A stretch of 64,000 bases of DNA from assembly GCA_009928785.1 (NCBI GenBank), contig SABY01000008.1:1-64000 (forward strand). Reading direction: 5' to 3'. This stretch comes from Clostridia bacterium. GTDB taxonomy: Bacteria; Bacteroidota; Bacteroidia; Bacteroidales; 4484-276. The notes beneath the pieces were generated by a model. That model searched no databases, was not told the origin of the DNA, and worked only from the letters and a program-made list of their open reading frames with translations. The translations under genes and the position numbers were made by a program. Of this stretch, positions 1 through 64,000 are shown piece by piece. Position 1 is the first letter of the stretch. Every line of letters begins with the position of its first letter.

Positions 1-23
1 ATAATTGATTTGTCATTTGTTTC

Positions 24-72
24 CCCCGCCCCTCGCTGGGATTGCCTTCGGCAATCCCAGCGAGGGGCGGGG
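24..72. repeat. Perfect 23-bp inverted repeat with CTTCGG-type loop (strong hairpin, possible bidirectional terminator)
   Basis: CCCCGCCCCTCGCTGGGATTGCC / TTC / GGCAATCCCAGCGAGGGGCGGGG read directly; downstream of the minus-strand gene at 197-1375. Confidence 0.85.
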
Positions 73-196
73 TATTGACAACCCTTCATTTCAATCCCAT
101 AAATGCCTGGGCTATGGATTTCCACAATAAACCTAACTTTAAAGACAGACACTATTTAATAACCAAATACAATACAACGAATAATGGTGATGGGAA

Positions 197-1375
197 TTAC
201 ATTAACTTTTGGTACGCCTTCCACCAGCGGTCGGGGATTTCGTTGGCGGCCGCCCGTTGATAATCGGCATAGGTGCAGGGCACCATGATGTGACGAAGCA
301 GGTCTTTTTCTTTTTCATGGCTCACGGGCAGTTGCATCCACCAGCGGGAGGTTTGTTTGCTTTTAAAAAAAATCATATCGCTGCCCACGCTGTTGGCATC
401 CACAATGTATTTGACGAAATTATCATGTTTGTCGTCAGGATATTCATCCAGACGCACCGCCAGTCCGTCGATAAAATACCAGATCATCTGAGCTGACAGC
501 AGCGCCGTTTGTCCGCGCTGATCGAGTGTTGGGTTGGTTTCGTAAAATCCGATGCACGAAAGCTTGGATGAGATGCCGGCATAGCGCACCAACTGGCAGG
601 CTTCGTCGCCCATAAAGCCGTTTGGCGAAGCGTTTCCGTTTCCGGGCGCGTCGCTGTAGCGCACGGCGGAAATATCAAAACTCAAATAATCGGCATTGCG
701 GATTACCGGCTCGGCCTCTTCCAGGTTTTGGCGCACCACGCCCAGCCGCCAGGCATCAAAAAAGAGCTTGTTCATCGCCTGTAGCGTGGCAACGTCAGTA
801 AAATAACTCTGGTAGCCCAGATTGGCAAAATTGAAAAGAGAGTTGGGTTTTTTAAAAATAATCGAAGAGAGGAAATTGGCCGCGTCCGGGTTTTTTACGT
901 CGGTGCCGCCGTAGTTGAGGCGGGCATCCACACTCACCAAATTGATTATCCGTCCGGCCTGCTCGTAACCTGAATAAACTCCGAGCGACAAATCTTCGCT
1001 GCCACCGATGACGATGGGCACCACACCCGACCGCAGCAGCCGGAAGATGGTATCGCGCAAAGCGAAATAGGTATCGCTAATATTTTCGCCGGGTCGGATG
1101 TTGCCCATATCACCGATTTTGAGTTTCCACGATCCCGCACTCAGGCTGTACAAAGCACGCCGAATGGCATCGGGAGCCTGGCCGCATCCGGCATTATTCA
1201 CCGCACCCCGCTCTTCGCTCACGCCAACAATAACAGCGTCAAACTGCGCGAGATCGTCTTCGTCGAAGCTTTCGTCCAACGCCACTATCTGCTGGCTTAG
1301 CGATGCACTGTAGCTCGGCAGATCAGGCGGCAGACTTTCACTCTTTACCGGTTCGAAATAAATGGATATCTCCAT
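197..1375 (-). CDS. Arginase/agmatinase/formimidoylglutamase family protein
   Basis: 392-aa ORF with ureohydrolase-like motifs (VVPIVIGGSEDLSLG, VSVDARLNYG, SFDISAVRYSDAPG). Confidence 0.8.
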   Translation of the reverse strand: MEISIYFEPVKSESLPPDLPSYSASLSQQIVALDESFDEDDLAQFDAVIVGVSEERGAVNNAGCGQAPDAIRRALYSLSAGSWKLKIGDMGNIRPGENISDTYFALRDTIFRLLRSGVVPIVIGGSEDLSLGVYSGYEQAGRIINLVSVDARLNYGGTDVKNPDAANFLSSIIFKKPNSLFNFANLGYQSYFTDVATLQAMNKLFFDAWRLGVVRQNLEEAEPVIRNADYLSFDISAVRYSDAPGNGNASPNGFMGDEACQLVRYAGISSKLSCIGFYETNPTLDQRGQTALLSAQMIWYFIDGLAVRLDEYPDDKHDNFVKYIVDANSVGSDMIFFKSKQTSRWWMQLPVSHEKEKDLLRHIMVPCTYADYQRAAANEIPDRWWKAYQKLM

Positions 1376-1396
1376 CAGAGGCTGTTTGTGACGATT

Positions 1397-3772
1397 TTAT
1401 TTTTTCGTTTTTGAGGTCGTTTTTCTGGTTGTCTTTTTGGCAGCAGGTTTAGCTGCCGCTTTACGCGAAGTGGCTTTAGGTGCAGCGCTTTTGCTGCTTG
1501 CCGCAATAATTTTCATGGCGTCATCAAAGGTGATGGCTGCCGGATCGGTGCCTTTGGGAATACGATGATTGTTTTTTCCTTCGGCTATATAGGGTCCCCA
1601 GCGGCCATTGAGCACTTTTATATTTTCGTCCTGATCAAAAACTTTGATCGTTTTCTCACGCTCTTTTTTAATTTTATCCTCTATCAGCCCGATAGCTTCT
1701 TCAATGTTTACTTCAGATGGATCATATTGTTTTGGCAATGACACAAAAAGAGATTTATGCTTCACGTAAGGGCCAAAGCGCCCGATGCCGATGCTTACGT
1801 CGGCGTCCTGATATACGCCGATGGTGCGTGGAAATTTAAACATCTCCAGTGCTTCCTCCAGCGTAATTGTGTCGAGTGACTTCCCTTTTTTAATGGAAGC
1901 AAAGCGTGGTTTCTCGTCGCTCTCGGTGTCGCCGATCTGAATCATCGGGCCAAAACGGCCAATTTTGGAAAATACGTTTTTGCCGGTACCCGGTTCCTGC
2001 CCCAGCAGCTTCTCGCCACTGAATTTCTCGCTGTGTTCTATGGTGTCTTCGATGCGCTTATGAAAAGGTTTATAAAAATCGGCAATCATCTTATTCCACA
2101 CCTTTTGCCCCAGGGCAATTTCATCAAATTCTTTTTCCACACTTGCGGTGAAGTTGTAGTCCATAATGTTCATAAAATGCTGCATCAGAAACTTATTCAC
2201 CACGTTGCCAATATCAGTGGGCACGAGCTTGCCTTTGGTCTGTCCGGTTTTTTCGGATTTCTTCTCCGTTTTTATCTTTTCATTTATTAATGTAATTATT
2301 TCAAATGGGCGGGTAGTTCCGTTGCTTTCGCCTTTTACCACGTATTCACGCTTTTGAATGGTGGAGATGATGGGAGCGTAAGTAGAAGGACGGCCAATGC
2401 CCAGCTCTTCGAGTTTTTTTACCAGGCTGGCTTCTGTATATCGCGCGGGCGGCTGTGTGAAACGTTGTGTTGCATCAATTTGGAGCATTGGAAGCTTCTC
2501 ACCGCTTTTTACGGGAGGCAGCATACCAGCGGCTTCGTCGGTTGCATCGTCGTCGCTCGATTCAAAATATACTTTCAGGAAACCATCGAAAAGGATCATT
2601 TCGCCACGCGCAACAAATTTCTCCGGTGTGGTAGAAATGTCGATGGTCACAGTAGTGCGTTCCAGCTCTGCATCGCTCATTTGCGAGGCGATGGTTCTTT
2701 TCCAAATGAGGCTATAAAGATTTTTCTGATCGTTGGTGCCGTCTATACTTTCGTGGTTGAGATAGGTAGGTCGGATGGCCTCATGGGCTTCCTGCGCACC
2801 TTTGCTCTTGGTGGAATGCCGGCGGAATTTGTGGTATTTATCACCAAAAGCATTGGTGATTTGTTCTTTGGCCATTCCCAAAGCCAGGTCGGATAAGTTG
2901 ACGGAATCGGTACGCATGTAGGTGATTTTTCCTGACTCGTAAAGCTGCTGCGCCACCTGCATGGTTTTGGCCACGCCGAAGCTAAGTTTACGGCTGGCTT
3001 CCTGCTGAAGTGTAGAGGTGGTAAATGGCGGTGCCGGCGATCTTTTGCCCGGTTTCTTTTCGACAGAGGCAACGGTAAACTCGGCGCCAATACATTTCTC
3101 AAGAAAATCGTGCGCTTTTTGGCGGGTGCTGAAACGTGCCGGAATCTCGGCGCGCAGCAAGGTTTCGTTGCCATTTTTCTGAAATATTGCTGTGACACGA
3201 TAATAGGATACAATTTCGAAATTCTTGATTTCATCTTCACGCTCCACTATCAGGCGCACCGCCACCGACTGCACGCGACCTGCCGAAAGCCCCGGCTTCA
3301 CCTTGCGCCAAAGCACCGGCGAAAGTTCAAAACCCACCAAACGATCGAGCACGCGACGCGCTTGCTGTGCATCCACAAGATTCAGGTCGATGCTGCGTGG
3401 TTCTTCAATAGCACGTGTGATTGCAGTTTTGGTAATTTCATGGAAAACGATACGCCGGGTGCGTTCCGTGCTCAGGTTTAAGGTTTCGAAAAGATGCCAT
3501 GAAATGGCCTCTCCCTCACGGTCCTCGTCCGTTGCAAGCCAAATGATGTCGGCACTTTTGGCAAGTTTTTTTAGTTCGTTGATAATGCTCTTTTTGTCCT
3601 CAGCTTCTACATAATCAGGTTTAAACCCTTTTTCGATGTCCACGCCCAACTGTTTTTTCGACAGATCCCGAACGTGGCCAAAGCTGGATTTGACGGTGAA
3701 GTCCTTTCCAAGAAACTTTTCGATGGTTTTGGCTTTGGCGGGTGACTCAACAATGACCAGATTTTTCGACAT
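1397..3772 (-). CDS. topA: DNA topoisomerase I (type IA)
   Basis: MSKNLVIVESPAKAKTIEKFLG Toprim start, ATDEDREGEAISWH, SAGRVQSVAVRLIVERE, KITYMRTDS active-site region, Lys/Ala-rich tail; ATG at 3772 preferred over the longer ORF start. Confidence 0.97.
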   Translation of the reverse strand: MSKNLVIVESPAKAKTIEKFLGKDFTVKSSFGHVRDLSKKQLGVDIEKGFKPDYVEAEDKKSIINELKKLAKSADIIWLATDEDREGEAISWHLFETLNLSTERTRRIVFHEITKTAITRAIEEPRSIDLNLVDAQQARRVLDRLVGFELSPVLWRKVKPGLSAGRVQSVAVRLIVEREDEIKNFEIVSYYRVTAIFQKNGNETLLRAEIPARFSTRQKAHDFLEKCIGAEFTVASVEKKPGKRSPAPPFTTSTLQQEASRKLSFGVAKTMQVAQQLYESGKITYMRTDSVNLSDLALGMAKEQITNAFGDKYHKFRRHSTKSKGAQEAHEAIRPTYLNHESIDGTNDQKNLYSLIWKRTIASQMSDAELERTTVTIDISTTPEKFVARGEMILFDGFLKVYFESSDDDATDEAAGMLPPVKSGEKLPMLQIDATQRFTQPPARYTEASLVKKLEELGIGRPSTYAPIISTIQKREYVVKGESNGTTRPFEIITLINEKIKTEKKSEKTGQTKGKLVPTDIGNVVNKFLMQHFMNIMDYNFTASVEKEFDEIALGQKVWNKMIADFYKPFHKRIEDTIEHSEKFSGEKLLGQEPGTGKNVFSKIGRFGPMIQIGDTESDEKPRFASIKKGKSLDTITLEEALEMFKFPRTIGVYQDADVSIGIGRFGPYVKHKSLFVSLPKQYDPSEVNIEEAIGLIEDKIKKEREKTIKVFDQDENIKVLNGRWGPYIAEGKNNHRIPKGTDPAAITFDDAMKIIAASSKSAAPKATSRKAAAKPAAKKTTRKTTSKTKK

Positions 3773-3991
3773 ATTTTTAAAAATTTTTGGCGGCAAAGGT
3801 AGCACATTTAATTTTTTGGTATCGTAGTCACACTACTTGCATTGATGATATTGATGATGATTGCCATCAGGCTCAAGGGTATTATCTGATTTCGGTGACA
3901 TGGTTTTTAACAAATCTTATTGTCTTCACAAACTTTTGTAGAAATGCTGCAAGCCCATATTTCCAACATTATTTCCCTGTTTTTAAAAACA

Positions 3992-4029
3992 AAAAAGCCT
4001 GAAAAAACGCTTGCTTTCCCAGGCTTTTT
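3992..4029 (-). terminator. Rho-independent-type terminator after nrfA
   Basis: AAAAAGCCTG ... CAGGCTTTTT inverted repeat with 18-nt loop and U-tract, just 3' of the nrfA stop. Confidence 0.7.
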
Positions 4030-4047
4030 ATAGCTATCAATTAATCT

Positions 4048-5559
4048 TTAATAATAAACTACCTCCCAGGCATCTTCACGCTGGCTGGCAGCTTTATCCC
4101 ACTGGGGTACTACTTGCTCCAGGAATTGCTTCTTGTCGGAGCGCATTTTCTCCATGGGCAACCCCACATACTGCTGTGCTTTTGTTTTGGTTTCGATGTC
4201 GGGATAGGGCACCGGATAGGGAGCGCCGATACCAGTGAGCAGTGCGGCCAGCTCTATGCGTGCCTGCTGGGCTTCCTGCATACCGGAACTAATGACGCGC
4301 AAAATTTCGAGTGAGTTGTGAAAGGCGGCGCCATGTGAGGCTGCGGCATAATCCCAACGAAATTGGGCGTGCCGGATCAGTTTCTGTATGGGATCGATCT
4401 GCTGTTGTGTGGCGCCATGTTCCAAAGCATGACCCGTTTCGACATGTGCGCGCACCAGCATCTTCTCCAGCTCGTCGCGTTGCGAAATCACTTTATCCAT
4501 TTTATCATAAACAAATCCTACAAGCTCTTCAGCATTCTCGCGATGGCACACCTGGCATGAGTTGGCGATGTTGTTGAGCGGGCTTTGCATGTGGTGGTCG
4601 GTATATTTCTGGCCGCCTTTCGACATGTAAGGCATGTGACAGTCGGCGCAGGTTACGCCGCGTTTGGCGTGCGTGCCCGTTATCCAGGTTTCGTAGCCGG
4701 GATGCTGTGCTTTCAGCATGGGTGTTTTGCTGATCTTGTGTGTCCAGTCGCTAAAATTGATTTCGTCATAATAGGCGATCATCTCCTCCACCTGCATGCC
4801 TTTATCCCATGGAAAGGTGAGATAGGGAATACCCTCTTTGCCAGGCAGGTCTTTATTAAAATAATATTCGACATGACACTGGGCGCACACCAGCGAACGC
4901 ATCTCCTGGTGGGTGGCCTGGGTGATGTCTCTGCCCTGGCGCTCGAAAGCTTCGATGAGGGCAGAACGCGAAATACGCAAGTCCATCGTAACATTGTCGT
5001 GGCAGTCGGCACAGCCAATAGGGTTCACGATTTCTTCGCCCCAGCGCGACCACTTGCCGGAGTAAAACTCGGCAATGCCCACCTTATTCATCAGCCTGGG
5101 TACATCGGGGCTTTTGCACGTCCAGCAGGTGGCCGGCATAGGCTCCGGCTCGTCGATTACGGGAGCGCCCACGCGCAGCGTATTGCGCATATCGGTGATG
5201 GCATAGTAATGACCGCGTCCCTGTGAATAATCTTTCGAAAAACCGTACCCAGCCCACAGCACCACCATTCGTGGATCTACCTCGAGCATATCAATCATCG
5301 CGTTGCCATTGTATTTACTTCGAAAATTGGTGTCGCGGGTTTGCATGTAGGAGGTGTACTCTGCCGGGAAGTTTTCACCCCATACTTCGTTGCGCGGCTC
5401 CCACTGGGTAAGCTGCACACGCGGCTTGTAAATATATTCGGTTTCCACCCGCCGCTCGGCAATGGTAGAGGCAAGCATGCCCAATACAAATACCACAATT
5501 ACAGTGATAAGAAAGATTGTCCAGTTGATCCAGGGACTGCGTTTTTTTTGAGTTTCCAT
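4048..5559 (-). CDS. nrfA: Cytochrome c nitrite reductase (ammonia-forming), pentaheme NrfA
   Basis: 503 aa with CWTCK active-site heme motif plus CADCH, CAQCH, CADCH, CQVCH. Confidence 0.95.
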   Translation of the reverse strand: METQKKRSPWINWTIFLITVIVVFVLGMLASTIAERRVETEYIYKPRVQLTQWEPRNEVWGENFPAEYTSYMQTRDTNFRSKYNGNAMIDMLEVDPRMVVLWAGYGFSKDYSQGRGHYYAITDMRNTLRVGAPVIDEPEPMPATCWTCKSPDVPRLMNKVGIAEFYSGKWSRWGEEIVNPIGCADCHDNVTMDLRISRSALIEAFERQGRDITQATHQEMRSLVCAQCHVEYYFNKDLPGKEGIPYLTFPWDKGMQVEEMIAYYDEINFSDWTHKISKTPMLKAQHPGYETWITGTHAKRGVTCADCHMPYMSKGGQKYTDHHMQSPLNNIANSCQVCHRENAEELVGFVYDKMDKVISQRDELEKMLVRAHVETGHALEHGATQQQIDPIQKLIRHAQFRWDYAAASHGAAFHNSLEILRVISSGMQEAQQARIELAALLTGIGAPYPVPYPDIETKTKAQQYVGLPMEKMRSDKKQFLEQVVPQWDKAASQREDAWEVVYY

Positions 5560-5602
5560 ATCCGTTAAGTTATTTGTTGTATGATGATTTCAAAAATGTG
5601 AT

Positions 5603-6193
5603 TTATTCTTCGTCTTTTTGCATGAGATTTTTCAACCAGGGAGGTACAACGCTGCCCAGCCGTGGCACGCGGGCGTAGGTAGAGGTACTCAGGCTACTCA
5701 CGCGGCCATGCGGCACCTCACGATGGCAGTCCCAGCAGAGCTGTCCCTGATCATGTTGCGCCATCTGAAGCGAAACCTGTATGGTGTGCACGTTTTCGTT
5801 TACATGTCCGTGACAACGTTTGCAGTTTTCCTGCACTACCGCGGCGCCGGCATCTTTTATCTGAATTACCTGGGGTTCATTGCGCAATGTGAAAATGGTA
5901 GCATGACGCGCGCCGTCCATAGCTTTAAAGGTGTAGCTGGCTATCGGATTGGTGTGCGGCACGTGGCAATCGTTGCAGGTAGCATATTCACGGTGCGCCG
6001 AATGAAACCAACTGGCGTACTGTGGATTCATTACATGGCAGTTGATGCAGGTTTCGGGCCGGTCAGAGAGATACGACACTGCATTGGAAATCCTGAAGGT
6101 GTAGATTCCCAACCCTACGATGGCGCCCAAAACAATGGCGGCAGGCAATCGCCAGGTGGGCGGAGGAATGAGGAAGCGAAACATGGAGGCCAT
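5603..6193 (-). CDS. nrfH: NrfH, NapC/NirT-type tetraheme quinol dehydrogenase
   Basis: N-terminal TM helix; CINCH, CNDCH, CKRCH, CWDCH motifs; adjacent to nrfA. Confidence 0.94.
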   Translation of the reverse strand: MASMFRFLIPPPTWRLPAAIVLGAIVGLGIYTFRISNAVSYLSDRPETCINCHVMNPQYASWFHSAHREYATCNDCHVPHTNPIASYTFKAMDGARHATIFTLRNEPQVIQIKDAGAAVVQENCKRCHGHVNENVHTIQVSLQMAQHDQGQLCWDCHREVPHGRVSSLSTSTYARVPRLGSVVPPWLKNLMQKDEE

Positions 6194-6516
6194 AATTGTA
6201 TGTTTTTATAAACGTCAGCAGTGCACAAAAATAGTGAATAACTTCTCTCAAGTTTCTTTATCCATCTGCATTGGGCTAATTTATTCCCAGTCTTAATTAG
6301 ATTGATAAATTCTGAAACTCAAAACCCCAATATCCAAGCAAATAGCACTGGTTAAAACTCAAAGGGAAAAACACCTCATCAGTTTGAGATTTGGCTTTTT
6401 GAAAATAATGCCATGGTTGGCAGTTCCGGTTGGCAAATCCCGATTAGGTTTCGCTTTGGCTTTACTTAAGCTGGATATATTTCTGCCGGCTTTGCTTGCG
6501 CAATCAAATCATTAAC

Positions 6517-6531
6517 ACAGGCAAAGCCTGT
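6517..6531. repeat. Small inverted repeat ACAGGC-AAA-GCCTGT
   Basis: Read directly; part of the intergenic repeat cluster between nrfH and the porin. Confidence 0.6.
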
Positions 6532-6542
6532 AAAAATAAACC

Positions 6543-6563
6543 GGACGAGGTGCAACCTCGTCC
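6543..6563. repeat. Inverted repeat GGACGAGGT-GCA-ACCTCGTCC
   Basis: Perfect 9-bp arms read directly. Confidence 0.75.
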
Positions 6564-6570
6564 CAACCCA

Positions 6571-6698
6571 GAAAACAACAAACAACGAACAACAAACTTG
6601 AGCGAAGCTGCCTGCCCCAACCCATCGGGGAAATCCCGAGAGCGCAGCGATTCGGGAAACAAACAACGAACAACAAACAACGAACAACAAACAATAAA
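6571..6698. repeat. Heptamer tandem repeat blocks (AACRAAC-type) flanking a TCCCGA...TCGGGA element
   Basis: aacaaac aacgaac aacaaac and aaacaac gaacaac aaacaac gaacaac aaacaat, 7-bp register. Confidence 0.8.
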
Positions 6699-6717
6699 TT
6701 CTTTTTCCCAGCCTAAT

Positions 6718-8019
6718 CTACTTGCTGCTAAAGAAAACTGGTTTTACAGTCAGCATCAGCCATGCCCAGTTTTGTGCGTTTTCGTAGTTGCCGGAATTTT
6801 TGAGCACCTGCATACTTTCACTGGCAAAAAGATGTGAGTATCCGGCTTCGAGCGTTACCTCAGGCGAAAAAGCATACGCTGCCGAAAAGTCGATTTCTGT
6901 GCCCAGGTAGTTATCATAATCCTTCCATTCGTTGTTGACGATAGCGGATAGCGTGGCGGCAATATTAAAATAATGTGGCATTAGCGTAAGCGACCACTTG
7001 TCTTTTTTGTAATTGATAGTGGCGTAAATATCCACCAGTCCTACATTTTCGCCATGATTCCCCACATAAAAATAGTCCATCCAGCCGTTAAATTTATGAT
7101 TGGTGCCAAAGAGCGGAGTAAAAGATTTATCGTCCTCGCCTGAAGCTCTGTCCTGTGTGGCGGTTCCCGAAAGGTATTCCATGCCCAGGCCAAGGGTTAG
7201 CTCCTGCTGAATCTGATAACCTGCGTCGATGGCAAAATACATTGCGCTAAGCGGATGATTGGATGAATTGTTTCCGGTTTGATAATAAAAAGCAGCGTTG
7301 GCGGAGAGCTTACCGTCTTTGTACGAAAGTCGCGGCCCCACCGTCTGGCTGAAGGCTACTTTTTCGACATTTGCAGAATCCTCGATAACGGTGTAAGTAT
7401 AGCCAGTGTTGAGCAACAAAAAGCTCACGCCCAGTTTGCCGAAATTACCATGATACCAGGCGTACTGCATGGTTTTGTAGTTTTTGATGCTGTAATCTGT
7501 TTTAATGTTTGATTCCCCTGCTGCATTGTAGGCCAGCCCCACGTCGAGGCGATGGTTAGCATTAGGTGCAAATTTTATAATGGCGGCATCGTGGCTGCGT
7601 GCCTGCTGTGCCCAGCCCACGTTACCAAACATGCGGCTGTCGTCGTAAATAATTTCCTGCCGGCCGGCTTTCACTGACCAGGCCTCGCTGAGCAACAGCT
7701 CGCCCCAGGCTTCGTGCACCGATGGGCCGTAAATGTCGGATTTGTTGAGTTGTGGCACGTCGCCCCACACGCGTACATCCTGAAGACTCAGGTAAAAACG
7801 GTAATTATTGTTTGCAAACCAGGCATTGATGCGCGTTCGCTGCGACACAAAGTTGGCCGCATCCTCATCATCAGGCATCAGATTGCCAAAACCATGGCGC
7901 ATCTCATAACGTGGGCGCAGCTCGCCCGAAATTTTTACTTCCTGGGCAGCACCATATTTTGCCATCGACAGGCCAAAAGCTAAAAGAACAAGCAAGTTGA
8001 AATATTTTTTCATAGTCAC
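6718..8019 (-). CDS. Outer-membrane beta-barrel porin (alginate-export/phosphate-porin-like)
   Basis: 433 aa, signal peptide then KISGELRPRYEMRHGF and alternating aromatic beta-strand pattern to the C-terminus. Confidence 0.75.
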   Translation of the reverse strand: MTMKKYFNLLVLLAFGLSMAKYGAAQEVKISGELRPRYEMRHGFGNLMPDDEDAANFVSQRTRINAWFANNNYRFYLSLQDVRVWGDVPQLNKSDIYGPSVHEAWGELLLSEAWSVKAGRQEIIYDDSRMFGNVGWAQQARSHDAAIIKFAPNANHRLDVGLAYNAAGESNIKTDYSIKNYKTMQYAWYHGNFGKLGVSFLLLNTGYTYTVIEDSANVEKVAFSQTVGPRLSYKDGKLSANAAFYYQTGNNSSNHPLSAMYFAIDAGYQIQQELTLGLGMEYLSGTATQDRASGEDDKSFTPLFGTNHKFNGWMDYFYVGNHGENVGLVDIYATINYKKDKWSLTLMPHYFNIAATLSAIVNNEWKDYDNYLGTEIDFSAAYAFSPEVTLEAGYSHLFASESMQVLKNSGNYENAQNWAWLMLTVKPVFFSSK

Positions 8020-8106
8020 AATTATTAAGAATTTTAAGGAAGCAAAAATATTCTTTAAAGGAATCGGATGCCCAAAAACTTAGGTTGGTTTACATTTTCC
8101 TTCATC

Positions 8107-8130
8107 AGGGTGTGAAATATATCACACCCT
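8107..8130. promoter_or_regulatory. CRP/FNR-family type operator in the divergent porin/nos intergenic region
   Basis: AGGGTGTGA-AATATA-TCACACCCT: perfect 9-bp arms, contains TGTGA-N6-TCACA. Confidence 0.8.
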
Positions 8131-8266
8131 AAGGGCAAATTTCATCGAATATTTTGTCAATTTCGATTGTAAATAGTTGATTAGGTTTACCTTAAACCAA
8201 AATCTTTTTGCAATTTAAACAGCGTCTAAATTTCACTATTAGGTAATGAATTACTTGTTATTATTC

Positions 8267-8274
8267 TAATTTTG
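8267..8274 (+). promoter_or_regulatory. Possible Bacteroidota -7 element (TAnnTTTG)
   Basis: TAATTTTG upstream of the nosZ-like start at 8343; no convincing -33 TTTG at standard spacing. Confidence 0.3.
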
Positions 8275-8342
8275 AAAAATCAAAAAAAATGTGAGTAAAA
8301 CTCATTTCACTATTAATAAATTAACACTAAAATTTTTGAACT

Positions 8343-10589
8343 ATGATTAAAGCAATCAGGTACGCTTTGTTGGTAGTTTTTTGCCTGAGTCTCTGGATGG
8401 AACAGCCGGCGGCTTTTGGACAGGAAACACTCAATGACGTAAAACAGAAACGCGGACTTAACGATGCAGACGTATTGGCTGCTGTTAAAACCTTCATGCC
8501 ACGGGGCGGACGCGATGAGTATTTCGGTTTTATCGGTACCGGCAACTCCGGCACCATGATCGTTTACGGTTTGCCTTCGATGCGCATTTACAAGTATGTA
8601 GGTGTTTTTACACCCGAACCCTGGCAAGGCTACGCTTTTGACGACGAAAGCTCGCTGATGCTCAAGAAAAATTCGCCTGACAACCGCATCTATGACTACG
8701 GCGATATGCGGTATCCTGCCCTATCGGAAACCGATGGCAAATACGATGGCAAATATTTGTTTTATAGTGATGGTGCCAACTCGCGGGTAGCGATGCTGGG
8801 ACTGGACGATTTTGAAACCAAGCAAGTGTTGGCCAACCTGCTCTACAAAAATGCCTTTGCCGGAGTAGCCGTTACCGAAAATACGGAGTACATCATTCAA
8901 ACCAGCGAATACCCGGCACCATGGGATTTGAAAACTACCGATCTGGCCAACGCCAAGGCTGGCATCACTTTTTGGGCATTTCACGAGCCGGAAGCTGTCA
9001 CCGAAACCGGGCATCATGTGGGTAGAATGATCAAAGATGAAAGCTTTACCGTGGAGCTGCCCGCCTATACGCTGGGCTATTTTGATGCCGGACGCCTCAA
9101 GAGCAATGGCCTGGTAGTGGGACTTGCCAGCATGGACGGCAAGCACTACGTGTATGTTGTGGATTTTGAAAAGATCAAATCGATCCCTACCGAAAAAATA
9201 AACGAAACCAATGTGGTAAGCCTGCAAAAAGCGCTGAATGCTAATGCTGTAGCTTTGGTTGCTTTACCCGCCAAAGCCTCGAAAGTGAAAGTTACCCCCG
9301 ACGGTGATTATTTCATTGCAGCCGGCGACAGGGCAATTGTTTTCGATTTTGCTAAGGTGAGGGCCGCTTTAAACGACAAGACTTTTGCCGGCAACGCTCC
9401 CGGAGATATTCCAATTTTGGATAGCAAAGATATCGAGCATGGCGCCATTGATCTGGGCAATAAGGTGATCGACTTCACTTTCGACTATCGCGACAATGTT
9501 GCTTACGCATCCGCTTTTGAGGATAAAAAGATCATCAGGTGGAATTACAACACGCTGAAAAAAGAAGGCGAACTGCAGCTCACTTTTAAGCCAGGCCACG
9601 TGATGATACCGCAGGGATTGTCGGCAGAGCCGCACTCCAACTACCTGGTGGTAACCAATAAAGAGGGACTCAACGAGAATTTCCCCAATACGGGGCCTGT
9701 GCGTCCCAACTTCCAACACCTTATTGATATAAGCGACGACAACATGGTTGACCTGTACTCGATGAGCGTGCCACAAGCCAATATTTATGGTTCGGTGGCT
9801 GTATTGCGTACCAGCATCAAGCCAATCATCCGCTACGAAACCGGAACCAACACCCGTACCGGCGAGATTTCGGAATTCAAAACCGTGGCCGGTCGCGAAA
9901 AAATTGAACGCGAAGGAAACCGTGTACATATCTTCGGAACCATGATCCGCTCGCACATTGTGCCGGAAATTGTAGAAGTGAACGAAGGCGATATTGTAAC
10001 CTTCCACCTTACCAACCTGGAGCGTGCCGAAGACGAAACGCATGGATTCACGGTGGACACTTACGGTGTACACGGAAGTTTTGAGCCTGGCAAAACGGCC
10101 TCGCTCACCTTTACGGCCAGCCGCCCCGGAGCATTCCCCTATTATTGCACCGAGTTTTGCTCGGCATTGCACCTGGAAATGGAAGGCATCCTGATGGTGA
10201 AACCCAAAAACTACTCCGGCCCCGAAGCTGCTGAAGACGTAGCGCTGACAGAAGCCCAACAAGCTGAATACAAACAGAGATTTGAAGATAAAATCGTGGT
10301 CATCAACCAAACGCAGGATGTTATCAACGGCGTGGTAACCTGGCTCAAAGAGAACAACTATCAGAACTATGATTATGTGAAAGCCCTTGTGGATGATGCT
10401 GTGGATCAACTTGGACAGGCCGCCAAAGCCAAAGAAAATTATGAAAAGTATGTGGCTGAAAAGAAATATCGTGATGCTTTCCTTTGGGCTGAACAATACT
10501 TCCAATATCAGGTAAAAGCTGCCGACGTAGGCTTACGTGCTAAAGAACTCCTGCGCATCCAACTGGAAGATGAAGAGGGTAAGAAATAA
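8343..10589 (+). CDS. NosZ-like protein A: CuA-retaining, CuZ-ligand-depleted nitrous-oxide reductase paralog with helical C-terminal tail
   Basis: NosZ-like beta-propeller plus cupredoxin domain; CuA motif YYCTEFCSALHLEMEG with THGF His; DTHH replaced by DMRY, NHGG by NAFAG, SPHG by ASKV, LGPLH by LGNKV, EPHY by ANIY; Sec signal peptide. Confidence 0.9.
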   Translation: MIKAIRYALLVVFCLSLWMEQPAAFGQETLNDVKQKRGLNDADVLAAVKTFMPRGGRDEYFGFIGTGNSGTMIVYGLPSMRIYKYVGVFTPEPWQGYAFDDESSLMLKKNSPDNRIYDYGDMRYPALSETDGKYDGKYLFYSDGANSRVAMLGLDDFETKQVLANLLYKNAFAGVAVTENTEYIIQTSEYPAPWDLKTTDLANAKAGITFWAFHEPEAVTETGHHVGRMIKDESFTVELPAYTLGYFDAGRLKSNGLVVGLASMDGKHYVYVVDFEKIKSIPTEKINETNVVSLQKALNANAVALVALPAKASKVKVTPDGDYFIAAGDRAIVFDFAKVRAALNDKTFAGNAPGDIPILDSKDIEHGAIDLGNKVIDFTFDYRDNVAYASAFEDKKIIRWNYNTLKKEGELQLTFKPGHVMIPQGLSAEPHSNYLVVTNKEGLNENFPNTGPVRPNFQHLIDISDDNMVDLYSMSVPQANIYGSVAVLRTSIKPIIRYETGTNTRTGEISEFKTVAGREKIEREGNRVHIFGTMIRSHIVPEIVEVNEGDIVTFHLTNLERAEDETHGFTVDTYGVHGSFEPGKTASLTFTASRPGAFPYYCTEFCSALHLEMEGILMVKPKNYSGPEAAEDVALTEAQQAEYKQRFEDKIVVINQTQDVINGVVTWLKENNYQNYDYVKALVDDAVDQLGQAAKAKENYEKYVAEKKYRDAFLWAEQYFQYQVKAADVGLRAKELLRIQLEDEEGKK

Positions 10590-10629
10590 TTTTTAAAATC
10601 ACATTTTGTTAACTTTAAAAATAACGACA

Positions 10630-13014
10630 ATGAAATATATCAGCAGAAAGATAAACACCCTGTGGCTCATCAGCCTGGTGCTAACATACGTACTGGTGCT
10701 GGCCAGTTGCGATGGCAAACAAAAAAGTGGCACCTCCGATTTGGGCGCTCCCCGTGGCAAAGAATCACTCAAAGATGTGATTGACCGGCGTGGCCTGAAT
10801 GCCGAGGACTTGCTGGCCGCTGCCAAAACCTACACCCCCGACAACGTGAAAGACGAATACGTTGCGCTGAACTCCGGCGGACAGGAAGGCAACATGCCCA
10901 TGTACACCGTTCCTTCGATGCGTATGATAAAATATGTACCCACATGTGCCAACCAACCAGCCAACGGATACGGCTACAGCAAAGAAACCAAAGCCATGAT
11001 GGCCAAAGGTTTTATAGAAGGACAGGTGATAAAATGGGGCGACACACACCATCCGGGATTTTCGGAAACCGATGGGCTGTACGATGGCAAATGGGCTACC
11101 GTAAACGATAAAGCCAACCCACGCATCTTTATCATCAGCTTGACAGATTGGGAGCTAAAGGATGTGATCCAAAATCCATTGTTCAGAAGTAACCACGGTG
11201 GTAACTTCTATACGCCCAACTCCGAATACATCATGGAAGCCTCGCAATATCCGGCCCCGCTCGACCGAAAGTATTATCCGCTCTCACAAACCAACTTCGA
11301 AAAATACTGGCGCGGCGGATTGACTTATTGGAAATTCGACAACGAAACCGGACAGGTAGATCACGACAAGAGCTTCACCTTTGAATTTCCACCCTACACG
11401 CAGGACTTATCCGATGCCGGCAAGGAAGACTCTTATGGCTGGGGCTTTACCAACTCATTCTGTACCGAAATGTACATTGGCGGGATGGAAAGTGGCCGTC
11501 CGCCATTTGAAGCTGGATGCTCCTCGCGCGATGTGGACTATATGCACGTAACCAACTGGAAAAAAGCTGAGCAGGTAGTGGCTGCCGGAAAATATACTGT
11601 CATCAACGGCCACAAAGTGATACCTATTGATATAGCTGTAAAAGAAGGTTTGTTTTATCTGATTCCCGAACCTAAATCACCCCACGGCGTGGACGTTGAC
11701 CCATCAGGAAAATACATTGTGGTGGCTGGTAAACTCGACTCACATGCCTGGGTATATTCTTTCGAGAAAATTATGAAAGCTATCGATGAGAAAAATTTCG
11801 AAGGCTTCGATAACTATGGCATCCCGATTATTTCGCTCGAAGATGCACTCCATGGCAGCGTTGAGGTAGGCTTAGGCCCGTTGCACAATCAGTTCGACAA
11901 TGAAAAAGGCATTATCTACACCTCTATCTATGTTGACTCGCGCATTACCAAATGGGATTATATCAATCTTAAAGTGATCGATTATGTTCCTTCGCATTAC
12001 AACATCGGCCACCTGGTGTCGTCGCACGGCGATACCCGCGAACCAGTTGGTGACTATCTGATAGCACTCAACAAACTATCTATCGACCGCTTCAACCCGG
12101 TAGGACCGCTTCACCCACAAAATCATCAGCTTATCGATATCAGTGGTGATAAGATGAAAATTATCTACGACCTCCCGTTACCGATGGGCGAACCACACTA
12201 CACCGCCCTGATGGATGTTGATTCTTACAAGTCCATTTCGACCTACGACATTGGAACCGACATTACCACCAACAGCAAATCGAAATATTATGTGGCTGTG
12301 GGTGGCGAAAAGGTTACTACCGAAAGTGATGGCGTGCATGTGTATGGTACCATCAACGATGGCAAGGTAACTCCGCAAAACATAACTGTGAATCAGGGTC
12401 AAAACGTACAGATACACCTGACCAATCATGGCCAGAACAAGCTCGATCATTATGTTTACGAAATTTCCTCCTACGATCAGATGTACCGCTGGCGTCCGGG
12501 CGAAACGGCTACGCTGGAATTTACTGCCGAAAAAGCCGGTATGTATCCGCTGCTGCTCGACTGCGTGCACAATCCCGACGATAGGGAACTGCAGGGCTAC
12601 CTTACAGTTGAATATAGCGATAAAGCCGAGAACGACCGGCTGCTTGCTTACTCCAAGCGGGTACAAAAGGACTCCGAGATGCAGGCCTTCAAACCTTCGG
12701 CCATCGAAATGAAAAACATGCTCACCGGCGAAATGGAATACCTAAACCATGGCTGCAACGCATGCCACCGCTTTGGCGAAGAGTACAACGGCCCCGACTT
12801 GTTCATGGTTTCCAAACGCCGCAGCGACGAATGGCTCAAATCGTGGATCATGGATCCTGAAAATCACCTGAAGGAGATAGATATAGAGGCGATGCGCCAA
12901 AAATACAAACTGGCCATGCCCAACCAAAACGTGTCAGAAGAAAGTGCCGAAAAAATCATAACCTACATGAAACTGCGTTCTGATGAGGTACTCAAAGAAA
13001 TGAGTAATAAATAA
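10630..13014 (+). CDS. nosZ: NosZ-like protein B: CuZ-ligand-retaining, CuA-lacking nitrous-oxide reductase paralog with C-terminal cytochrome c domain (lipoprotein)
   Basis: DTHHPGFSETDG, SNHGG, SPHGVDVDPSGKYIVVAGK, LGPLHNQFD, HYNIGHL, GEPHY motifs retained; CuA region is YPLLLDCVHNPDDRELQG; CNACH heme motif; lipobox VLASC; ATG at 10630. Confidence 0.92.
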   Translation: MKYISRKINTLWLISLVLTYVLVLASCDGKQKSGTSDLGAPRGKESLKDVIDRRGLNAEDLLAAAKTYTPDNVKDEYVALNSGGQEGNMPMYTVPSMRMIKYVPTCANQPANGYGYSKETKAMMAKGFIEGQVIKWGDTHHPGFSETDGLYDGKWATVNDKANPRIFIISLTDWELKDVIQNPLFRSNHGGNFYTPNSEYIMEASQYPAPLDRKYYPLSQTNFEKYWRGGLTYWKFDNETGQVDHDKSFTFEFPPYTQDLSDAGKEDSYGWGFTNSFCTEMYIGGMESGRPPFEAGCSSRDVDYMHVTNWKKAEQVVAAGKYTVINGHKVIPIDIAVKEGLFYLIPEPKSPHGVDVDPSGKYIVVAGKLDSHAWVYSFEKIMKAIDEKNFEGFDNYGIPIISLEDALHGSVEVGLGPLHNQFDNEKGIIYTSIYVDSRITKWDYINLKVIDYVPSHYNIGHLVSSHGDTREPVGDYLIALNKLSIDRFNPVGPLHPQNHQLIDISGDKMKIIYDLPLPMGEPHYTALMDVDSYKSISTYDIGTDITTNSKSKYYVAVGGEKVTTESDGVHVYGTINDGKVTPQNITVNQGQNVQIHLTNHGQNKLDHYVYEISSYDQMYRWRPGETATLEFTAEKAGMYPLLLDCVHNPDDRELQGYLTVEYSDKAENDRLLAYSKRVQKDSEMQAFKPSAIEMKNMLTGEMEYLNHGCNACHRFGEEYNGPDLFMVSKRRSDEWLKSWIMDPENHLKEIDIEAMRQKYKLAMPNQNVSEESAEKIITYMKLRSDEVLKEMSNK

Positions 13015-13046
13015 TCAAATATTAACAACTAAATTTTTAAAAATCT

Positions 13047-13454
13047 ATGAAAAGACTTGTCCTGATTATGATGGTGTCGGCATTTGCGCTGACGCTCGTT
13101 AACTGCGGTGGCAGCGGCGGAAACGAAACAAAAAGCACTACCACCACCGAACAAACAGAAGTGAAAGCTACCATGACTGCCGACTTGCAAAATGGTAAAG
13201 TGGTTTACGAAAAAGTGTGCATTGCCTGCCACATGACCGGTGTGGCCGGAGCAGCCAAGGTAACCGATCACGAACGCTGGGCAGAAGTAGCACCCAAAGG
13301 TATGGAAGCATTGCATCAAAGTGTAATCAATGGTATTCCTGACGGAAAATATGGTGTGATGGCTCCTCGTGGCTCCTGCACCGACTGCTCCGATAAAGAC
13401 CTGTACGACGCCGTTGCTTACATTTTGAAGGAAGCCAACGTAGAGGCAAAATAA
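13047..13454 (+). CDS. Monoheme c-type cytochrome lipoprotein (cytochrome c5-like), nos operon
   Basis: LTLVNC lipobox, CIACH heme motif, downstream Met, CTDC Cys pair. Confidence 0.85.
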   Translation: MKRLVLIMMVSAFALTLVNCGGSGGNETKSTTTTEQTEVKATMTADLQNGKVVYEKVCIACHMTGVAGAAKVTDHERWAEVAPKGMEALHQSVINGIPDGKYGVMAPRGSCTDCSDKDLYDAVAYILKEANVEAK

Positions 13455-13463
13455 TTTTTGATA

Positions 13464-14237
13464 ATGAAGAGATATCAAATTTTTTCAGCCCTGGCGCTGG
13501 TTTTGCTCATCCTGTCGTATTTTATGCCCATCTGGTGGGTGGCACTGCAAAGCCACCAATATCCGGAGTCGATGTATCCCAATGGGATTCGTATTGAGTT
13601 TAAATACAATGGTGTGTACAACGGCTGCGAGGGCACGAGCGAGCGCTCCGAGTTGGCGTCCAATCAGGCGGGTGCCGATTGTTTGGTAGAGATGAATGCC
13701 ATCAACCACTTCATCGGGATGTATGGAATAGTGCAGGGACGCAATGTTGCTGCTGATGTGGATTATCCACCGCACCAAACTTTCGATACCAAAAAAGATG
13801 CTGATGGTAATGAGATCGTCGATGCGCAAACCGGACAGCCGGTAAGAGTTGACGTAACCCCCGGCTTCTTAAACTTCCTCGACGGGCTGATGTATTATTC
13901 GCCCTGGCTCTTTGTATTTCTGGGGTTGCTCATCGTGGGCTTTATTGTTACCAAACGAAAAGTTAATGCAGCCTTGGGAATCATCCCGGCATTGTTGCCA
14001 GTTTACTTTCTCGTGATGTACATCATCGGATTGTATTGGTACGGCCATCATCTGGGGCTTCATGGCGGCGGCGCTTTTGAAGGTATCAAAGAGTTTATGC
14101 CCACAGTATTTGGCGAAGGCAAGGTAGCACAGTTTACTACCATGTCGTATCCCTACCTCGGATTTTTTGTAACACTGCTGGTTTTTGTATTCATGATTCT
14201 GGCCATCATACAAAAACGCAAAGCAATAAAATCGTAA
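13464..14237 (+). CDS. Multi-TM membrane protein of the nos cluster (NosB-like position)
   Basis: N-terminal TM, periplasmic loop, three further TM segments; between cytochrome c and nosD; start ATG at 13464. Confidence 0.6.
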   Translation: MKRYQIFSALALVLLILSYFMPIWWVALQSHQYPESMYPNGIRIEFKYNGVYNGCEGTSERSELASNQAGADCLVEMNAINHFIGMYGIVQGRNVAADVDYPPHQTFDTKKDADGNEIVDAQTGQPVRVDVTPGFLNFLDGLMYYSPWLFVFLGLLIVGFIVTKRKVNAALGIIPALLPVYFLVMYIIGLYWYGHHLGLHGGGAFEGIKEFMPTVFGEGKVAQFTTMSYPYLGFFVTLLVFVFMILAIIQKRKAIKS

Positions 14238-14259
14238 GGCCATGGGTCTTACTTTATAA

Positions 14260-15609
14260 ATGATTAATTATTTAAACCATAAAAGCTTTAGCGCGCGACC
14301 CACACAAGCGGGTTGTGCGCTTTTGCTTTTTATGCTTTTTGTTTTAATAATTATCAATACAACAACAGCGCAAGGCGAGATTTCCGGAATGCGGCAATCC
14401 ATCACGCCCGTTGCCGACACATTGCACCCGATTGCTTTACAGCCCATCATCGACCGGGCGCAGGCCGGCGACACGATAAGGCTGGGCGCCCATTTGTATC
14501 ACGGCCCGGTGCGCATCAGCAAGAGCCGGCTTTTTATCGACGGACAATGCCAAAGCGCCGTTACCGGACTTGATCAGGAGAGTGTTTTTTATCTCGACGC
14601 CGACAGCATCACGCTACAAAATATGATAATTACCAACTCCGGCGGCTCGCATGACAAGATTGATTGTGGTGTGAAAATTATAGGCAGCTACAATACCATC
14701 GAAAACTGCCGCATACAGGAGTGCTTATTTGGAATAGACATTTTTCAATCTGATTACAACAGGGTTTCTCATTGTGAAATTTCGTCGCTAACACGACGCG
14801 CCAAAGCGCTAAAAGGCGATGCCATCCGCTTGTGGTGGGCCAAGCGCAATGTGGTTCAAAACAACTACTGGCACCACGTGCGCGACATGGTGGTGTGGTA
14901 CAGCGAAGAAAACCTCTTTGAAGAAAACCTGGGAATCGGCAACCGCTACAGCATCCATTTTATGTATGCCCACAACAACCGCATCCGGGCCAACCGGTTT
15001 TACGAAAATTCTGTGGGCGTGTTCCTGATGTACAGCGAGCGCACCATTATGACCGAAAACCTGATCATGAAATCCACCGGCGAAAGCGGCATGTGCCTCG
15101 GCATGAAAGAAACTTCTTCTAACCAAATCCTCAACAACCATTTTATCTACTCTGCCGAAGGGATTCACTTTGACGTCTCTCCCTTTGTGCCCGAAAAAAT
15201 TAACACCATCGAAAACAACGAAATTGCTTTTTGTGTGGCCGGCATGTTTTTTCATACCAACCAGGAAGGCAATCTTATCAAGAACAACTATTTTCATAAT
15301 AACCTCTCGCAGGTGGTGGCACAGGGCAACACCGCCAACGGCAACGAGTGGGAGCACAACTATTTCGACGACTATCAGGGGTTCGATCGCGATGGCGACA
15401 ACGTGGGCGACACGCCTTACGAATTATATACTTACGTTGATCATCTCTGGGATTTTAACCAAAACATGAAATTTTTCTACGCCTCACCGGTGCTGGTGGT
15501 GCTCGACTTTTTGGAACGCCTCGCACCCTTTTCTAAACCCAAATTCATACTACGCGACAAAACGCCCATGTATCGCAAAGAGATTACCGAAACAACATTT
15601 ATCAATTAA
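14260..15609 (+). CDS. nosD: NosD, periplasmic right-handed beta-helix copper-maturation protein
   Basis: NosD/CASH-type repeats (GSYNTIENCRIQECLFGIDIFQSDYNRVSHCEI..., LYTYVDHLWDFNQNMKFFYASPVLVVLDFLERLAPFSKP). Confidence 0.93.
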   Translation: MINYLNHKSFSARPTQAGCALLLFMLFVLIIINTTTAQGEISGMRQSITPVADTLHPIALQPIIDRAQAGDTIRLGAHLYHGPVRISKSRLFIDGQCQSAVTGLDQESVFYLDADSITLQNMIITNSGGSHDKIDCGVKIIGSYNTIENCRIQECLFGIDIFQSDYNRVSHCEISSLTRRAKALKGDAIRLWWAKRNVVQNNYWHHVRDMVVWYSEENLFEENLGIGNRYSIHFMYAHNNRIRANRFYENSVGVFLMYSERTIMTENLIMKSTGESGMCLGMKETSSNQILNNHFIYSAEGIHFDVSPFVPEKINTIENNEIAFCVAGMFFHTNQEGNLIKNNYFHNNLSQVVAQGNTANGNEWEHNYFDDYQGFDRDGDNVGDTPYELYTYVDHLWDFNQNMKFFYASPVLVVLDFLERLAPFSKPKFILRDKTPMYRKEITETTFIN

Positions 15610-15611
15610 AT

Positions 15612-16001
15612 ATGAGGTTGTTGCTTTCGCAAATATTGTTGTTTGTTTATCTGCTCTATTTCACGGCAGCCACCTTTCCTGTGCTCAATTATTACCTCTG
15701 GCAGCAGCTCAATTCGTTGTGCCGGCAAAGCACCGAAAGCGACAGGTATCAGCCTGCCGAAAACCTGGGGGATTATAGCTATTTGAATGCTATAAAAAAA
15801 AGAGCCAGCACACCCGCCGACACCGACAAGAACATGCCCGTTAAGTTCCAGTCGGAAAACAGCAATCTTATTTTTATTTTTAATACCAATAAAATCGCAT
15901 TTCCTGTTCCCGATCTAAATAAACTAAAGTTTTATTTTTCGATTCATCCCTTTATCCACATGTACGCGGAGGTGCTGATACCCCCGCCCAAGTTGGTTTA
16001 G
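15612..16001 (+). CDS. Hypothetical membrane-anchored protein between nosD and the copper TonB receptor
   Basis: 129-aa ORF, N-terminal hydrophobic segment, co-directional with 2-bp spacing after nosD. Confidence 0.55.
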   Translation: MRLLLSQILLFVYLLYFTAATFPVLNYYLWQQLNSLCRQSTESDRYQPAENLGDYSYLNAIKKRASTPADTDKNMPVKFQSENSNLIFIFNTNKIAFPVPDLNKLKFYFSIHPFIHMYAEVLIPPPKLV

Positions 16002-16135
16002 TGTTTTAATGAAAACACTGCTGCACAATCCGTTTGAAGCCAACACACCAAAGGCTTGTGCCGCAGTTTCGGCAACTTTATATCCGTTGCCATTATTTGG
16101 TAATAAATATCAAAACATCAAAACCTATCCAAATC

Positions 16136-18211
16136 ATGCATACGATCCATAAAATATTGGCGATACTGCTGCTGCAAATAATGGCGCTTTCGGTTGCAGC
16201 GCAGGTGGTGGATACCACCATCACCATCGAAGCCATTGTAATAGAAGCGCAAAGCAGCAGCACCATTCAAAAAACTATCATCAACAGCAAGTCCATCCCG
16301 ATAGAAGACATCCACGACGTAGCCGAGATATTTGTAAACGAGCCGGGGTTTGGCATCATCAAGCGCGGCAACTACGCCATGGAACCGGTGATGCGGGGAT
16401 ACAAGTACGAGCAATTGAACGTGATTTTTAATGGCGGTGCCACCAGCAGCAATGCCTGCCCCAACCGGATGGACCCCGCCATTTCGCAGGTTTCGCCCGA
16501 AGACATCGAAAAAGTAGAAATCATAAGAGGTCCTTATAGCATGCGCTACGGGCAAACATTCGGTGGAATCATCAATCTGGTTACCAAACGTCCACGTCCG
16601 AATCCCGATGCCAAAGCCGTATCGGGCAGCGTGCTGGGTGGCTGGGAATCCAATGGCGGAAGTGCCTGGGGAGCTGTAAATGTATTGATGCAACACAAAA
16701 AAGTGGATTTCCTTTTATCTGCCGACTACAAAGATTTTGGCAACTACAGCAGCGGCTCCGGCCAGGAAATAGCCTCCTCGTTCAGCCGCTTTGGCTACGA
16801 TGCCAAATTGGGTTACAACCCTGCCGCGAACCACCGCATACAACTCAACTTCCGACAGGGATTTGCTAAAGACATCATGCATGCGGCCTTGCCCATGGAC
16901 GCCGACAAAGACAACAGCACCCTGCTTGCTATCGATTATGTGGCCAACAATGTTTCGCAGCGGATTTCGTCGTTGCGGATGAAACTTTTTGGCTCCTGGG
17001 TCGATCATTCCATGTCGAACGACAACCGTCCCAACTACGCCGCCGTTCATGCCGTAACTCCGGTCACCGCCTTTGTTGCCGGCGGCAATGCAGAAGTTAG
17101 CATCCATACATCACCCAAAAACCTGATTTATCTGGGTACCGATTTCAAAACCACCAGCAAAGACGGCACGCGCACTCGGGAGGTTTACATCAACGTGTGC
17201 AACGGGCAAACGTACGACCCTCCCAAAGTATTCGAAGACCTGGTGTGGCAAAATTCGATTAAAAATACCATTGGTTTCTTTGCCGAAAATCACAACCAGC
17301 TCCATCGAAACCTACTCTGGATAACCGGAGCACGTATCGACTTTACCAACTACGACGCCCGCGATGTAGCGCCTGATTTCAGCGAGGCCTACAATAACGC
17401 TATAAAGCCTGGCACCATGACCAACTTTTCGGCAAGCACTTCGCTCACCTGGCAAATCGAACATGGGCTGGAAATGCTGTGGGCGTTGGGTCGTGGCGTG
17501 CGTACCCCGGAGCTAAATGAGATGTATATCAATCATTTTTCTATTGGCCAGGATGCTTACGAATATCTGGGTAATCCCAACCTGAAACCGGAAGTTAATT
17601 ACCAGACTGACTTGCGTGTCGAAAAACGGTGGTCGTCGCTGTCGGCGTATGGCAATGTTTATTATTCATTGTTGCAGAATTACATCTCCGCTTATCTCGA
17701 CACCACGCTCACACGTAAGTTTTTACCCTGCAAACCGCCCCAACATGCCAAGCGATACGCCAACGTTCCCGACGCTTTTATGACAGGTTTCGAGGCCGGG
17801 ATGGAATGGCAGTTTGGACGCAATTTTAAATACACACTCACTGCCGGCTACACCTATGCACAAAATACTTCATGGGATGAGCCACTGCCCGAAATTCCGC
17901 CATTGAGCATTAGCAGCAGCATCGGGTATTATGCTACATCGCTGCAGGCAGTGCTGAATGCCCGCATTGCCAGCGACCAGGAGCGGGTAGCGCCTTCGTT
18001 CGATGAATCTACTTCCACGGGTTTTGCTGTTTTTGATTTAAAAGTAAAATACATGCCCCTGGATTTCCTTGAAGTGTATGGAGCCATTACCAATATTTTG
18101 GACAAAAATTATGTAGAGCATCTTAGCCGCTCTTACAACAATATGTACGACGAGTTTCCATACTATGAGCCGGGTCGGAGCTTTAATCTGGGTGTAAAAT
18201 TTATGTTTTAA
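16136..18211 (+). CDS. TonB-dependent outer-membrane receptor, NosA/OprC-like (copper)
   Basis: Plug and barrel motifs (VEIIRGPYSMRYGQTFGGIINLVTKRP); CPNRM (CxxxM) in the plug as in OprC-type Cu receptors; start ATG at 16136. Confidence 0.85.
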   Translation: MHTIHKILAILLLQIMALSVAAQVVDTTITIEAIVIEAQSSSTIQKTIINSKSIPIEDIHDVAEIFVNEPGFGIIKRGNYAMEPVMRGYKYEQLNVIFNGGATSSNACPNRMDPAISQVSPEDIEKVEIIRGPYSMRYGQTFGGIINLVTKRPRPNPDAKAVSGSVLGGWESNGGSAWGAVNVLMQHKKVDFLLSADYKDFGNYSSGSGQEIASSFSRFGYDAKLGYNPAANHRIQLNFRQGFAKDIMHAALPMDADKDNSTLLAIDYVANNVSQRISSLRMKLFGSWVDHSMSNDNRPNYAAVHAVTPVTAFVAGGNAEVSIHTSPKNLIYLGTDFKTTSKDGTRTREVYINVCNGQTYDPPKVFEDLVWQNSIKNTIGFFAENHNQLHRNLLWITGARIDFTNYDARDVAPDFSEAYNNAIKPGTMTNFSASTSLTWQIEHGLEMLWALGRGVRTPELNEMYINHFSIGQDAYEYLGNPNLKPEVNYQTDLRVEKRWSSLSAYGNVYYSLLQNYISAYLDTTLTRKFLPCKPPQHAKRYANVPDAFMTGFEAGMEWQFGRNFKYTLTAGYTYAQNTSWDEPLPEIPPLSISSSIGYYATSLQAVLNARIASDQERVAPSFDESTSTGFAVFDLKVKYMPLDFLEVYGAITNILDKNYVEHLSRSYNNMYDEFPYYEPGRSFNLGVKFMF

Positions 18212-18293
18212 AAACTATTATGCCCGTTTCTTGCAATCCATTACACCGGTAAGATTGCTATTACAAAACGTTAATTTTGAAAATAAAAAAACG

Positions 18294-19271
18294 ATGAATC
18301 AGAAAAGTACAGAGATTAGCCGGCGCAACTTTTTGAAGAGCGGAGCCGTAGTGGCAGGTTCCCTGGTTGCCATTGGCGCCGGCGTTGGTATTGTAAAAAC
18401 AGTGACGGGCAACGATGTGCGCAACAAAAATTTTCTTCGACCCCCCGGGGCGGCGAAGGAAAAAGATTTCGTGTATGGCTGCATCAAGTGCGGCCTGTGC
18501 GTACAGATTTGCCCGGTGCATGCCATCCGGCTGGCAGGAATCAACAAAGGGCTTTCCTACTCCACACCATATATAGACCCACGCAGCCAGCCCTGCGATT
18601 TTTCATGTGACTCGCTGCAGTGTGTCGAAACATGCCCCACCGGTGTACTCGACTTCAGGCAATTTAAACATGCCGGTACCGAAGCCATTATCGCTTACGA
18701 AGAAGAACGTAAAGCTGAACGGCAGCAACAAAACGACAGCATACACGGCGTAGGGATGCACGACGGCAAAGGACCCCATGGCGCCGACAAAGGGTACAAT
18801 CCTTTCCCGATACAAATAGCTGCGATGAAAGAAGCGGTGCGGATGGGAACAGCAAAGTTGATTCCCGAAACGTGCCTCGCGGTGCAGGGAAAAGGCTTTA
18901 CGGGTACGCCACGCGACCAGGATTTCAAAGGCGTTTATCGCTCGCCGGCACCCACCACAACTGAAATCACCGAGCAGGAAGGCGGCGACAGGCCTCGCCG
19001 TCATCAGCAACGCGGCAACGCATCCGGCGAACAGATTTATGAAAAACAAGCCTCGCCGCTGCGCAACAAAACCTTCGCGCGCGACATCTGCAACCTGTGC
19101 GTCACCGAATGCCCCATTGGTGAGAAAGCCATCGTGATGAGCGCCGAAACCATGGCTGACGGCACGCTTCATTATAGTCCACAGGTACTGGATGGCTGCA
19201 CCGGATGTGGTGTTTGCGTAATGGTATGCCCGACGGCTGAAGCAAGTATTATTGTTTTACCCAATAATTGA
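18294..19271 (+). CDS. nosG: NosG/NapG-like periplasmic 4Fe-4S ferredoxin-type protein, Tat signal
   Basis: SRRNFLKSG Tat motif; CIKCGLCVQICP, CDSLQCVETCP, CNLCVTECPIG, CTGCGVCVMVCP clusters. Confidence 0.85.
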   Translation: MNQKSTEISRRNFLKSGAVVAGSLVAIGAGVGIVKTVTGNDVRNKNFLRPPGAAKEKDFVYGCIKCGLCVQICPVHAIRLAGINKGLSYSTPYIDPRSQPCDFSCDSLQCVETCPTGVLDFRQFKHAGTEAIIAYEEERKAERQQQNDSIHGVGMHDGKGPHGADKGYNPFPIQIAAMKEAVRMGTAKLIPETCLAVQGKGFTGTPRDQDFKGVYRSPAPTTTEITEQEGGDRPRRHQQRGNASGEQIYEKQASPLRNKTFARDICNLCVTECPIGEKAIVMSAETMADGTLHYSPQVLDGCTGCGVCVMVCPTAEASIIVLPNN

Positions 19272-19276
19272 TTGTG

Positions 19277-20215
19277 ATGATATTTAAAAAATCAAAAGAT
19301 AAAGAACCGTTGCCGGCAAAGCCGGTGGGTCAGTTACCACACGCGCAGGAAGGGCTTAGCTACAACGAATGGCGCAACAAACGCCGCTACAACCACAAAT
19401 GGCGCAACATACGCTGGGCGGTGGTGATAGGGCTTTCGCTGCTTTTTATGCTTTCGTTTATGCTCGACCTCTCCATTTTGGAAGGTTCCCTAAGCGGATC
19501 GCGTTTGGTGGGATTTTATCTCATCGACCCATTCAACACCTTGCAGTTGTTGTCGATCTCGTCGCGTACAGGATTTATCGCCCTGCTCACCATGAACTTC
19601 TGGATCGGCCTGATGATTATCGTAGGATTTTATGCCATCATGGGCGGACGCACCTACTGCTCGTGGATTTGTCCGTATCATTTTATAGCCGAATGGGTGG
19701 ATAAACTACGCGGCTACATGGAAAAGAAATACAAGATTAAAAACCATACTTTTAACCGTTCTTTGCGCTATGTATTTTGGGTAGGATTTATCCTGCTGGC
19801 CTTTGCCACCTCCAGTCTGGTATTTGAAGTAATCAATCCTGTGGGCATTATTTCCAGAGCTTTGATCTATGGCCCCGGACTGATTTTGCTGTGGATAGTG
19901 GCGCTGGTGCTTTTCGAATTGCTTTACAGCAAACGCTTTTGGTGCAGCTACGTTTGTCCTATCGGAACTACAATGGCCATGGTAGGCAAAGCCTCGCCGA
20001 TGGTTGTGCAGTTCGATTATGAAAAATGTGGCTATTGCGGCGAATGCCAGAAAGTGTGCGAAGTGCCCCACGTGTTGTGGTTTACCAAACGCGGCAAAGC
20101 CACCCAAAAAATACATACTGCCGGCGCCGATTGCACGCGCTGCGGCTATTGCGTGGACAGATGCCCCGGCAAAGCACTTACTTATTCATTTAAAGGCATT
20201 GATAAATTAACCTGA
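19277..20215 (+). CDS. nosH: NosH/NapH-like membrane polyferredoxin quinol dehydrogenase
   Basis: TM segments; CSWICPYH, CSYVCPIG, CGYCGECQKVC, CTRCGYCVDRCP. Confidence 0.88.
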   Translation: MIFKKSKDKEPLPAKPVGQLPHAQEGLSYNEWRNKRRYNHKWRNIRWAVVIGLSLLFMLSFMLDLSILEGSLSGSRLVGFYLIDPFNTLQLLSISSRTGFIALLTMNFWIGLMIIVGFYAIMGGRTYCSWICPYHFIAEWVDKLRGYMEKKYKIKNHTFNRSLRYVFWVGFILLAFATSSLVFEVINPVGIISRALIYGPGLILLWIVALVLFELLYSKRFWCSYVCPIGTTMAMVGKASPMVVQFDYEKCGYCGECQKVCEVPHVLWFTKRGKATQKIHTAGADCTRCGYCVDRCPGKALTYSFKGIDKLT

Positions 20216-20886
20216 TGAACACTACCGACAATATATTAATTGAGGCGCAACATCTCACCAAGATGTTTAAAAATGCAACGGTGATCGACGATTTATCGAT
20301 TGCCTTTGGTGGCGGCGAGCGCATAAGCCTGAGCGGTCCCAACGGTGCGGGCAAAACCACACTGATGCGCTGTATCCTGGGGCAATATCTCTATCAGGGC
20401 AAGCTCTCGGTGCTGGGGCAAAATCCGCGAAAGCATCATCTTGAGATCATGAGAAATGTAGGATTTGTGCCACAGCTTGCACCGCCGCTCAAAATGACTA
20501 TTCAGGAGCTGATCGGTTTTTTTGTGCAGCTCACCGACCGCCACAGTGAGGATTTTACGCGGATTGCCGAAAAGATGGGATTACAAATACAACCCAATCT
20601 GCGCAAGCCTTTTTATAAACTTTCCGGTGGGATGAAGCAAAAACTTCTGGTAGCTTTTGCCCTGGGGCGCGACCCCAAAATCCTGCTCATGGACGAGCCC
20701 GCCGCCAACCTGGACCCGGCCGCCCGAATGATTTTTTTCGATTATTTACAAAATTATAATCCACAGGCACTGATGATCCTGTGCAGCCATCGGATGAATG
20801 AAATTGCAGGAATCATCAACCGCAACATCGAAATGGACTTAGGAAAAGTGGTGCTGGATCAGAAAATCAATCAAACTTTAAACTAA
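20215..20886 (+). CDS. nosF: NosF ABC transporter ATPase
   Basis: GPNGAGKTTLMRC Walker A, LSGGMKQKL signature, ILLMDEPAANLDP Walker B. Confidence 0.92.
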   Translation: MNTTDNILIEAQHLTKMFKNATVIDDLSIAFGGGERISLSGPNGAGKTTLMRCILGQYLYQGKLSVLGQNPRKHHLEIMRNVGFVPQLAPPLKMTIQELIGFFVQLTDRHSEDFTRIAEKMGLQIQPNLRKPFYKLSGGMKQKLLVAFALGRDPKILLMDEPAANLDPAARMIFFDYLQNYNPQALMILCSHRMNEIAGIINRNIEMDLGKVVLDQKINQTLN

Positions 20887-20897
20887 ATTTTAAAATA

Positions 20898-21389
20898 ATG
20901 AAAAAGATATTTTACGCAATAATTATTACAGTAATGCTTGCCGGCTGCGTTGGTGAGGCCGACTACAGCGCCCGCGAAATCAACTGGGACCGCGACATTT
21001 GCATCAACTGCCTGATGGGACTCGCCGAAAAGGAATATTCCGCGCAAGCTATCAACGAGCGCTCCGAAGTGCTCTGGTTCGACGATATTGGTTGCCTTAC
21101 CGAATACATGAAACACGACGACTGGAAGCGTTTTGCCGGCGAGGGCGAAGTAAAAATATGGGTGGGCCACTGCGAAACCGGCGAGTGGATTGATGCAGAA
21201 CAAGCCTGGTACCGCTACGGCGACCGCACCCCGATGGGCTATGGCTATGGCGCGCTGAGTGTACCCAACGACTCCACCTACACTTACGATGAAACCATGG
21301 AGCGTATCCGCCAGGGATACACAAAACGGGAGCAGTTTTTGAAAGACAAAAAAATGCTCGACAAACATCACGACGGCCACCAACACTAA
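20898..21389 (+). CDS. nosL: NosL copper-chaperone lipoprotein
   Basis: LAGC lipobox; CINCLM (CxxCxM) Cu motif; WFDDIGCLTEY. Confidence 0.92.
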   Translation: MKKIFYAIIITVMLAGCVGEADYSAREINWDRDICINCLMGLAEKEYSAQAINERSEVLWFDDIGCLTEYMKHDDWKRFAGEGEVKIWVGHCETGEWIDAEQAWYRYGDRTPMGYGYGALSVPNDSTYTYDETMERIRQGYTKREQFLKDKKMLDKHHDGHQH

Positions 21390-21399
21390 AAGAAGGCAG

Positions 21400-22233
21400 A
21401 TGAAAAATCATGACCTGAAATATGTTTTAAAGCTGGAGCTGATGCAAAGCCTGCGGTCCACGTGGTTTTGGTCATATTCCATTTTATTTGGCGGCTTCGT
21501 GGCCATCATGTTTGCGCTGGGCATCACCGAGTCGCAGGTTATCGGCTTTCTGGGGCTGGGGCGGCTGATGATCACCTTTATGCAGGTGTGCATCGTGGTG
21601 CTGCCCATTTATATCCTCATCACCACCGTGCGCTCCATCGTTGGCGACCGCGAAACGCATGTGATGGAATACTTCCTTTCGCTACCCATCTCGTTTTCGT
21701 CGTATCTGCTTGGCAAATTCATAAGCCGTTACATCGAAATATTTACGCCGGTTTTTCTGGCGCTCACCGGAGCCGTTTTGTGGGGAATGTTTCAGGGCAT
21801 CGACGTACCCTGGGATTTGTTTGCACTTTACGTGGTTTTGCTTGCCGTGCTCACCTTTTGTTTTTTGGGAATTGGTATGATGATTTCCGTAAAAGCCAAC
21901 ACACAAACCCACGCCATCGGCTCTGCTTTCATCCTGTGGCTGCTACTGGTGGCGCTGCTCGACATCATCCTGATGGGCGCTATGCTCAAGCTCCGCATCA
22001 GCCCGGAGCTGGTAATCGGTTTTGGAATGATCAACCCATTGCAGGTTTTCCGTACCGGTGTGCTGGTACTTTTCGATCCCAGCCTTACGGTAATGGGCGC
22101 CGCCTCCTACTATATCCTCGACACCGTGGGGCGTGGCATTTTTATTACGTTTTCGATAATTTATCCGCTCTTGCTGGGATTCCTGTTTTTGTGGCTCAGC
22201 CTGCGCAGTTTCAAAAATAATGATGTGGTGTGA
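21400..22233 (+). CDS. nosY: NosY ABC permease
   Basis: Six TM-like segments, position after nosF/nosL, RSIVGDRETHVMEYFLSLPIS. Confidence 0.9.
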   Translation: MKNHDLKYVLKLELMQSLRSTWFWSYSILFGGFVAIMFALGITESQVIGFLGLGRLMITFMQVCIVVLPIYILITTVRSIVGDRETHVMEYFLSLPISFSSYLLGKFISRYIEIFTPVFLALTGAVLWGMFQGIDVPWDLFALYVVLLAVLTFCFLGIGMMISVKANTQTHAIGSAFILWLLLVALLDIILMGAMLKLRISPELVIGFGMINPLQVFRTGVLVLFDPSLTVMGAASYYILDTVGRGIFITFSIIYPLLLGFLFLWLSLRSFKNNDVV

Positions 22234-23186
22234 TGATTATGAAAATCTTTTTTATTAAAAAACAAAGAAACCTCCGCCTTCTCCCCGCATTGGCAATGCT
22301 GGTAGGGCTTGTCGGATGTGCCAATATTAATACGCCTGTGGTTGAGAAACTATTTCCGCATCCGCCCGACACGCAGTCGCTCACTTTGGTAGATTATATG
22401 GCTCCGATGGATGTGGCTACAATTATTTCGGGAGCCTCTCTTCTGCCCGACGGAACGCCCCGCCACAAAGGCATACGAACGGTGCCACAAAACAATGATG
22501 ATTTCCGTGGCCACCAGCTCGACGACATCTATTGGGTGGGCATTAGCGCGCAAAACGCCGATTTCAGAGGAACCTTCTTTCGTTATGCCAATTGCTCCAA
22601 CAGCAACTTCTCTAATTCAGATTTTAAAGTCGCCGACATCCGCTGGACCAACTTTAGCAACTCCATTCTCGAAAATTGCGACTTTAAGCAGGCGCGTATG
22701 TTTCATCTTTTTGTGGACGACGCCCGCATGAGCAATTCGTCGATGCGGGGCGCCAATATGTTTGGAATGGAAGGCCACGATGCTAATTTAAGAAATTGCG
22801 ATCTCTCCTTTACCCTACTCAAAGACAGCGAATTTATCAATTGTAAATTTTCAGGCTCGATAGCCGTGAAAGCCAATTTTGTGCGCTCGGTATTGCTCGA
22901 TGCCACCGCCGACTCGTGCGATTTCAGCTACAGCGACTTTACCGGCGCCAGCCTCGAAGGGTCTTCGTTTGTAAATTCACGATTTATCCACACCAACTTT
23001 CAGGGAGCGCATTTGCAGCAATGCGATTTTACCGGCGCCGACCTGCAAGCGTGCAGCTTCTTTGGTGCAGAATTTGAAAACACCATTCTGCGCGGCGCCA
23101 TCAACATCCCCGAAGATATACAAAACCTGATGGTGGATGGGATCGTTACCGGCTATTACATTTCTGACAACGACAAGGAATTATAA
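22233..23186 (+). CDS. Pentapeptide-repeat lipoprotein, translationally coupled to nosY
   Basis: TGATG overlap with nosY stop; lipobox GLVGC; A(D/N)xxx-type repeats (ADLQACSFFGAEFENTILRGA). Confidence 0.8.
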   Translation: MIMKIFFIKKQRNLRLLPALAMLVGLVGCANINTPVVEKLFPHPPDTQSLTLVDYMAPMDVATIISGASLLPDGTPRHKGIRTVPQNNDDFRGHQLDDIYWVGISAQNADFRGTFFRYANCSNSNFSNSDFKVADIRWTNFSNSILENCDFKQARMFHLFVDDARMSNSSMRGANMFGMEGHDANLRNCDLSFTLLKDSEFINCKFSGSIAVKANFVRSVLLDATADSCDFSYSDFTGASLEGSSFVNSRFIHTNFQGAHLQQCDFTGADLQACSFFGAEFENTILRGAINIPEDIQNLMVDGIVTGYYISDNDKEL

Positions 23187-23207
23187 TCGTTTTTAAATTT
23201 CATTATT

Positions 23208-23801
23208 ATGAAAATATTTAGGATAATCACTCGCAGCCTTCTGCTGGTCATGCTCATGCACCTTTCGGTGAATATGGTGGCGCAAACGGGCAATTATGTG
23301 GCTGATGCCAAAAAGAGCAACATCAAGTGGATTTGCGGAAATCACAACGGAACCATCAAGATAAAAAAAGGCGACCTTACCCTGGCGGATGGGAAAATTA
23401 CGAAAGGTAGTTTCGAAATCAACATGGACAGCATCACCGATATCGATATCGACTATGAACTGATGCGCCTAACACTGGAGAACATCATTCGTTCTATCGA
23501 CTATTTCGATGCCGAACATTATCCCGTTTCACGTTTTACCATCACCAAGGTGAATCCAGGAGGGAATAAACAAATCATCACCGGCGATCTGCAAGCCAAA
23601 GATCAAAAGCACCCAGTTACTTTTCCTGCCACAGTATCCATCCAAGGCAACACGCTCAGGGCTACCTCCGACAAATTCAAAATCGACCGCACCCGGTGGG
23701 GGCTTACCACAGCCTCCGTCAAATACGTGAAAAGCAAAGACGCTTTCACCTTTTCTGACGACATCTATCTGGTGATAGAGCTACACGCGGTAAAAAAATA
23801 G
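23208..23801 (+). CDS. YceI-like periplasmic lipid-binding family protein
   Basis: YVADAKKSNIKWICGNHNGTIKIKKGDLTL...ITGDLQAKDQKHPVTFPATV. Confidence 0.75.
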   Translation: MKIFRIITRSLLLVMLMHLSVNMVAQTGNYVADAKKSNIKWICGNHNGTIKIKKGDLTLADGKITKGSFEINMDSITDIDIDYELMRLTLENIIRSIDYFDAEHYPVSRFTITKVNPGGNKQIITGDLQAKDQKHPVTFPATVSIQGNTLRATSDKFKIDRTRWGLTTASVKYVKSKDAFTFSDDIYLVIELHAVKK

Positions 23802-23808
23802 CCGCCGC

Positions 23809-26013
23809 CTATCGAAGGTTGCTAATGAGGAAACGCGTGATCTTTTTATAAAGATGCATACGTGTGTTTTTGCCGGTATAGATGCCGTGGTTAGAGTTGG
23901 GATAAAACATCAGATCGAAATCCTTGTCGGCGGCCACCAGCGCCGTTATCAGGTCGATGCTGTTTTGCGGATGCACGTTGTCGTCGGACATGCCATGGAT
24001 AAGCAAGAAATCGCCCTGCATTTTCTCCACATGATTGATGGGTGAATTGTCGTCGTAACCTTCGGGGTTTTCCTGCGGGGTGCGCATAAACCGCTCGGTG
24101 TAAATATTATCATAATAACGCCAGTTGGTAACGGGCGCCACAGCCACACCCACATCAAACACGCCGGCACCTTTGGTCATGAGCAGCGTTGACATAAACC
24201 CGCCGTAGCTCCAGCCAAACACCGCGATGCGGTTGCTGTCGATATATGGCAACTGCCCCAGGTAACGCGCCGCGTCAATCTGATCGATGGTTTCGTATTT
24301 GCCCAACTGCCGGTAAGTTGCTTTTTTAAAGGCTTCGCCACGGGCACCCGTTCCCCGGTTATCCACCGACACCACCATGATGCCACGCTGCGCCAGGTAC
24401 TGGTTGTAAAGTTCGCCGCCACCGTAATTGTTGGTAACGGTTTGCGATCCCGGTCCGCCATAGATATCAAAAAGCACGGGATATTGCCGGGTGCTGTCGA
24501 AATCGAAAGGCAGAATCTTCCAGGCGTTGAGCGTAACGCCTTCGGGTGTGGTGATGGTGAAAAAGGTGCGCGGCTGCAAGTTGTATTTTGTACGGGTGGC
24601 CAGCAGCTCCTCATTGTCTTCGAGGGTGCGGATGATCTCGCCGTTTTTGCCATTGTTTACTGAATACACCGGCGGCGTGTTGGCATCCGACCAGGTTTGG
24701 ATAAAATATTTGTTGTCGGCGCTAAAGCGGGCGGTGTTGGTACCTTTGCGCGGCGTGAGCAGCGTCTTGTTTTTCCCGGTGAAGCTTACGCTAAAAATCT
24801 GCCTGTCCATTGGCGTGGGCAGCGCAGCCTGATAATAAACATTTTCATTTTTTTCATCCACAGCTATCAGCTCCGTTACGTCGAAGTCGCCGCTGGTGAT
24901 CGCTTTCATTTCCTTTTTATTAATATTATAAAAATAAACATGGTTGAAACCGCTGCGTTCGCTGGTGAGGATAAACCGGCTGCCATCGCCCAGGAACACC
25001 AGATTGTCGTAGTTGCTGTCTTCGATATAAAAGGGGTTGTCCTCGCTGTAAACTGTGCGTGTGCCGCCGCTGGCAAGATTGGCATAAAGTACGTCGAGAT
25101 GGTTTTGCAGCCGGTTCACGCGCAAAATGGCCAGCACCTTCGGGTCGGTTGTAAAGAAGATGCGCGGGATGTACTGATCGGTTTCTGCGCCTACATCCAC
25201 CGGCATTATCTTGCCTGAATTAACATCGTAAACCTGCACCGTGACAACTGAATTGTCTTCGCCTGCTTTGGGATATTTGTATTCGTGCCTTTCGGGATAC
25301 AGCTCGCCGTAGGTGGTAAGCTCCCATTGTTTTACGTTGGATTCGTCGAAGCGCATAAAGGCCAGGTGGCGGCTGTCGGGCGACCAGTCGAAACCCTTCA
25401 CCACCGCAAATTCCTCTTCGTAAACCCAGTCGGTGGTGCCATTGATGATGCTGCCGGCCTTACCGTCGCTGGTGATCTGCCGCTCCTCGTTGGTTGTCAG
25501 ATTTTTAATAAAAAGATTGTTGTCGCGCACAAAAGCAACTTTTTCACCATCGGGTGAAAAGGTAGCCAGTTGCTGTTTTCCGTTTCCCGAAAGGGGCTGT
25601 AAATTCTTGGTTTTTAAATCAAAAATATAATAATCCGAGCGCGAAGAACGGCGGTAGATCGGTTCGGTGTTGGTGCCGAAAAGGATTTTGGTTTCGTCGT
25701 CACTGAATTCATAATCATACAACGCAATGGGCTGGCTTTCTCCTTGCGGGATCAATTGATCGGAGGTAACGATTACATCGGTGAGGCGGCCGGTTTGGTA
25801 GCTGTAGGCATTTATCGAGTCGCGTTTTATTTGGGTGTAACGTTCGCCGTCGTTCATCGGGCGGATGCCACGCACCGACTTAGGCGCAAAGGTGCGGGAA
25901 GCAAAGATCAGGTCGAGGCTCAGCGTATCGGCGGCCTGCTGCGCCATTGCCATAAGGCTCAGAAACATTGCGGTAAACGCGAAAAGCACAATCCGGAAAT
26001 TCTTGTTCATCAT
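23809..26013 (-). CDS. Dipeptidyl peptidase IV-like S9 serine peptidase
   Basis: GWSYGGFMSTLL nucleophile motif, GDFLLIHGMSDDNVHPQNS, YPNSNHGIY. Confidence 0.93.
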   Translation of the reverse strand: MMNKNFRIVLFAFTAMFLSLMAMAQQAADTLSLDLIFASRTFAPKSVRGIRPMNDGERYTQIKRDSINAYSYQTGRLTDVIVTSDQLIPQGESQPIALYDYEFSDDETKILFGTNTEPIYRRSSRSDYYIFDLKTKNLQPLSGNGKQQLATFSPDGEKVAFVRDNNLFIKNLTTNEERQITSDGKAGSIINGTTDWVYEEEFAVVKGFDWSPDSRHLAFMRFDESNVKQWELTTYGELYPERHEYKYPKAGEDNSVVTVQVYDVNSGKIMPVDVGAETDQYIPRIFFTTDPKVLAILRVNRLQNHLDVLYANLASGGTRTVYSEDNPFYIEDSNYDNLVFLGDGSRFILTSERSGFNHVYFYNINKKEMKAITSGDFDVTELIAVDEKNENVYYQAALPTPMDRQIFSVSFTGKNKTLLTPRKGTNTARFSADNKYFIQTWSDANTPPVYSVNNGKNGEIIRTLEDNEELLATRTKYNLQPRTFFTITTPEGVTLNAWKILPFDFDSTRQYPVLFDIYGGPGSQTVTNNYGGGELYNQYLAQRGIMVVSVDNRGTGARGEAFKKATYRQLGKYETIDQIDAARYLGQLPYIDSNRIAVFGWSYGGFMSTLLMTKGAGVFDVGVAVAPVTNWRYYDNIYTERFMRTPQENPEGYDDNSPINHVEKMQGDFLLIHGMSDDNVHPQNSIDLITALVAADKDFDLMFYPNSNHGIYTGKNTRMHLYKKITRFLISNLR

Positions 26014-26121
26014 TATTTTTTATTGATTGATTAATACATGGTACAAATTGTAAACGGCCAAAAATAAAATTTCTCGGTGGAAGCAAGGGGTTTTTATTAT
26101 TTTTGCCGCCATATTGTAAGC

Positions 26122-26196
26122 GGGACGTTAGCTCAGTTGGTTTAGAGCGCTTGCTTGACAGGCAAGAGGTCACTGGTTCGATTCCAGTACGCCCCA
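26122..26196 (+). tRNA. tRNA-Val (GAC)
   Basis: Cloverleaf: GGGACGT acceptor, TAGCTCAGTTGGTTTAGAGC D-arm, CTTGC-TTGACAG-GCAAG anticodon arm, GGTTCGATTCC T-arm; one A.C mismatch in acceptor; no encoded CCA. Confidence 0.9.
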
Positions 26197-26203
26197 CGAG
26201 GAA

Positions 26204-26266
26204 ATTCCAAGTTCCAAGTTCCAAGTTCCAAGTTCCAAATTCCAAGTTCCAAATTCCAAGTTCCAA
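26204..26266. repeat. Heptamer tandem array (RTTCCAA)9
   Basis: attccaa, gttccaa x4, attccaa, gttccaa, attccaa, gttccaa. Confidence 0.95.
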
Positions 26267-26323
26267 AACCCGTTGAAGGGCGGGAAGGTCATCCCGCACG
26301 TGCAGGATACGCCCCACGAGGAA

Positions 26324-26365
26324 ATTCCAAATTCCAAGTTCCAAGTTCCAAGTTCCAAGTTCCAA
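26324..26365. repeat. Heptamer tandem array (RTTCCAA)6
   Basis: Second array after a repeated tRNA 3' end sequence. Confidence 0.95.
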
Positions 26366-26524
26366 CCGTCGGTAGCCGGTGTAACCAATGACAAATAAAA
26401 CATTGTCGAAATTCAAAAAGCAAGGCTGCTTTTGGACAGTGTTGCGCTATTGAAAGCCTGGATGGCTTCTTCGATTTGCTTGAGTCTATCGTAATCTTTA
26501 TCTGTCATTTGTCAGAACAGGATT

Positions 26525-26938
26525 TTAAGGATTAATTTGATTTACAGGATGCCCTGTGGGTTTGATAAGTTTTTTGTTATAAAGCCTTTTAAATTCAAGG
26601 CTTAAACCGCCAAAATTGATGAGTAAGCCATCAGCAATATTGTATGCTTCAAGATAGTTTATTGCTTGTGCTTTGTGTACATCTTCTATTTTTTTCATTG
26701 CCTTCAATTCAACCATTACACTGTTTTCTACAAAGAAATCTACTCGTCTTGTTCCTATTTGTTCGTCTCGATAAAAAATTGGCATTTCCATTTCTCTTTG
26801 AAAAGTTAAGTTAGCAATGCTCATTTCAATTGCCAAAGCCCTCTGGTAAATAACTTCTTGAAATCCACTTCCTAAAGTGGAATGTACCCGCATTGAACAG
26901 CCGATTATTTTACGAGTAATATCGTTTATCGTGTTCAT
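26525..26938 (-). CDS. GxxExxY protein family
   Basis: GSGFQEVIYQRAL (GxxExxY), RRVDFFVENSVMVELKA, KAQAINYLEAYNIADGLLINFG. Confidence 0.85.
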   Translation of the reverse strand: MNTINDITRKIIGCSMRVHSTLGSGFQEVIYQRALAIEMSIANLTFQREMEMPIFYRDEQIGTRRVDFFVENSVMVELKAMKKIEDVHKAQAINYLEAYNIADGLLINFGGLSLEFKRLYNKKLIKPTGHPVNQINP

Positions 26939-26942
26939 AAAA

Positions 26943-27770
26943 TCATGGTTTTCTATTAATCCCATTAATCGTGTTCGGACGATTTAACAAAGATTTCATT
27001 TGTGCAATGGCAATTTTATTCAATTGAACCAATCGGTGGCTTTGCGATAAACCCTGTTGAATTAACACTGCATTGATGCTTTCCATATTTGAAAGCACCA
27101 CCAGTTGTTCTATAGTGGCTGCATCACGAATATTCCCACCGACTTTGGGATTGGTAACCCGCCATTGCCTTGCAGTCATTCCAAACAAAGCCATATTCAG
27201 CATATCGGCTTCATTGGCATACACTGCGTTTATTTTCTCTTTGGAAAGCGTGGCGGGGATCAGGTTTTCTTTGATGGCATCGGTGTGGATGTAATAATTT
27301 ACTTTGGCTAAAGTTCGCTGGAGATTCCAATTTAATTTTAAACGGTCATTTTCGTCTTCTTTTAGTCGTTGGTATTCTTTAACGAGCAGCAGTTGAAATT
27401 TAGGACTTATCCACATGCCAAAATGAAAGGCAATGTCTTTATGAGCATAGGTTCCACCGTACCTTCCAGCCTTAGCGGCGATGCCAATGGCACCTGTTTT
27501 TTCAATCCAATTCTTTACGGATAAAACAAAATTGTTGCTACCGGCAGCATTTTTAATTGTACCGAATTCGGTATAATTAAAAACGGGGTTGTACAATGCC
27601 TCCCACTCGCCTAAATATTCTATTGTACTTTTTAAACTTAGCCATTTGATAATAATAACTTCTTGCATTTGGCTTTTCGCCATGTCAGTGAGGGAAATGA
27701 AGTCACTATTTTTCTGGGAAATAATAGCAATCTCTTTTCCCTCAATTTTTATGGTTTTACTTTTGGCCAT
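26943..27770 (-). CDS. KilA-N domain protein
   Basis: FISLTDMAKSQMQ, WIEKTGAIGIAAKAGRYGGTYAHKDIAFHFGMWISPKFQLLLVKEYQRLKE. Confidence 0.85.
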   Translation of the reverse strand: MAKSKTIKIEGKEIAIISQKNSDFISLTDMAKSQMQEVIIIKWLSLKSTIEYLGEWEALYNPVFNYTEFGTIKNAAGSNNFVLSVKNWIEKTGAIGIAAKAGRYGGTYAHKDIAFHFGMWISPKFQLLLVKEYQRLKEDENDRLKLNWNLQRTLAKVNYYIHTDAIKENLIPATLSKEKINAVYANEADMLNMALFGMTARQWRVTNPKVGGNIRDAATIEQLVVLSNMESINAVLIQQGLSQSHRLVQLNKIAIAQMKSLLNRPNTINGINRKP

Positions 27771-27785
27771 ATCTCGCTTTTCAAT

Positions 27786-28007
27786 TTACATCACATACAA
27801 TTTACCACTAAAACCCTTATCCACAATCCTTACCTCATTTATCAGGTCAGCAGACATGCCTAAGAAATAGTAATCGGTCACGGGATTTGGATAAGACTTT
27901 ATTTCAAACGCAACGGCGTCTTCAAAATACATTTGGAACTGAAAATCCTGTGCTTTACCTACTTGGAAAAGGCAAATTAAAATAGAGATTACGATAAGTT
28001 TTTTCAT
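27786..28007 (-). CDS. Short secreted protein (possible truncated T9SS-type C-terminal domain protein)
   Basis: 73 aa, signal peptide, YPNPVTDYYF motif. Confidence 0.4.
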   Translation of the reverse strand: MKKLIVISILICLFQVGKAQDFQFQMYFEDAVAFEIKSYPNPVTDYYFLGMSADLINEVRIVDKGFSGKLYVM

Positions 28008-28149
28008 GGTTTCATCTTTTTAAATTGGTATAAATCTTTGCAACCTCAAGAACATCTTTTTAATTCTTACAAAAATAGAAAATAATTCTTAGCAGGCATC
28101 TGCACATCACTTGTTTATTAATAATCAAAAAAAATCACTCCATTTTTAA

Positions 28150-29811
<1,662 letters not shown>

Positions 29812-29844
29812 AGGAAGGCTTGGGTGGTGGTGTGAGGCGCTTTC

Positions 29845-30022
29845 TTAATCTCCAAGGTTTTCCTTTTTTATTAAAAACCACTTGCCATCAATTTTTTTGA
29901 AATAATATTTAACATCAACTCCTGTTTCTGTTCCAATCCACTGAAACAGCCTTTCATCTGTATCTCTAAGAGTTCCCTCAAAATTGTCAAAGATTTGTGG
30001 TCTATAGTTTTCGTCCTTGTTT
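29845..30022 (-). pseudogene. C-terminal fragment of a hypothetical protein, 5' end fused to an attC-like sequence
   Basis: ENYRPQIFDNFEGTLRDTDERLFQWIGTETGVDVKYYFKKIDGKWFLIKKENLGD with no upstream coding continuation; homology to the attC-like repeat begins at about 30023. Confidence 0.45.
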
Positions 30023-30100
30023 TGTCCTATCTTCAGATTTACAATTATCTTTCTTAATATGCGCTTTCTGCGGCATGCACTGTGAGCCGCTGTTAGCACC
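30023..30100 (-). other. Truncated attC-like recombination site
   Basis: TGTCCTATCTTCAGATTTACAATT...GCTGTTAGCACC, homologous to part of the site at 30795-30928. Confidence 0.45.
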
Positions 30101-30115
30101 AGTAATCATTGTAAT

Positions 30116-30295
30116 TTAATCATCTTTTTCTGGTCTTTCGTCAGTTGGTCGTCCGTACTGCCTGTCATCCTCTTTTTGTTTCCATTTTTCTTCTTGCTCT
30201 TGGATTTTTCTTCTTATTTCTTCTTGTCTCCGTCTTTCCTTTTCTTCAATCCTTTTTAGTTCTTCAATTTTCCTTTTTAGTTCATCATTACTCAT
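30116..30295 (-). CDS. Untracked 59-aa highly charged coiled-coil-like protein
   Basis: Manual translation MSNDELKRKIEELKRIEEKERRRQEEIRRKIQEQEEKWKQKEDDRQYGRPTDERPEKDD; starts 7 bp after the stop of the 157-aa gene. Confidence 0.55.
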   Translation of the reverse strand: MSNDELKRKIEELKRIEEKERRRQEEIRRKIQEQEEKWKQKEDDRQYGRPTDERPEKDD

Positions 30296-30302
30296 TGCGG
30301 TA

Positions 30303-30776
30303 TCAATTTAGGTTAGCACTAACGAATATTATTAGAAAGACAACACCACCAATTAAGAAAAATAGGCAAAGTCCGTTAAAAACATTTGTCAATGAATTGA
30401 ATATTTTTTTCATACTCTCAAAATGTTGTTGATTACCTATCATTTCATTTTTTTTCTCTTGTCTTATTATATTTTTTGAAATTTTAATTTCCATTTTGTT
30501 TGCGTAATAACCAGTCACTTGCGAAAGCAAATTGATCATTATCGATGCACCAAATAAAATCCAAGAAATTTTGAGTAAAAGGAAATTTATTTCAATGTCT
30601 TTTGGCAGAATATCTTTTATAAAGCCCATTGAGAAAATGAGTCCGCCACTGGATAAGGATATTATTAAAATATCAAACCTGTCTAAGGAGTACTTAATAT
30701 TGGCTTTGGTACCTTCAATATGATATTCAAGATTTTTTATATATCTCTTGTTTATTTTATTTTCACCATTTTTCAT
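30303..30776 (-). CDS. Hypothetical membrane protein (about 4 TM) in a cassette-like unit
   Basis: 157 aa, hydrophobic segments LIISLSSGGLIFSMGF, ISWILFGASIMINLL, GLCLFFLIGGVVFLIIF. Confidence 0.6.
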   Translation of the reverse strand: MKNGENKINKRYIKNLEYHIEGTKANIKYSLDRFDILIISLSSGGLIFSMGFIKDILPKDIEINFLLLKISWILFGASIMINLLSQVTGYYANKMEIKISKNIIRQEKKNEMIGNQQHFESMKKIFNSLTNVFNGLCLFFLIGGVVFLIIFVSANLN

Positions 30777-30794
30777 TTATTTCTAAAATTATTG

Positions 30795-30928
30795 GTGCTA
30801 ACGTTTTGCAAGTATGGCACGTAGCCGTTCCTTTGCAGTATTTATATTAACTTGTACTATCTTCAAATTTACAATTCTTTGTCTTAATAACCGATACGCG
30901 GCTATGTGATATTACTTGCTGTTAGCTG
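30795..30928 (-). other. attC-like integron recombination site
   Basis: Imperfect palindrome GCTAACGTTTTGCAAGTATGGCACGTAGCCG ... CGGCTATGTGATATTACTTGCTGTTAGC. Confidence 0.55.
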
Positions 30929-30936
30929 CTGGGTGT

Positions 30937-31734
30937 TTATTTCCAAATTATTGTTTTCTTTTCAAAATCAATTTTACCATCTATTGAAGCAATATTTATA
31001 TGATTTGCTTTTAATCTATTTTCATTTAATGTTGTTAGAAATGTATCTCTTGTAACATGTTTTAGGATTAAAACATTTTCTACACATATATTTGAATTCA
31101 ATACTAAATTTAGACCTATTCCATTTGTTGGTATGCAAGGAAATAATATTCCATCAAGTTCACTCCTCATTAACAATACGTTTGAGATAGCACTTGTTAA
31201 AATATAAATTTGCTTGTTGTTATAAGAAGATGCTTTATATATGTCAACTAAAAAGTCATTCATTAAAGTTAGATCATCATCCCATTCTACACCTTTTATT
31301 AAATTGTATTCCTGACTAAAGTCTTTACGATCATAAATTAGATGTACTTTAAGGTCTTTTATTGTCTCCCACATTCCAACTGTGATATCGAAAGTTGAAC
31401 CAAATGGTTTATCAAGCCAGTCCTCCATGAATTCTGAATAACTTGTTTCTCTTTTGTCCGAACAATAAAAACATGATTGATATGGTCTATTTGCTCTATT
31501 AAATTTTGTAACAAATTTTTTAGCAGGATTTTTTATACCATCTATTTTATGGAAGAATAATTCATCAAAATTTTCTCTTGATCGAAACAGCATTTTCCCC
31601 TTTAAAATATCATAGGTCAGTGTGGGAATCTCAATATTATTCTTTTCAAAGAATAGTAATATCCTTTCATAACTATAAGAATAATCTAAGTTGATGTTTT
31701 TAAGTTGTTTAATTATTTCCTTGATGTTTCCCAT
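30937..31734 (-). CDS. RES-domain-like protein (tentative)
   Basis: MLFRSRENFDELF...KFNRANRPYQSCFYCSDKRETSYSEF arrangement of R, Y and S/E residues resembles RES; start MGNIKE just downstream of a GTTAGGT core. Confidence 0.45.
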   Translation of the reverse strand: MGNIKEIIKQLKNINLDYSYSYERILLFFEKNNIEIPTLTYDILKGKMLFRSRENFDELFFHKIDGIKNPAKKFVTKFNRANRPYQSCFYCSDKRETSYSEFMEDWLDKPFGSTFDITVGMWETIKDLKVHLIYDRKDFSQEYNLIKGVEWDDDLTLMNDFLVDIYKASSYNNKQIYILTSAISNVLLMRSELDGILFPCIPTNGIGLNLVLNSNICVENVLILKHVTRDTFLTTLNENRLKANHINIASIDGKIDFEKKTIIWK

Positions 31735-31750
31735 TTTCTTTTCACCTTGC

Positions 31751-31880
31751 ACCTAACGGTTGGTGTATGAAGCGTTGGGCATTTCGAAGAACTTTCTTGT
31801 CAAACCGCTACAAATATTATTAAGTGTAACACCCTTGAAACCAGCACGAACCGCCCAATGATTTATACACTTTGTTACCG
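31751..31880 (-). other. attC-like integron recombination site
   Basis: Imperfect palindrome CCTAACGGTTGGTGTATGAAGCGTTGGGC ... GCCCAATGATTTATACACTTTGTTACCG; GTTRRRY core GTTAGGT on minus strand. Confidence 0.5.
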
Positions 31881-32035
31881 CCTGGTGTTTATTCATTTCA
31901 GTCATTTTCTCTTTCAATTTGCAACATATTTTCTGTCTGCTCGCGGGCTGGGACAGGCATACTTATTGACAAGTTTTGGTTTGTGCGGTTGGTTTTTCGC
32001 GCGACTTGGCAATGTGTATGACTGTGAAGCGTTGG

Positions 32036-33172
32036 CTATTTACTATTTATAATTTTCATTTTTTCAATATATTGTAATAATGCTGACGCAACTGCTTTAG
32101 CCATTGGAACAGGAACACCATTACCAATCATTTTAAACTTTTTTGATAGTGGCAACTCTATTGGTAAAATATAAGAGTCCGGCACTCCCTGAATTCTCAA
32201 TGTCTCACGGACTGACAAACGCCTGTTTTTGTATGGATGTAAGTGAACTTCGTTGTTGCCATAACAAGCTGTAGGGCTGTATTTAAAACGGTGAAGCCGT
32301 TTGAATGATGGTCTGTTTGTCTCGCCTTCATTAATTGCATCCAATTTTTTTTCTGTTACATATAAATTAAAAAACTCATTTGCATTTGCTATTGTATTAA
32401 TTTCACTTTGTGGAACTAAGCAACTTTCGACACATAATTCAAAAGGTAAATCTTCTGGCTTTGTCAAAGTATTTCCAAACTGAACTGGTGTTGCCCATTT
32501 ATATTTAGTTGGAGCGTCTTTATATTTATTGTCTACCGGAAATGGAAACCATTTACCAAATTGGCTTATGGAAACAACTTTTACATCAAGCACTGTTTTC
32601 TTGATTCCAACAAAGAAAATCCTTTCTCTAAATTGAGGAACTCCAAACTCTAATGCATTTAATTTTTCGTGGTCAATGAAATATTCTTTCTCAACTCGAT
32701 TCAGTAGTGACTGCAAAAATTCTTTTGTTTCCTTTCGCTTTGTCAAGCCGGTTACATTTTCCATTACAAAAAATGTTGGTTTCAGTTCCAAAATTTTATC
32801 AAAATATAGTGTTGTGAGTTTTCCTCTATCTCCATTGAAACCTTTCAAATTCCCATTCATACTAAAATCCTGACAGGGTGGACCACCAATCATTCCAAAG
32901 TTTTCCGGTTTACCTTGGGGAAATGCTTCTGAAATAATATCACTTGAAGAAATTTCTGTAATGGATTTTGTATTGAAGATTTCTGCTTTGATTCCATTTC
33001 CTTTCGATTTTCTCCAAGAAGTAATTCCGGCAGCATGAAGTTTTGCAAAATCTTTATCAAATTCATTTGTCCAAACAATTTCAAACCCTGCTTGCTCAAA
33101 GCCCATGTCCATAAACCCCCCGCCTGAATAAAAGGAGAGAATAGGAATTTTATATATTTGATGGTTATTCAT
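32036..33172 (-). CDS. druM: DNA (cytosine-5) methyltransferase, DruM-like
   Basis: SFYSGGGFMDMGFEQAGF, GGPPCQDFSMNG, ENVTGLTKRK, RLSVRETLRIQGVPDSY, IGNGVPVPMAKAV. Confidence 0.85.
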   Translation of the reverse strand: MNNHQIYKIPILSFYSGGGFMDMGFEQAGFEIVWTNEFDKDFAKLHAAGITSWRKSKGNGIKAEIFNTKSITEISSSDIISEAFPQGKPENFGMIGGPPCQDFSMNGNLKGFNGDRGKLTTLYFDKILELKPTFFVMENVTGLTKRKETKEFLQSLLNRVEKEYFIDHEKLNALEFGVPQFRERIFFVGIKKTVLDVKVVSISQFGKWFPFPVDNKYKDAPTKYKWATPVQFGNTLTKPEDLPFELCVESCLVPQSEINTIANANEFFNLYVTEKKLDAINEGETNRPSFKRLHRFKYSPTACYGNNEVHLHPYKNRRLSVRETLRIQGVPDSYILPIELPLSKKFKMIGNGVPVPMAKAVASALLQYIEKMKIINSK

Positions 33173-34235
33173 AAATTATTGTCGTCTTGGTTGCTGAGTA
33201 TACAAACTCCATTGCTTCTTTTCTTAAATTGAAAATATTTATTTTTTCATTTCGTCTATCATTCAACTCATGAAATTTTTTAGTTGGAAAACCTGTTACA
33301 GTAATTTCCATTTCTCCGCAATTTAAAAACACGCTGACATTTCCATTCTGATATTTAACCACATTTATTATTAAACCTGAAACATCATTGAACGAATAAT
33401 CGGTTTCCAAATGTTTCAGAAAAAAGGAACAAGCTGGTCTATATAAACAATATTTGCAATTTGTGTTTGATGGATTAGCAACAAATTTTTCGCTGCTGAT
33501 ACTTGCATTTGTTGCTTTTAGTAATTGTTTCGCTTCTTCAAAGATAATATTGCACTCTGACTCCGTAAAGACAATATTGAATTTTTGTTTTGCCAAATCA
33601 ACTAAACTTAATTGAGTCGGAAACTTGTCGTTAGTTTCAAAATATAAGTAAGCATATATTTTTAATTGCTCTTTGTATTCTTCTTTTATTTCTGAAAATA
33701 CTTCTCCCTCATCATCTAAAATATCTTGCGTAATTGCACCTGTTTTGAAATCAATAATTTCTGTTGCTTGTTCTTCTTCAATCACTAAATCAATTTTACC
33801 TGCAATCAATTTGTCTTTTGATTCAAACCATTTTTCAGAAGAAAATTTTATTGTGCTTGATGCTACAGGTCTTTCAGAAATATTTCTCAAATGTTTTTTT
33901 AAAAGAATTTTCTTCATCCCAAAGTCCTTCACATTCTTTTGAAGTGGAATAAAAAAATCATAGCCCATTTTTATTAAGTTTTCCTCTTGCAATTTCACTT
34001 GCTCGTCAAATGCCTTATTGAAATCATCTTCGTTTTTGATTACACCTTTTGCAATTAGTTCAAGAATTTTATGAAGTGCTGTTCCTAAATAAGCATTGGG
34101 TGAAACCGGCAACAAAGGTTTCTTATAAAACGATTCTGCCAATAAGGATTTGTAAGCACAATTTTTCATTGAATAAAATTGACTTGGAGAAATCCTACTG
34201 ATTTCCTTAAAAACTATTTTACCAACTCTATTCAT
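33165..34235 (-). CDS. PD-(D/E)XK nuclease, Cas4/AddB-like with Fe-S-type cysteines
   Basis: LGTALHKILE, AGKIDLVIEEEQATEIIDFKTG, QLKIYAYLYF, CKYCLYRPAC. Confidence 0.8.
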   Translation of the reverse strand: MNRVGKIVFKEISRISPSQFYSMKNCAYKSLLAESFYKKPLLPVSPNAYLGTALHKILELIAKGVIKNEDDFNKAFDEQVKLQEENLIKMGYDFFIPLQKNVKDFGMKKILLKKHLRNISERPVASSTIKFSSEKWFESKDKLIAGKIDLVIEEEQATEIIDFKTGAITQDILDDEGEVFSEIKEEYKEQLKIYAYLYFETNDKFPTQLSLVDLAKQKFNIVFTESECNIIFEEAKQLLKATNASISSEKFVANPSNTNCKYCLYRPACSFFLKHLETDYSFNDVSGLIINVVKYQNGNVSVFLNCGEMEITVTGFPTKKFHELNDRRNEKINIFNLRKEAMEFVYSATKTTIIYE

Positions 34236-37200
34236 TATCTGTTGATTAATTTTTCATAGCACCAACCAGGTCTGCGGTGCAAGTTGAAAGTATCTACAAT
34301 GCTTATTGTTCCATTTCTGCTACTTGTGTATTCATCAATCTCTGCTTTTGTTTCAGCTAACCAATTTGCTTCTCTAATATTTCTTATATCCCAGAAAGGG
34401 TGAACTATCATGATAACATTTTTTTGATTTCTTCCGAATTTAATAACAGGCAATCTGTTTATCTCACTCAAATGAGTGAACCCAAAACTTTGAGCAAAAC
34501 TGTCCCTTAACTCCGATGCAAATGCAATCCAATCATTCAATTCAATGTAGTCATTGAAATTTCCATCAGTACCGCACACATAAGTTGAATCACTCATTAC
34601 TCGCAGCATTGCCAGCCCTAATTTCCAATCAAGCAAACTGTGATAGTTCATGTTTCTGTATACTTTCAAGCAATCATAGCAAGCATCCTTGCAATTTTGC
34701 TGATGTGTTGGTGAATGAATCTTTCCTAAATAATTAGTTGGGTCGGTTGGAATCATTGCTTCTGCAATAATGTTTTGAAAGTTGTTGTATAAATATCTCA
34801 CAAATCCTGACCCATTTGGTAATTCATCTGTCAAAATAATTTCAGCAATTCTTCTTTCTGTTCCATCGTCAAGCGTTTTCATTGATATGTCTGCAATCTC
34901 AATTTCTGTTGGGTCAACATCAAGTTTGTCAGCTAAAATTCTTTGAAGTAAAAAAGCTGCTGAATAATATCCTGAACGCACTCCGTTTGATTGTGCTTTG
35001 ATATGAGGCATATCTGTTTCTCTTGAAAACATATTCAAGTCTAACTCCAACGAAACTGTGGCAGGTGCAATTCTGAATATTTCGGTTTTCTTATTGCTTG
35101 CTAATGCAATCTCTTCGTCTTGTCCAGCTAGATTTGGTTGAATGAAGATTGAATAGCCATTTGAGTTGGAATTAACCGCAAAATCATTTACTAACCATTG
35201 GTCATTAAACCAAAATCCGATGACTGAATTAAATGGAAAACGGTTGTTTGTATTGTATAATTTTCCTGTGAAATATCTGTCCGAGTTTGTATTCACCCTC
35301 CATGTAACATCTTTATCGCTGATAACTAAATCAGCATTATTTACTAATTTATATTGGTCAGGATTTGCAGGGTCATTATTTGTTTTCTCTGCAAAAATTG
35401 GTGGTCTTGATAAAAGAAATTCTGAATCATCTTTATTATCGCTGCCCGAAGATAGATTTGTTCTGTATGCTCTCGGTGATTTCAGTTTTACAGGTTGCTG
35501 ATATTTGTCAGGATTTAATTCACCACAATTTGGGCAACTGTCAAAATGATTCAGGCTTTCCAATTCAGTTTTTCTTTCTTCTGAGTAAGTTTCAAAAAAT
35601 CCACAAGCCCTGCATCTTACAAACCAACGGTTCAAAGAAAATGGAAGTTGATTGCTTGTCCTTGCGTTTGTTACTGTTTCGCTTCCTCTTAGTCTTGTTT
35701 TTATAATGTCGCTTGTAAAACCAATTACTTGATGGATTGCTTTGTCTTTTGTTTTTTGTGCTCCAGGGGCAAACTCATAAATTGCCATTGACTGTGCCCT
35801 GTCAATTGAAAGAGGTTCTAAATGCTTGTTGATTCCGTGATACATATTTCTGATTGTAGTAGGCATTCCAAACATTGGTAGTATTCCGCCTTCGGCTAAT
35901 TTCTCTGAAACATCTGTTGTTGCAATTTCTTCGTTATTAATTACACTTTGTGCTTTTTCAATTAACCCGCTTGCACTTATAGTGTCAGTTATCCATGTAA
36001 TAAATTCATTTCGCTTTGCAAGTAATTGTGGAGTTATTAATGCGTCTATAGTCTCTTCAATTTGAGTTCTACTGTTTATTATCCAATGAATGATTTGTGT
36101 TTTATAATCTGTCCAATTCACTTGTGCATCACCAATGTTTCCAAACTCTCCATGAACACTTGACTTTTCATCGTTGGTTATGTCAATTCCTTCATCAATG
36201 TAAGCTTTCCTTAAAATTTCTTTTGCAAGTAAGCGTTTGAAAATTCTCTCTTGATTCATTGAGAGAAATGGAGTAGGAGGTGAATCGCCTGTTATCTTAT
36301 GAGGATTAGAAAAATAAAATTCGTCATGACTTCTACCTCTGCAAAAAGTTAAAATCACCGAATATGCTTGCCCTCTCCGTCCAGCTCGTCCAACTCTTTG
36401 TTGGTAGTTAAATCTTTGCGGTGGCATATTCCCCAACATTACTGCTTGCAATGCTCCTATGTCAACACCAACTTCAAGTGTTGTAGTTACACTCAATAAA
36501 TCAATAGTTTTTACTTGTCTAATTCCTTCATCCGGTAAAATGATATTTCTAAAATGTCGTTGCCTTTCAAATTGGTCGTCTGTTTGTCCGGTTAATTCTT
36601 CGCAATGCAAACGGATTGGTTGGCGTTGTACTTTGATTGCATTGTATGAAAGATAATTTTCTTCCCAAATATCATTACATATACTGTCGGGTTGTGGTTG
36701 CAATGGCGTAACTGAATATGTGCAGATGCCTCCGCTAAAGTGTAAGTGAGGTCTGCTTCCTCTTGGACTTGTCCAAATCTGGTCTGTTGCTCTTGCAACT
36801 TTAATAAAAAGATTTTCAATTTGAATTCCTGTATCACCTGCAAGTAGTCCACTTGTTGAGAGTGTTGTAAAGACTGCATCACCAATTTCATTTTCTTGTT
36901 TTGAAAATCGACCAGCAATTGCACGAATATATTTTTTTACTTGACCTGGCAATTCTCTGTATGTTGTGAAGTTAAAAGGACTTGAATCATCAACTTTATT
37001 ATGTTTCCATTTGTCCCCTAAAATTCGGATTGTAGAGTTTACGATTTGCAAAAATTCATTTCTTGCAATAGCAATAGTGTTTGCTTGGTCAGTGATAACT
37101 TGCATTTCGGGATTGATACTTACATAACCCAATGCAGAAGATTCAAACGAGTAAAAAAGTGAACCAAAAAACATAAAAGCAAGGTTTGTGAAAGTACCAT

Positions 37201-40200
37201 CTCTCATTTCTGCAATGAATTCTTCGCTAATTCCGGCATTCCATTCTTCTCTCCCAAAATTTATCAACTCATACCATGGAACAAATCTTCCATTTAGGGG
37301 TTTTGATTGTAATGAAATATCGTTGCCTCCGGGGTTTATACCCAACTCAACAAAGCGTTTAATGAGTGGAGCAAGGTCTAAGGAATTTGTAATGTGAACC
37401 AACTCCCTAACATTTATAAGAAGTGAACGGAATTCATTCAACTTTGAAAATGCATTTTCCTTTTCTCTTAATCGGTTTGTATTTGTTCCGTTGTAGTTAG
37501 ATTTCTCAAACAAGTATTCAACTTCATCAAAGATTGTTGCTGAATTCAACCGGAGTTCAGTTTGCCTTACTGTGTCGCCACTATCAAAAGCGTTTATTAT
37601 TTGATAACGCAACATCAAATTTGTGTGAAGTTCACTCACTAAAATTTCTCTCAACAAATCTGTAAAGTGGTTTCTCTCAATGCCGTTTGCAATTTGTGCC
37701 GCATCTTCTCGGCTGTCAGAGAAAACGACCAACTTTCTTTGTGCTTCGTTATCTGGTAACTGATACATAAGTTCCTTAGCAAAAATTTGTGTTGTCTTGG
37801 CGAAACCCGTTCTGAAACCTCTGATAGAAGTAAATTTTCTTTTTGGTGTATCTTGCCTTCTCTTTTGATTATTTAATCCGCAACACGGACAAACACATGG
37901 TAATGCTTTATGTGTTTCCCTTGTGTCAATATTTCCACTTGCATCTGGAAAAGCAATATCTCTGTTTGAGCCATTCTCTGTAATTGTGAAGTAGTAACCT
38001 TTTATCCAAAAGTTACTTTCAGTGGTTGCTTTATCATGTGAAAAGTCAATATCACCTGAGATGCAATTTAGTGATGCAGGAATCCAATTTGCTTCATAAT
38101 CGCCTTGATTAAATCCGTTCACTGTTATTTGTCTCCAATAGTCAACTGGAATTCCATGCTCACGGTCATGCATTGTGAACTCTTGATTTCCACAAGCCCA
38201 AAAAACTGCAAATTCTTGGAAACTTCTTTTCTCAACAAGTTTTGCTGGAGTCTTTTCTGGTATACCTTCAATGTTTGGACTAATTGGAAGCAATTCAAAA
38301 GAATGATTACCTGATTCATTCCTTGTAACCAGTCTGCTTCCACCAAACAAAGTTGTTCCACAATTATCACAATAGAGTAATTCTAAAATTCTATTTCCAC
38401 GTTCAGAATTTATTTTTGTTGTCGAATAAAGTTTTCCGGCAGTTCGTTCTCCATCTGCAAATGCATCGTTGTCAATATCATCTGCTTTTACTGATGCCCA
38501 AATTCCCTCTATATTTCTAAAGAAGTAATGAAATCTAAATCGAGGTAATTTTCTTTCCTCAGGAATTGAAGAAGCAACTCTTTGAAATTCTGATTCATCA
38601 AACATTGCTCTAGCTATGAGTAAACCTCTTAAAGCATTTTGTAAATCTTCTTTGTTGGTTGTGTTTTCAAAAATGGTTTCTGCAAAATATTTCCCTGTTG
38701 TGTCATCACCGGTTGTTTGGATTGAACAAACTGCTTTGTAATCTTCACAAGGCGAATACAATCTTTCTTTTAGTTGCAATGCAGGATTTGCAATTACTGA
38801 TAGTAATTTTTCAATTCCTGTTTCTGTTTGGGTAATATTGAATGCTGTTTCAATTTGCGTTGCTGCTATTTCGCAAGTTGTAATAAAAGACGTGTTTGAA
38901 ATATTTCCTTTAGCCAAAGAAAATTGTTCCGCAATTTCTTTAAATGGATTTAAAGGAAGCTTTCTGCCAGTTTCAGGTAATACATTAACAATGTTATTTA
39001 CTCCTTCAATCAGTTTGAACTTTCTTTCAAAATGCTCTTGGCTCACTCCGAAAAAATCGCAAACAAAATTTTTGCTGTCCTCGTCTCCACCTTCCAACGA
39101 TGCACTTGATGCCAGTATACGTAGTTGCTCATGATGTGGATGCAAGCCCAAGCGGTCCAAAACAAGTTTAAGTAAGTATGCGACCTCTGTGCCTTGAGTT
39201 CCTCTATACAAGTGTAACTCGTCAATTATTAAATGAAAAATCCTATTTGATTTTGCTGCTGTTCTTTCTGCTTCTGGTAAATCTTCACAAGCCAACCATT
39301 CTCTTGTCTTGTCAAAAATTCCTTTGTCAATATCCCTCATCAACATTATGCTCAACATGGAATAGTTTGTGATGAGAATATCAGGTGGTGAAACTTGCAT
39401 ATCAAATCTGCTTCTCATTTCTGAACCGTCTAAGCGTTGGAAAAAAGATTTTAATTCTTTCGCCTCACTTCCAGTTTTTCCTGTCGCTTGAATGTATTGC
39501 TCAACTCTGTCTGAATCGGTATCAATTTGTCTCAACGCTTCAACCAATTGATTGACTTTTCTTTTATTGATTACAGTTCCGTTGTCAGTGAGTTTTTTCA
39601 ACTCCCCTGCAACGGGTGAACTGCCGTTATATCTTCCAAAATAAATTGAGTTACCGTTTGTATTTGAGTTTAACCATTGTCTTGTGTCATCTGAGTCAAG
39701 GGATTTTCTTAATCGGCTCATTTGGTCTTCTACCAAAGCATTCATCGGATATAGAATCAATGCTCTAACTCCTGCTTTTCTTCTTTCGTGTTGTCTTTGT
39801 CTTGCTGCATCACTCAAGGTAAAGTCCGCTGTGTTTACAGTTTGGTTTGTTGTAAGTCCTCCATCTGCTCTTTCTTTCCACCATGTATTTACTGTTGTCG
39901 CTTTTGCCTGAGGAGTTTGCCAGTTGGCAAACTCTTTTGCAAGCTGTGCAAACAATGGCAACAAAAAAGATTCTGTTTTTCCTGACCCTGTCCCAGATGT
40001 TATTATGCAATTATTTCCTTCCAGTGCTTGCCTCAGCATTTCTGCTTGATGAGAATGCAATTTTATTGTTGAAGGAAACAACCCGGTCTTTACAAGTTCT
40101 CTGAACGTTGCTGCTTCGTTAGCATCCAATGCGTTGCCTAAATCTGCAAGCGTTAAATCATCAATGCGTTTGTTACTCGAAACATAGTCGGGCAATGGTT

Positions 40201-40351
40201 CAATCCATGGTTTGCGGTAAAGTACTTTATCGTAATTTAATAACGCGTAGCGTTCATTTTCTATGCCTTCAAACTTTGTCCCAAATGCTGTTTTTATATA
40301 GCGGATAAAGTTTTCTTTTATCGTTTCAAAGGAGCCAATAGGGTCTTTCAT
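34235..40351 (-). CDS. druE: Giant DEAD/DEAH helicase with DUF1998-like C-terminus, DruE-like
   Basis: [93 protein letters not shown]; about 2040 aa as expected for DruE. Confidence 0.8.
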   Translation of the reverse strand: [2038 protein letters not shown]

Positions 40352-43182
40352 TATAAATCTTTATTTTTTGGTTCTTGAGCTAATTTATGAAATAAATTTT
40401 GTGTGAAGATACCGGGAATATTTTCATAAATCCTGTAATATCTTCCATCAATTTCTGTGAAGTCGGGAGCTAATCCGCTAAGAAGCATGATTGATTCTGA
40501 AAGCAATCTTGGTAGTGGCGTTTCCAATGGAATTGCAACTTTCTTACGCTTATTATCAAACATAATAACATGCTTGTTGAATTGTTTAAGAGCAAGATAC
40601 TTTCCCCAGTTCTTATCTACCGAATAGCATTTGTTGTCTTTCCAAAGTTTATGGTAGTATGTGTATTCGTTAAGTTTGTATTCAATCAAGGAAAATGATT
40701 TATCAAAAGTTGATGATTCATTTCTTTCATAACTCAAATTCTCAGGATTGAAAATTCTTCTTGCCCAACCGTAATCATCCCGTGAAGTTTCGTTGTTGGT
40801 GAGAAGTTCTTTCTCATACTCTTTTATATCTGCTGAAAATAATTGCAAAGCAACCTGAATAAAATTTTCTCGGCTGAATTTGATTTTCATTACATTAGCA
40901 AATGCAACTATGTTTCGTTCTCCTGAACCTTCTGTTCTTTTGCCAAATGATTTTATAGTAATCACATCTGGTAACATAAGTTTTTCATTCGATGATTTTT
41001 GTCTTATGATTTCAACTTGTAAGTTGTATTTAGGTGCAGTTGCGATTATTGAATTGACAACTGAAGCGTCTCTGCCGCCAATGAGTAAAACCTTTCTACC
41101 TTGATTGGAAGGAATGAAAATTAATTGAGGTGGGTTCACTACAATTTTTTTTGTTTCATAATCGTAATCAAGAAATCCGATGTAGTCATAAAAGTTGAGG
41201 GCTGCCCTTTTTATTCTTGACAAATTGAAATTTATACTTGTTTGCTTTTCTGCAAACTCTTTTGAATAATAGAATTCAAAAGCCCTGTAAAACTCCTCAG
41301 TTGTTAAAACATTTTTTAGAGTAATAAAACTACCAAGCATATTTCCACTATGATTATTTAAATGTGGAGTCGTAAATTGAACTGCAAACTCTTCATTTAA
41401 CGTAATGAAAAGGTTTGCCCATGCACAATATGCTCTTTGACTTGCTCGAGTAGGGTTTATGATGTTGCTTCCCAAACAATATTGTTGTGTATCATTATTT
41501 GAATTTCTTCCGAAGGAATCTCTTTTGGGTAGTTGAATTCCATCAACTGCGAATGCAGAATCTTTAGAACTAACAAGATTGTATGCAATATCATTTCCGG
41601 CAAAATTTTCTACTTCAACTTTAATGTAGAAGTCAATGTTCAACAAAATATCAATAGGTAGCAACCAACGGTTACCGATTGATTTCTTCTTTGTTAAAAA
41701 TATTTTTTCCTCCGTGTTTCTATACTGAAGATAAACTTTTTCGTTGCCATCTGAATTTGTAATTTCCACTTCTGGTAAATAGTCATTTATGAAAGTTCTA
41801 AAATTTATTTTCAGGCCGCCAACTAATTCAATCCTTTTTTCGGTAAAAATTGTGAGCAAAGGAATATCCGGATGGCTTTTGCTTGGATTTAGAATTTTGA
41901 AGAGTGAGTATTTCTCAGGTAGTCCTTCAAAATCTTCTTCTCTGAAATTTCCGTTGTGAAAAGTTTTACTCCAATCAATTATTGATTGCCTCATCTCCGT
42001 TTTACACAGTAAAAACATTGGGTCTGTTTTTGAAAGTGTTTCTGTCTCAATCCAGTAATCAGCACTTAATTGAAATATTCCGGCACTGACAAATAATCTG
42101 ATTTTTCTTTCCGGAAATCTTGCAATCCAATTATTAAAGTCATCACGAAGTTCAATTGGTTCTTTAAATTCAATATTCAAAGTTCTGCTCCACCCGTTTG
42201 TTTCATATAAATTATCATACTCGGCAAATTTTAAATCTTCGGGATAATCATTTGAAGAATATGTTCTGTATGAAAATGATATTTGGCTGTCGTTGTAATT
42301 TACTTTGAATTGTAAAAACAAAGGTGCTACTGTATAATTTCTTCTCGTTCGTTGTATTTCTCCATCATTCTCGTCTTGATGAGTTTCACCTGTCCACTTT
42401 TTGTATTCTCTTTTTACAATTTCAATTATTGATTGCCCCAACTCGTTTGATTCGCTTTTTCTGATTAGTTCAATTACGCTATCTTTTAGCCATAGGATTT
42501 TTGAACCATATCTCAAAAGAATTTTTCGTAATTCTTCTTTTGAATAAACTGAATTTGGAATTAAACCAGCCTCAAAAAACAATAATGGAAGTTTGTTAAT
42601 TGCGCTAGGTGGCAAAACACATTGTGAAAACGGTTTACCAACATGAATCCAATTTGGGTTGCCAAACTTTTTCAATTCAAAAACTCCAAGGTCGCAATCC
42701 TTAGTTATCACTGTCCATTCTTCGAGCGAATCCCAAAGGTGTGAAATAGTTTGAAAATTTCCTGTTCCAATTGTTTCTTCTGTAAATGAATTTAGAATTT
42801 CATACTTATGAAAAAACACATTCACCTTGCCATAATAGTTTGAGGCATTAAAATGTTCTTCATAAGTTTCTGTTAGGGGAATTATGTAGAGAATCAGATA
42901 TGCTATGAATGGAGGTGTGTCTGTTTTATTCCAATTTGAATATAATCGGAGTGGTTGTCTGATTGGAGAATATGGTATTCTAAAATCATTTGCCTCTTTT
43001 TGGTCATATTTTATAGCATTGATAAAGTCAGACCAAATTTCATCATCAGAAATTCCGCTAAAACTTTGTCTTGAATATTTAATTAAATCATTCTTAGTTA
43101 GATAAAAAAAAATGTCCTTACCTGCATTATCAGGTTTGAAAAATAGTTTGGCAATATGTTCGTTCCATTCTTTATAAGTCAT
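40351..43182 (-). CDS. 943-aa protein of unknown fold, first gene of the Druantia-like operon
   Basis: Single long ORF, stop/start overlap with the helicase gene; no motif recognised. Confidence 0.65.
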   Translation of the reverse strand: MTYKEWNEHIAKLFFKPDNAGKDIFFYLTKNDLIKYSRQSFSGISDDEIWSDFINAIKYDQKEANDFRIPYSPIRQPLRLYSNWNKTDTPPFIAYLILYIIPLTETYEEHFNASNYYGKVNVFFHKYEILNSFTEETIGTGNFQTISHLWDSLEEWTVITKDCDLGVFELKKFGNPNWIHVGKPFSQCVLPPSAINKLPLLFFEAGLIPNSVYSKEELRKILLRYGSKILWLKDSVIELIRKSESNELGQSIIEIVKREYKKWTGETHQDENDGEIQRTRRNYTVAPLFLQFKVNYNDSQISFSYRTYSSNDYPEDLKFAEYDNLYETNGWSRTLNIEFKEPIELRDDFNNWIARFPERKIRLFVSAGIFQLSADYWIETETLSKTDPMFLLCKTEMRQSIIDWSKTFHNGNFREEDFEGLPEKYSLFKILNPSKSHPDIPLLTIFTEKRIELVGGLKINFRTFINDYLPEVEITNSDGNEKVYLQYRNTEEKIFLTKKKSIGNRWLLPIDILLNIDFYIKVEVENFAGNDIAYNLVSSKDSAFAVDGIQLPKRDSFGRNSNNDTQQYCLGSNIINPTRASQRAYCAWANLFITLNEEFAVQFTTPHLNNHSGNMLGSFITLKNVLTTEEFYRAFEFYYSKEFAEKQTSINFNLSRIKRAALNFYDYIGFLDYDYETKKIVVNPPQLIFIPSNQGRKVLLIGGRDASVVNSIIATAPKYNLQVEIIRQKSSNEKLMLPDVITIKSFGKRTEGSGERNIVAFANVMKIKFSRENFIQVALQLFSADIKEYEKELLTNNETSRDDYGWARRIFNPENLSYERNESSTFDKSFSLIEYKLNEYTYYHKLWKDNKCYSVDKNWGKYLALKQFNKHVIMFDNKRKKVAIPLETPLPRLLSESIMLLSGLAPDFTEIDGRYYRIYENIPGIFTQNLFHKLAQEPKNKDL

Positions 43183-43732
43183 TATTCAAATATAAAGTAA
43201 ATAGAGCATTGGCTAAGAAATGGCTCTTTTGATTTTGCTGAAGGGTTGGCTATTTGTGTTTGGGCAAAAGCAAATGTGCCATTTGTGCGGCTGGTTAAAA
43301 TTGTTTCAAAAAAATGCTGGATGGGTAAAAAATAAAAAACATTGGGTCGGTTTGAGTGTCGGCTTTCATGTCTTGTAAATATGTTGTTTTCTTTCTGTCC
43401 TTTCACAATGGTTTATTTTCTATTTTAATGCTGTCGTTTGTTTTTTCACACTTGGCGGTAACTTGTTTTTATGACCCCTTCTTGTCTTTTAAATGTTCCC
43501 ATTAGGTACATTATGAAGACATTTTATCTTTTTGTCGGAGATGCCATTTAATGTCTGCTTTTGTTTCATTCCACAAAAATAATTTTATTTCCAAATCCTC
43601 CGGTAAATTTCGCATCTTTTTTACCCCGTAGGATCAAAAAAGTGGTTCAGCCAATTCCTGAGATAAGATTTCCTGCTCCCAGCTTTTAAAAACTTTTCTC
43701 TTCGTGCGGTATCCTGTTGGTTCAGGCTTCCA

Positions 43733-43816
43733 TTAATTCCAATCCCTGATTGCTCTTGCTTGTTCAAAAGCACAACGCCATCGAAATTCTTCAGTAATGC
43801 AAATTGGCTCGCTCAT
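43733..43816 (-). pseudogene. Short ORF coupled (ATGA) to the methyltransferase stop, apparently frameshifted remnant
   Basis: MSEPICITEEFRWRCAFEQARAIRDWN* followed in another frame by FDGVVLLNKQEQSGIGINGSLNQQDTARREKFLKAGSRKSYLRNWLNHFFDPTG*. Confidence 0.35.
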
Positions 43817-46800
43817 TTTGATTTCATCATCGTTTTTGAATACTCCTGCTCACTCAGCCAAAAATCTTTATCAATTATTTTAACCTCATCGTAAGTGAGT
43901 TCGTAGAGGTGGTAAACCAACACATCTATTTCTTTTTCTAAGGAAGTGGTGTCTTGGTTTGCTTTTTTCTTTGTCAGAATTTCATCAACCAACTTTTCAA
44001 TTTGATTTTGGGGTTTGCCTGAAAAAAATTTGGGAATCGGAAATTGTTTCGTGTTTGCAATAAGAATCTTTTGAAAAATTTCTTTCTCTCTGTCTAAAAA
44101 TCTGTTTGCATGGTAAAACTTTATCAATTCTGAATTTAGTAATGCTAAAATAAATTTGGTTTCACTTGTATCTTCCTTTTTTGACATTACTCCAAACCCA
44201 ATTTGTGTAAAGTATAATTCATCTTCAGTATAACCTGCATGTATTTTGAAATCAGGTTTACCAGCAACGATTTGCCGAACAATCACTCTTGGTTCTTTAA
44301 AAAACTTTATATCTCTTGGTGCTCCAAGCCATTCACCATATTTTAGAAATTCATCAATTGGGGTATTTTGAATAAAATATTTGTGGATGTTCTTTCCGCT
44401 AATTAGGGGAACATAAGCTTCACTGATTTTTGTTTCTGAATGAAAAACTCTATTCTGAATATCTTCTTTAGAATGACCTTGATACTTATCGTAAGGAGTG
44501 ATGCCAAGTGAGAAATCCGCAATTTGCTTTAGTATTTTACCAGTGCTTTCAATTTTATTCACTATAGATTCGGTATTATCATTTAAAAAAATATTAAATC
44601 GAACATCTTTATCTTTTTCCCAATCTTCTCTTGCAAAATTGGTATATTCAAGTTGACAGAAGTTTGTGTTTTCTCCATTGTCAAAATATCTTGTCTTGAT
44701 AAATTTTTCATTATTGCCTTTTTCTGCTTGTAATATGATTGTCTCAACAATAGCTTCAAACACATTATCTGGCAACTTGATAACTTGTCTTAAGTTTTGG
44801 ATAAGCAACTTTCTTAGCAACAGATAAGATTCATTAACCAAAATTGAATTTGGAATGATAAAAATTATATTTCCATTCCTTGAAAGCAATGAATATCCTT
44901 TCTCAACAAAAACGGCATAAAGATTTATTCTTTTCCGTGTGGTTTTAAATGTTTTGAAAAACTCTCTAACAATCTCAGGCGGCAAACTTTTAATATCAAC
45001 ATACGGCGGATTCCCAATCACCACATCAAAGCCATCACGGATTCCGAACATCCATGCAGGAGAGAAGAATGAAGAGGGATGGCTGTCGTCAAATGGGTTC
45101 CAGTCGTCCACCTTGTTTAAAAAATCATCAAGGTGCCATGTTTTGCGTAAACTTGCAAAGTTTGTTTTAATATGATCTTTTGTTTGTAAAAACTCTCTTT
45201 GCAACTGTTCTTTCTTTTGTTTATCGCCTTTGGGATCGAAATAGGTATCGCGAATAGTTTCCAATTTTTTTATTTCACCATCGAGGAGATACAAAGTTTG
45301 ATTGTGCTTTATTTTAGTTAAAAAATCGTCGTAGCCGTTATCGATCAAACTATTGGCGCATACAAATTTAAAATCGAGATTGGGCAGGGCAGCAATACCA
45401 AAATTATTTTTGCGGTCGGCAGGTTTATACTCTGCTTCCAAAACTAAGCTAAGCCATGCTCTGAGGCGGGCAATTTCTATGGCCATTGGCATAATATCAA
45501 CCCCATAAATATTTTTGCTCAGTATCTCACTTTTCAGGTCGTAATTATTTTTGTAACCATGCCCAACTATCTGATGCAATTCCATCAACCGCAACAAAAC
45601 GCCCATCGGGAAAGCGCCCGAACCACAGGCAGGATCGAGTATTGTTACTTCGCCAAGCGCCTGGCGCACCTGTGCTGTTTCATCCTTGTCGAAAGGGTTG
45701 TCGCTACAATCGGTGGCAAATAATTTATTTATCCGCTCTTTTATTTTGTTCCGTTTTTGTTCAGTATCGGGGCTATATTTTGTTGTTTGTTCCTGAATTT
45801 GATTTGGTTCTAAATCGGCAAACAAAGTACCTTCATACGCGGTTAAAGGCTCATTAACTGTATTTTCAGTTTCTGGTTCATGCGGCAGCAGGCGGTTTTC
45901 GAGATGTGCTTTCAGGCTTTCATTCACCATGTAGTCCACAATTTCGCGCGGCGTATAAAACGCACCAAATGCTTTGCGTTGGTTGGCCAGCTTTTCGGTT
46001 TCTTCGTTTTGGCTTGCCAGAAGGTTTTCAAAAATACGTCCCAACATTTCAGGGTCGATTGCTATTTGCTGATAATTGCTGCTGCTTTCGTCAACAGTAA
46101 AATCATAGCTTTCCAAAATCCCTACAAAAGGCAAAAGCCAGGCATCCAAATCTAAATTGGAAAACAGTTTATCTTCTTCGCTTTCGTCAAAAAGACCTCC
46201 GTTTAAGTAGGGGATTTTCTCAAACAGTTTGTTGTGCTTGAGCGGGTCACGGTCTTGCACTTTGGTGTTTAATGTTTGAAAGAAAAGTTTGAGTAAAACC
46301 GTTTGATAATAGTTTTCTGTTTTCGCAATGGTTTCTTTGCTAATCAGCGAATACGGAATAATTCCTTTCTCTTTTAAGAACCAACAGAAAATATAGCGGC
46401 CAATCAGCCGGACTGTAAATTGTTTTACCTGATTGTCGGTGGCTGCAGCGCCCATGCTGAGCGAAGTAGATGCATGCTGTGTTTTAACAATTCCAGACAA
46501 AGCATCAAAGCGTTCTTTGATCTGCCTGTAAAACTCTTTGTTTACTTCTTTTATGTCGAGCGATTTCCATAGCAGGTCGGCAATTTCGGGCTTTGGTTTT
46601 ACGCCGATGTTTTGCCATTTTTCGAGAATTTTATGGTACTGGGTATTGGTTAGCCGGTTGTGAAACGAAACAATTCTTTTCTGCTCGCCCTGATTAAAAA
46701 TTAAAACCAACTTGTCGTAATCGGGTGTAGTTGCAAAGTGAATGAAGTAAGGTTGTGTGGGAATAAATGCTGTGCCCGTTGTGGATTGGTTTAATCCTTT

Positions 46801-47124
46801 GGCCATTGCCTGAAAACTGCCAAGCCCAGGGTCGTTATCAACCAACTGGCTGATGTATTCCTTCTTCAACTTTTTGAGCACGGCAAAGCGAACACGGATA
46901 TTCTGGTTGTCGGCACTGAGTCGATACAGTTGTGGCTGCACCGTTTGCGGTGCGGTTGCCAAAAAATCCTTGAGTTTTTGTGTTTGCGGTGAAATCAGTT
47001 GGGGTCTTCCGGGATTAGGCTCTATCTTCATCCATTGGAGGAGGGCAGCCGCAAAGTCAAAAACGTTTTCGCGTTTTTTTTCCTCAAGAGAGGCAAGAAT
47101 AGTATTGATGTCGGTAATGGTCAT
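43813..47124 (-). CDS. Eco57I/PglX-like adenine-specific DNA methyltransferase (type IIG-like)
   Basis: ILDPACGSGAFPMGVL motif I, FDVVIGNPPYVD motif IV, C-terminal TaqI-like recognition region; 1103 aa. Confidence 0.88.
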   Translation of the reverse strand: MTITDINTILASLEEKKRENVFDFAAALLQWMKIEPNPGRPQLISPQTQKLKDFLATAPQTVQPQLYRLSADNQNIRVRFAVLKKLKKEYISQLVDNDPGLGSFQAMAKGLNQSTTGTAFIPTQPYFIHFATTPDYDKLVLIFNQGEQKRIVSFHNRLTNTQYHKILEKWQNIGVKPKPEIADLLWKSLDIKEVNKEFYRQIKERFDALSGIVKTQHASTSLSMGAAATDNQVKQFTVRLIGRYIFCWFLKEKGIIPYSLISKETIAKTENYYQTVLLKLFFQTLNTKVQDRDPLKHNKLFEKIPYLNGGLFDESEEDKLFSNLDLDAWLLPFVGILESYDFTVDESSSNYQQIAIDPEMLGRIFENLLASQNEETEKLANQRKAFGAFYTPREIVDYMVNESLKAHLENRLLPHEPETENTVNEPLTAYEGTLFADLEPNQIQEQTTKYSPDTEQKRNKIKERINKLFATDCSDNPFDKDETAQVRQALGEVTILDPACGSGAFPMGVLLRLMELHQIVGHGYKNNYDLKSEILSKNIYGVDIMPMAIEIARLRAWLSLVLEAEYKPADRKNNFGIAALPNLDFKFVCANSLIDNGYDDFLTKIKHNQTLYLLDGEIKKLETIRDTYFDPKGDKQKKEQLQREFLQTKDHIKTNFASLRKTWHLDDFLNKVDDWNPFDDSHPSSFFSPAWMFGIRDGFDVVIGNPPYVDIKSLPPEIVREFFKTFKTTRKRINLYAVFVEKGYSLLSRNGNIIFIIPNSILVNESYLLLRKLLIQNLRQVIKLPDNVFEAIVETIILQAEKGNNEKFIKTRYFDNGENTNFCQLEYTNFAREDWEKDKDVRFNIFLNDNTESIVNKIESTGKILKQIADFSLGITPYDKYQGHSKEDIQNRVFHSETKISEAYVPLISGKNIHKYFIQNTPIDEFLKYGEWLGAPRDIKFFKEPRVIVRQIVAGKPDFKIHAGYTEDELYFTQIGFGVMSKKEDTSETKFILALLNSELIKFYHANRFLDREKEIFQKILIANTKQFPIPKFFSGKPQNQIEKLVDEILTKKKANQDTTSLEKEIDVLVYHLYELTYDEVKIIDKDFWLSEQEYSKTMMKSK
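46453..46476. repeat. REP-like palindromic element inserted in frame in the methyltransferase gene
   Basis: CATGC-TGAGCGAAGTAGAT-GCATG encoding low-complexity HASTSLSM. Confidence 0.5.
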
Positions 47125-50100
47125 GAAAATAGTTGTATGATTTCACTCAACGGGGCTTTCTCTGTTTTTTCTTCGGGCTTGTATTGGTTTGCCAATGAAA
47201 TAAATTGCTTTATAATTTCATCGCCTATGTGTTGCTGCTTGCGATTCAGTCGGTTTATCAATCGCACCAACTTCAAATTTTCTTTGTTGATGTATGCGTT
47301 TTGTGAATGCAGAACCGAATTGCTCACTTTGTCAATTTCCGGAACTGCATAACCGTATTCCATCATTTTGTTTATTAAAAATGCTATGGCTGCCTGTTGC
47401 GGTTGGTTGTAACGCACCTGATGTTCTTCTTCCGAAAACTGGTAGCGCTGAATGAAATCCAAAATGTATGCTTCGGTTTCGGGTTTGCTTCTAAACTTGT
47501 CGGCAAAGCGTTCGTTCTGTTCGCTGGTTGCTTTAATAGACAGCAATCCTTCTGCGGTTGTAAAGAGTTCACCGATTTTGTCTTTGCTGAACGCAACAAA
47601 ATACCCCGCTTCGAAAGTTGCCTCTTCTCCTGCTGCCAGATGTGCCAAGTGAATATAATCATCTTCCTCTTTTCGCATTTGCACTTTTCCCCATTTGCCT
47701 TTCGGCAAATTTTTTATTTGCTCTTTGTATTCAGCGGTAAAAACTTCGTTGCGGTCGAATGCTCTGAGGTCGTCCATAAATAAATCTTCGGCTGCAAGCA
47801 ATTCAGAAGTTTCAAATATTTTTTGAAACGCTGCCAGGCGTTTCTTTTCATCGCGGCTGTAAAGGTCTTCGGTAAAATCCTGCGGTGTCGGGTCTTCATC
47901 CAATATGGATTGGTCGGTTCCAACTGTGTAACGTATCAAATCTATTTTGGCTTGCAGTTTCCTTACCAACTGCAGATAATTCTCCAACTGTTCTTCGGGC
48001 CTGAAATTGTAAATAAAAATTTCCTCATGAACTGTTCCCAAACGGTTTATCCTTCCGTTGCGCTGGATCATTCTTACAGGGTTCCAGTGCAAATCATAAT
48101 TCACAATCATTCCGCAATCCTGCAGGTTTTGTCCTTCCGAAAGTTTGTCGGTGGCAATCAAAAAATCAATTTCCTTTTCTCCGACCTTGAGTTGGTATTT
48201 TTTGGAAATGGGTGCAAAGCGTTTTGCAAAATCTTCAATCTCACCTTTTGAACCCAATGCAAATTCAATGTTCTTTCCTTTTACTAAATAGCTTGGAAGA
48301 TTTGCTTCCAAATATTTCAGCGTATCGGCAAAGTAGGTGAACACTAAAACTTTTCTGTCCTCATTCTGATTCAAGTGTTTTGCTAACTCCTGAATTTTAT
48401 CATCCTTCTTTAACAGCAACGCAAGTTGCTGTTTCAAAATGCTGACAACAGAAAGGTCTTTCTCGATGTCGGCTTTCAGTTGCTCCACATTGAAAACTCC
48501 TTCGTCTGCAATGATGGTTGTAAATTCTTCTTCTGTCTGCTCAAAACTTTCAATGTCAAAATCCAATTCATCTTCGTTTGAGTTCTGTTCGTTGTAAGCA
48601 TCAATGGCTTTGTTCAAAGCCGAAATATTTTTTACGGAAATTATCTTGCCGTATCTCTCCAACTTCTCCTGAAAGTCCTTCAACTTTCTTTCGTAACTAT
48701 CGATTGATTTATTGATTGAGAAAAGAGAAGATTCAAGCCGTTTTAAAAATACTGTTCTAAAAATGCCGTAGATACCAATCTGTCTGCTCAACTCGCGGTT
48801 ATCATCAGCGTTCAATTCTAATTCGCCTCTCTTCCTTCCGTAATAAGCATGGCGGTATATGTTGTAGCGGTAACACGGAAAACCCAGGCTCAATAATGCT
48901 GTGTAAATAATTTCAAGTGATGATTGAATTGGCTTTTCTCTTTCAGTGTAATGCTCAAACAAATCAAGCGGATGGGCTAAATATTCCAACTCTGCCAAAC
49001 TGCTTATCTCATAATTGAAAGCTCTTGTCAACGCTGCGTTTTGCTCTGCACTTTTCAGCAGTTGCGATTTGAATTGATTCGGAACCTGGTACTCCAAATT
49101 GTCGGGGTAAGATTTCGGAAACTTTTGCACTTTGCCGTTTATCTCCAAACCTTCGGGATATTCTTTTTCAATTCCCTGGCGTGTCCGTCTTACAATAAAG
49201 CGGTTGAGCAGAGGAGTAAGTTGTTCTTTGATTTGCTGATAATTTATAAATCCGCTTTCGCGAATTTGTTTTCGCATGTCGGTTTGCAAAAGTTCCAGCC
49301 TTTCTTTCAGCGTAAAATATTTTTGTCTGCCCCGGTCATAAAATTTGCCCAACTTAAAAATTTCGCCACCTGAACCCAACATGATTTGATTTGTCAAGTC
49401 AGCCAATTGATTATTGATTGGCGTTGCAGTGAGCATCAAAGTTTTTGCATTTTCGTTTTCCTGTCTCCATTTAATGAACACATCAAAACGTTGTCCGCCT
49501 GATGCTCTCAGGTTGTGGCTTTCGTCAAACACAAATAATCCAACCGGAATGGATTGTAAATTTTCACGCACATCTTTTATTCGTTCCGTATCTTGCAAAC
49601 TGTAAATCTCAGGAATGTGAATCACACGGAAATCGTCAAATGCTTTTCTCCATTGCGGAAGTAGTCCTGCTGGTGCAATCACCACTACTCTTTGATTCAT
49701 GTTGTGCTTGTAATACTCAATCACTTTTATTGCCGTGTAAGTTTTACCTAAGCCAACAGAATCAGAAAGCATGGCAACACCCTGGCGTTCCAATTTCTTT
49801 ATTAAACTGTTTGCGTTTTGAATTTGAAATTTCAGCAGTTGCGGTTTGCCCGATGCCGGGTCGTCGATGTCAACTTTGTTTTCTTTCTCGTCCATCAAGT
49901 CCTGTCCGTATATACGATACAAGGCATGAATATACATTTCGTAAGCGCTGAAACAAATGCCTCCGTGCTTGCTCAATGCAAGAATTTCCTCTTTGAAAGT
50001 TTTTGCCCAGTCCAGGCTATCGTTCCAAAGTTCTTCAAACCATGTTCGGTGCGATGGATGCTGCATTAAGTTTTTGCGGAGAAAATTTACAGTTGCGTTG

Positions 50101-50624
50101 TTGTCCTCAAACTGATTCAATTCAAGATTGCCAAACATTCCCTGCCTGGTGAAATTGGAACTGCCAATAATGCCAACGGCATTTTCTTCGTCCGTTCCAA
50201 AAATGTAACACTTAGCATGAAGGAAATTTTTCTGGTAAATTTTGATTTGAACCTTACCTGCATTGTTTTCATTTATGAATTTACCCAGCAGCTCGGCAAC
50301 TTTTTGAAACTCCTTTTTCAGTTGCAAGTCCTCCAGGTCTTTCTTCAAATACTTATGCGGAAAATCAGGGTCTTGTTGTGCAGGTTTCTTTACCTGGTAT
50401 GCTTTTACTGATGGTTCTTCACCAAGCAACAAGCGAAAAGAGCAATCATCTCTTTCTAGAAATTGAGAAAGTTCGGGAAGTATTTCAACCATTCCCGGCA
50501 AATCCCAATAACCAGTAGCCACTGAAATTTGAGAATAAGAATTGTCGGCGATCAACTCTTTCAGCACACTGCCAAGTTGGTATTCGTTGGAGGAATTGTC
50601 TATGAGTTTTATTCCCTTTTTCAT
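47121..50624 (-). CDS. SNF2-like helicase with N-terminal phospholipase D-type nuclease domain
   Basis: HAKCYIFGTDEENAVGIIGSSNFT PLD motif; DSVGLGKTYTAIK, VFDESHNLRA, MLTATPINN, RMIQRNGRINRLGT. Confidence 0.9.
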   Translation of the reverse strand: MKKGIKLIDNSSNEYQLGSVLKELIADNSYSQISVATGYWDLPGMVEILPELSQFLERDDCSFRLLLGEEPSVKAYQVKKPAQQDPDFPHKYLKKDLEDLQLKKEFQKVAELLGKFINENNAGKVQIKIYQKNFLHAKCYIFGTDEENAVGIIGSSNFTRQGMFGNLELNQFEDNNATVNFLRKNLMQHPSHRTWFEELWNDSLDWAKTFKEEILALSKHGGICFSAYEMYIHALYRIYGQDLMDEKENKVDIDDPASGKPQLLKFQIQNANSLIKKLERQGVAMLSDSVGLGKTYTAIKVIEYYKHNMNQRVVVIAPAGLLPQWRKAFDDFRVIHIPEIYSLQDTERIKDVRENLQSIPVGLFVFDESHNLRASGGQRFDVFIKWRQENENAKTLMLTATPINNQLADLTNQIMLGSGGEIFKLGKFYDRGRQKYFTLKERLELLQTDMRKQIRESGFINYQQIKEQLTPLLNRFIVRRTRQGIEKEYPEGLEINGKVQKFPKSYPDNLEYQVPNQFKSQLLKSAEQNAALTRAFNYEISSLAELEYLAHPLDLFEHYTEREKPIQSSLEIIYTALLSLGFPCYRYNIYRHAYYGRKRGELELNADDNRELSRQIGIYGIFRTVFLKRLESSLFSINKSIDSYERKLKDFQEKLERYGKIISVKNISALNKAIDAYNEQNSNEDELDFDIESFEQTEEEFTTIIADEGVFNVEQLKADIEKDLSVVSILKQQLALLLKKDDKIQELAKHLNQNEDRKVLVFTYFADTLKYLEANLPSYLVKGKNIEFALGSKGEIEDFAKRFAPISKKYQLKVGEKEIDFLIATDKLSEGQNLQDCGMIVNYDLHWNPVRMIQRNGRINRLGTVHEEIFIYNFRPEEQLENYLQLVRKLQAKIDLIRYTVGTDQSILDEDPTPQDFTEDLYSRDEKKRLAAFQKIFETSELLAAEDLFMDDLRAFDRNEVFTAEYKEQIKNLPKGKWGKVQMRKEEDDYIHLAHLAAGEEATFEAGYFVAFSKDKIGELFTTAEGLLSIKATSEQNERFADKFRSKPETEAYILDFIQRYQFSEEEHQVRYNQPQQAAIAFLINKMMEYGYAVPEIDKVSNSVLHSQNAYINKENLKLVRLINRLNRKQQHIGDEIIKQFISLANQYKPEEKTEKAPLSEIIQLFS

Positions 50625-50908
50625 TTTTTTAAATTTTTGTTGGCAATTTTCATTGCCTGATAAGCAATTGCAGGTTCTTCAACAATTGCTGATTCAATTT
50701 TGTCAGCCAGCCAAAGAGTTGATAGCTCCTCTTCGTTTGCATTTAGAAATTTGGCAATGTCGATAACCTGCTGCTTCGAGGCGTTTCGTTCGCCTCGTTC
50801 AATCTTACTTATCAAAGCAGTGTCCACTTCAAGCTGTGCAGCTACCTGTCGCAAGAGAAGGTTTTGCTTCTCTCTCAGTTCTCTGATTTTCTGTCCTAAA
50901 TGGCCCAC
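50621..50908 (-). CDS. XRE-family HTH regulator, overlaps helicase start
   Basis: IRELREKQNLLLRQVAAQLEVDTALISKIERGERNASKQQVIDIAKFL. Confidence 0.88.
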   Translation of the reverse strand: MGHLGQKIRELREKQNLLLRQVAAQLEVDTALISKIERGERNASKQQVIDIAKFLNANEEELSTLWLADKIESAIVEEPAIAYQAMKIANKNLKK

Positions 50909-50966
50909 CGTATTAGTATTTATTTTGGCTTGTCAAAATTTGTCAAATGTAAATGTTATTTCTGAA

Positions 50967-51125
50967 TTAACAATTTGGCTTTTCTGTTTTATTAACCTGT
51001 GTTGGTAGCGAAATTTTGGGATTGCTTGTGTCTGCTACATCAGTCATTCTTAATTTTCCATCGGCAGCCATCATTTTCAAACCGTGACAGTTCGTCACGG
51101 TTTCATTTCCTTCTTTTTTCAGCAT
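50967..51125 (-). pseudogene. C-terminal remnant of a DinD/BRO/antirepressor-like protein (tentative)
   Basis: Manual translation MLKKEGNETVTNCHGLKMMAADGKLRMTDVADTSNPKISLPTQVNKTEKPNC*. Confidence 0.35.
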
Positions 51126-51157
51126 TTCCTTTAGCTTCGGGCTGAGGTTTCAGGCTG

Positions 51158-51466
51158 TCACAAGCTGATTTTAAAGTCAGGAAGTTCAACCTGAAGTTTT
51201 ATCTTAGCCTGTAAAGCATTAAATACTCTCATTAATGTATCAATGGTAACGTTGCTTGCGTTATTTTCAATTCTTGAGATTTGGGCCTTTTGTACACCAA
51301 TAAGTTTCCCGAGTTCTTCTTGTGTTAATTTCCTGTCTTGCCGTGTCCGTTTTATAGCCTGCCCAATTAAATCCATCTGTAATTCAAATTCAAATCTATC
51401 CCGGTGGGGAGTACCAATTTTACCGATAAGTTTGTCCTGAACGTCGTCTAATGTATGTGTTTTCAT
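51158..51466 (-). CDS. HigA-like XRE antitoxin (orphan)
   Basis: LIGQAIKRTRQDRKLTQEELGKLIGVQKAQISRIENNASNVTIDTLMRVFNALQAKIKL; no adjacent HigB-sized ORF. Confidence 0.75.
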   Translation of the reverse strand: MKTHTLDDVQDKLIGKIGTPHRDRFEFELQMDLIGQAIKRTRQDRKLTQEELGKLIGVQKAQISRIENNASNVTIDTLMRVFNALQAKIKLQVELPDFKISL

Positions 51467-51848
51467 CTCTTTATCGTTTTAGTGATTTTTTGTATTCAAA
51501 ATGTTTTGGCCGTGCAAAGATAAACAAAATGTTTCATTATATAGAAACCGCTGTTAAACCAGATTATTTCGGTTTTGTGCTACGGTTTTTACCTTACCCG
51601 ATTCGTTGAACGAAATGTATGAATGCCAAATCGAAATTCTCAGAACGTTCTAAATGGTTTCAGACTTTAACAGTATTCCCGGTGTGGCTATGGCCTGGAG
51701 AAAAGCAATGCCGCCTAATAGTTGATCGAATAGTCTCCAGTTTAATGAATGAATATTTTGGATAGTTTTGCACTGTGGCAAATAGAATAAAATCCCGGAA
51801 GTCTGTAATTGTAAAATGCACACGTCAGGATGAAAAACCGATAATGTA

Positions 51849-52704
51849 ATGAATAATTTTAACGATCTGGTTTCGACCATACTGCAACTGCATCAACAAT
51901 TGCAGCAATCGGCTGTAAATGCAGTAAATCAAATGCTGACCACGCGAAATTGGCTGGTGGGCTATTATATTGTCGAATTTGAGCAAAACGGAAAGAATCG
52001 GGCCGAATATGGGAAATCGCTGTTAAAGTCAATTGCCGGAAAGTTAAATCATATCAAGGGCTTGGACGAAAGAAGCCTTCGCAGGTTCCGGCAGTTTTAC
52101 CTCTATTACCCTCAAATTATTGAGGCAATTCGGGGGACAGTGTCCCCCATTTTTGAGCAAGTTGAAATTCGGGGGACAGTGTCCCCCATATTTGAACAGT
52201 CTGAGAAAATGGCTCTGGTGGTTCCGCAATTGAAACCAGGGTTATTTATTCCGGGAAATAAAATCCTTCAACGGCTTTCGTATTCACACATAGAGCTACT
52301 TCTCGGAAGTAATGAACCGCTTAAGCGCACCTTTTATGAAATTGAGTGTATCAAAGGATCATGGAGTGTCAGGGAGCTAAAAAGGCAAATCAATAGCCTC
52401 TATTTTGAACGCAGTGGATTATCCAAAAATCCCGAATGTTTTAATTGATTTAAAAATTGGAGAGTTTGAACATGGTGATATCGGGCAACTGAATACTTAT
52501 TTGAACTTTTATAAAGATGGAATTTGTGAAACGGAAGATAAGCAACCCGTGGGTATTCTGTTGGTTGCCGAAAAAGACCAGGCTTTGGTGAAATATGCCA
52601 CTGCCGGTTAGGACAAATATCTGTTTGTGCAACAATACATGCTGAAACTACCGGATACGAAAATACTGAAACAGCACATAGAAAAAGAATTAAGACAGCT
52701 TTAA
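51849..52704 (+). pseudogene. YhcG/DUF1016 PDDEXK nuclease pseudogene (internal deletion, frameshift, stop)
   Basis: N-terminus NWLVGYYIVEFEQNGKNRAEYGKSLL...YERSGLSKN analogue joined out of frame to VLIDLKIGEFEHGDIGQLNTYLNFY...KYATAG*DKYLFVQQYMLKLPDTKILKQHIEKELRQL. Confidence 0.85.
52132..52187. repeat. Tandem duplication of a 39-bp unit containing the palindrome GGGGGACA-G-TGTCCCCC
   Basis: Palindromes at 52132-52148 and 52171-52187, encoding IRGTVSPIFEQ twice. Confidence 0.85.
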
Positions 52705-52717
52705 ACCCGGAAAAAGA

Positions 52718-54988
52718 ATGAAAAATATAAAAACGAAACGATCAACTATCCTGCTCATACTCGTACTGTTTTTTTCGGGTATGGCAGCAGCTCAAAACGA
52801 AATAACGCTTGAAGATTACAACCGCGCAATCGGGTACCTCCACAAAAATTATTACAACAAAAAAGCATTCAATCTGAATATCCGCGCCAATTGGTTTCAG
52901 GATAGTACGGGAATGTGGTATATCCATCAATCGCCGGATGAGAAGCAATACCTAAAAATAACCCTGCCCGGCCTGGCACAGTCAGCGCTGTTCGATCATC
53001 AGAAGCTGGCGCAGATTCTTTCGGATTCGCTGGGTGCTAAGGTTGATGCCAACGATCTTCCGATTAGCAAAATAGAATATAAGAGCGCCGATACATTGCT
53101 GATAACGGCCAGGGGAAAAACGTATCAGCTAAATACGCAAAATTATACCCTGGAGCTGCCGCCCGCCGAAGAGAAAACCAACGGAAATGAGCAGGCTTCT
53201 CCCGACAAAAAGTGGCTTGCTTTCGCAAAAGATTACAACCTGTATATAAAATCAAACGAAACCGGCGAACTGAAACAACTAAGCACTGCCGGACGGCAGG
53301 CATACGAATATGCTACCTGGTTTGAGTGGGACGATATTATAGAAGGCGAAAATGGCGAACGCCCTCCTCATTTTGGCGTTACCTGGGGCAAAGAGAGCAA
53401 GTGGCTGATGGCCAATATCTGCGATATGCGCTCGGCGCAAAAGATGTATTTGCTCGATTGGAGCATCGACACTTTGTACCGGCCAAAGCTGCTGTCGTAC
53501 TTCCGGGGTTCGCCCGGCGATACCGGCATGATTTATATGGAGCCGGTTTTTTTTAATATTGAAACAGGCAAGGAAATTAAAACGGGGCTGCCTCGGAGCA
53601 CCCACATCAACAGCATAGAAGTAACGTGGTCGAAAACCCCGGGCAAGGTTTACCTGGCACAGCAAAGCCGGGGATACAAAATCCAGAGCCTTTATAGTTT
53701 TGATTTGAATACCGAAAAGCTGGACCAACTTTATTCGGAAAGCAGCGAAACCAATATTGATAATTTTTATTATGAATTTGCCGAAAAGAGTGGCCTCCTA
53801 TTTTTCCTATCCGAAAAGAGCGGCTGGCGGCAGTTATACAGCCTTGATCTGAAAACCAAAGCGGAAAAACCGATCACCCACGGCGCATTCGTTATCAACA
53901 GCATTGAGCGGATAGATGAAAAACAGAGAAAAATCTATTTCACGGCTTCGGGCAGGGAGGCAGGTCGAAATCCCTATTATCAGCTTCTCTACAGCATTTC
54001 GTTTGGTGGTAAAGATTTAAAATTGCTGACCCCTGAAGACCGCAATCACCTGGTGAGCATGTCGCCGGATGGCAACTATTTCGTCGATAATTTTTCGACT
54101 GTAAATATTCCCACAACCACCGTTCTGAGGAGCGCCACCACAGGAGAAATCCTAACGATGTTAGGCAACGCTGACATCACCAAAATAAAAGAATGGACAC
54201 CTCCCGAAATATTTACCGCCACAGCGCGTGATGGCCTGACCACCCTATACGGAGCCATTTGGAAACCAACAAATTTCGACCCGGCAAAACGGTATCCGGT
54301 GCTCGAAAGCTCTTATACAGGCCCGCACACGCAAGTTTTTCCAACCAATTTTTCGCAGGCCTTCAGCTATCAATCTTATGCTGAGCTTGGATTTATCGTA
54401 GTGGTGGTGGATGGGCTTGGCTCTTCGGGGCGATCCAAAGCATTTCACGATTATTCCTACAAAAATCTGGGCGGAAATCTGGAAGACCATGTAATTGCCA
54501 TCAAACAATTAGGAAAGCAATACCGTTGGATCGACACCACCCGTGTGGGTATTTTTGGCCATTCGGCAGGTGGCTACGATGCGGCACACGCACTGCTGGC
54601 TTATCCCGATTTTTATAAAGTTGCCGTGGCAAGTTCGGGCGACCACGACCACCGGATGGAAAAAGCCTGGTGGCCCGAAATGTATATGGGCTGGCCGGTG
54701 GATTCTGCCTATCATTTGCAATCCAACATCACTATGGCGGGCAATCTGAAAGGCAAATTGTTGCTCGTCCATGGCGGCATCGACGAAAATGTAAATCCCT
54801 CCGCCACCTTCAAGTTCGGCGAAGCGCTCATCAAGGCCGACAAGCAATTTGATATGCTTATATTACCCGGCCAGCGCCACGGCTATACCGGCGCCGCGCA
54901 AAAATATTTCACCAAAGTACGCTGGAATTATTTTGTGAAAAACCTTCGGGGAGCTGAACCTATTTGGGATATTGGGTGGGAGGATTAA
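52718..54988 (+). CDS. Dipeptidyl peptidase IV-like S9 serine peptidase
   Basis: GIFGHSAGGYDAAHALL, LLLVHGGIDENVNPSATF, LPGQRHGY; signal peptide. Confidence 0.93.
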   Translation: MKNIKTKRSTILLILVLFFSGMAAAQNEITLEDYNRAIGYLHKNYYNKKAFNLNIRANWFQDSTGMWYIHQSPDEKQYLKITLPGLAQSALFDHQKLAQILSDSLGAKVDANDLPISKIEYKSADTLLITARGKTYQLNTQNYTLELPPAEEKTNGNEQASPDKKWLAFAKDYNLYIKSNETGELKQLSTAGRQAYEYATWFEWDDIIEGENGERPPHFGVTWGKESKWLMANICDMRSAQKMYLLDWSIDTLYRPKLLSYFRGSPGDTGMIYMEPVFFNIETGKEIKTGLPRSTHINSIEVTWSKTPGKVYLAQQSRGYKIQSLYSFDLNTEKLDQLYSESSETNIDNFYYEFAEKSGLLFFLSEKSGWRQLYSLDLKTKAEKPITHGAFVINSIERIDEKQRKIYFTASGREAGRNPYYQLLYSISFGGKDLKLLTPEDRNHLVSMSPDGNYFVDNFSTVNIPTTTVLRSATTGEILTMLGNADITKIKEWTPPEIFTATARDGLTTLYGAIWKPTNFDPAKRYPVLESSYTGPHTQVFPTNFSQAFSYQSYAELGFIVVVVDGLGSSGRSKAFHDYSYKNLGGNLEDHVIAIKQLGKQYRWIDTTRVGIFGHSAGGYDAAHALLAYPDFYKVAVASSGDHDHRMEKAWWPEMYMGWPVDSAYHLQSNITMAGNLKGKLLLVHGGIDENVNPSATFKFGEALIKADKQFDMLILPGQRHGYTGAAQKYFTKVRWNYFVKNLRGAEPIWDIGWED

Positions 54989-55083
54989 GCAAGCTATGCT
55001 TTTCCGGTGAAAGCCTTAAAGTTGTTAACAATTAACGCCTACGCTTGAAAGGCCAGTTTGCAAGTCGGGTAAAGTGGCAAGCA

Positions 55084-55153
55084 TGATTTCATCGGTATGG
55101 ATGAATTGGAGAACCATCTTGAAAAATCCATTCAGAAATAGGATGATTAAAAT
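55084..55153 (+). repeat. 70-bp direct duplicate of the antitoxin 3' end at 58335-58404
   Basis: TGATTTCATCGGTATGGATGAATTGGAGAACCATCTTGAAAAATCCATTCAGAAATAGGATGATTAAAAT identical in both places. Confidence 0.97.
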
Positions 55154-55160
55154 CCCCCTG

Positions 55161-56318
55161 TTATAAAGTTTCTAATGCCGTTTTCAGGCAGGCATCTTTT
55201 TCTATTTTAATGCCTTGCTTCATAAGTGAGGCTTCGATGGCTTTGAGCGTGGTAACCACTTCCGTGCGGCCTACCATACCCATGTGGCCTACTCTGAAGT
55301 ATTTTGTTTTTATTTCCGCCAACAATCCACCGGCCACCACAACGCCTTCATCCAAAATACCGACAATTACTGCCGCACCGTTGACGTTTTCCGGGAAGTA
55401 GGGTGCCGAAAGAGTGTTGGCCGCAACACTACTATTTATCGGAATCATATTTAGCCCCAGCGTTTTCAATCCTTCGCGAAAAGCATGTCCTACCTTGCGG
55501 TGCCGCGCTATACGTTGGTTCATTCCCTCTTTTAGTATAAGTTGCAAACTCTTTTCGAGCGCCAGGATGAGATTTACTGCTGGTGTTCCAAAATAGGAAG
55601 GCCTGCGCTGCATGTATGCTTCCATGATGGGCAGCCAATTTTCCCAATCTGCGTAGAAGTTTCCGACAGGTGTTGTGCGATTTTTCCAAGCCGACATAGC
55701 CTTTGGCGACACCACCAGCAAGGCCAACCCCGGAGGAACACCCACTGCTTTTTGCGAAGCCGTAAGCACCACATCTATACCCCAGGCCTCTTGTCGGATT
55801 TCTTCGCCAGCCACCGAGCACACCCCGTCAAGAATGGTGAGCACATTGTACTTTCTGCCCAGTGCCCCAAAGGGTTTCGGATCGTTAAGAACTGCCGTAG
55901 AAGTATCCACATGCGTGAATGTCATCAGCTTATATTTCTTTTGTTTCAAGGCGACTTCCACTTCCTCCATCGGAACAATGTCGCCAAGCGGAGCTGTGAG
56001 CAAGGTCACTTTTGCACCATATCTTTTTAGCAGGTTGGCAAATCGTTGTCCGAAATATCCGGTCGAAACCACCAGCGCATTATCATCAGGCTCAATAAGG
56101 TTGGCACCGGCAATATCCATTGCAAGGGTGCCGGTGCCTGCCACCACAAAGGGTTGACCCGAAGGACACATCCAAACCTGCTTCATCATGTCGAGGCTAT
56201 TACCAAAACTCTCGATAAAATCGGTGGCAACATGGCTGGGGGTGGGAATACTCATGGCTTCCATTACTTCCGGTTCAAATTCGATTGGTCCCGGAATCAT
56301 CAACAGTTTTCTTTCCAT
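55161..56318 (-). CDS. Class V aminotransferase, alanine/serine-glyoxylate aminotransferase-like
   Basis: MIPGPIEFEPEVMEAM, VAGTGTLAMD, DGVCSVAGEEIRQEAWGIDVVLTASQKAVGVPPGLALLVVS. Confidence 0.88.
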   Translation of the reverse strand: MERKLLMIPGPIEFEPEVMEAMSIPTPSHVATDFIESFGNSLDMMKQVWMCPSGQPFVVAGTGTLAMDIAGANLIEPDDNALVVSTGYFGQRFANLLKRYGAKVTLLTAPLGDIVPMEEVEVALKQKKYKLMTFTHVDTSTAVLNDPKPFGALGRKYNVLTILDGVCSVAGEEIRQEAWGIDVVLTASQKAVGVPPGLALLVVSPKAMSAWKNRTTPVGNFYADWENWLPIMEAYMQRRPSYFGTPAVNLILALEKSLQLILKEGMNQRIARHRKVGHAFREGLKTLGLNMIPINSSVAANTLSAPYFPENVNGAAVIVGILDEGVVVAGGLLAEIKTKYFRVGHMGMVGRTEVVTTLKAIEASLMKQGIKIEKDACLKTALETL

Positions 56319-56322
56319 TTTC

Positions 56323-57213
56323 TTAGGATTTGATTTTATAGTCGTCTAAAATTATTAATAATTCTGCTTTTGTTGCCGCATCAAGCGGGAGGATGGGTTT
56401 ACGCGCGGGACCACCATAAAGCCCGATATAATCCATGGCTTCCTTCAAAGCTGGTACGCCCCACTTTCGGGTAACGGCAGTATTTACAGGAATAATGTCA
56501 ATTTGCAACCTGCTTGCCTGAGCCATATCACCCTTCAGAAAAGCTTCGTGCATGGCAATGCATTGCGCAGGGGCAATATTAGCCGAAGCCAGAATGCCAC
56601 CACAAGCGCCCACACTCATCGCCGGAACAAGAAATCCTGCCGATCCGGCCAATAACTGAAAATCGGCTTTTGCCTGTTTTCTGATGGCTCCCATTTTGGC
56701 CACGTTGCCACCCGAATCTTTCATGCCGATAATATTCGGATGCTCCGACAGCAGGAGTATCGTATCAGCTTCCATATCCATCCCCGAATTGGCTGGCATA
56801 TTATAAATAATGACCGGAATAGTGGAAGCATCCGCCACAGCAAAATAATGCTGCTTCAGGGCTTCGGGTTTCATTTGTCCCTTAAAATAAAATGGATTTA
56901 AAACCAATGCGGCGTCAGCTCCCGCCTTTGCCGCTGCTTTGGTAAGCATAATGGTTTCGCGGGTTGACTGTCCGCCGGTGCCGGCAATCATCAGTTTACC
57001 CGAAGCAATGGCCTCTCGCCCCATTTCATATACTTGTATTTTTTCGGATTCCGACAAATGTACCAGCTCGCCATTGGAGCCTAAAACCAAAAAGCCACGC
57101 AGGCCGAAAGCACTCAGTTTTGTGATGTTGCTTCTCATCTTATCCAACGCCAGGTTTTCGTCGTTGTCGAAAGATGTGGGCAGTGGAGGAAAAATTCCGT
57201 TTAACTGTATCAT
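56323..57213 (-). CDS. Dihydrodipicolinate synthase family aldolase (4-hydroxy-2-oxoglutarate aldolase-like)
   Basis: GIFPPLPTSFDNDENL, VLGSNGELVHLSESEK, VIIYNMPANSGMDM, GMKDSGGN; ATG at 57213. Confidence 0.85.
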   Translation of the reverse strand: MIQLNGIFPPLPTSFDNDENLALDKMRSNITKLSAFGLRGFLVLGSNGELVHLSESEKIQVYEMGREAIASGKLMIAGTGGQSTRETIMLTKAAAKAGADAALVLNPFYFKGQMKPEALKQHYFAVADASTIPVIIYNMPANSGMDMEADTILLLSEHPNIIGMKDSGGNVAKMGAIRKQAKADFQLLAGSAGFLVPAMSVGACGGILASANIAPAQCIAMHEAFLKGDMAQASRLQIDIIPVNTAVTRKWGVPALKEAMDYIGLYGGPARKPILPLDAATKAELLIILDDYKIKS

Positions 57214-57511
57214 GTTGCTAAAATTTTCAGCAAAAGTAACTGCTAATACCACAGCATGAAAATGGATTCGTTGGAAATTGGATTTTTTAACCGTGGAAGT
57301 GAGCAATTAATTCGCTTAAAAGGCCTGTTTATCAAAATTTTTAAGGCAGGGATATTTAATATCAAATGCCTCACAATAGCCTTCTGTCTGTTTGAATGTT
57401 GTGAAACGGGATCAACAGTCTGATCCGGGCCGGCATGAGAAAAATTTTGTAATTACCACCAAACTTTTTATTTTTGTCAGACAAAATTTTTAAACCAAAA
57501 ACCAAAATTCA

Positions 57512-57985
57512 ATGAAAAAAGTCATTCTTCTAATCGTGATCTCACTAAGCGTAGTGAGCGTCATGGCGCAAAACAGGACAGATTCTGTTTTGATTGTAAA
57601 AAAAGCGTTTACACAAAACGGGGTGAGATTAACTCCGCGGCAACTGCTGCAAATCACCCATTATAACGCGGAGGCGAATAGTTACATGCAAAAAGCGCAG
57701 AGCAACAATGTAGCAGCAAGCATCTTTGGATTTGCCGGCGGTTTCCTTATTGGCTGGCCTATTGGCACGGCCATTGTCGGGGGTGAAGCCAACTGGGCTA
57801 TGGCGGGCATCGGCGCTGGGTTGGTACTTATCGGCATTCCTTTTTCGGTTGGCTACAAACGCAATGCTACCAAAGCCGTCGAAATTTATAACCGCGATCT
57901 GGCTGCTCCGCCAGAAACCACTGGAGCTGTGGAATGGAAGCTCGGATTTACCAGGAGCGGTGTGGGAATAGCTATGAAGTTTTGA
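57512..57985 (+). CDS. Hypothetical secreted/membrane protein
   Basis: 157 aa, signal peptide, GGFLIGWPIGTAIVGG and AGIGAGLVLIGIPFSVGY glycine-rich hydrophobic segments. Confidence 0.6.
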   Translation: MKKVILLIVISLSVVSVMAQNRTDSVLIVKKAFTQNGVRLTPRQLLQITHYNAEANSYMQKAQSNNVAASIFGFAGGFLIGWPIGTAIVGGEANWAMAGIGAGLVLIGIPFSVGYKRNATKAVEIYNRDLAAPPETTGAVEWKLGFTRSGVGIAMKF

Positions 57986-58167
57986 CCCACAGCACCGAAT
58001 ACCCACTTAATCTTGAGCGAGTATCTTCAGGTTTTTAATAAAAATTCCCACATTTATTCATTAAAGACAGACATAATAACTATGGATTGAATCAGCCGAA
58101 ATCTTTCACAAAATGCCGCTACTTATAACTATGTTCTCTTATTATTATAGAAAGTATTTATTTAGCT

Positions 58168-58392
58168 ATGCAAATAATTGGTTTAAAAGTAAGTGATAAA
58201 ATCGTCAATACTCTTATGCGGATTTTGCGGCGATTCAGCGGTGATGAAATTCAGATATTGAGCGAAAAAAGCCAATTCCTTTCAGTTCAAAAATATCTGG
58301 AAAATGAATTGGTAGTTTTGGAAAGCGGTAAGCCTGATTTCATCGGTATGGATGAATTGGAGAACCATCTTGAAAAATCCATTCAGAAATAG
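58168..58392 (+). CDS. Antitoxin-like small protein
   Basis: 74 aa, directly followed by a truncated RelE/ParE-like ORF. Confidence 0.55.
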   Translation: MQIIGLKVSDKIVNTLMRILRRFSGDEIQILSEKSQFLSVQKYLENELVVLESGKPDFIGMDELENHLEKSIQK

Positions 58393-58393
58393 G

Positions 58394-58489
58394 ATGATTA
58401 AAATTACAACAGGTTTTAGAGATCGGCTGAGCGAGCAGATTGAATTTATTGCCAGAAAGGCCGAAATTATGATGGGAGGATTTAACTAA
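58394..58489 (+). pseudogene. Truncated RelE/ParE-like toxin
   Basis: MIKITTGFRDRLSEQIEFIARKAEIMMGGFN*, N-terminal fragment only. Confidence 0.5.
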
Positions 58490-58496
58490 TCAGCGC

Positions 58497-59075
58497 TCAA
58501 AGTATTGCGCTACCCACGACCACGGTATGCGTTTTCTGGCAATTGCCCGCACTACAGTCGGAGCAATAATAACCACCCTCCAACCCCCACTTCACCTCGC
58601 ATTCGCCCACAGAACCCGGACCGGTACTTGTACATCCGCTACATGTTACGGTTTCGGAACCCGCCTGATCCTCCTTACCTGCGTCAAGAATTTTAAATTC
58701 ATAAATTTTATCTCCATCCAAGACCAGCCTGACGATGGATGACGCACGATTGATGGTATCGCTGGCACGCAAAAAATAGCCGTCGGCTTCCTTAACGATC
58801 CATATACCTGTGAATGAAATATCTGGCTCCACCTGGTCATTCACAACTTTTTGCCAACGTGCCTTAAGCGCGTCAGCATCTGCAACCATTACAATTTCCC
58901 CGTCGCGCAGCGCACCGATTACTTTGTCGAAATGTACCAATGAACCATCTTCAATCCGTGAACCTTTCGTGGTGGCATTAGAATCTGAAGATTCGGAACT
59001 TGTATTTCCCTGGCATCCTGTAAAAAGCGCAATGCCCAAGACCATCAAAGCAAAAAGTTTACCTATCGATTTCAT
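58497..59075 (-). CDS. Cysteine-rich lipoprotein of unknown function
   Basis: FTGC lipobox; C-terminal CSGC...C...CSDCSAGNC cluster. Confidence 0.7.
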   Translation of the reverse strand: MKSIGKLFALMVLGIALFTGCQGNTSSESSDSNATTKGSRIEDGSLVHFDKVIGALRDGEIVMVADADALKARWQKVVNDQVEPDISFTGIWIVKEADGYFLRASDTINRASSIVRLVLDGDKIYEFKILDAGKEDQAGSETVTCSGCTSTGPGSVGECEVKWGLEGGYYCSDCSAGNCQKTHTVVVGSAIL

Positions 59076-59316
59076 AATATTAAATTTTAGTTAATTGAAT
59101 TTGCATTAATAAAACAAATTGTGCTTCAAAAAGTTCCAACAAAAAAACCCATGTTTCAAAAGGCAGCGTCTGATTTTCTATCCGCCCAAACGAAAACAAG
59201 TTGTGTTTTAATAATGATTTCAGAACCTCCCCCCTCCTCCCCTGTCATAATCTTACCCCATAAGGCAAGCAGACGTTTATCGTTAATTTTGCAATCGATC
59301 CTAAAACATTTTATAA

Positions 59317-60534
59317 ATGAGTCAGATACCACATTTTTCGGATATTATAAGAGCGCAAAGCACGCTGCGCAAAATCATTAAAGTGACCCCGCTGGAGTCG
59401 AGCAAGTCGTTTTCGGCCATGACGGGTGCGCAGGTATTTATGAAGATGGAAAACCTGCAATCCACCGGCAGCTTCAAGGTGCGCGGCGCTTACAATATGA
59501 TGAGCAGCCTGAGTGCAGAGGAGCTGACCAATGGTGTAGTAGCTGCCTCGGCAGGCAACCATGCGCAGGGCGTTGCCTACAGCGCAACGAAGCTCGGCGT
59601 TAAATCAACGGTTTTTATGCCCGTGTTTGCACCGCCGCTCAAGGTAATTGCCACCCGCAGCTACGGCGCCGAAGTGGTGCTCACCGGAGCCACCTTCGAC
59701 GAAGCATTTGCGGCGGCTATTGCTTTCAAAGAAGAATCCGGCGCCTACTTCATCCATCCTTTCAACCATCCCGATATTATTGCCGGGCAAGGCACCATTG
59801 GATTAGAAATTTTTGAACAACTCAACGATGTCCAGGATGTGATAGTGCCCATTGGTGGTGGCGGGCTGATTTCGGGAATCGCGATAGCGCTCAAGAAATT
59901 TAACCCTAAAATCCGGATCATCGGCGTAGAACCCGAAGGCGCGCAGTCGATGAAACTCTCCGTTGACCAGGGTCATGTAAGCACCTTAACTTCACTGCAC
60001 ACCATCGCCGACGGTATAGCCGTAAAAACTCCCGGCGACCTCACCCTGGAATGTGTGCAGAAATATGTGGACGAAATAGTAGTGGTGAGCGATGCCGAAA
60101 TTTCGCACGCACTCTATCTGATGCTGCAACGCACCAAAATACTGGCAGAGCCTTCGGGCGTGGCACCAATGGCAGCCATCCTCACCCACAAAATTGATGT
60201 GAAAGGCCGCAAGGTGGTACCTGTGATCAGCGGCGGAAACATCAACATGAGCATGCTGGAGCAAATTCTCGAAAAAGGCATGTTAGAGGAAGGTCTGCGC
60301 GCACGTATCAAAGTGCTCGCCCCCGACCTGGCCGGTGAGTTAAAACAAATCATCACCATCCTCGACAGCATCCGCGCCAACATCCACGACATACACCACG
60401 AGCGCTCCATCACCACAGTACCTGTTGGCTATGTGCTCATTACGCTCACCTTCAACCTGCAAAGCATCGACCAGTTGCAAACCATCCGCGAGGCCTTCGA
60501 CAGCAAAAATCTCAAATACGAAGTAATGACCTGA
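59317..60534 (+). CDS. ilvA: Threonine ammonia-lyase (threonine dehydratase)
   Basis: STGSFKVRGAYNM PLP lysine, VIVPIGGGGLISGIAIALK, C-terminal ACT-like region. Confidence 0.9.
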   Translation: MSQIPHFSDIIRAQSTLRKIIKVTPLESSKSFSAMTGAQVFMKMENLQSTGSFKVRGAYNMMSSLSAEELTNGVVAASAGNHAQGVAYSATKLGVKSTVFMPVFAPPLKVIATRSYGAEVVLTGATFDEAFAAAIAFKEESGAYFIHPFNHPDIIAGQGTIGLEIFEQLNDVQDVIVPIGGGGLISGIAIALKKFNPKIRIIGVEPEGAQSMKLSVDQGHVSTLTSLHTIADGIAVKTPGDLTLECVQKYVDEIVVVSDAEISHALYLMLQRTKILAEPSGVAPMAAILTHKIDVKGRKVVPVISGGNINMSMLEQILEKGMLEEGLRARIKVLAPDLAGELKQIITILDSIRANIHDIHHERSITTVPVGYVLITLTFNLQSIDQLQTIREAFDSKNLKYEVMT

Positions 60535-60544
60535 TGCGGGGAGG

Positions 60545-60789
60545 CAGTTCTCAGTCGGCAGTCCTCAGTCTTCAGTTCTCAGTCTTCAGTTCTCAGTCCT
60601 CAGTTCTCAGGCGGCAGGTCAAAGTCCTCAGTTCTCAGATGGCAGGCTACAGTCTTCAGTTCTCAGACGGCAGTCCTCAGTCGGCAGTTCTCAGGCGGCA
60701 GTCCTCAGTTCTCAGGCGGCAGTCCTCAGTTCTCAGTCTTCAGTCTTCAGTTCTCAGGCCACAATCTTCAGTTCTCAGTCCTCAGTTGG
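60545..60789. repeat. Heptamer tandem array (CAGNNNN)35
   Basis: 35 consecutive 7-bp units (cagttct, cagtcct, cagtctt, caggcgg, cagacgg...) with no indel over 245 bp. Confidence 0.97.
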
Positions 60790-60887
60790 CATCGACTGTT
60801 GCCTGGCGTCACGCGATACGCGCATCCAATCGAAAGGGTCATTTTTAACTTCTAAATATTACTTTTGAAGTTTATTTCGAAATCGCA

Positions 60888-61907
60888 ATGAACAACACCC
60901 ATATCAATCCGAAAGCTGCAACCCAATACCTGACGGATGAGCCGATTGCTAACCTGCAACAACACCTTCCGGCACAGGCGGTGGTGATTTCGCAGCCTGC
61001 TATTCAGCAATATTATGGTCAACATTGGAAGGATGTTCCGGTAATTCTTATTGGTGACGGCGAGCAGCACAAAACACTCCAAACCATTTACGCTATTTAT
61101 CAGAAGCTAATTGATCTGGGCATCGACCGATCGGGGATGCTGGTGGGCGTGGGTGGCGGCATTGTGTGCGACATTGCCGGTTTTGCGGCAGCCACTTACC
61201 TGCGCGGCATTGCCTGTGCGTTTATCCCTACCACACTTCTTGCCCAAGCCGATGCTGCCATTGGTGGCAAAAACGGAGTAAATTTTCAGGGTTTTAAAAA
61301 TATGATCGGTACTTTTTCTCAGCCGCAGTTTATCCTAAGCGATCCCGCCGTTTTGCAAACTTTGCCCGCCACCGAACTTGCCAACGGCCTGGCCGAAGTG
61401 GTGAAACATGCGCTGATTGCCGATGCTGCATATTTCGATTTCATCGAAAAAAACTACCCTAAGATTTTAAACCTGGAGGAAGATGTTATTCGACGCATCA
61501 CGCTCCGCTCCTACCAAATAAAAAGTACCGTGGTGCTATGCGACGAGAAAGAGCATAACCTGCGGCGCATCCTCAACTTCGGGCACACCTATGGCCATGC
61601 CATCGAAAAAGTAACCGGCATCAGTCATGGCCACGCCGTGAGCATTGGTATGGCGGCTGCCATGCGACTTTCGTTGAAACATTCCACGCTTTCGCAAAAT
61701 CATTATGAGCGCGTCATCCGTTTGCTGCGGAATCTTAATTTGCCAGTCAGCACTTCCGCCGACCCCCGGCAGATCGTCGAGGCGCTCACCGCCGACAAAA
61801 AGCGTGTAGGCAATGAAGTGCATTTTGTCCTATTGGAAAAAATAGGTCAGGCCATAATAAAAAAGATAGCACTTACCGAACTTCAAAATTTCCTGCTCAC
61901 CACATGA
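60888..61907 (+). CDS. aroB: 3-dehydroquinate synthase
   Basis: GDGEQHKTLQTI, GVGGGIVCDIAGFAAATYLRGI, PTTLLAQADAAIGGKNGVNF, NFGHTYGHAIE. Confidence 0.96.
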   Translation: MNNTHINPKAATQYLTDEPIANLQQHLPAQAVVISQPAIQQYYGQHWKDVPVILIGDGEQHKTLQTIYAIYQKLIDLGIDRSGMLVGVGGGIVCDIAGFAAATYLRGIACAFIPTTLLAQADAAIGGKNGVNFQGFKNMIGTFSQPQFILSDPAVLQTLPATELANGLAEVVKHALIADAAYFDFIEKNYPKILNLEEDVIRRITLRSYQIKSTVVLCDEKEHNLRRILNFGHTYGHAIEKVTGISHGHAVSIGMAAAMRLSLKHSTLSQNHYERVIRLLRNLNLPVSTSADPRQIVEALTADKKRVGNEVHFVLLEKIGQAIIKKIALTELQNFLLTT

Positions 61908-63163
61908 CGGTCACGGTTTCACCCTCGCAAATAAAAGGAATCCTGGCAGCTCCGGCTTCCAAGAGCCAGACTATCCGCGCCATTGCTGCGGCGATGCTTG
62001 CGGATGGGGCATCTGCAATCCATCATTTTTCGCGTTGCGACGATGCGTTGGCCATGATAGAGATAGCCCGCCAACTGGGCAGCACCATCATTGTGGGCGA
62101 TCACCGGATTGAAATAAATGGCGCTCTCCGCCCCAATACTTTCCATTTCGACTGTGGCGAGTCCGGCCTTGCTGCCCGCCTGATGATTGCGCTGGCACCG
62201 GCACTTTTTGATAATCCCGTCACCATTACCGGAAAGGGAACTTTATTAAAACGATCGCTCGGAAGCCTCTGTGAAGTGCTACAACAGATGAGCGTCCATT
62301 GCCATTCCGACCACGGAAAATTACCTTACCATCTTTCCGGAAAAATGAAAGCCGGTGAAGTGTTGGCTGACGGCAACGAGAGTTCACAATTTGTGAGCGG
62401 CCTGCTCATGGCGTTGCCACTGCTGAGCGGTGAGAGCAAACTTATAATCCAAAATCTTAAAAGCGCTCCTTATGTGCAGATGACGCTGGAAACTCTTCAC
62501 AAATTCGGAATCCAGATTAAACAAACAGCAAACCACACCTATATCATTGGTGGTAATCAAAATTATATTCCCACCGAAATTACCATCGAAGGCGACTGGA
62601 GTGGCGCTGCATTTTTGATGGTGGCAGCCGCTTTGTCTGGCGATCTCACCATTACCAACCTTGACATCCACAGCAATCAAGCCGATCGGCATATCCTTGA
62701 TGCATTGGCAGCAGCAGGAATTCCTAAACAAATTTCCGATAACAGAATAAGCATCCGGCAGCAGCGTCCAAAGCCTTTTCGTTTCGATTGTACCCACTGC
62801 CCCGACCTGTTTCCGCCGCTGGTGGTGCTGGCAGCAGCAGCACAGGGAACCAGCACGCTGAGCGGCGTGCACCGGCTGCAAAACAAAGAAAGCAACCGCG
62901 GACTTGCTTTGCAAACAGAATTTGGTAAAATGGGCGTGCCCATCGAAATAGCCAGTGACGAAATGCACATCCGCGGCGCCGCGCTGTCCGGAGCCTCCAT
63001 CCATGCACACAACGATCACCGCATTGCAATGGCAGCCACAGTGGCCGGGTTGGCGGCAAAATCACCCGTAACGATTATAGGTGCGGGCTGCGTAAGCAAG
63101 TCGTGGCCTAAGTTTTTTGATGATTTGCGTTTGTTGGGTGCTAAAATAAATGAGAAAGAATAG
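61904..63163 (+). CDS. aroA: 3-phosphoshikimate 1-carboxyvinyltransferase (EPSP synthase)
   Basis: PASKSQTIRA, CGESGLAARLM, DGNESSQFVSGLLMALP, HNDHRIAMA. Confidence 0.95.
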   Translation: MTVTVSPSQIKGILAAPASKSQTIRAIAAAMLADGASAIHHFSRCDDALAMIEIARQLGSTIIVGDHRIEINGALRPNTFHFDCGESGLAARLMIALAPALFDNPVTITGKGTLLKRSLGSLCEVLQQMSVHCHSDHGKLPYHLSGKMKAGEVLADGNESSQFVSGLLMALPLLSGESKLIIQNLKSAPYVQMTLETLHKFGIQIKQTANHTYIIGGNQNYIPTEITIEGDWSGAAFLMVAAALSGDLTITNLDIHSNQADRHILDALAAAGIPKQISDNRISIRQQRPKPFRFDCTHCPDLFPPLVVLAAAAQGTSTLSGVHRLQNKESNRGLALQTEFGKMGVPIEIASDEMHIRGAALSGASIHAHNDHRIAMAATVAGLAAKSPVTIIGAGCVSKSWPKFFDDLRLLGAKINEKE

Positions 63164-63284
63164 TTTTGGAAGTGCCGATTGTAGCGTGACGAAGGAGAAA
63201 TAACACAGCCCCAAATTGCAGCGTCGCCCGAATCGGGCGTCATAGCTGCATGGAATTATTACTTTTGCCGTTTAGTAAAATGCC

Positions 63285-64000
63285 ATGCACAACACACTCG
63301 AAGTTCTGGATCATGTTCGGCTCAACTTCTCTGCCTCGGGGGTTCACACGCTCAATGTGGCACTGGCATTTATTATGTTTGGCGTGGCGCTCAACATCAA
63401 TCTTTCGCATTTTCGGGATGTGCTTTCACGTCCAAAATCGGTGATTACGGGCGTGATAGCGCAGTTTGTTTTGCTGCCGGCGCTTACCTTTGCGTTAGTT
63501 ATCTCGCTAAAGCTTACTGCTACCGTTGCGCTGGGGATGATACTGGTAGCTGCATGTCCGGGCGGGAACATCTCCAATTTTATGAGCGCCAACGCCAAAG
63601 GCAATGCCGCGCTTTCCATTAGCCTGACGGCCATCGCTACAATGGTGGCAATATTTATGACACCTTTCAACTTTGCCTTGTGGGGCGATTGGTACATCGG
63701 CTATTACAACAAAGGCGCCGGCGAGTTGCTGCGTCCTATCAACATTGATGTGCAGCAGGTTTTTCAAACGGTATTTCTACTGTTGGGTCTTCCGGTGATT
63801 GCCGGTATCGCCATTGCTTCAAGGTTTCCACGCTTTACCGCCCGCATCGTAAAACCCATCAAGATCATCTCCATCCTCTTTTTTGTTGCACTCGTCGTTA
63901 TTCTACTTTCGGCCAACTTTGGTCACTTCAAAAAGTATGTGCCGTTGGTATTTCTAATTGTTCTGGTACACAACCTGCTCGCGCTGGGAACCGGATTTAT
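63285..64000 (+). CDS. Bile acid:sodium symporter (BASS) family transporter, partial at window end
   Basis: MHNTLEVLDHVRLNF...ALAFIMFGVALNINLSHF...VAACPGGNISNFMSANAKGN; reading frame open to the end. Confidence 0.85.
   Translation, partial: MHNTLEVLDHVRLNFSASGVHTLNVALAFIMFGVALNINLSHFRDVLSRPKSVITGVIAQFVLLPALTFALVISLKLTATVALGMILVAACPGGNISNFMSANAKGNAALSISLTAIATMVAIFMTPFNFALWGDWYIGYYNKGAGELLRPINIDVQQVFQTVFLLLGLPVIAGIAIASRFPRFTARIVKPIKIISILFFVALVVILLSANFGHFKKYVPLVFLIVLVHNLLALGTGF

Follow-up and report, generated by a model that had tools for sequence, protein, structure and literature searches.

A nitrous oxide reductase that appears divided between two neighbouring genes, probably an obligate heteromer with a single composite copper site

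The nitrous oxide reductase NosZ is the best-known biological sink for N2O. It is a head-to-tail homodimer in which the CuA centre of one subunit feeds the CuZ centre of the other and, to our knowledge, all solved NosZ structures are single-gene homodimers. In Marinobacter NosZ, the propeller of one subunit touches the cupredoxin domain of its partner; blade IV has a loop that binds Ca2+ (ligands E260 and D274) and clamps the partner's cupredoxin, and CuA and CuZ are connected through F617 in the CuA domain and E488 and K450 in the partner propeller (PMC11573801). Several NosZ can occur in one genome: Bacillus azotoformans has three, each with all ligands (PMC3475470), and in Danish wastewater MAGs that carry two nosZ genes, more than 45 genes separate the two (PMC11409646), a situation different from the adjacent pair reported here. 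Our search of the open-access literature turned up no account of a NosZ that is split or heteromeric; because most subscription papers and all preprints were outside its scope, such a NosZ may have been described before.

In many uncultured Bacteroidota and related bacteria, NosZ appears to be divided between two neighbouring genes. We describe such a pair, genes A and B, in a stretch of 64,000 nucleotides (the window), together with its orthologues and its operon.

Two adjacent NosZ paralogues with complementary copper ligands

Genes A and B lie on the plus strand of the window with the following features.

8343..10589 (+): gene A, CuA-only NosZ paralogue of 748 aa; ORF intact, assigned by profile and ligand alignment
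9120..9131 (+): place where the blade-IV Ca2+ clamp loop is missing in A; the loop has about 20 residues in B and in unsplit relatives
10041..10043 (+): His567 of A, a CuA ligand (1QNI H526), present in 42/42 orthologues
10146..10181 (+): CuA loop of A, CTEFCSALHLEM, residues 602-613, with C602, C606, H610 and M613
within the CuA loop CTEFCSALHLEM (+): F605 of A, equivalent by alignment to the Marinobacter conduit phenylalanine F617
10206..10586 (+): C-terminal helical extension of A, about 125 aa, common to the unsplit 'long' NosZ relatives
about 10630..13014 (+): gene B, CuZ-only NosZ paralogue of 794 aa from the likely ATG; ORF intact, assigned by profile and ligands
11047..12198 (+): CuZ site of B, with H140, H141, H189, H352, H419, H461 and H523, in 39/39 orthologues
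11458..11538 (+): blade-IV loop of B with Ca2+ ligands E280 and D303 (Marinobacter E260 and D274), from alignment and PMC11573801
12535..12606 (+): degenerate CuA loop of B, YPLLLDCVHNPDDRELQGYLTV region; CuA ligands kept in 0 orthologues
12754..12768 (+): haem c motif CNACH of B in the C-terminal cytochrome c domain (Pfam Cytochrom_C, 1.2e-4)

The earlier note on this DNA had read the two genes as adjacent, co-directional NosZ paralogues, and this is what we find: both ORFs are intact and both match TIGR04246 end to end, A with 451.5 bits (span 1-578/578), below the cut-off of 625, and B with 685.4 bits, above it. The best PDB sequence matches of both proteins are solved NosZ structures. When aligned with 1QNI (Marinobacter NosZ), the CuZ positions H79, H80, H128, H270, H325, H376 and H437 are R, Y, F, S, D, H and Y in the window's A, a loss of six of the seven histidines, and the CuA side-chain positions H526, C561, C565, H569 and M572 are H, C, C, H and M. 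The same alignment gives histidine at all seven CuZ positions of B and Y, L, H, D and L at its CuA positions (0/5 ligands). The claims that A holds CuA with only the PGH histidine left of its CuZ motifs, and that B holds every CuZ histidine (7/7) over a degenerate CuA, are therefore right for the window's proteins.

The two proteins also differ at their ends. Gene A encodes a putative Sec-type signal peptide without lipobox, a dead propeller, a live CuA cupredoxin domain and the C-terminal helical extension; gene B encodes a putative lipoprotein signal (LASC), a live CuZ propeller, a dead cupredoxin domain and a C-terminal cytochrome c. The Sec-like signal of A and the lipoprotein signal of B were identified by reading of the sequence, and neither contains a twin-arginine motif. 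A lipobox scan found lipobox-like motifs in 33/39 B orthologues and 1/42 A orthologues; B is usually a predicted lipoprotein, unlike A. The extension of A is predicted to be helical (pLDDT about 64-87 in a single-chain AlphaFold2 model) and matched no Pfam family. Its length is roughly 121-125 residues in A and the unsplit relatives, and the alignments run to residues 737-748. Neither the extension of A nor the c-type cytochrome domain of B had been mentioned in the earlier note.

Distribution, ancestry and constraint of the pair

Orthologues were sought in 394 genomes of the window's own order and in a scan of GTDB species, two samples that partly share organisms. Nine further genomes among the 394 contain A, and the GTDB scan yielded at least 46 A loci with A identities of 59-72%. 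Among the matches listed, identity below these loci falls sharply to 41-43%, where single-gene NosZ begins, and B directly follows A on the same strand at 46/46 loci (cases at contig ends show the start of B). The phylum labels are Bacteroidota (39), 'Chlorobiota' (5) and Ignavibacteriota (2), and all carriers found are uncultured or metagenome-assembled genomes.

Ligands were counted in 42 full-length A, 39 full-length B and 66 unsplit NosZ. Each of the five CuA ligands is present in 42/42 A and 0/39 B, and each of the seven CuZ histidines in 39/39 B; a complete CuZ site occurs in 0/42 A. Two of the replacements in A are invariant, H325 to D and H437 to Y (42/42 each), and the only CuZ histidines that survive anywhere in A are H376 (7/42), the PGH histidine of the window's A, which is thus not conserved, and H270 (1/42). 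Both copper centres are present in all 66 unsplit NosZ, including 34/34 of the 'long' relatives. Neither A nor B contains the seven CuZ histidines and the five CuA ligands in one polypeptide; only the pair together does. A CXXCH motif is found in 39/39 B, 0/42 A and 0/34 unsplit relatives. Since the split pattern recurs without exception in at least 46 loci, it is not a product of chance.

We also looked for metal ligands that could restore the lost centres, which the earlier note had named as grounds for refutation, and found none conserved in the CuZ region of A or the CuA region of B. A replacement copper site in B was rejected: orthologues do not conserve the cysteine that lies near the former CuA loop, and they differ in the residues at C561, C565 and H569, variability that leaves no conserved replacement metal site at the old CuA positions. 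A residual CuZ site in A was also rejected, as H376 alone persists to any extent.

Twenty-five of the 394 genomes of the order have NosZ, 10 with the pair and 15 with a canonical NosZ, and none of the 394 combines the pair with a canonical NosZ or has A or B alone. Profiles for NosZ of clades I, II and III, run against the ten pair genomes, matched only A, B and one second B-type gene. Two further outcomes that would have counted against the earlier note, a canonical NosZ elsewhere in the genome and absence of the pair from relatives, thus did not materialise: no canonical NosZ was detected in the window's genome (94% complete) or in the nine other pair genomes, and with at least 46 loci the pair is not a one-off. 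An assembly chimera was rejected on the same count, the loci being from separate assemblies.

Several loci depart from the simple arrangement. Lutibacter SZUA-1414 has two pairs in one genome (L118 and L120). The second B-type gene, in L079 (G650:C177), has its upstream partner, if any, beyond the contig end. The downstream cytochrome c is seemingly fused to B, giving two CXXCH motifs, in L103, L115, L117-L119, L125, L126, L128, L144 and L145.

A tree of 70 rows resolved A and B each as one clade (100% SH-aLRT each). Both nest among the unsplit 'long' NosZ, a clade with members from Pseudomonadota, Myxococcota and other groups, and lie apart from ordinary Bacteroidota NosZ. The A and B subtrees match in most groupings, as expected under co-inheritance. 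A topology that makes A and B sister clades cannot be rejected (p-AU 0.248), yet it is not the best tree, and the exact placement of both remains uncertain because of long branches. This phylogeny traces the pair to an unsplit, clade II-like NosZ with both centres.

The dead domains have moved much further from unsplit NosZ than the live ones but remain similar among themselves. Identity within the group and to unsplit NosZ is 91% and 70% for the A cupredoxin and 76% and 59% for the B propeller, compared with 65% and 38% for the dead A propeller and 66.5% and 31.5% for the dead B cupredoxin. Median dN/dS over 11 close pairs is 0.06 for the A propeller, 0.02 for the A cupredoxin, 0.07 for the B propeller and 0.11 for the B cupredoxin; these low values in all domains indicate that the dead domains are maintained by purifying selection. 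On these substitution rates, the dead halves look as if they are kept for a structural role and are not decaying. We give almost no credence to the pair being pseudogenes, an assembly artefact or a non-functional remnant in organisms where another NosZ does the chemistry. By the standards of NosZ, A and B each lack an essential centre, as a remnant would, but the same reciprocal pattern in at least 46 loci from separate assemblies, the low dN/dS, the intact nos operon described below and the lack of any other NosZ in the ten genomes all speak against it.

The nos operon around the pair

The genes downstream of B are those of a nos operon.

13047..13454 (+): lipoprotein monohaem cytochrome c, fused to the C-terminus of B in some orthologues
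13458..14237 (+): membrane protein at the NosB position, conserved at 49-70% in split and 35-50% in unsplit loci; named from position
14260..15609 (+): NosD (TIGR04247, 347.9 bits, above cut-off; Pfam NosD)
18231..20215 (+): NosG (NapG-like) and NosH (NapH-like) ferredoxin proteins; NapH above cut-off, and synteny
20215..22233 (+): NosF (ABC ATPase), NosL-like lipoprotein and NosY (ABC-2 permease), CuZ assembly genes; synteny

The NosL match is weak (E 0.003), and that name leans on synteny. In relatives whose NosZ is 41-43% identical to A, the unsplit order is nosZ-nosB-nosD-nosG-nosH-nosF-nosL-nosY; the split order is A-B-(cytochrome c)-nosB-nosD-(TonB receptor)-nosG-nosH-nosF-nosL-nosY. The match between these orders indicates that A and B stand where nosZ would be, in an operon complete for assembly and electron supply.

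In many pair loci the nos operon includes a TonB-dependent receptor (16034-18211, + in the window), for which similarity gave no counterpart in the unsplit operons that were checked; it may be a copper uptake receptor. Directly after nosY is a pentapeptide-repeat-like lipoprotein (22230-23186, +) that is conserved in several pair operons. An NrfA/NrfH-type ammonifying nitrite reductase (4048-6193, −) adjoins the nos operon in the opposite orientation, which suggests that the host is an ammonifier-type N2O reducer.

Elsewhere in the window, we identified a Druantia-like anti-phage system (32036-43182, −). It comprises a DruM C5 methyltransferase, a DruK nuclease-family protein, DruE of 2038 aa and a DruF-DruL4 fusion in a single ORF (DruF at residues 1-576, DruL4 at 618-925). 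A Type IIG restriction-methylase-like protein adjoins an HKD+SNF2 helicase with DrmD-like scores (43813-50624, −), and these genes are possibly part of the Druantia-like defence island.

Inter-subunit elements, the proposed heterodimer and known reductases

The analysis to this point has demonstrated gene content, ligand partition, adjacency, the lack of another NosZ in the ten genomes, synteny, ancestry and constraint. How the two proteins meet was approached through the residues by which NosZ subunits contact each other. The Ca2+ clamp loop (E260/D274, or E207/D221 in 1QNI numbering) is kept in 39/39 B and deleted in 42/42 A. All 39 B have the conduit glutamate E488 (E435), where all 42 A have N. 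The conduit phenylalanine F617 (Phe564) is retained by every one of the 42 A but has been lost from B, and K450 is kept in both. Judged from these alignments, the pair retains what is required to build a site from the CuA domain of A and the propeller of B, and has lost much that would serve the opposite interface. This partition of inter-subunit elements is the strongest evidence, albeit from sequence alone, for a heterodimer.

We consider it likely that A and B are two subunits of one N2O reductase, paired obligately as a heterodimer in which CuA(A) and CuZ(B) make up a single composite site; the complex and its activity are inferred. This supports the reading of the earlier note, which had inferred a heterodimer with one composite active site and a second, dead interface. 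Each protein lacks one copper site, so neither should work without the other. In the history we propose, an ancestral clade II-like nosZ encoding both centres and a C-terminal helical domain would have stood first in its nos operon and been duplicated there before these loci diverged. The copies would then have specialised reciprocally, A keeping the CuA domain and helical tail and losing CuZ, and B keeping CuZ, losing CuA and carrying a cytochrome c domain in place of the tail. In the resulting A:B dimer, CuA(A) would face CuZ(B) at the working site, and the second interface, the dead A propeller against the dead B cupredoxin, would be structural. Electrons may pass from quinol through NosG/H and the cytochromes c (the downstream one and that of B) to CuA(A) and on to CuZ(B), where N2O would be reduced to N2; NosDFY and NosL would load CuZ into B only.

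A stable heterodimer, its metal content, the electron route and N2O reduction activity are inferred only, as no complex was modelled or purified, and there are no physiological data because all carriers are uncultured MAGs. Single-chain AlphaFold2 models built from 9- and 10-row alignments are poor (mean pLDDT 56 and 53). Foldseek ranks NosZ first for the models of both A and B, at query TM-scores of only 0.22-0.36; models of such low confidence add little beyond the sequence. Mirror-tree partial correlations are 0.26 for the A propeller with the B cupredoxin and 0.56 for the A propeller with the B propeller; they do not single out the pair of dead domains and are no test of the interface. One feature counts against the heterodimer reading: the cytochrome c of B sits on the dead cupredoxin, away from the predicted live CuA unless its linker of about 40 residues spans the distance.

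This same cytochrome leaves some room for another explanation, which we regard as unlikely, in which a B:B homodimer alone is the N2O reductase, the fused cytochrome c replaces CuA by donating directly to CuZ, and A is a separate soluble CuA shuttle or donor that docks only transiently. The confinement of the cytochrome c domain to B (all 39, and none of the 42 A or 34 unsplit relatives) would fit, as would the contrast between a B that is usually a lipoprotein and an A without lipobox. However, A is never absent in the surveyed genomes, and its propeller of 430 residues, needless for a shuttle, is under purifying selection (dN/dS about 0.06). A keeps the conduit phenylalanine in a CuA domain that is 91% identical within the group, and B retains two elements that act on the CuA domain of a partner, the Ca2+ clamp and E435. 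Moreover, some clade II NosZ (Wolinella) have a C-terminal cytochrome c yet keep CuA (PMC8301774). It is still less probable, and very much so, that B is the enzyme and A a NosZ-derived partner without a role in electron transfer, such as a chaperone, regulator or copper store. New invariant residues in the dead propeller (D325, Y437 and R410, in 42/42 A) could point to such a role, but the CuA ligands and F564 are strictly conserved in A, and with CuA lost in B the enzyme would be left without a known electron entry.

Returning to the heterodimer, the pair is probably an obligately heteromeric NosZ with a CuA-only subunit, a CuZ/cytochrome c subunit and one composite site, and would be the first N2O reductase to have a half-of-sites geometry fixed in its genome. 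If this is true, heteromeric NosZ is spread over Bacteroidota, Ignavibacteriota and 'Chlorobiota' and has been missed or miscounted by current nosZ annotation: counts of nosZ by profile, or by primers for the CuA or CuZ region, would double-count or miss the pair organisms, which are so far seen only in metagenomes. With electron entry and catalytic site on separate proteins, a natural two-gene NosZ makes it possible to study the assembly of CuA and of CuZ, the transfer of electrons and the dead interface separately, and it raises the question of whether a dimer with one active site works. It also offers a clear case in which duplication and reciprocal loss turned a homodimer into what looks like an obligate heterodimer.

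Among the NosZ compared, those closest to A and B are of the unsplit 'long' clade II-like type, for example those of Magnetovibrio blakemorei (L171), Rhodobium orientis (L164) and a member of the Zoogloeaceae (L153). They share the operon order of the pair loci and a C-terminal extension of the same length as in A, but have CuA and CuZ in one protein (34/34) and, unlike B, no cytochrome c domain. In Bacteroidota, Sec-dependent clade II NosZ (TIGR04246; proteins of about 650-680 aa) belong to the same family, whose cut-off B passes and A does not, and have the same nos-type setting; the pair, like clade II NosZ, is encoded with nosD, F, Y and L and nosB, G and H. However, these Bacteroidota enzymes are single proteins with both centres, occupy a separate branch of the tree, and never occur together with the pair in the order surveyed. 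The clade III lactonase-type NosZ has only weak profile similarity to A and B (NF052460, 96.8 and 121.6 bits, under the cut-off of 700) and is absent from the ten pair genomes by the profile search; on these scores neither A nor B is a member of clade III L-NosZ. The Wolinella succinogenes cNosZ has a C-terminal c-type haem domain like that of B but keeps CuA, which the cytochrome is proposed to feed (PMC8301774), whereas B is without any CuA ligand and falls outside this type. The clade I NosZ of Marinobacter nauticus and Pseudomonas stutzeri have the composite CuA-CuZ site between two subunits (PMC11573801), and are homodimers with two active sites where the pair is an inferred heterodimer with one. 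As A:A would have no CuZ and B:B no CuA, the pair is not a homodimeric composite-site NosZ with two equivalent sites, its oligomeric state being inferred.
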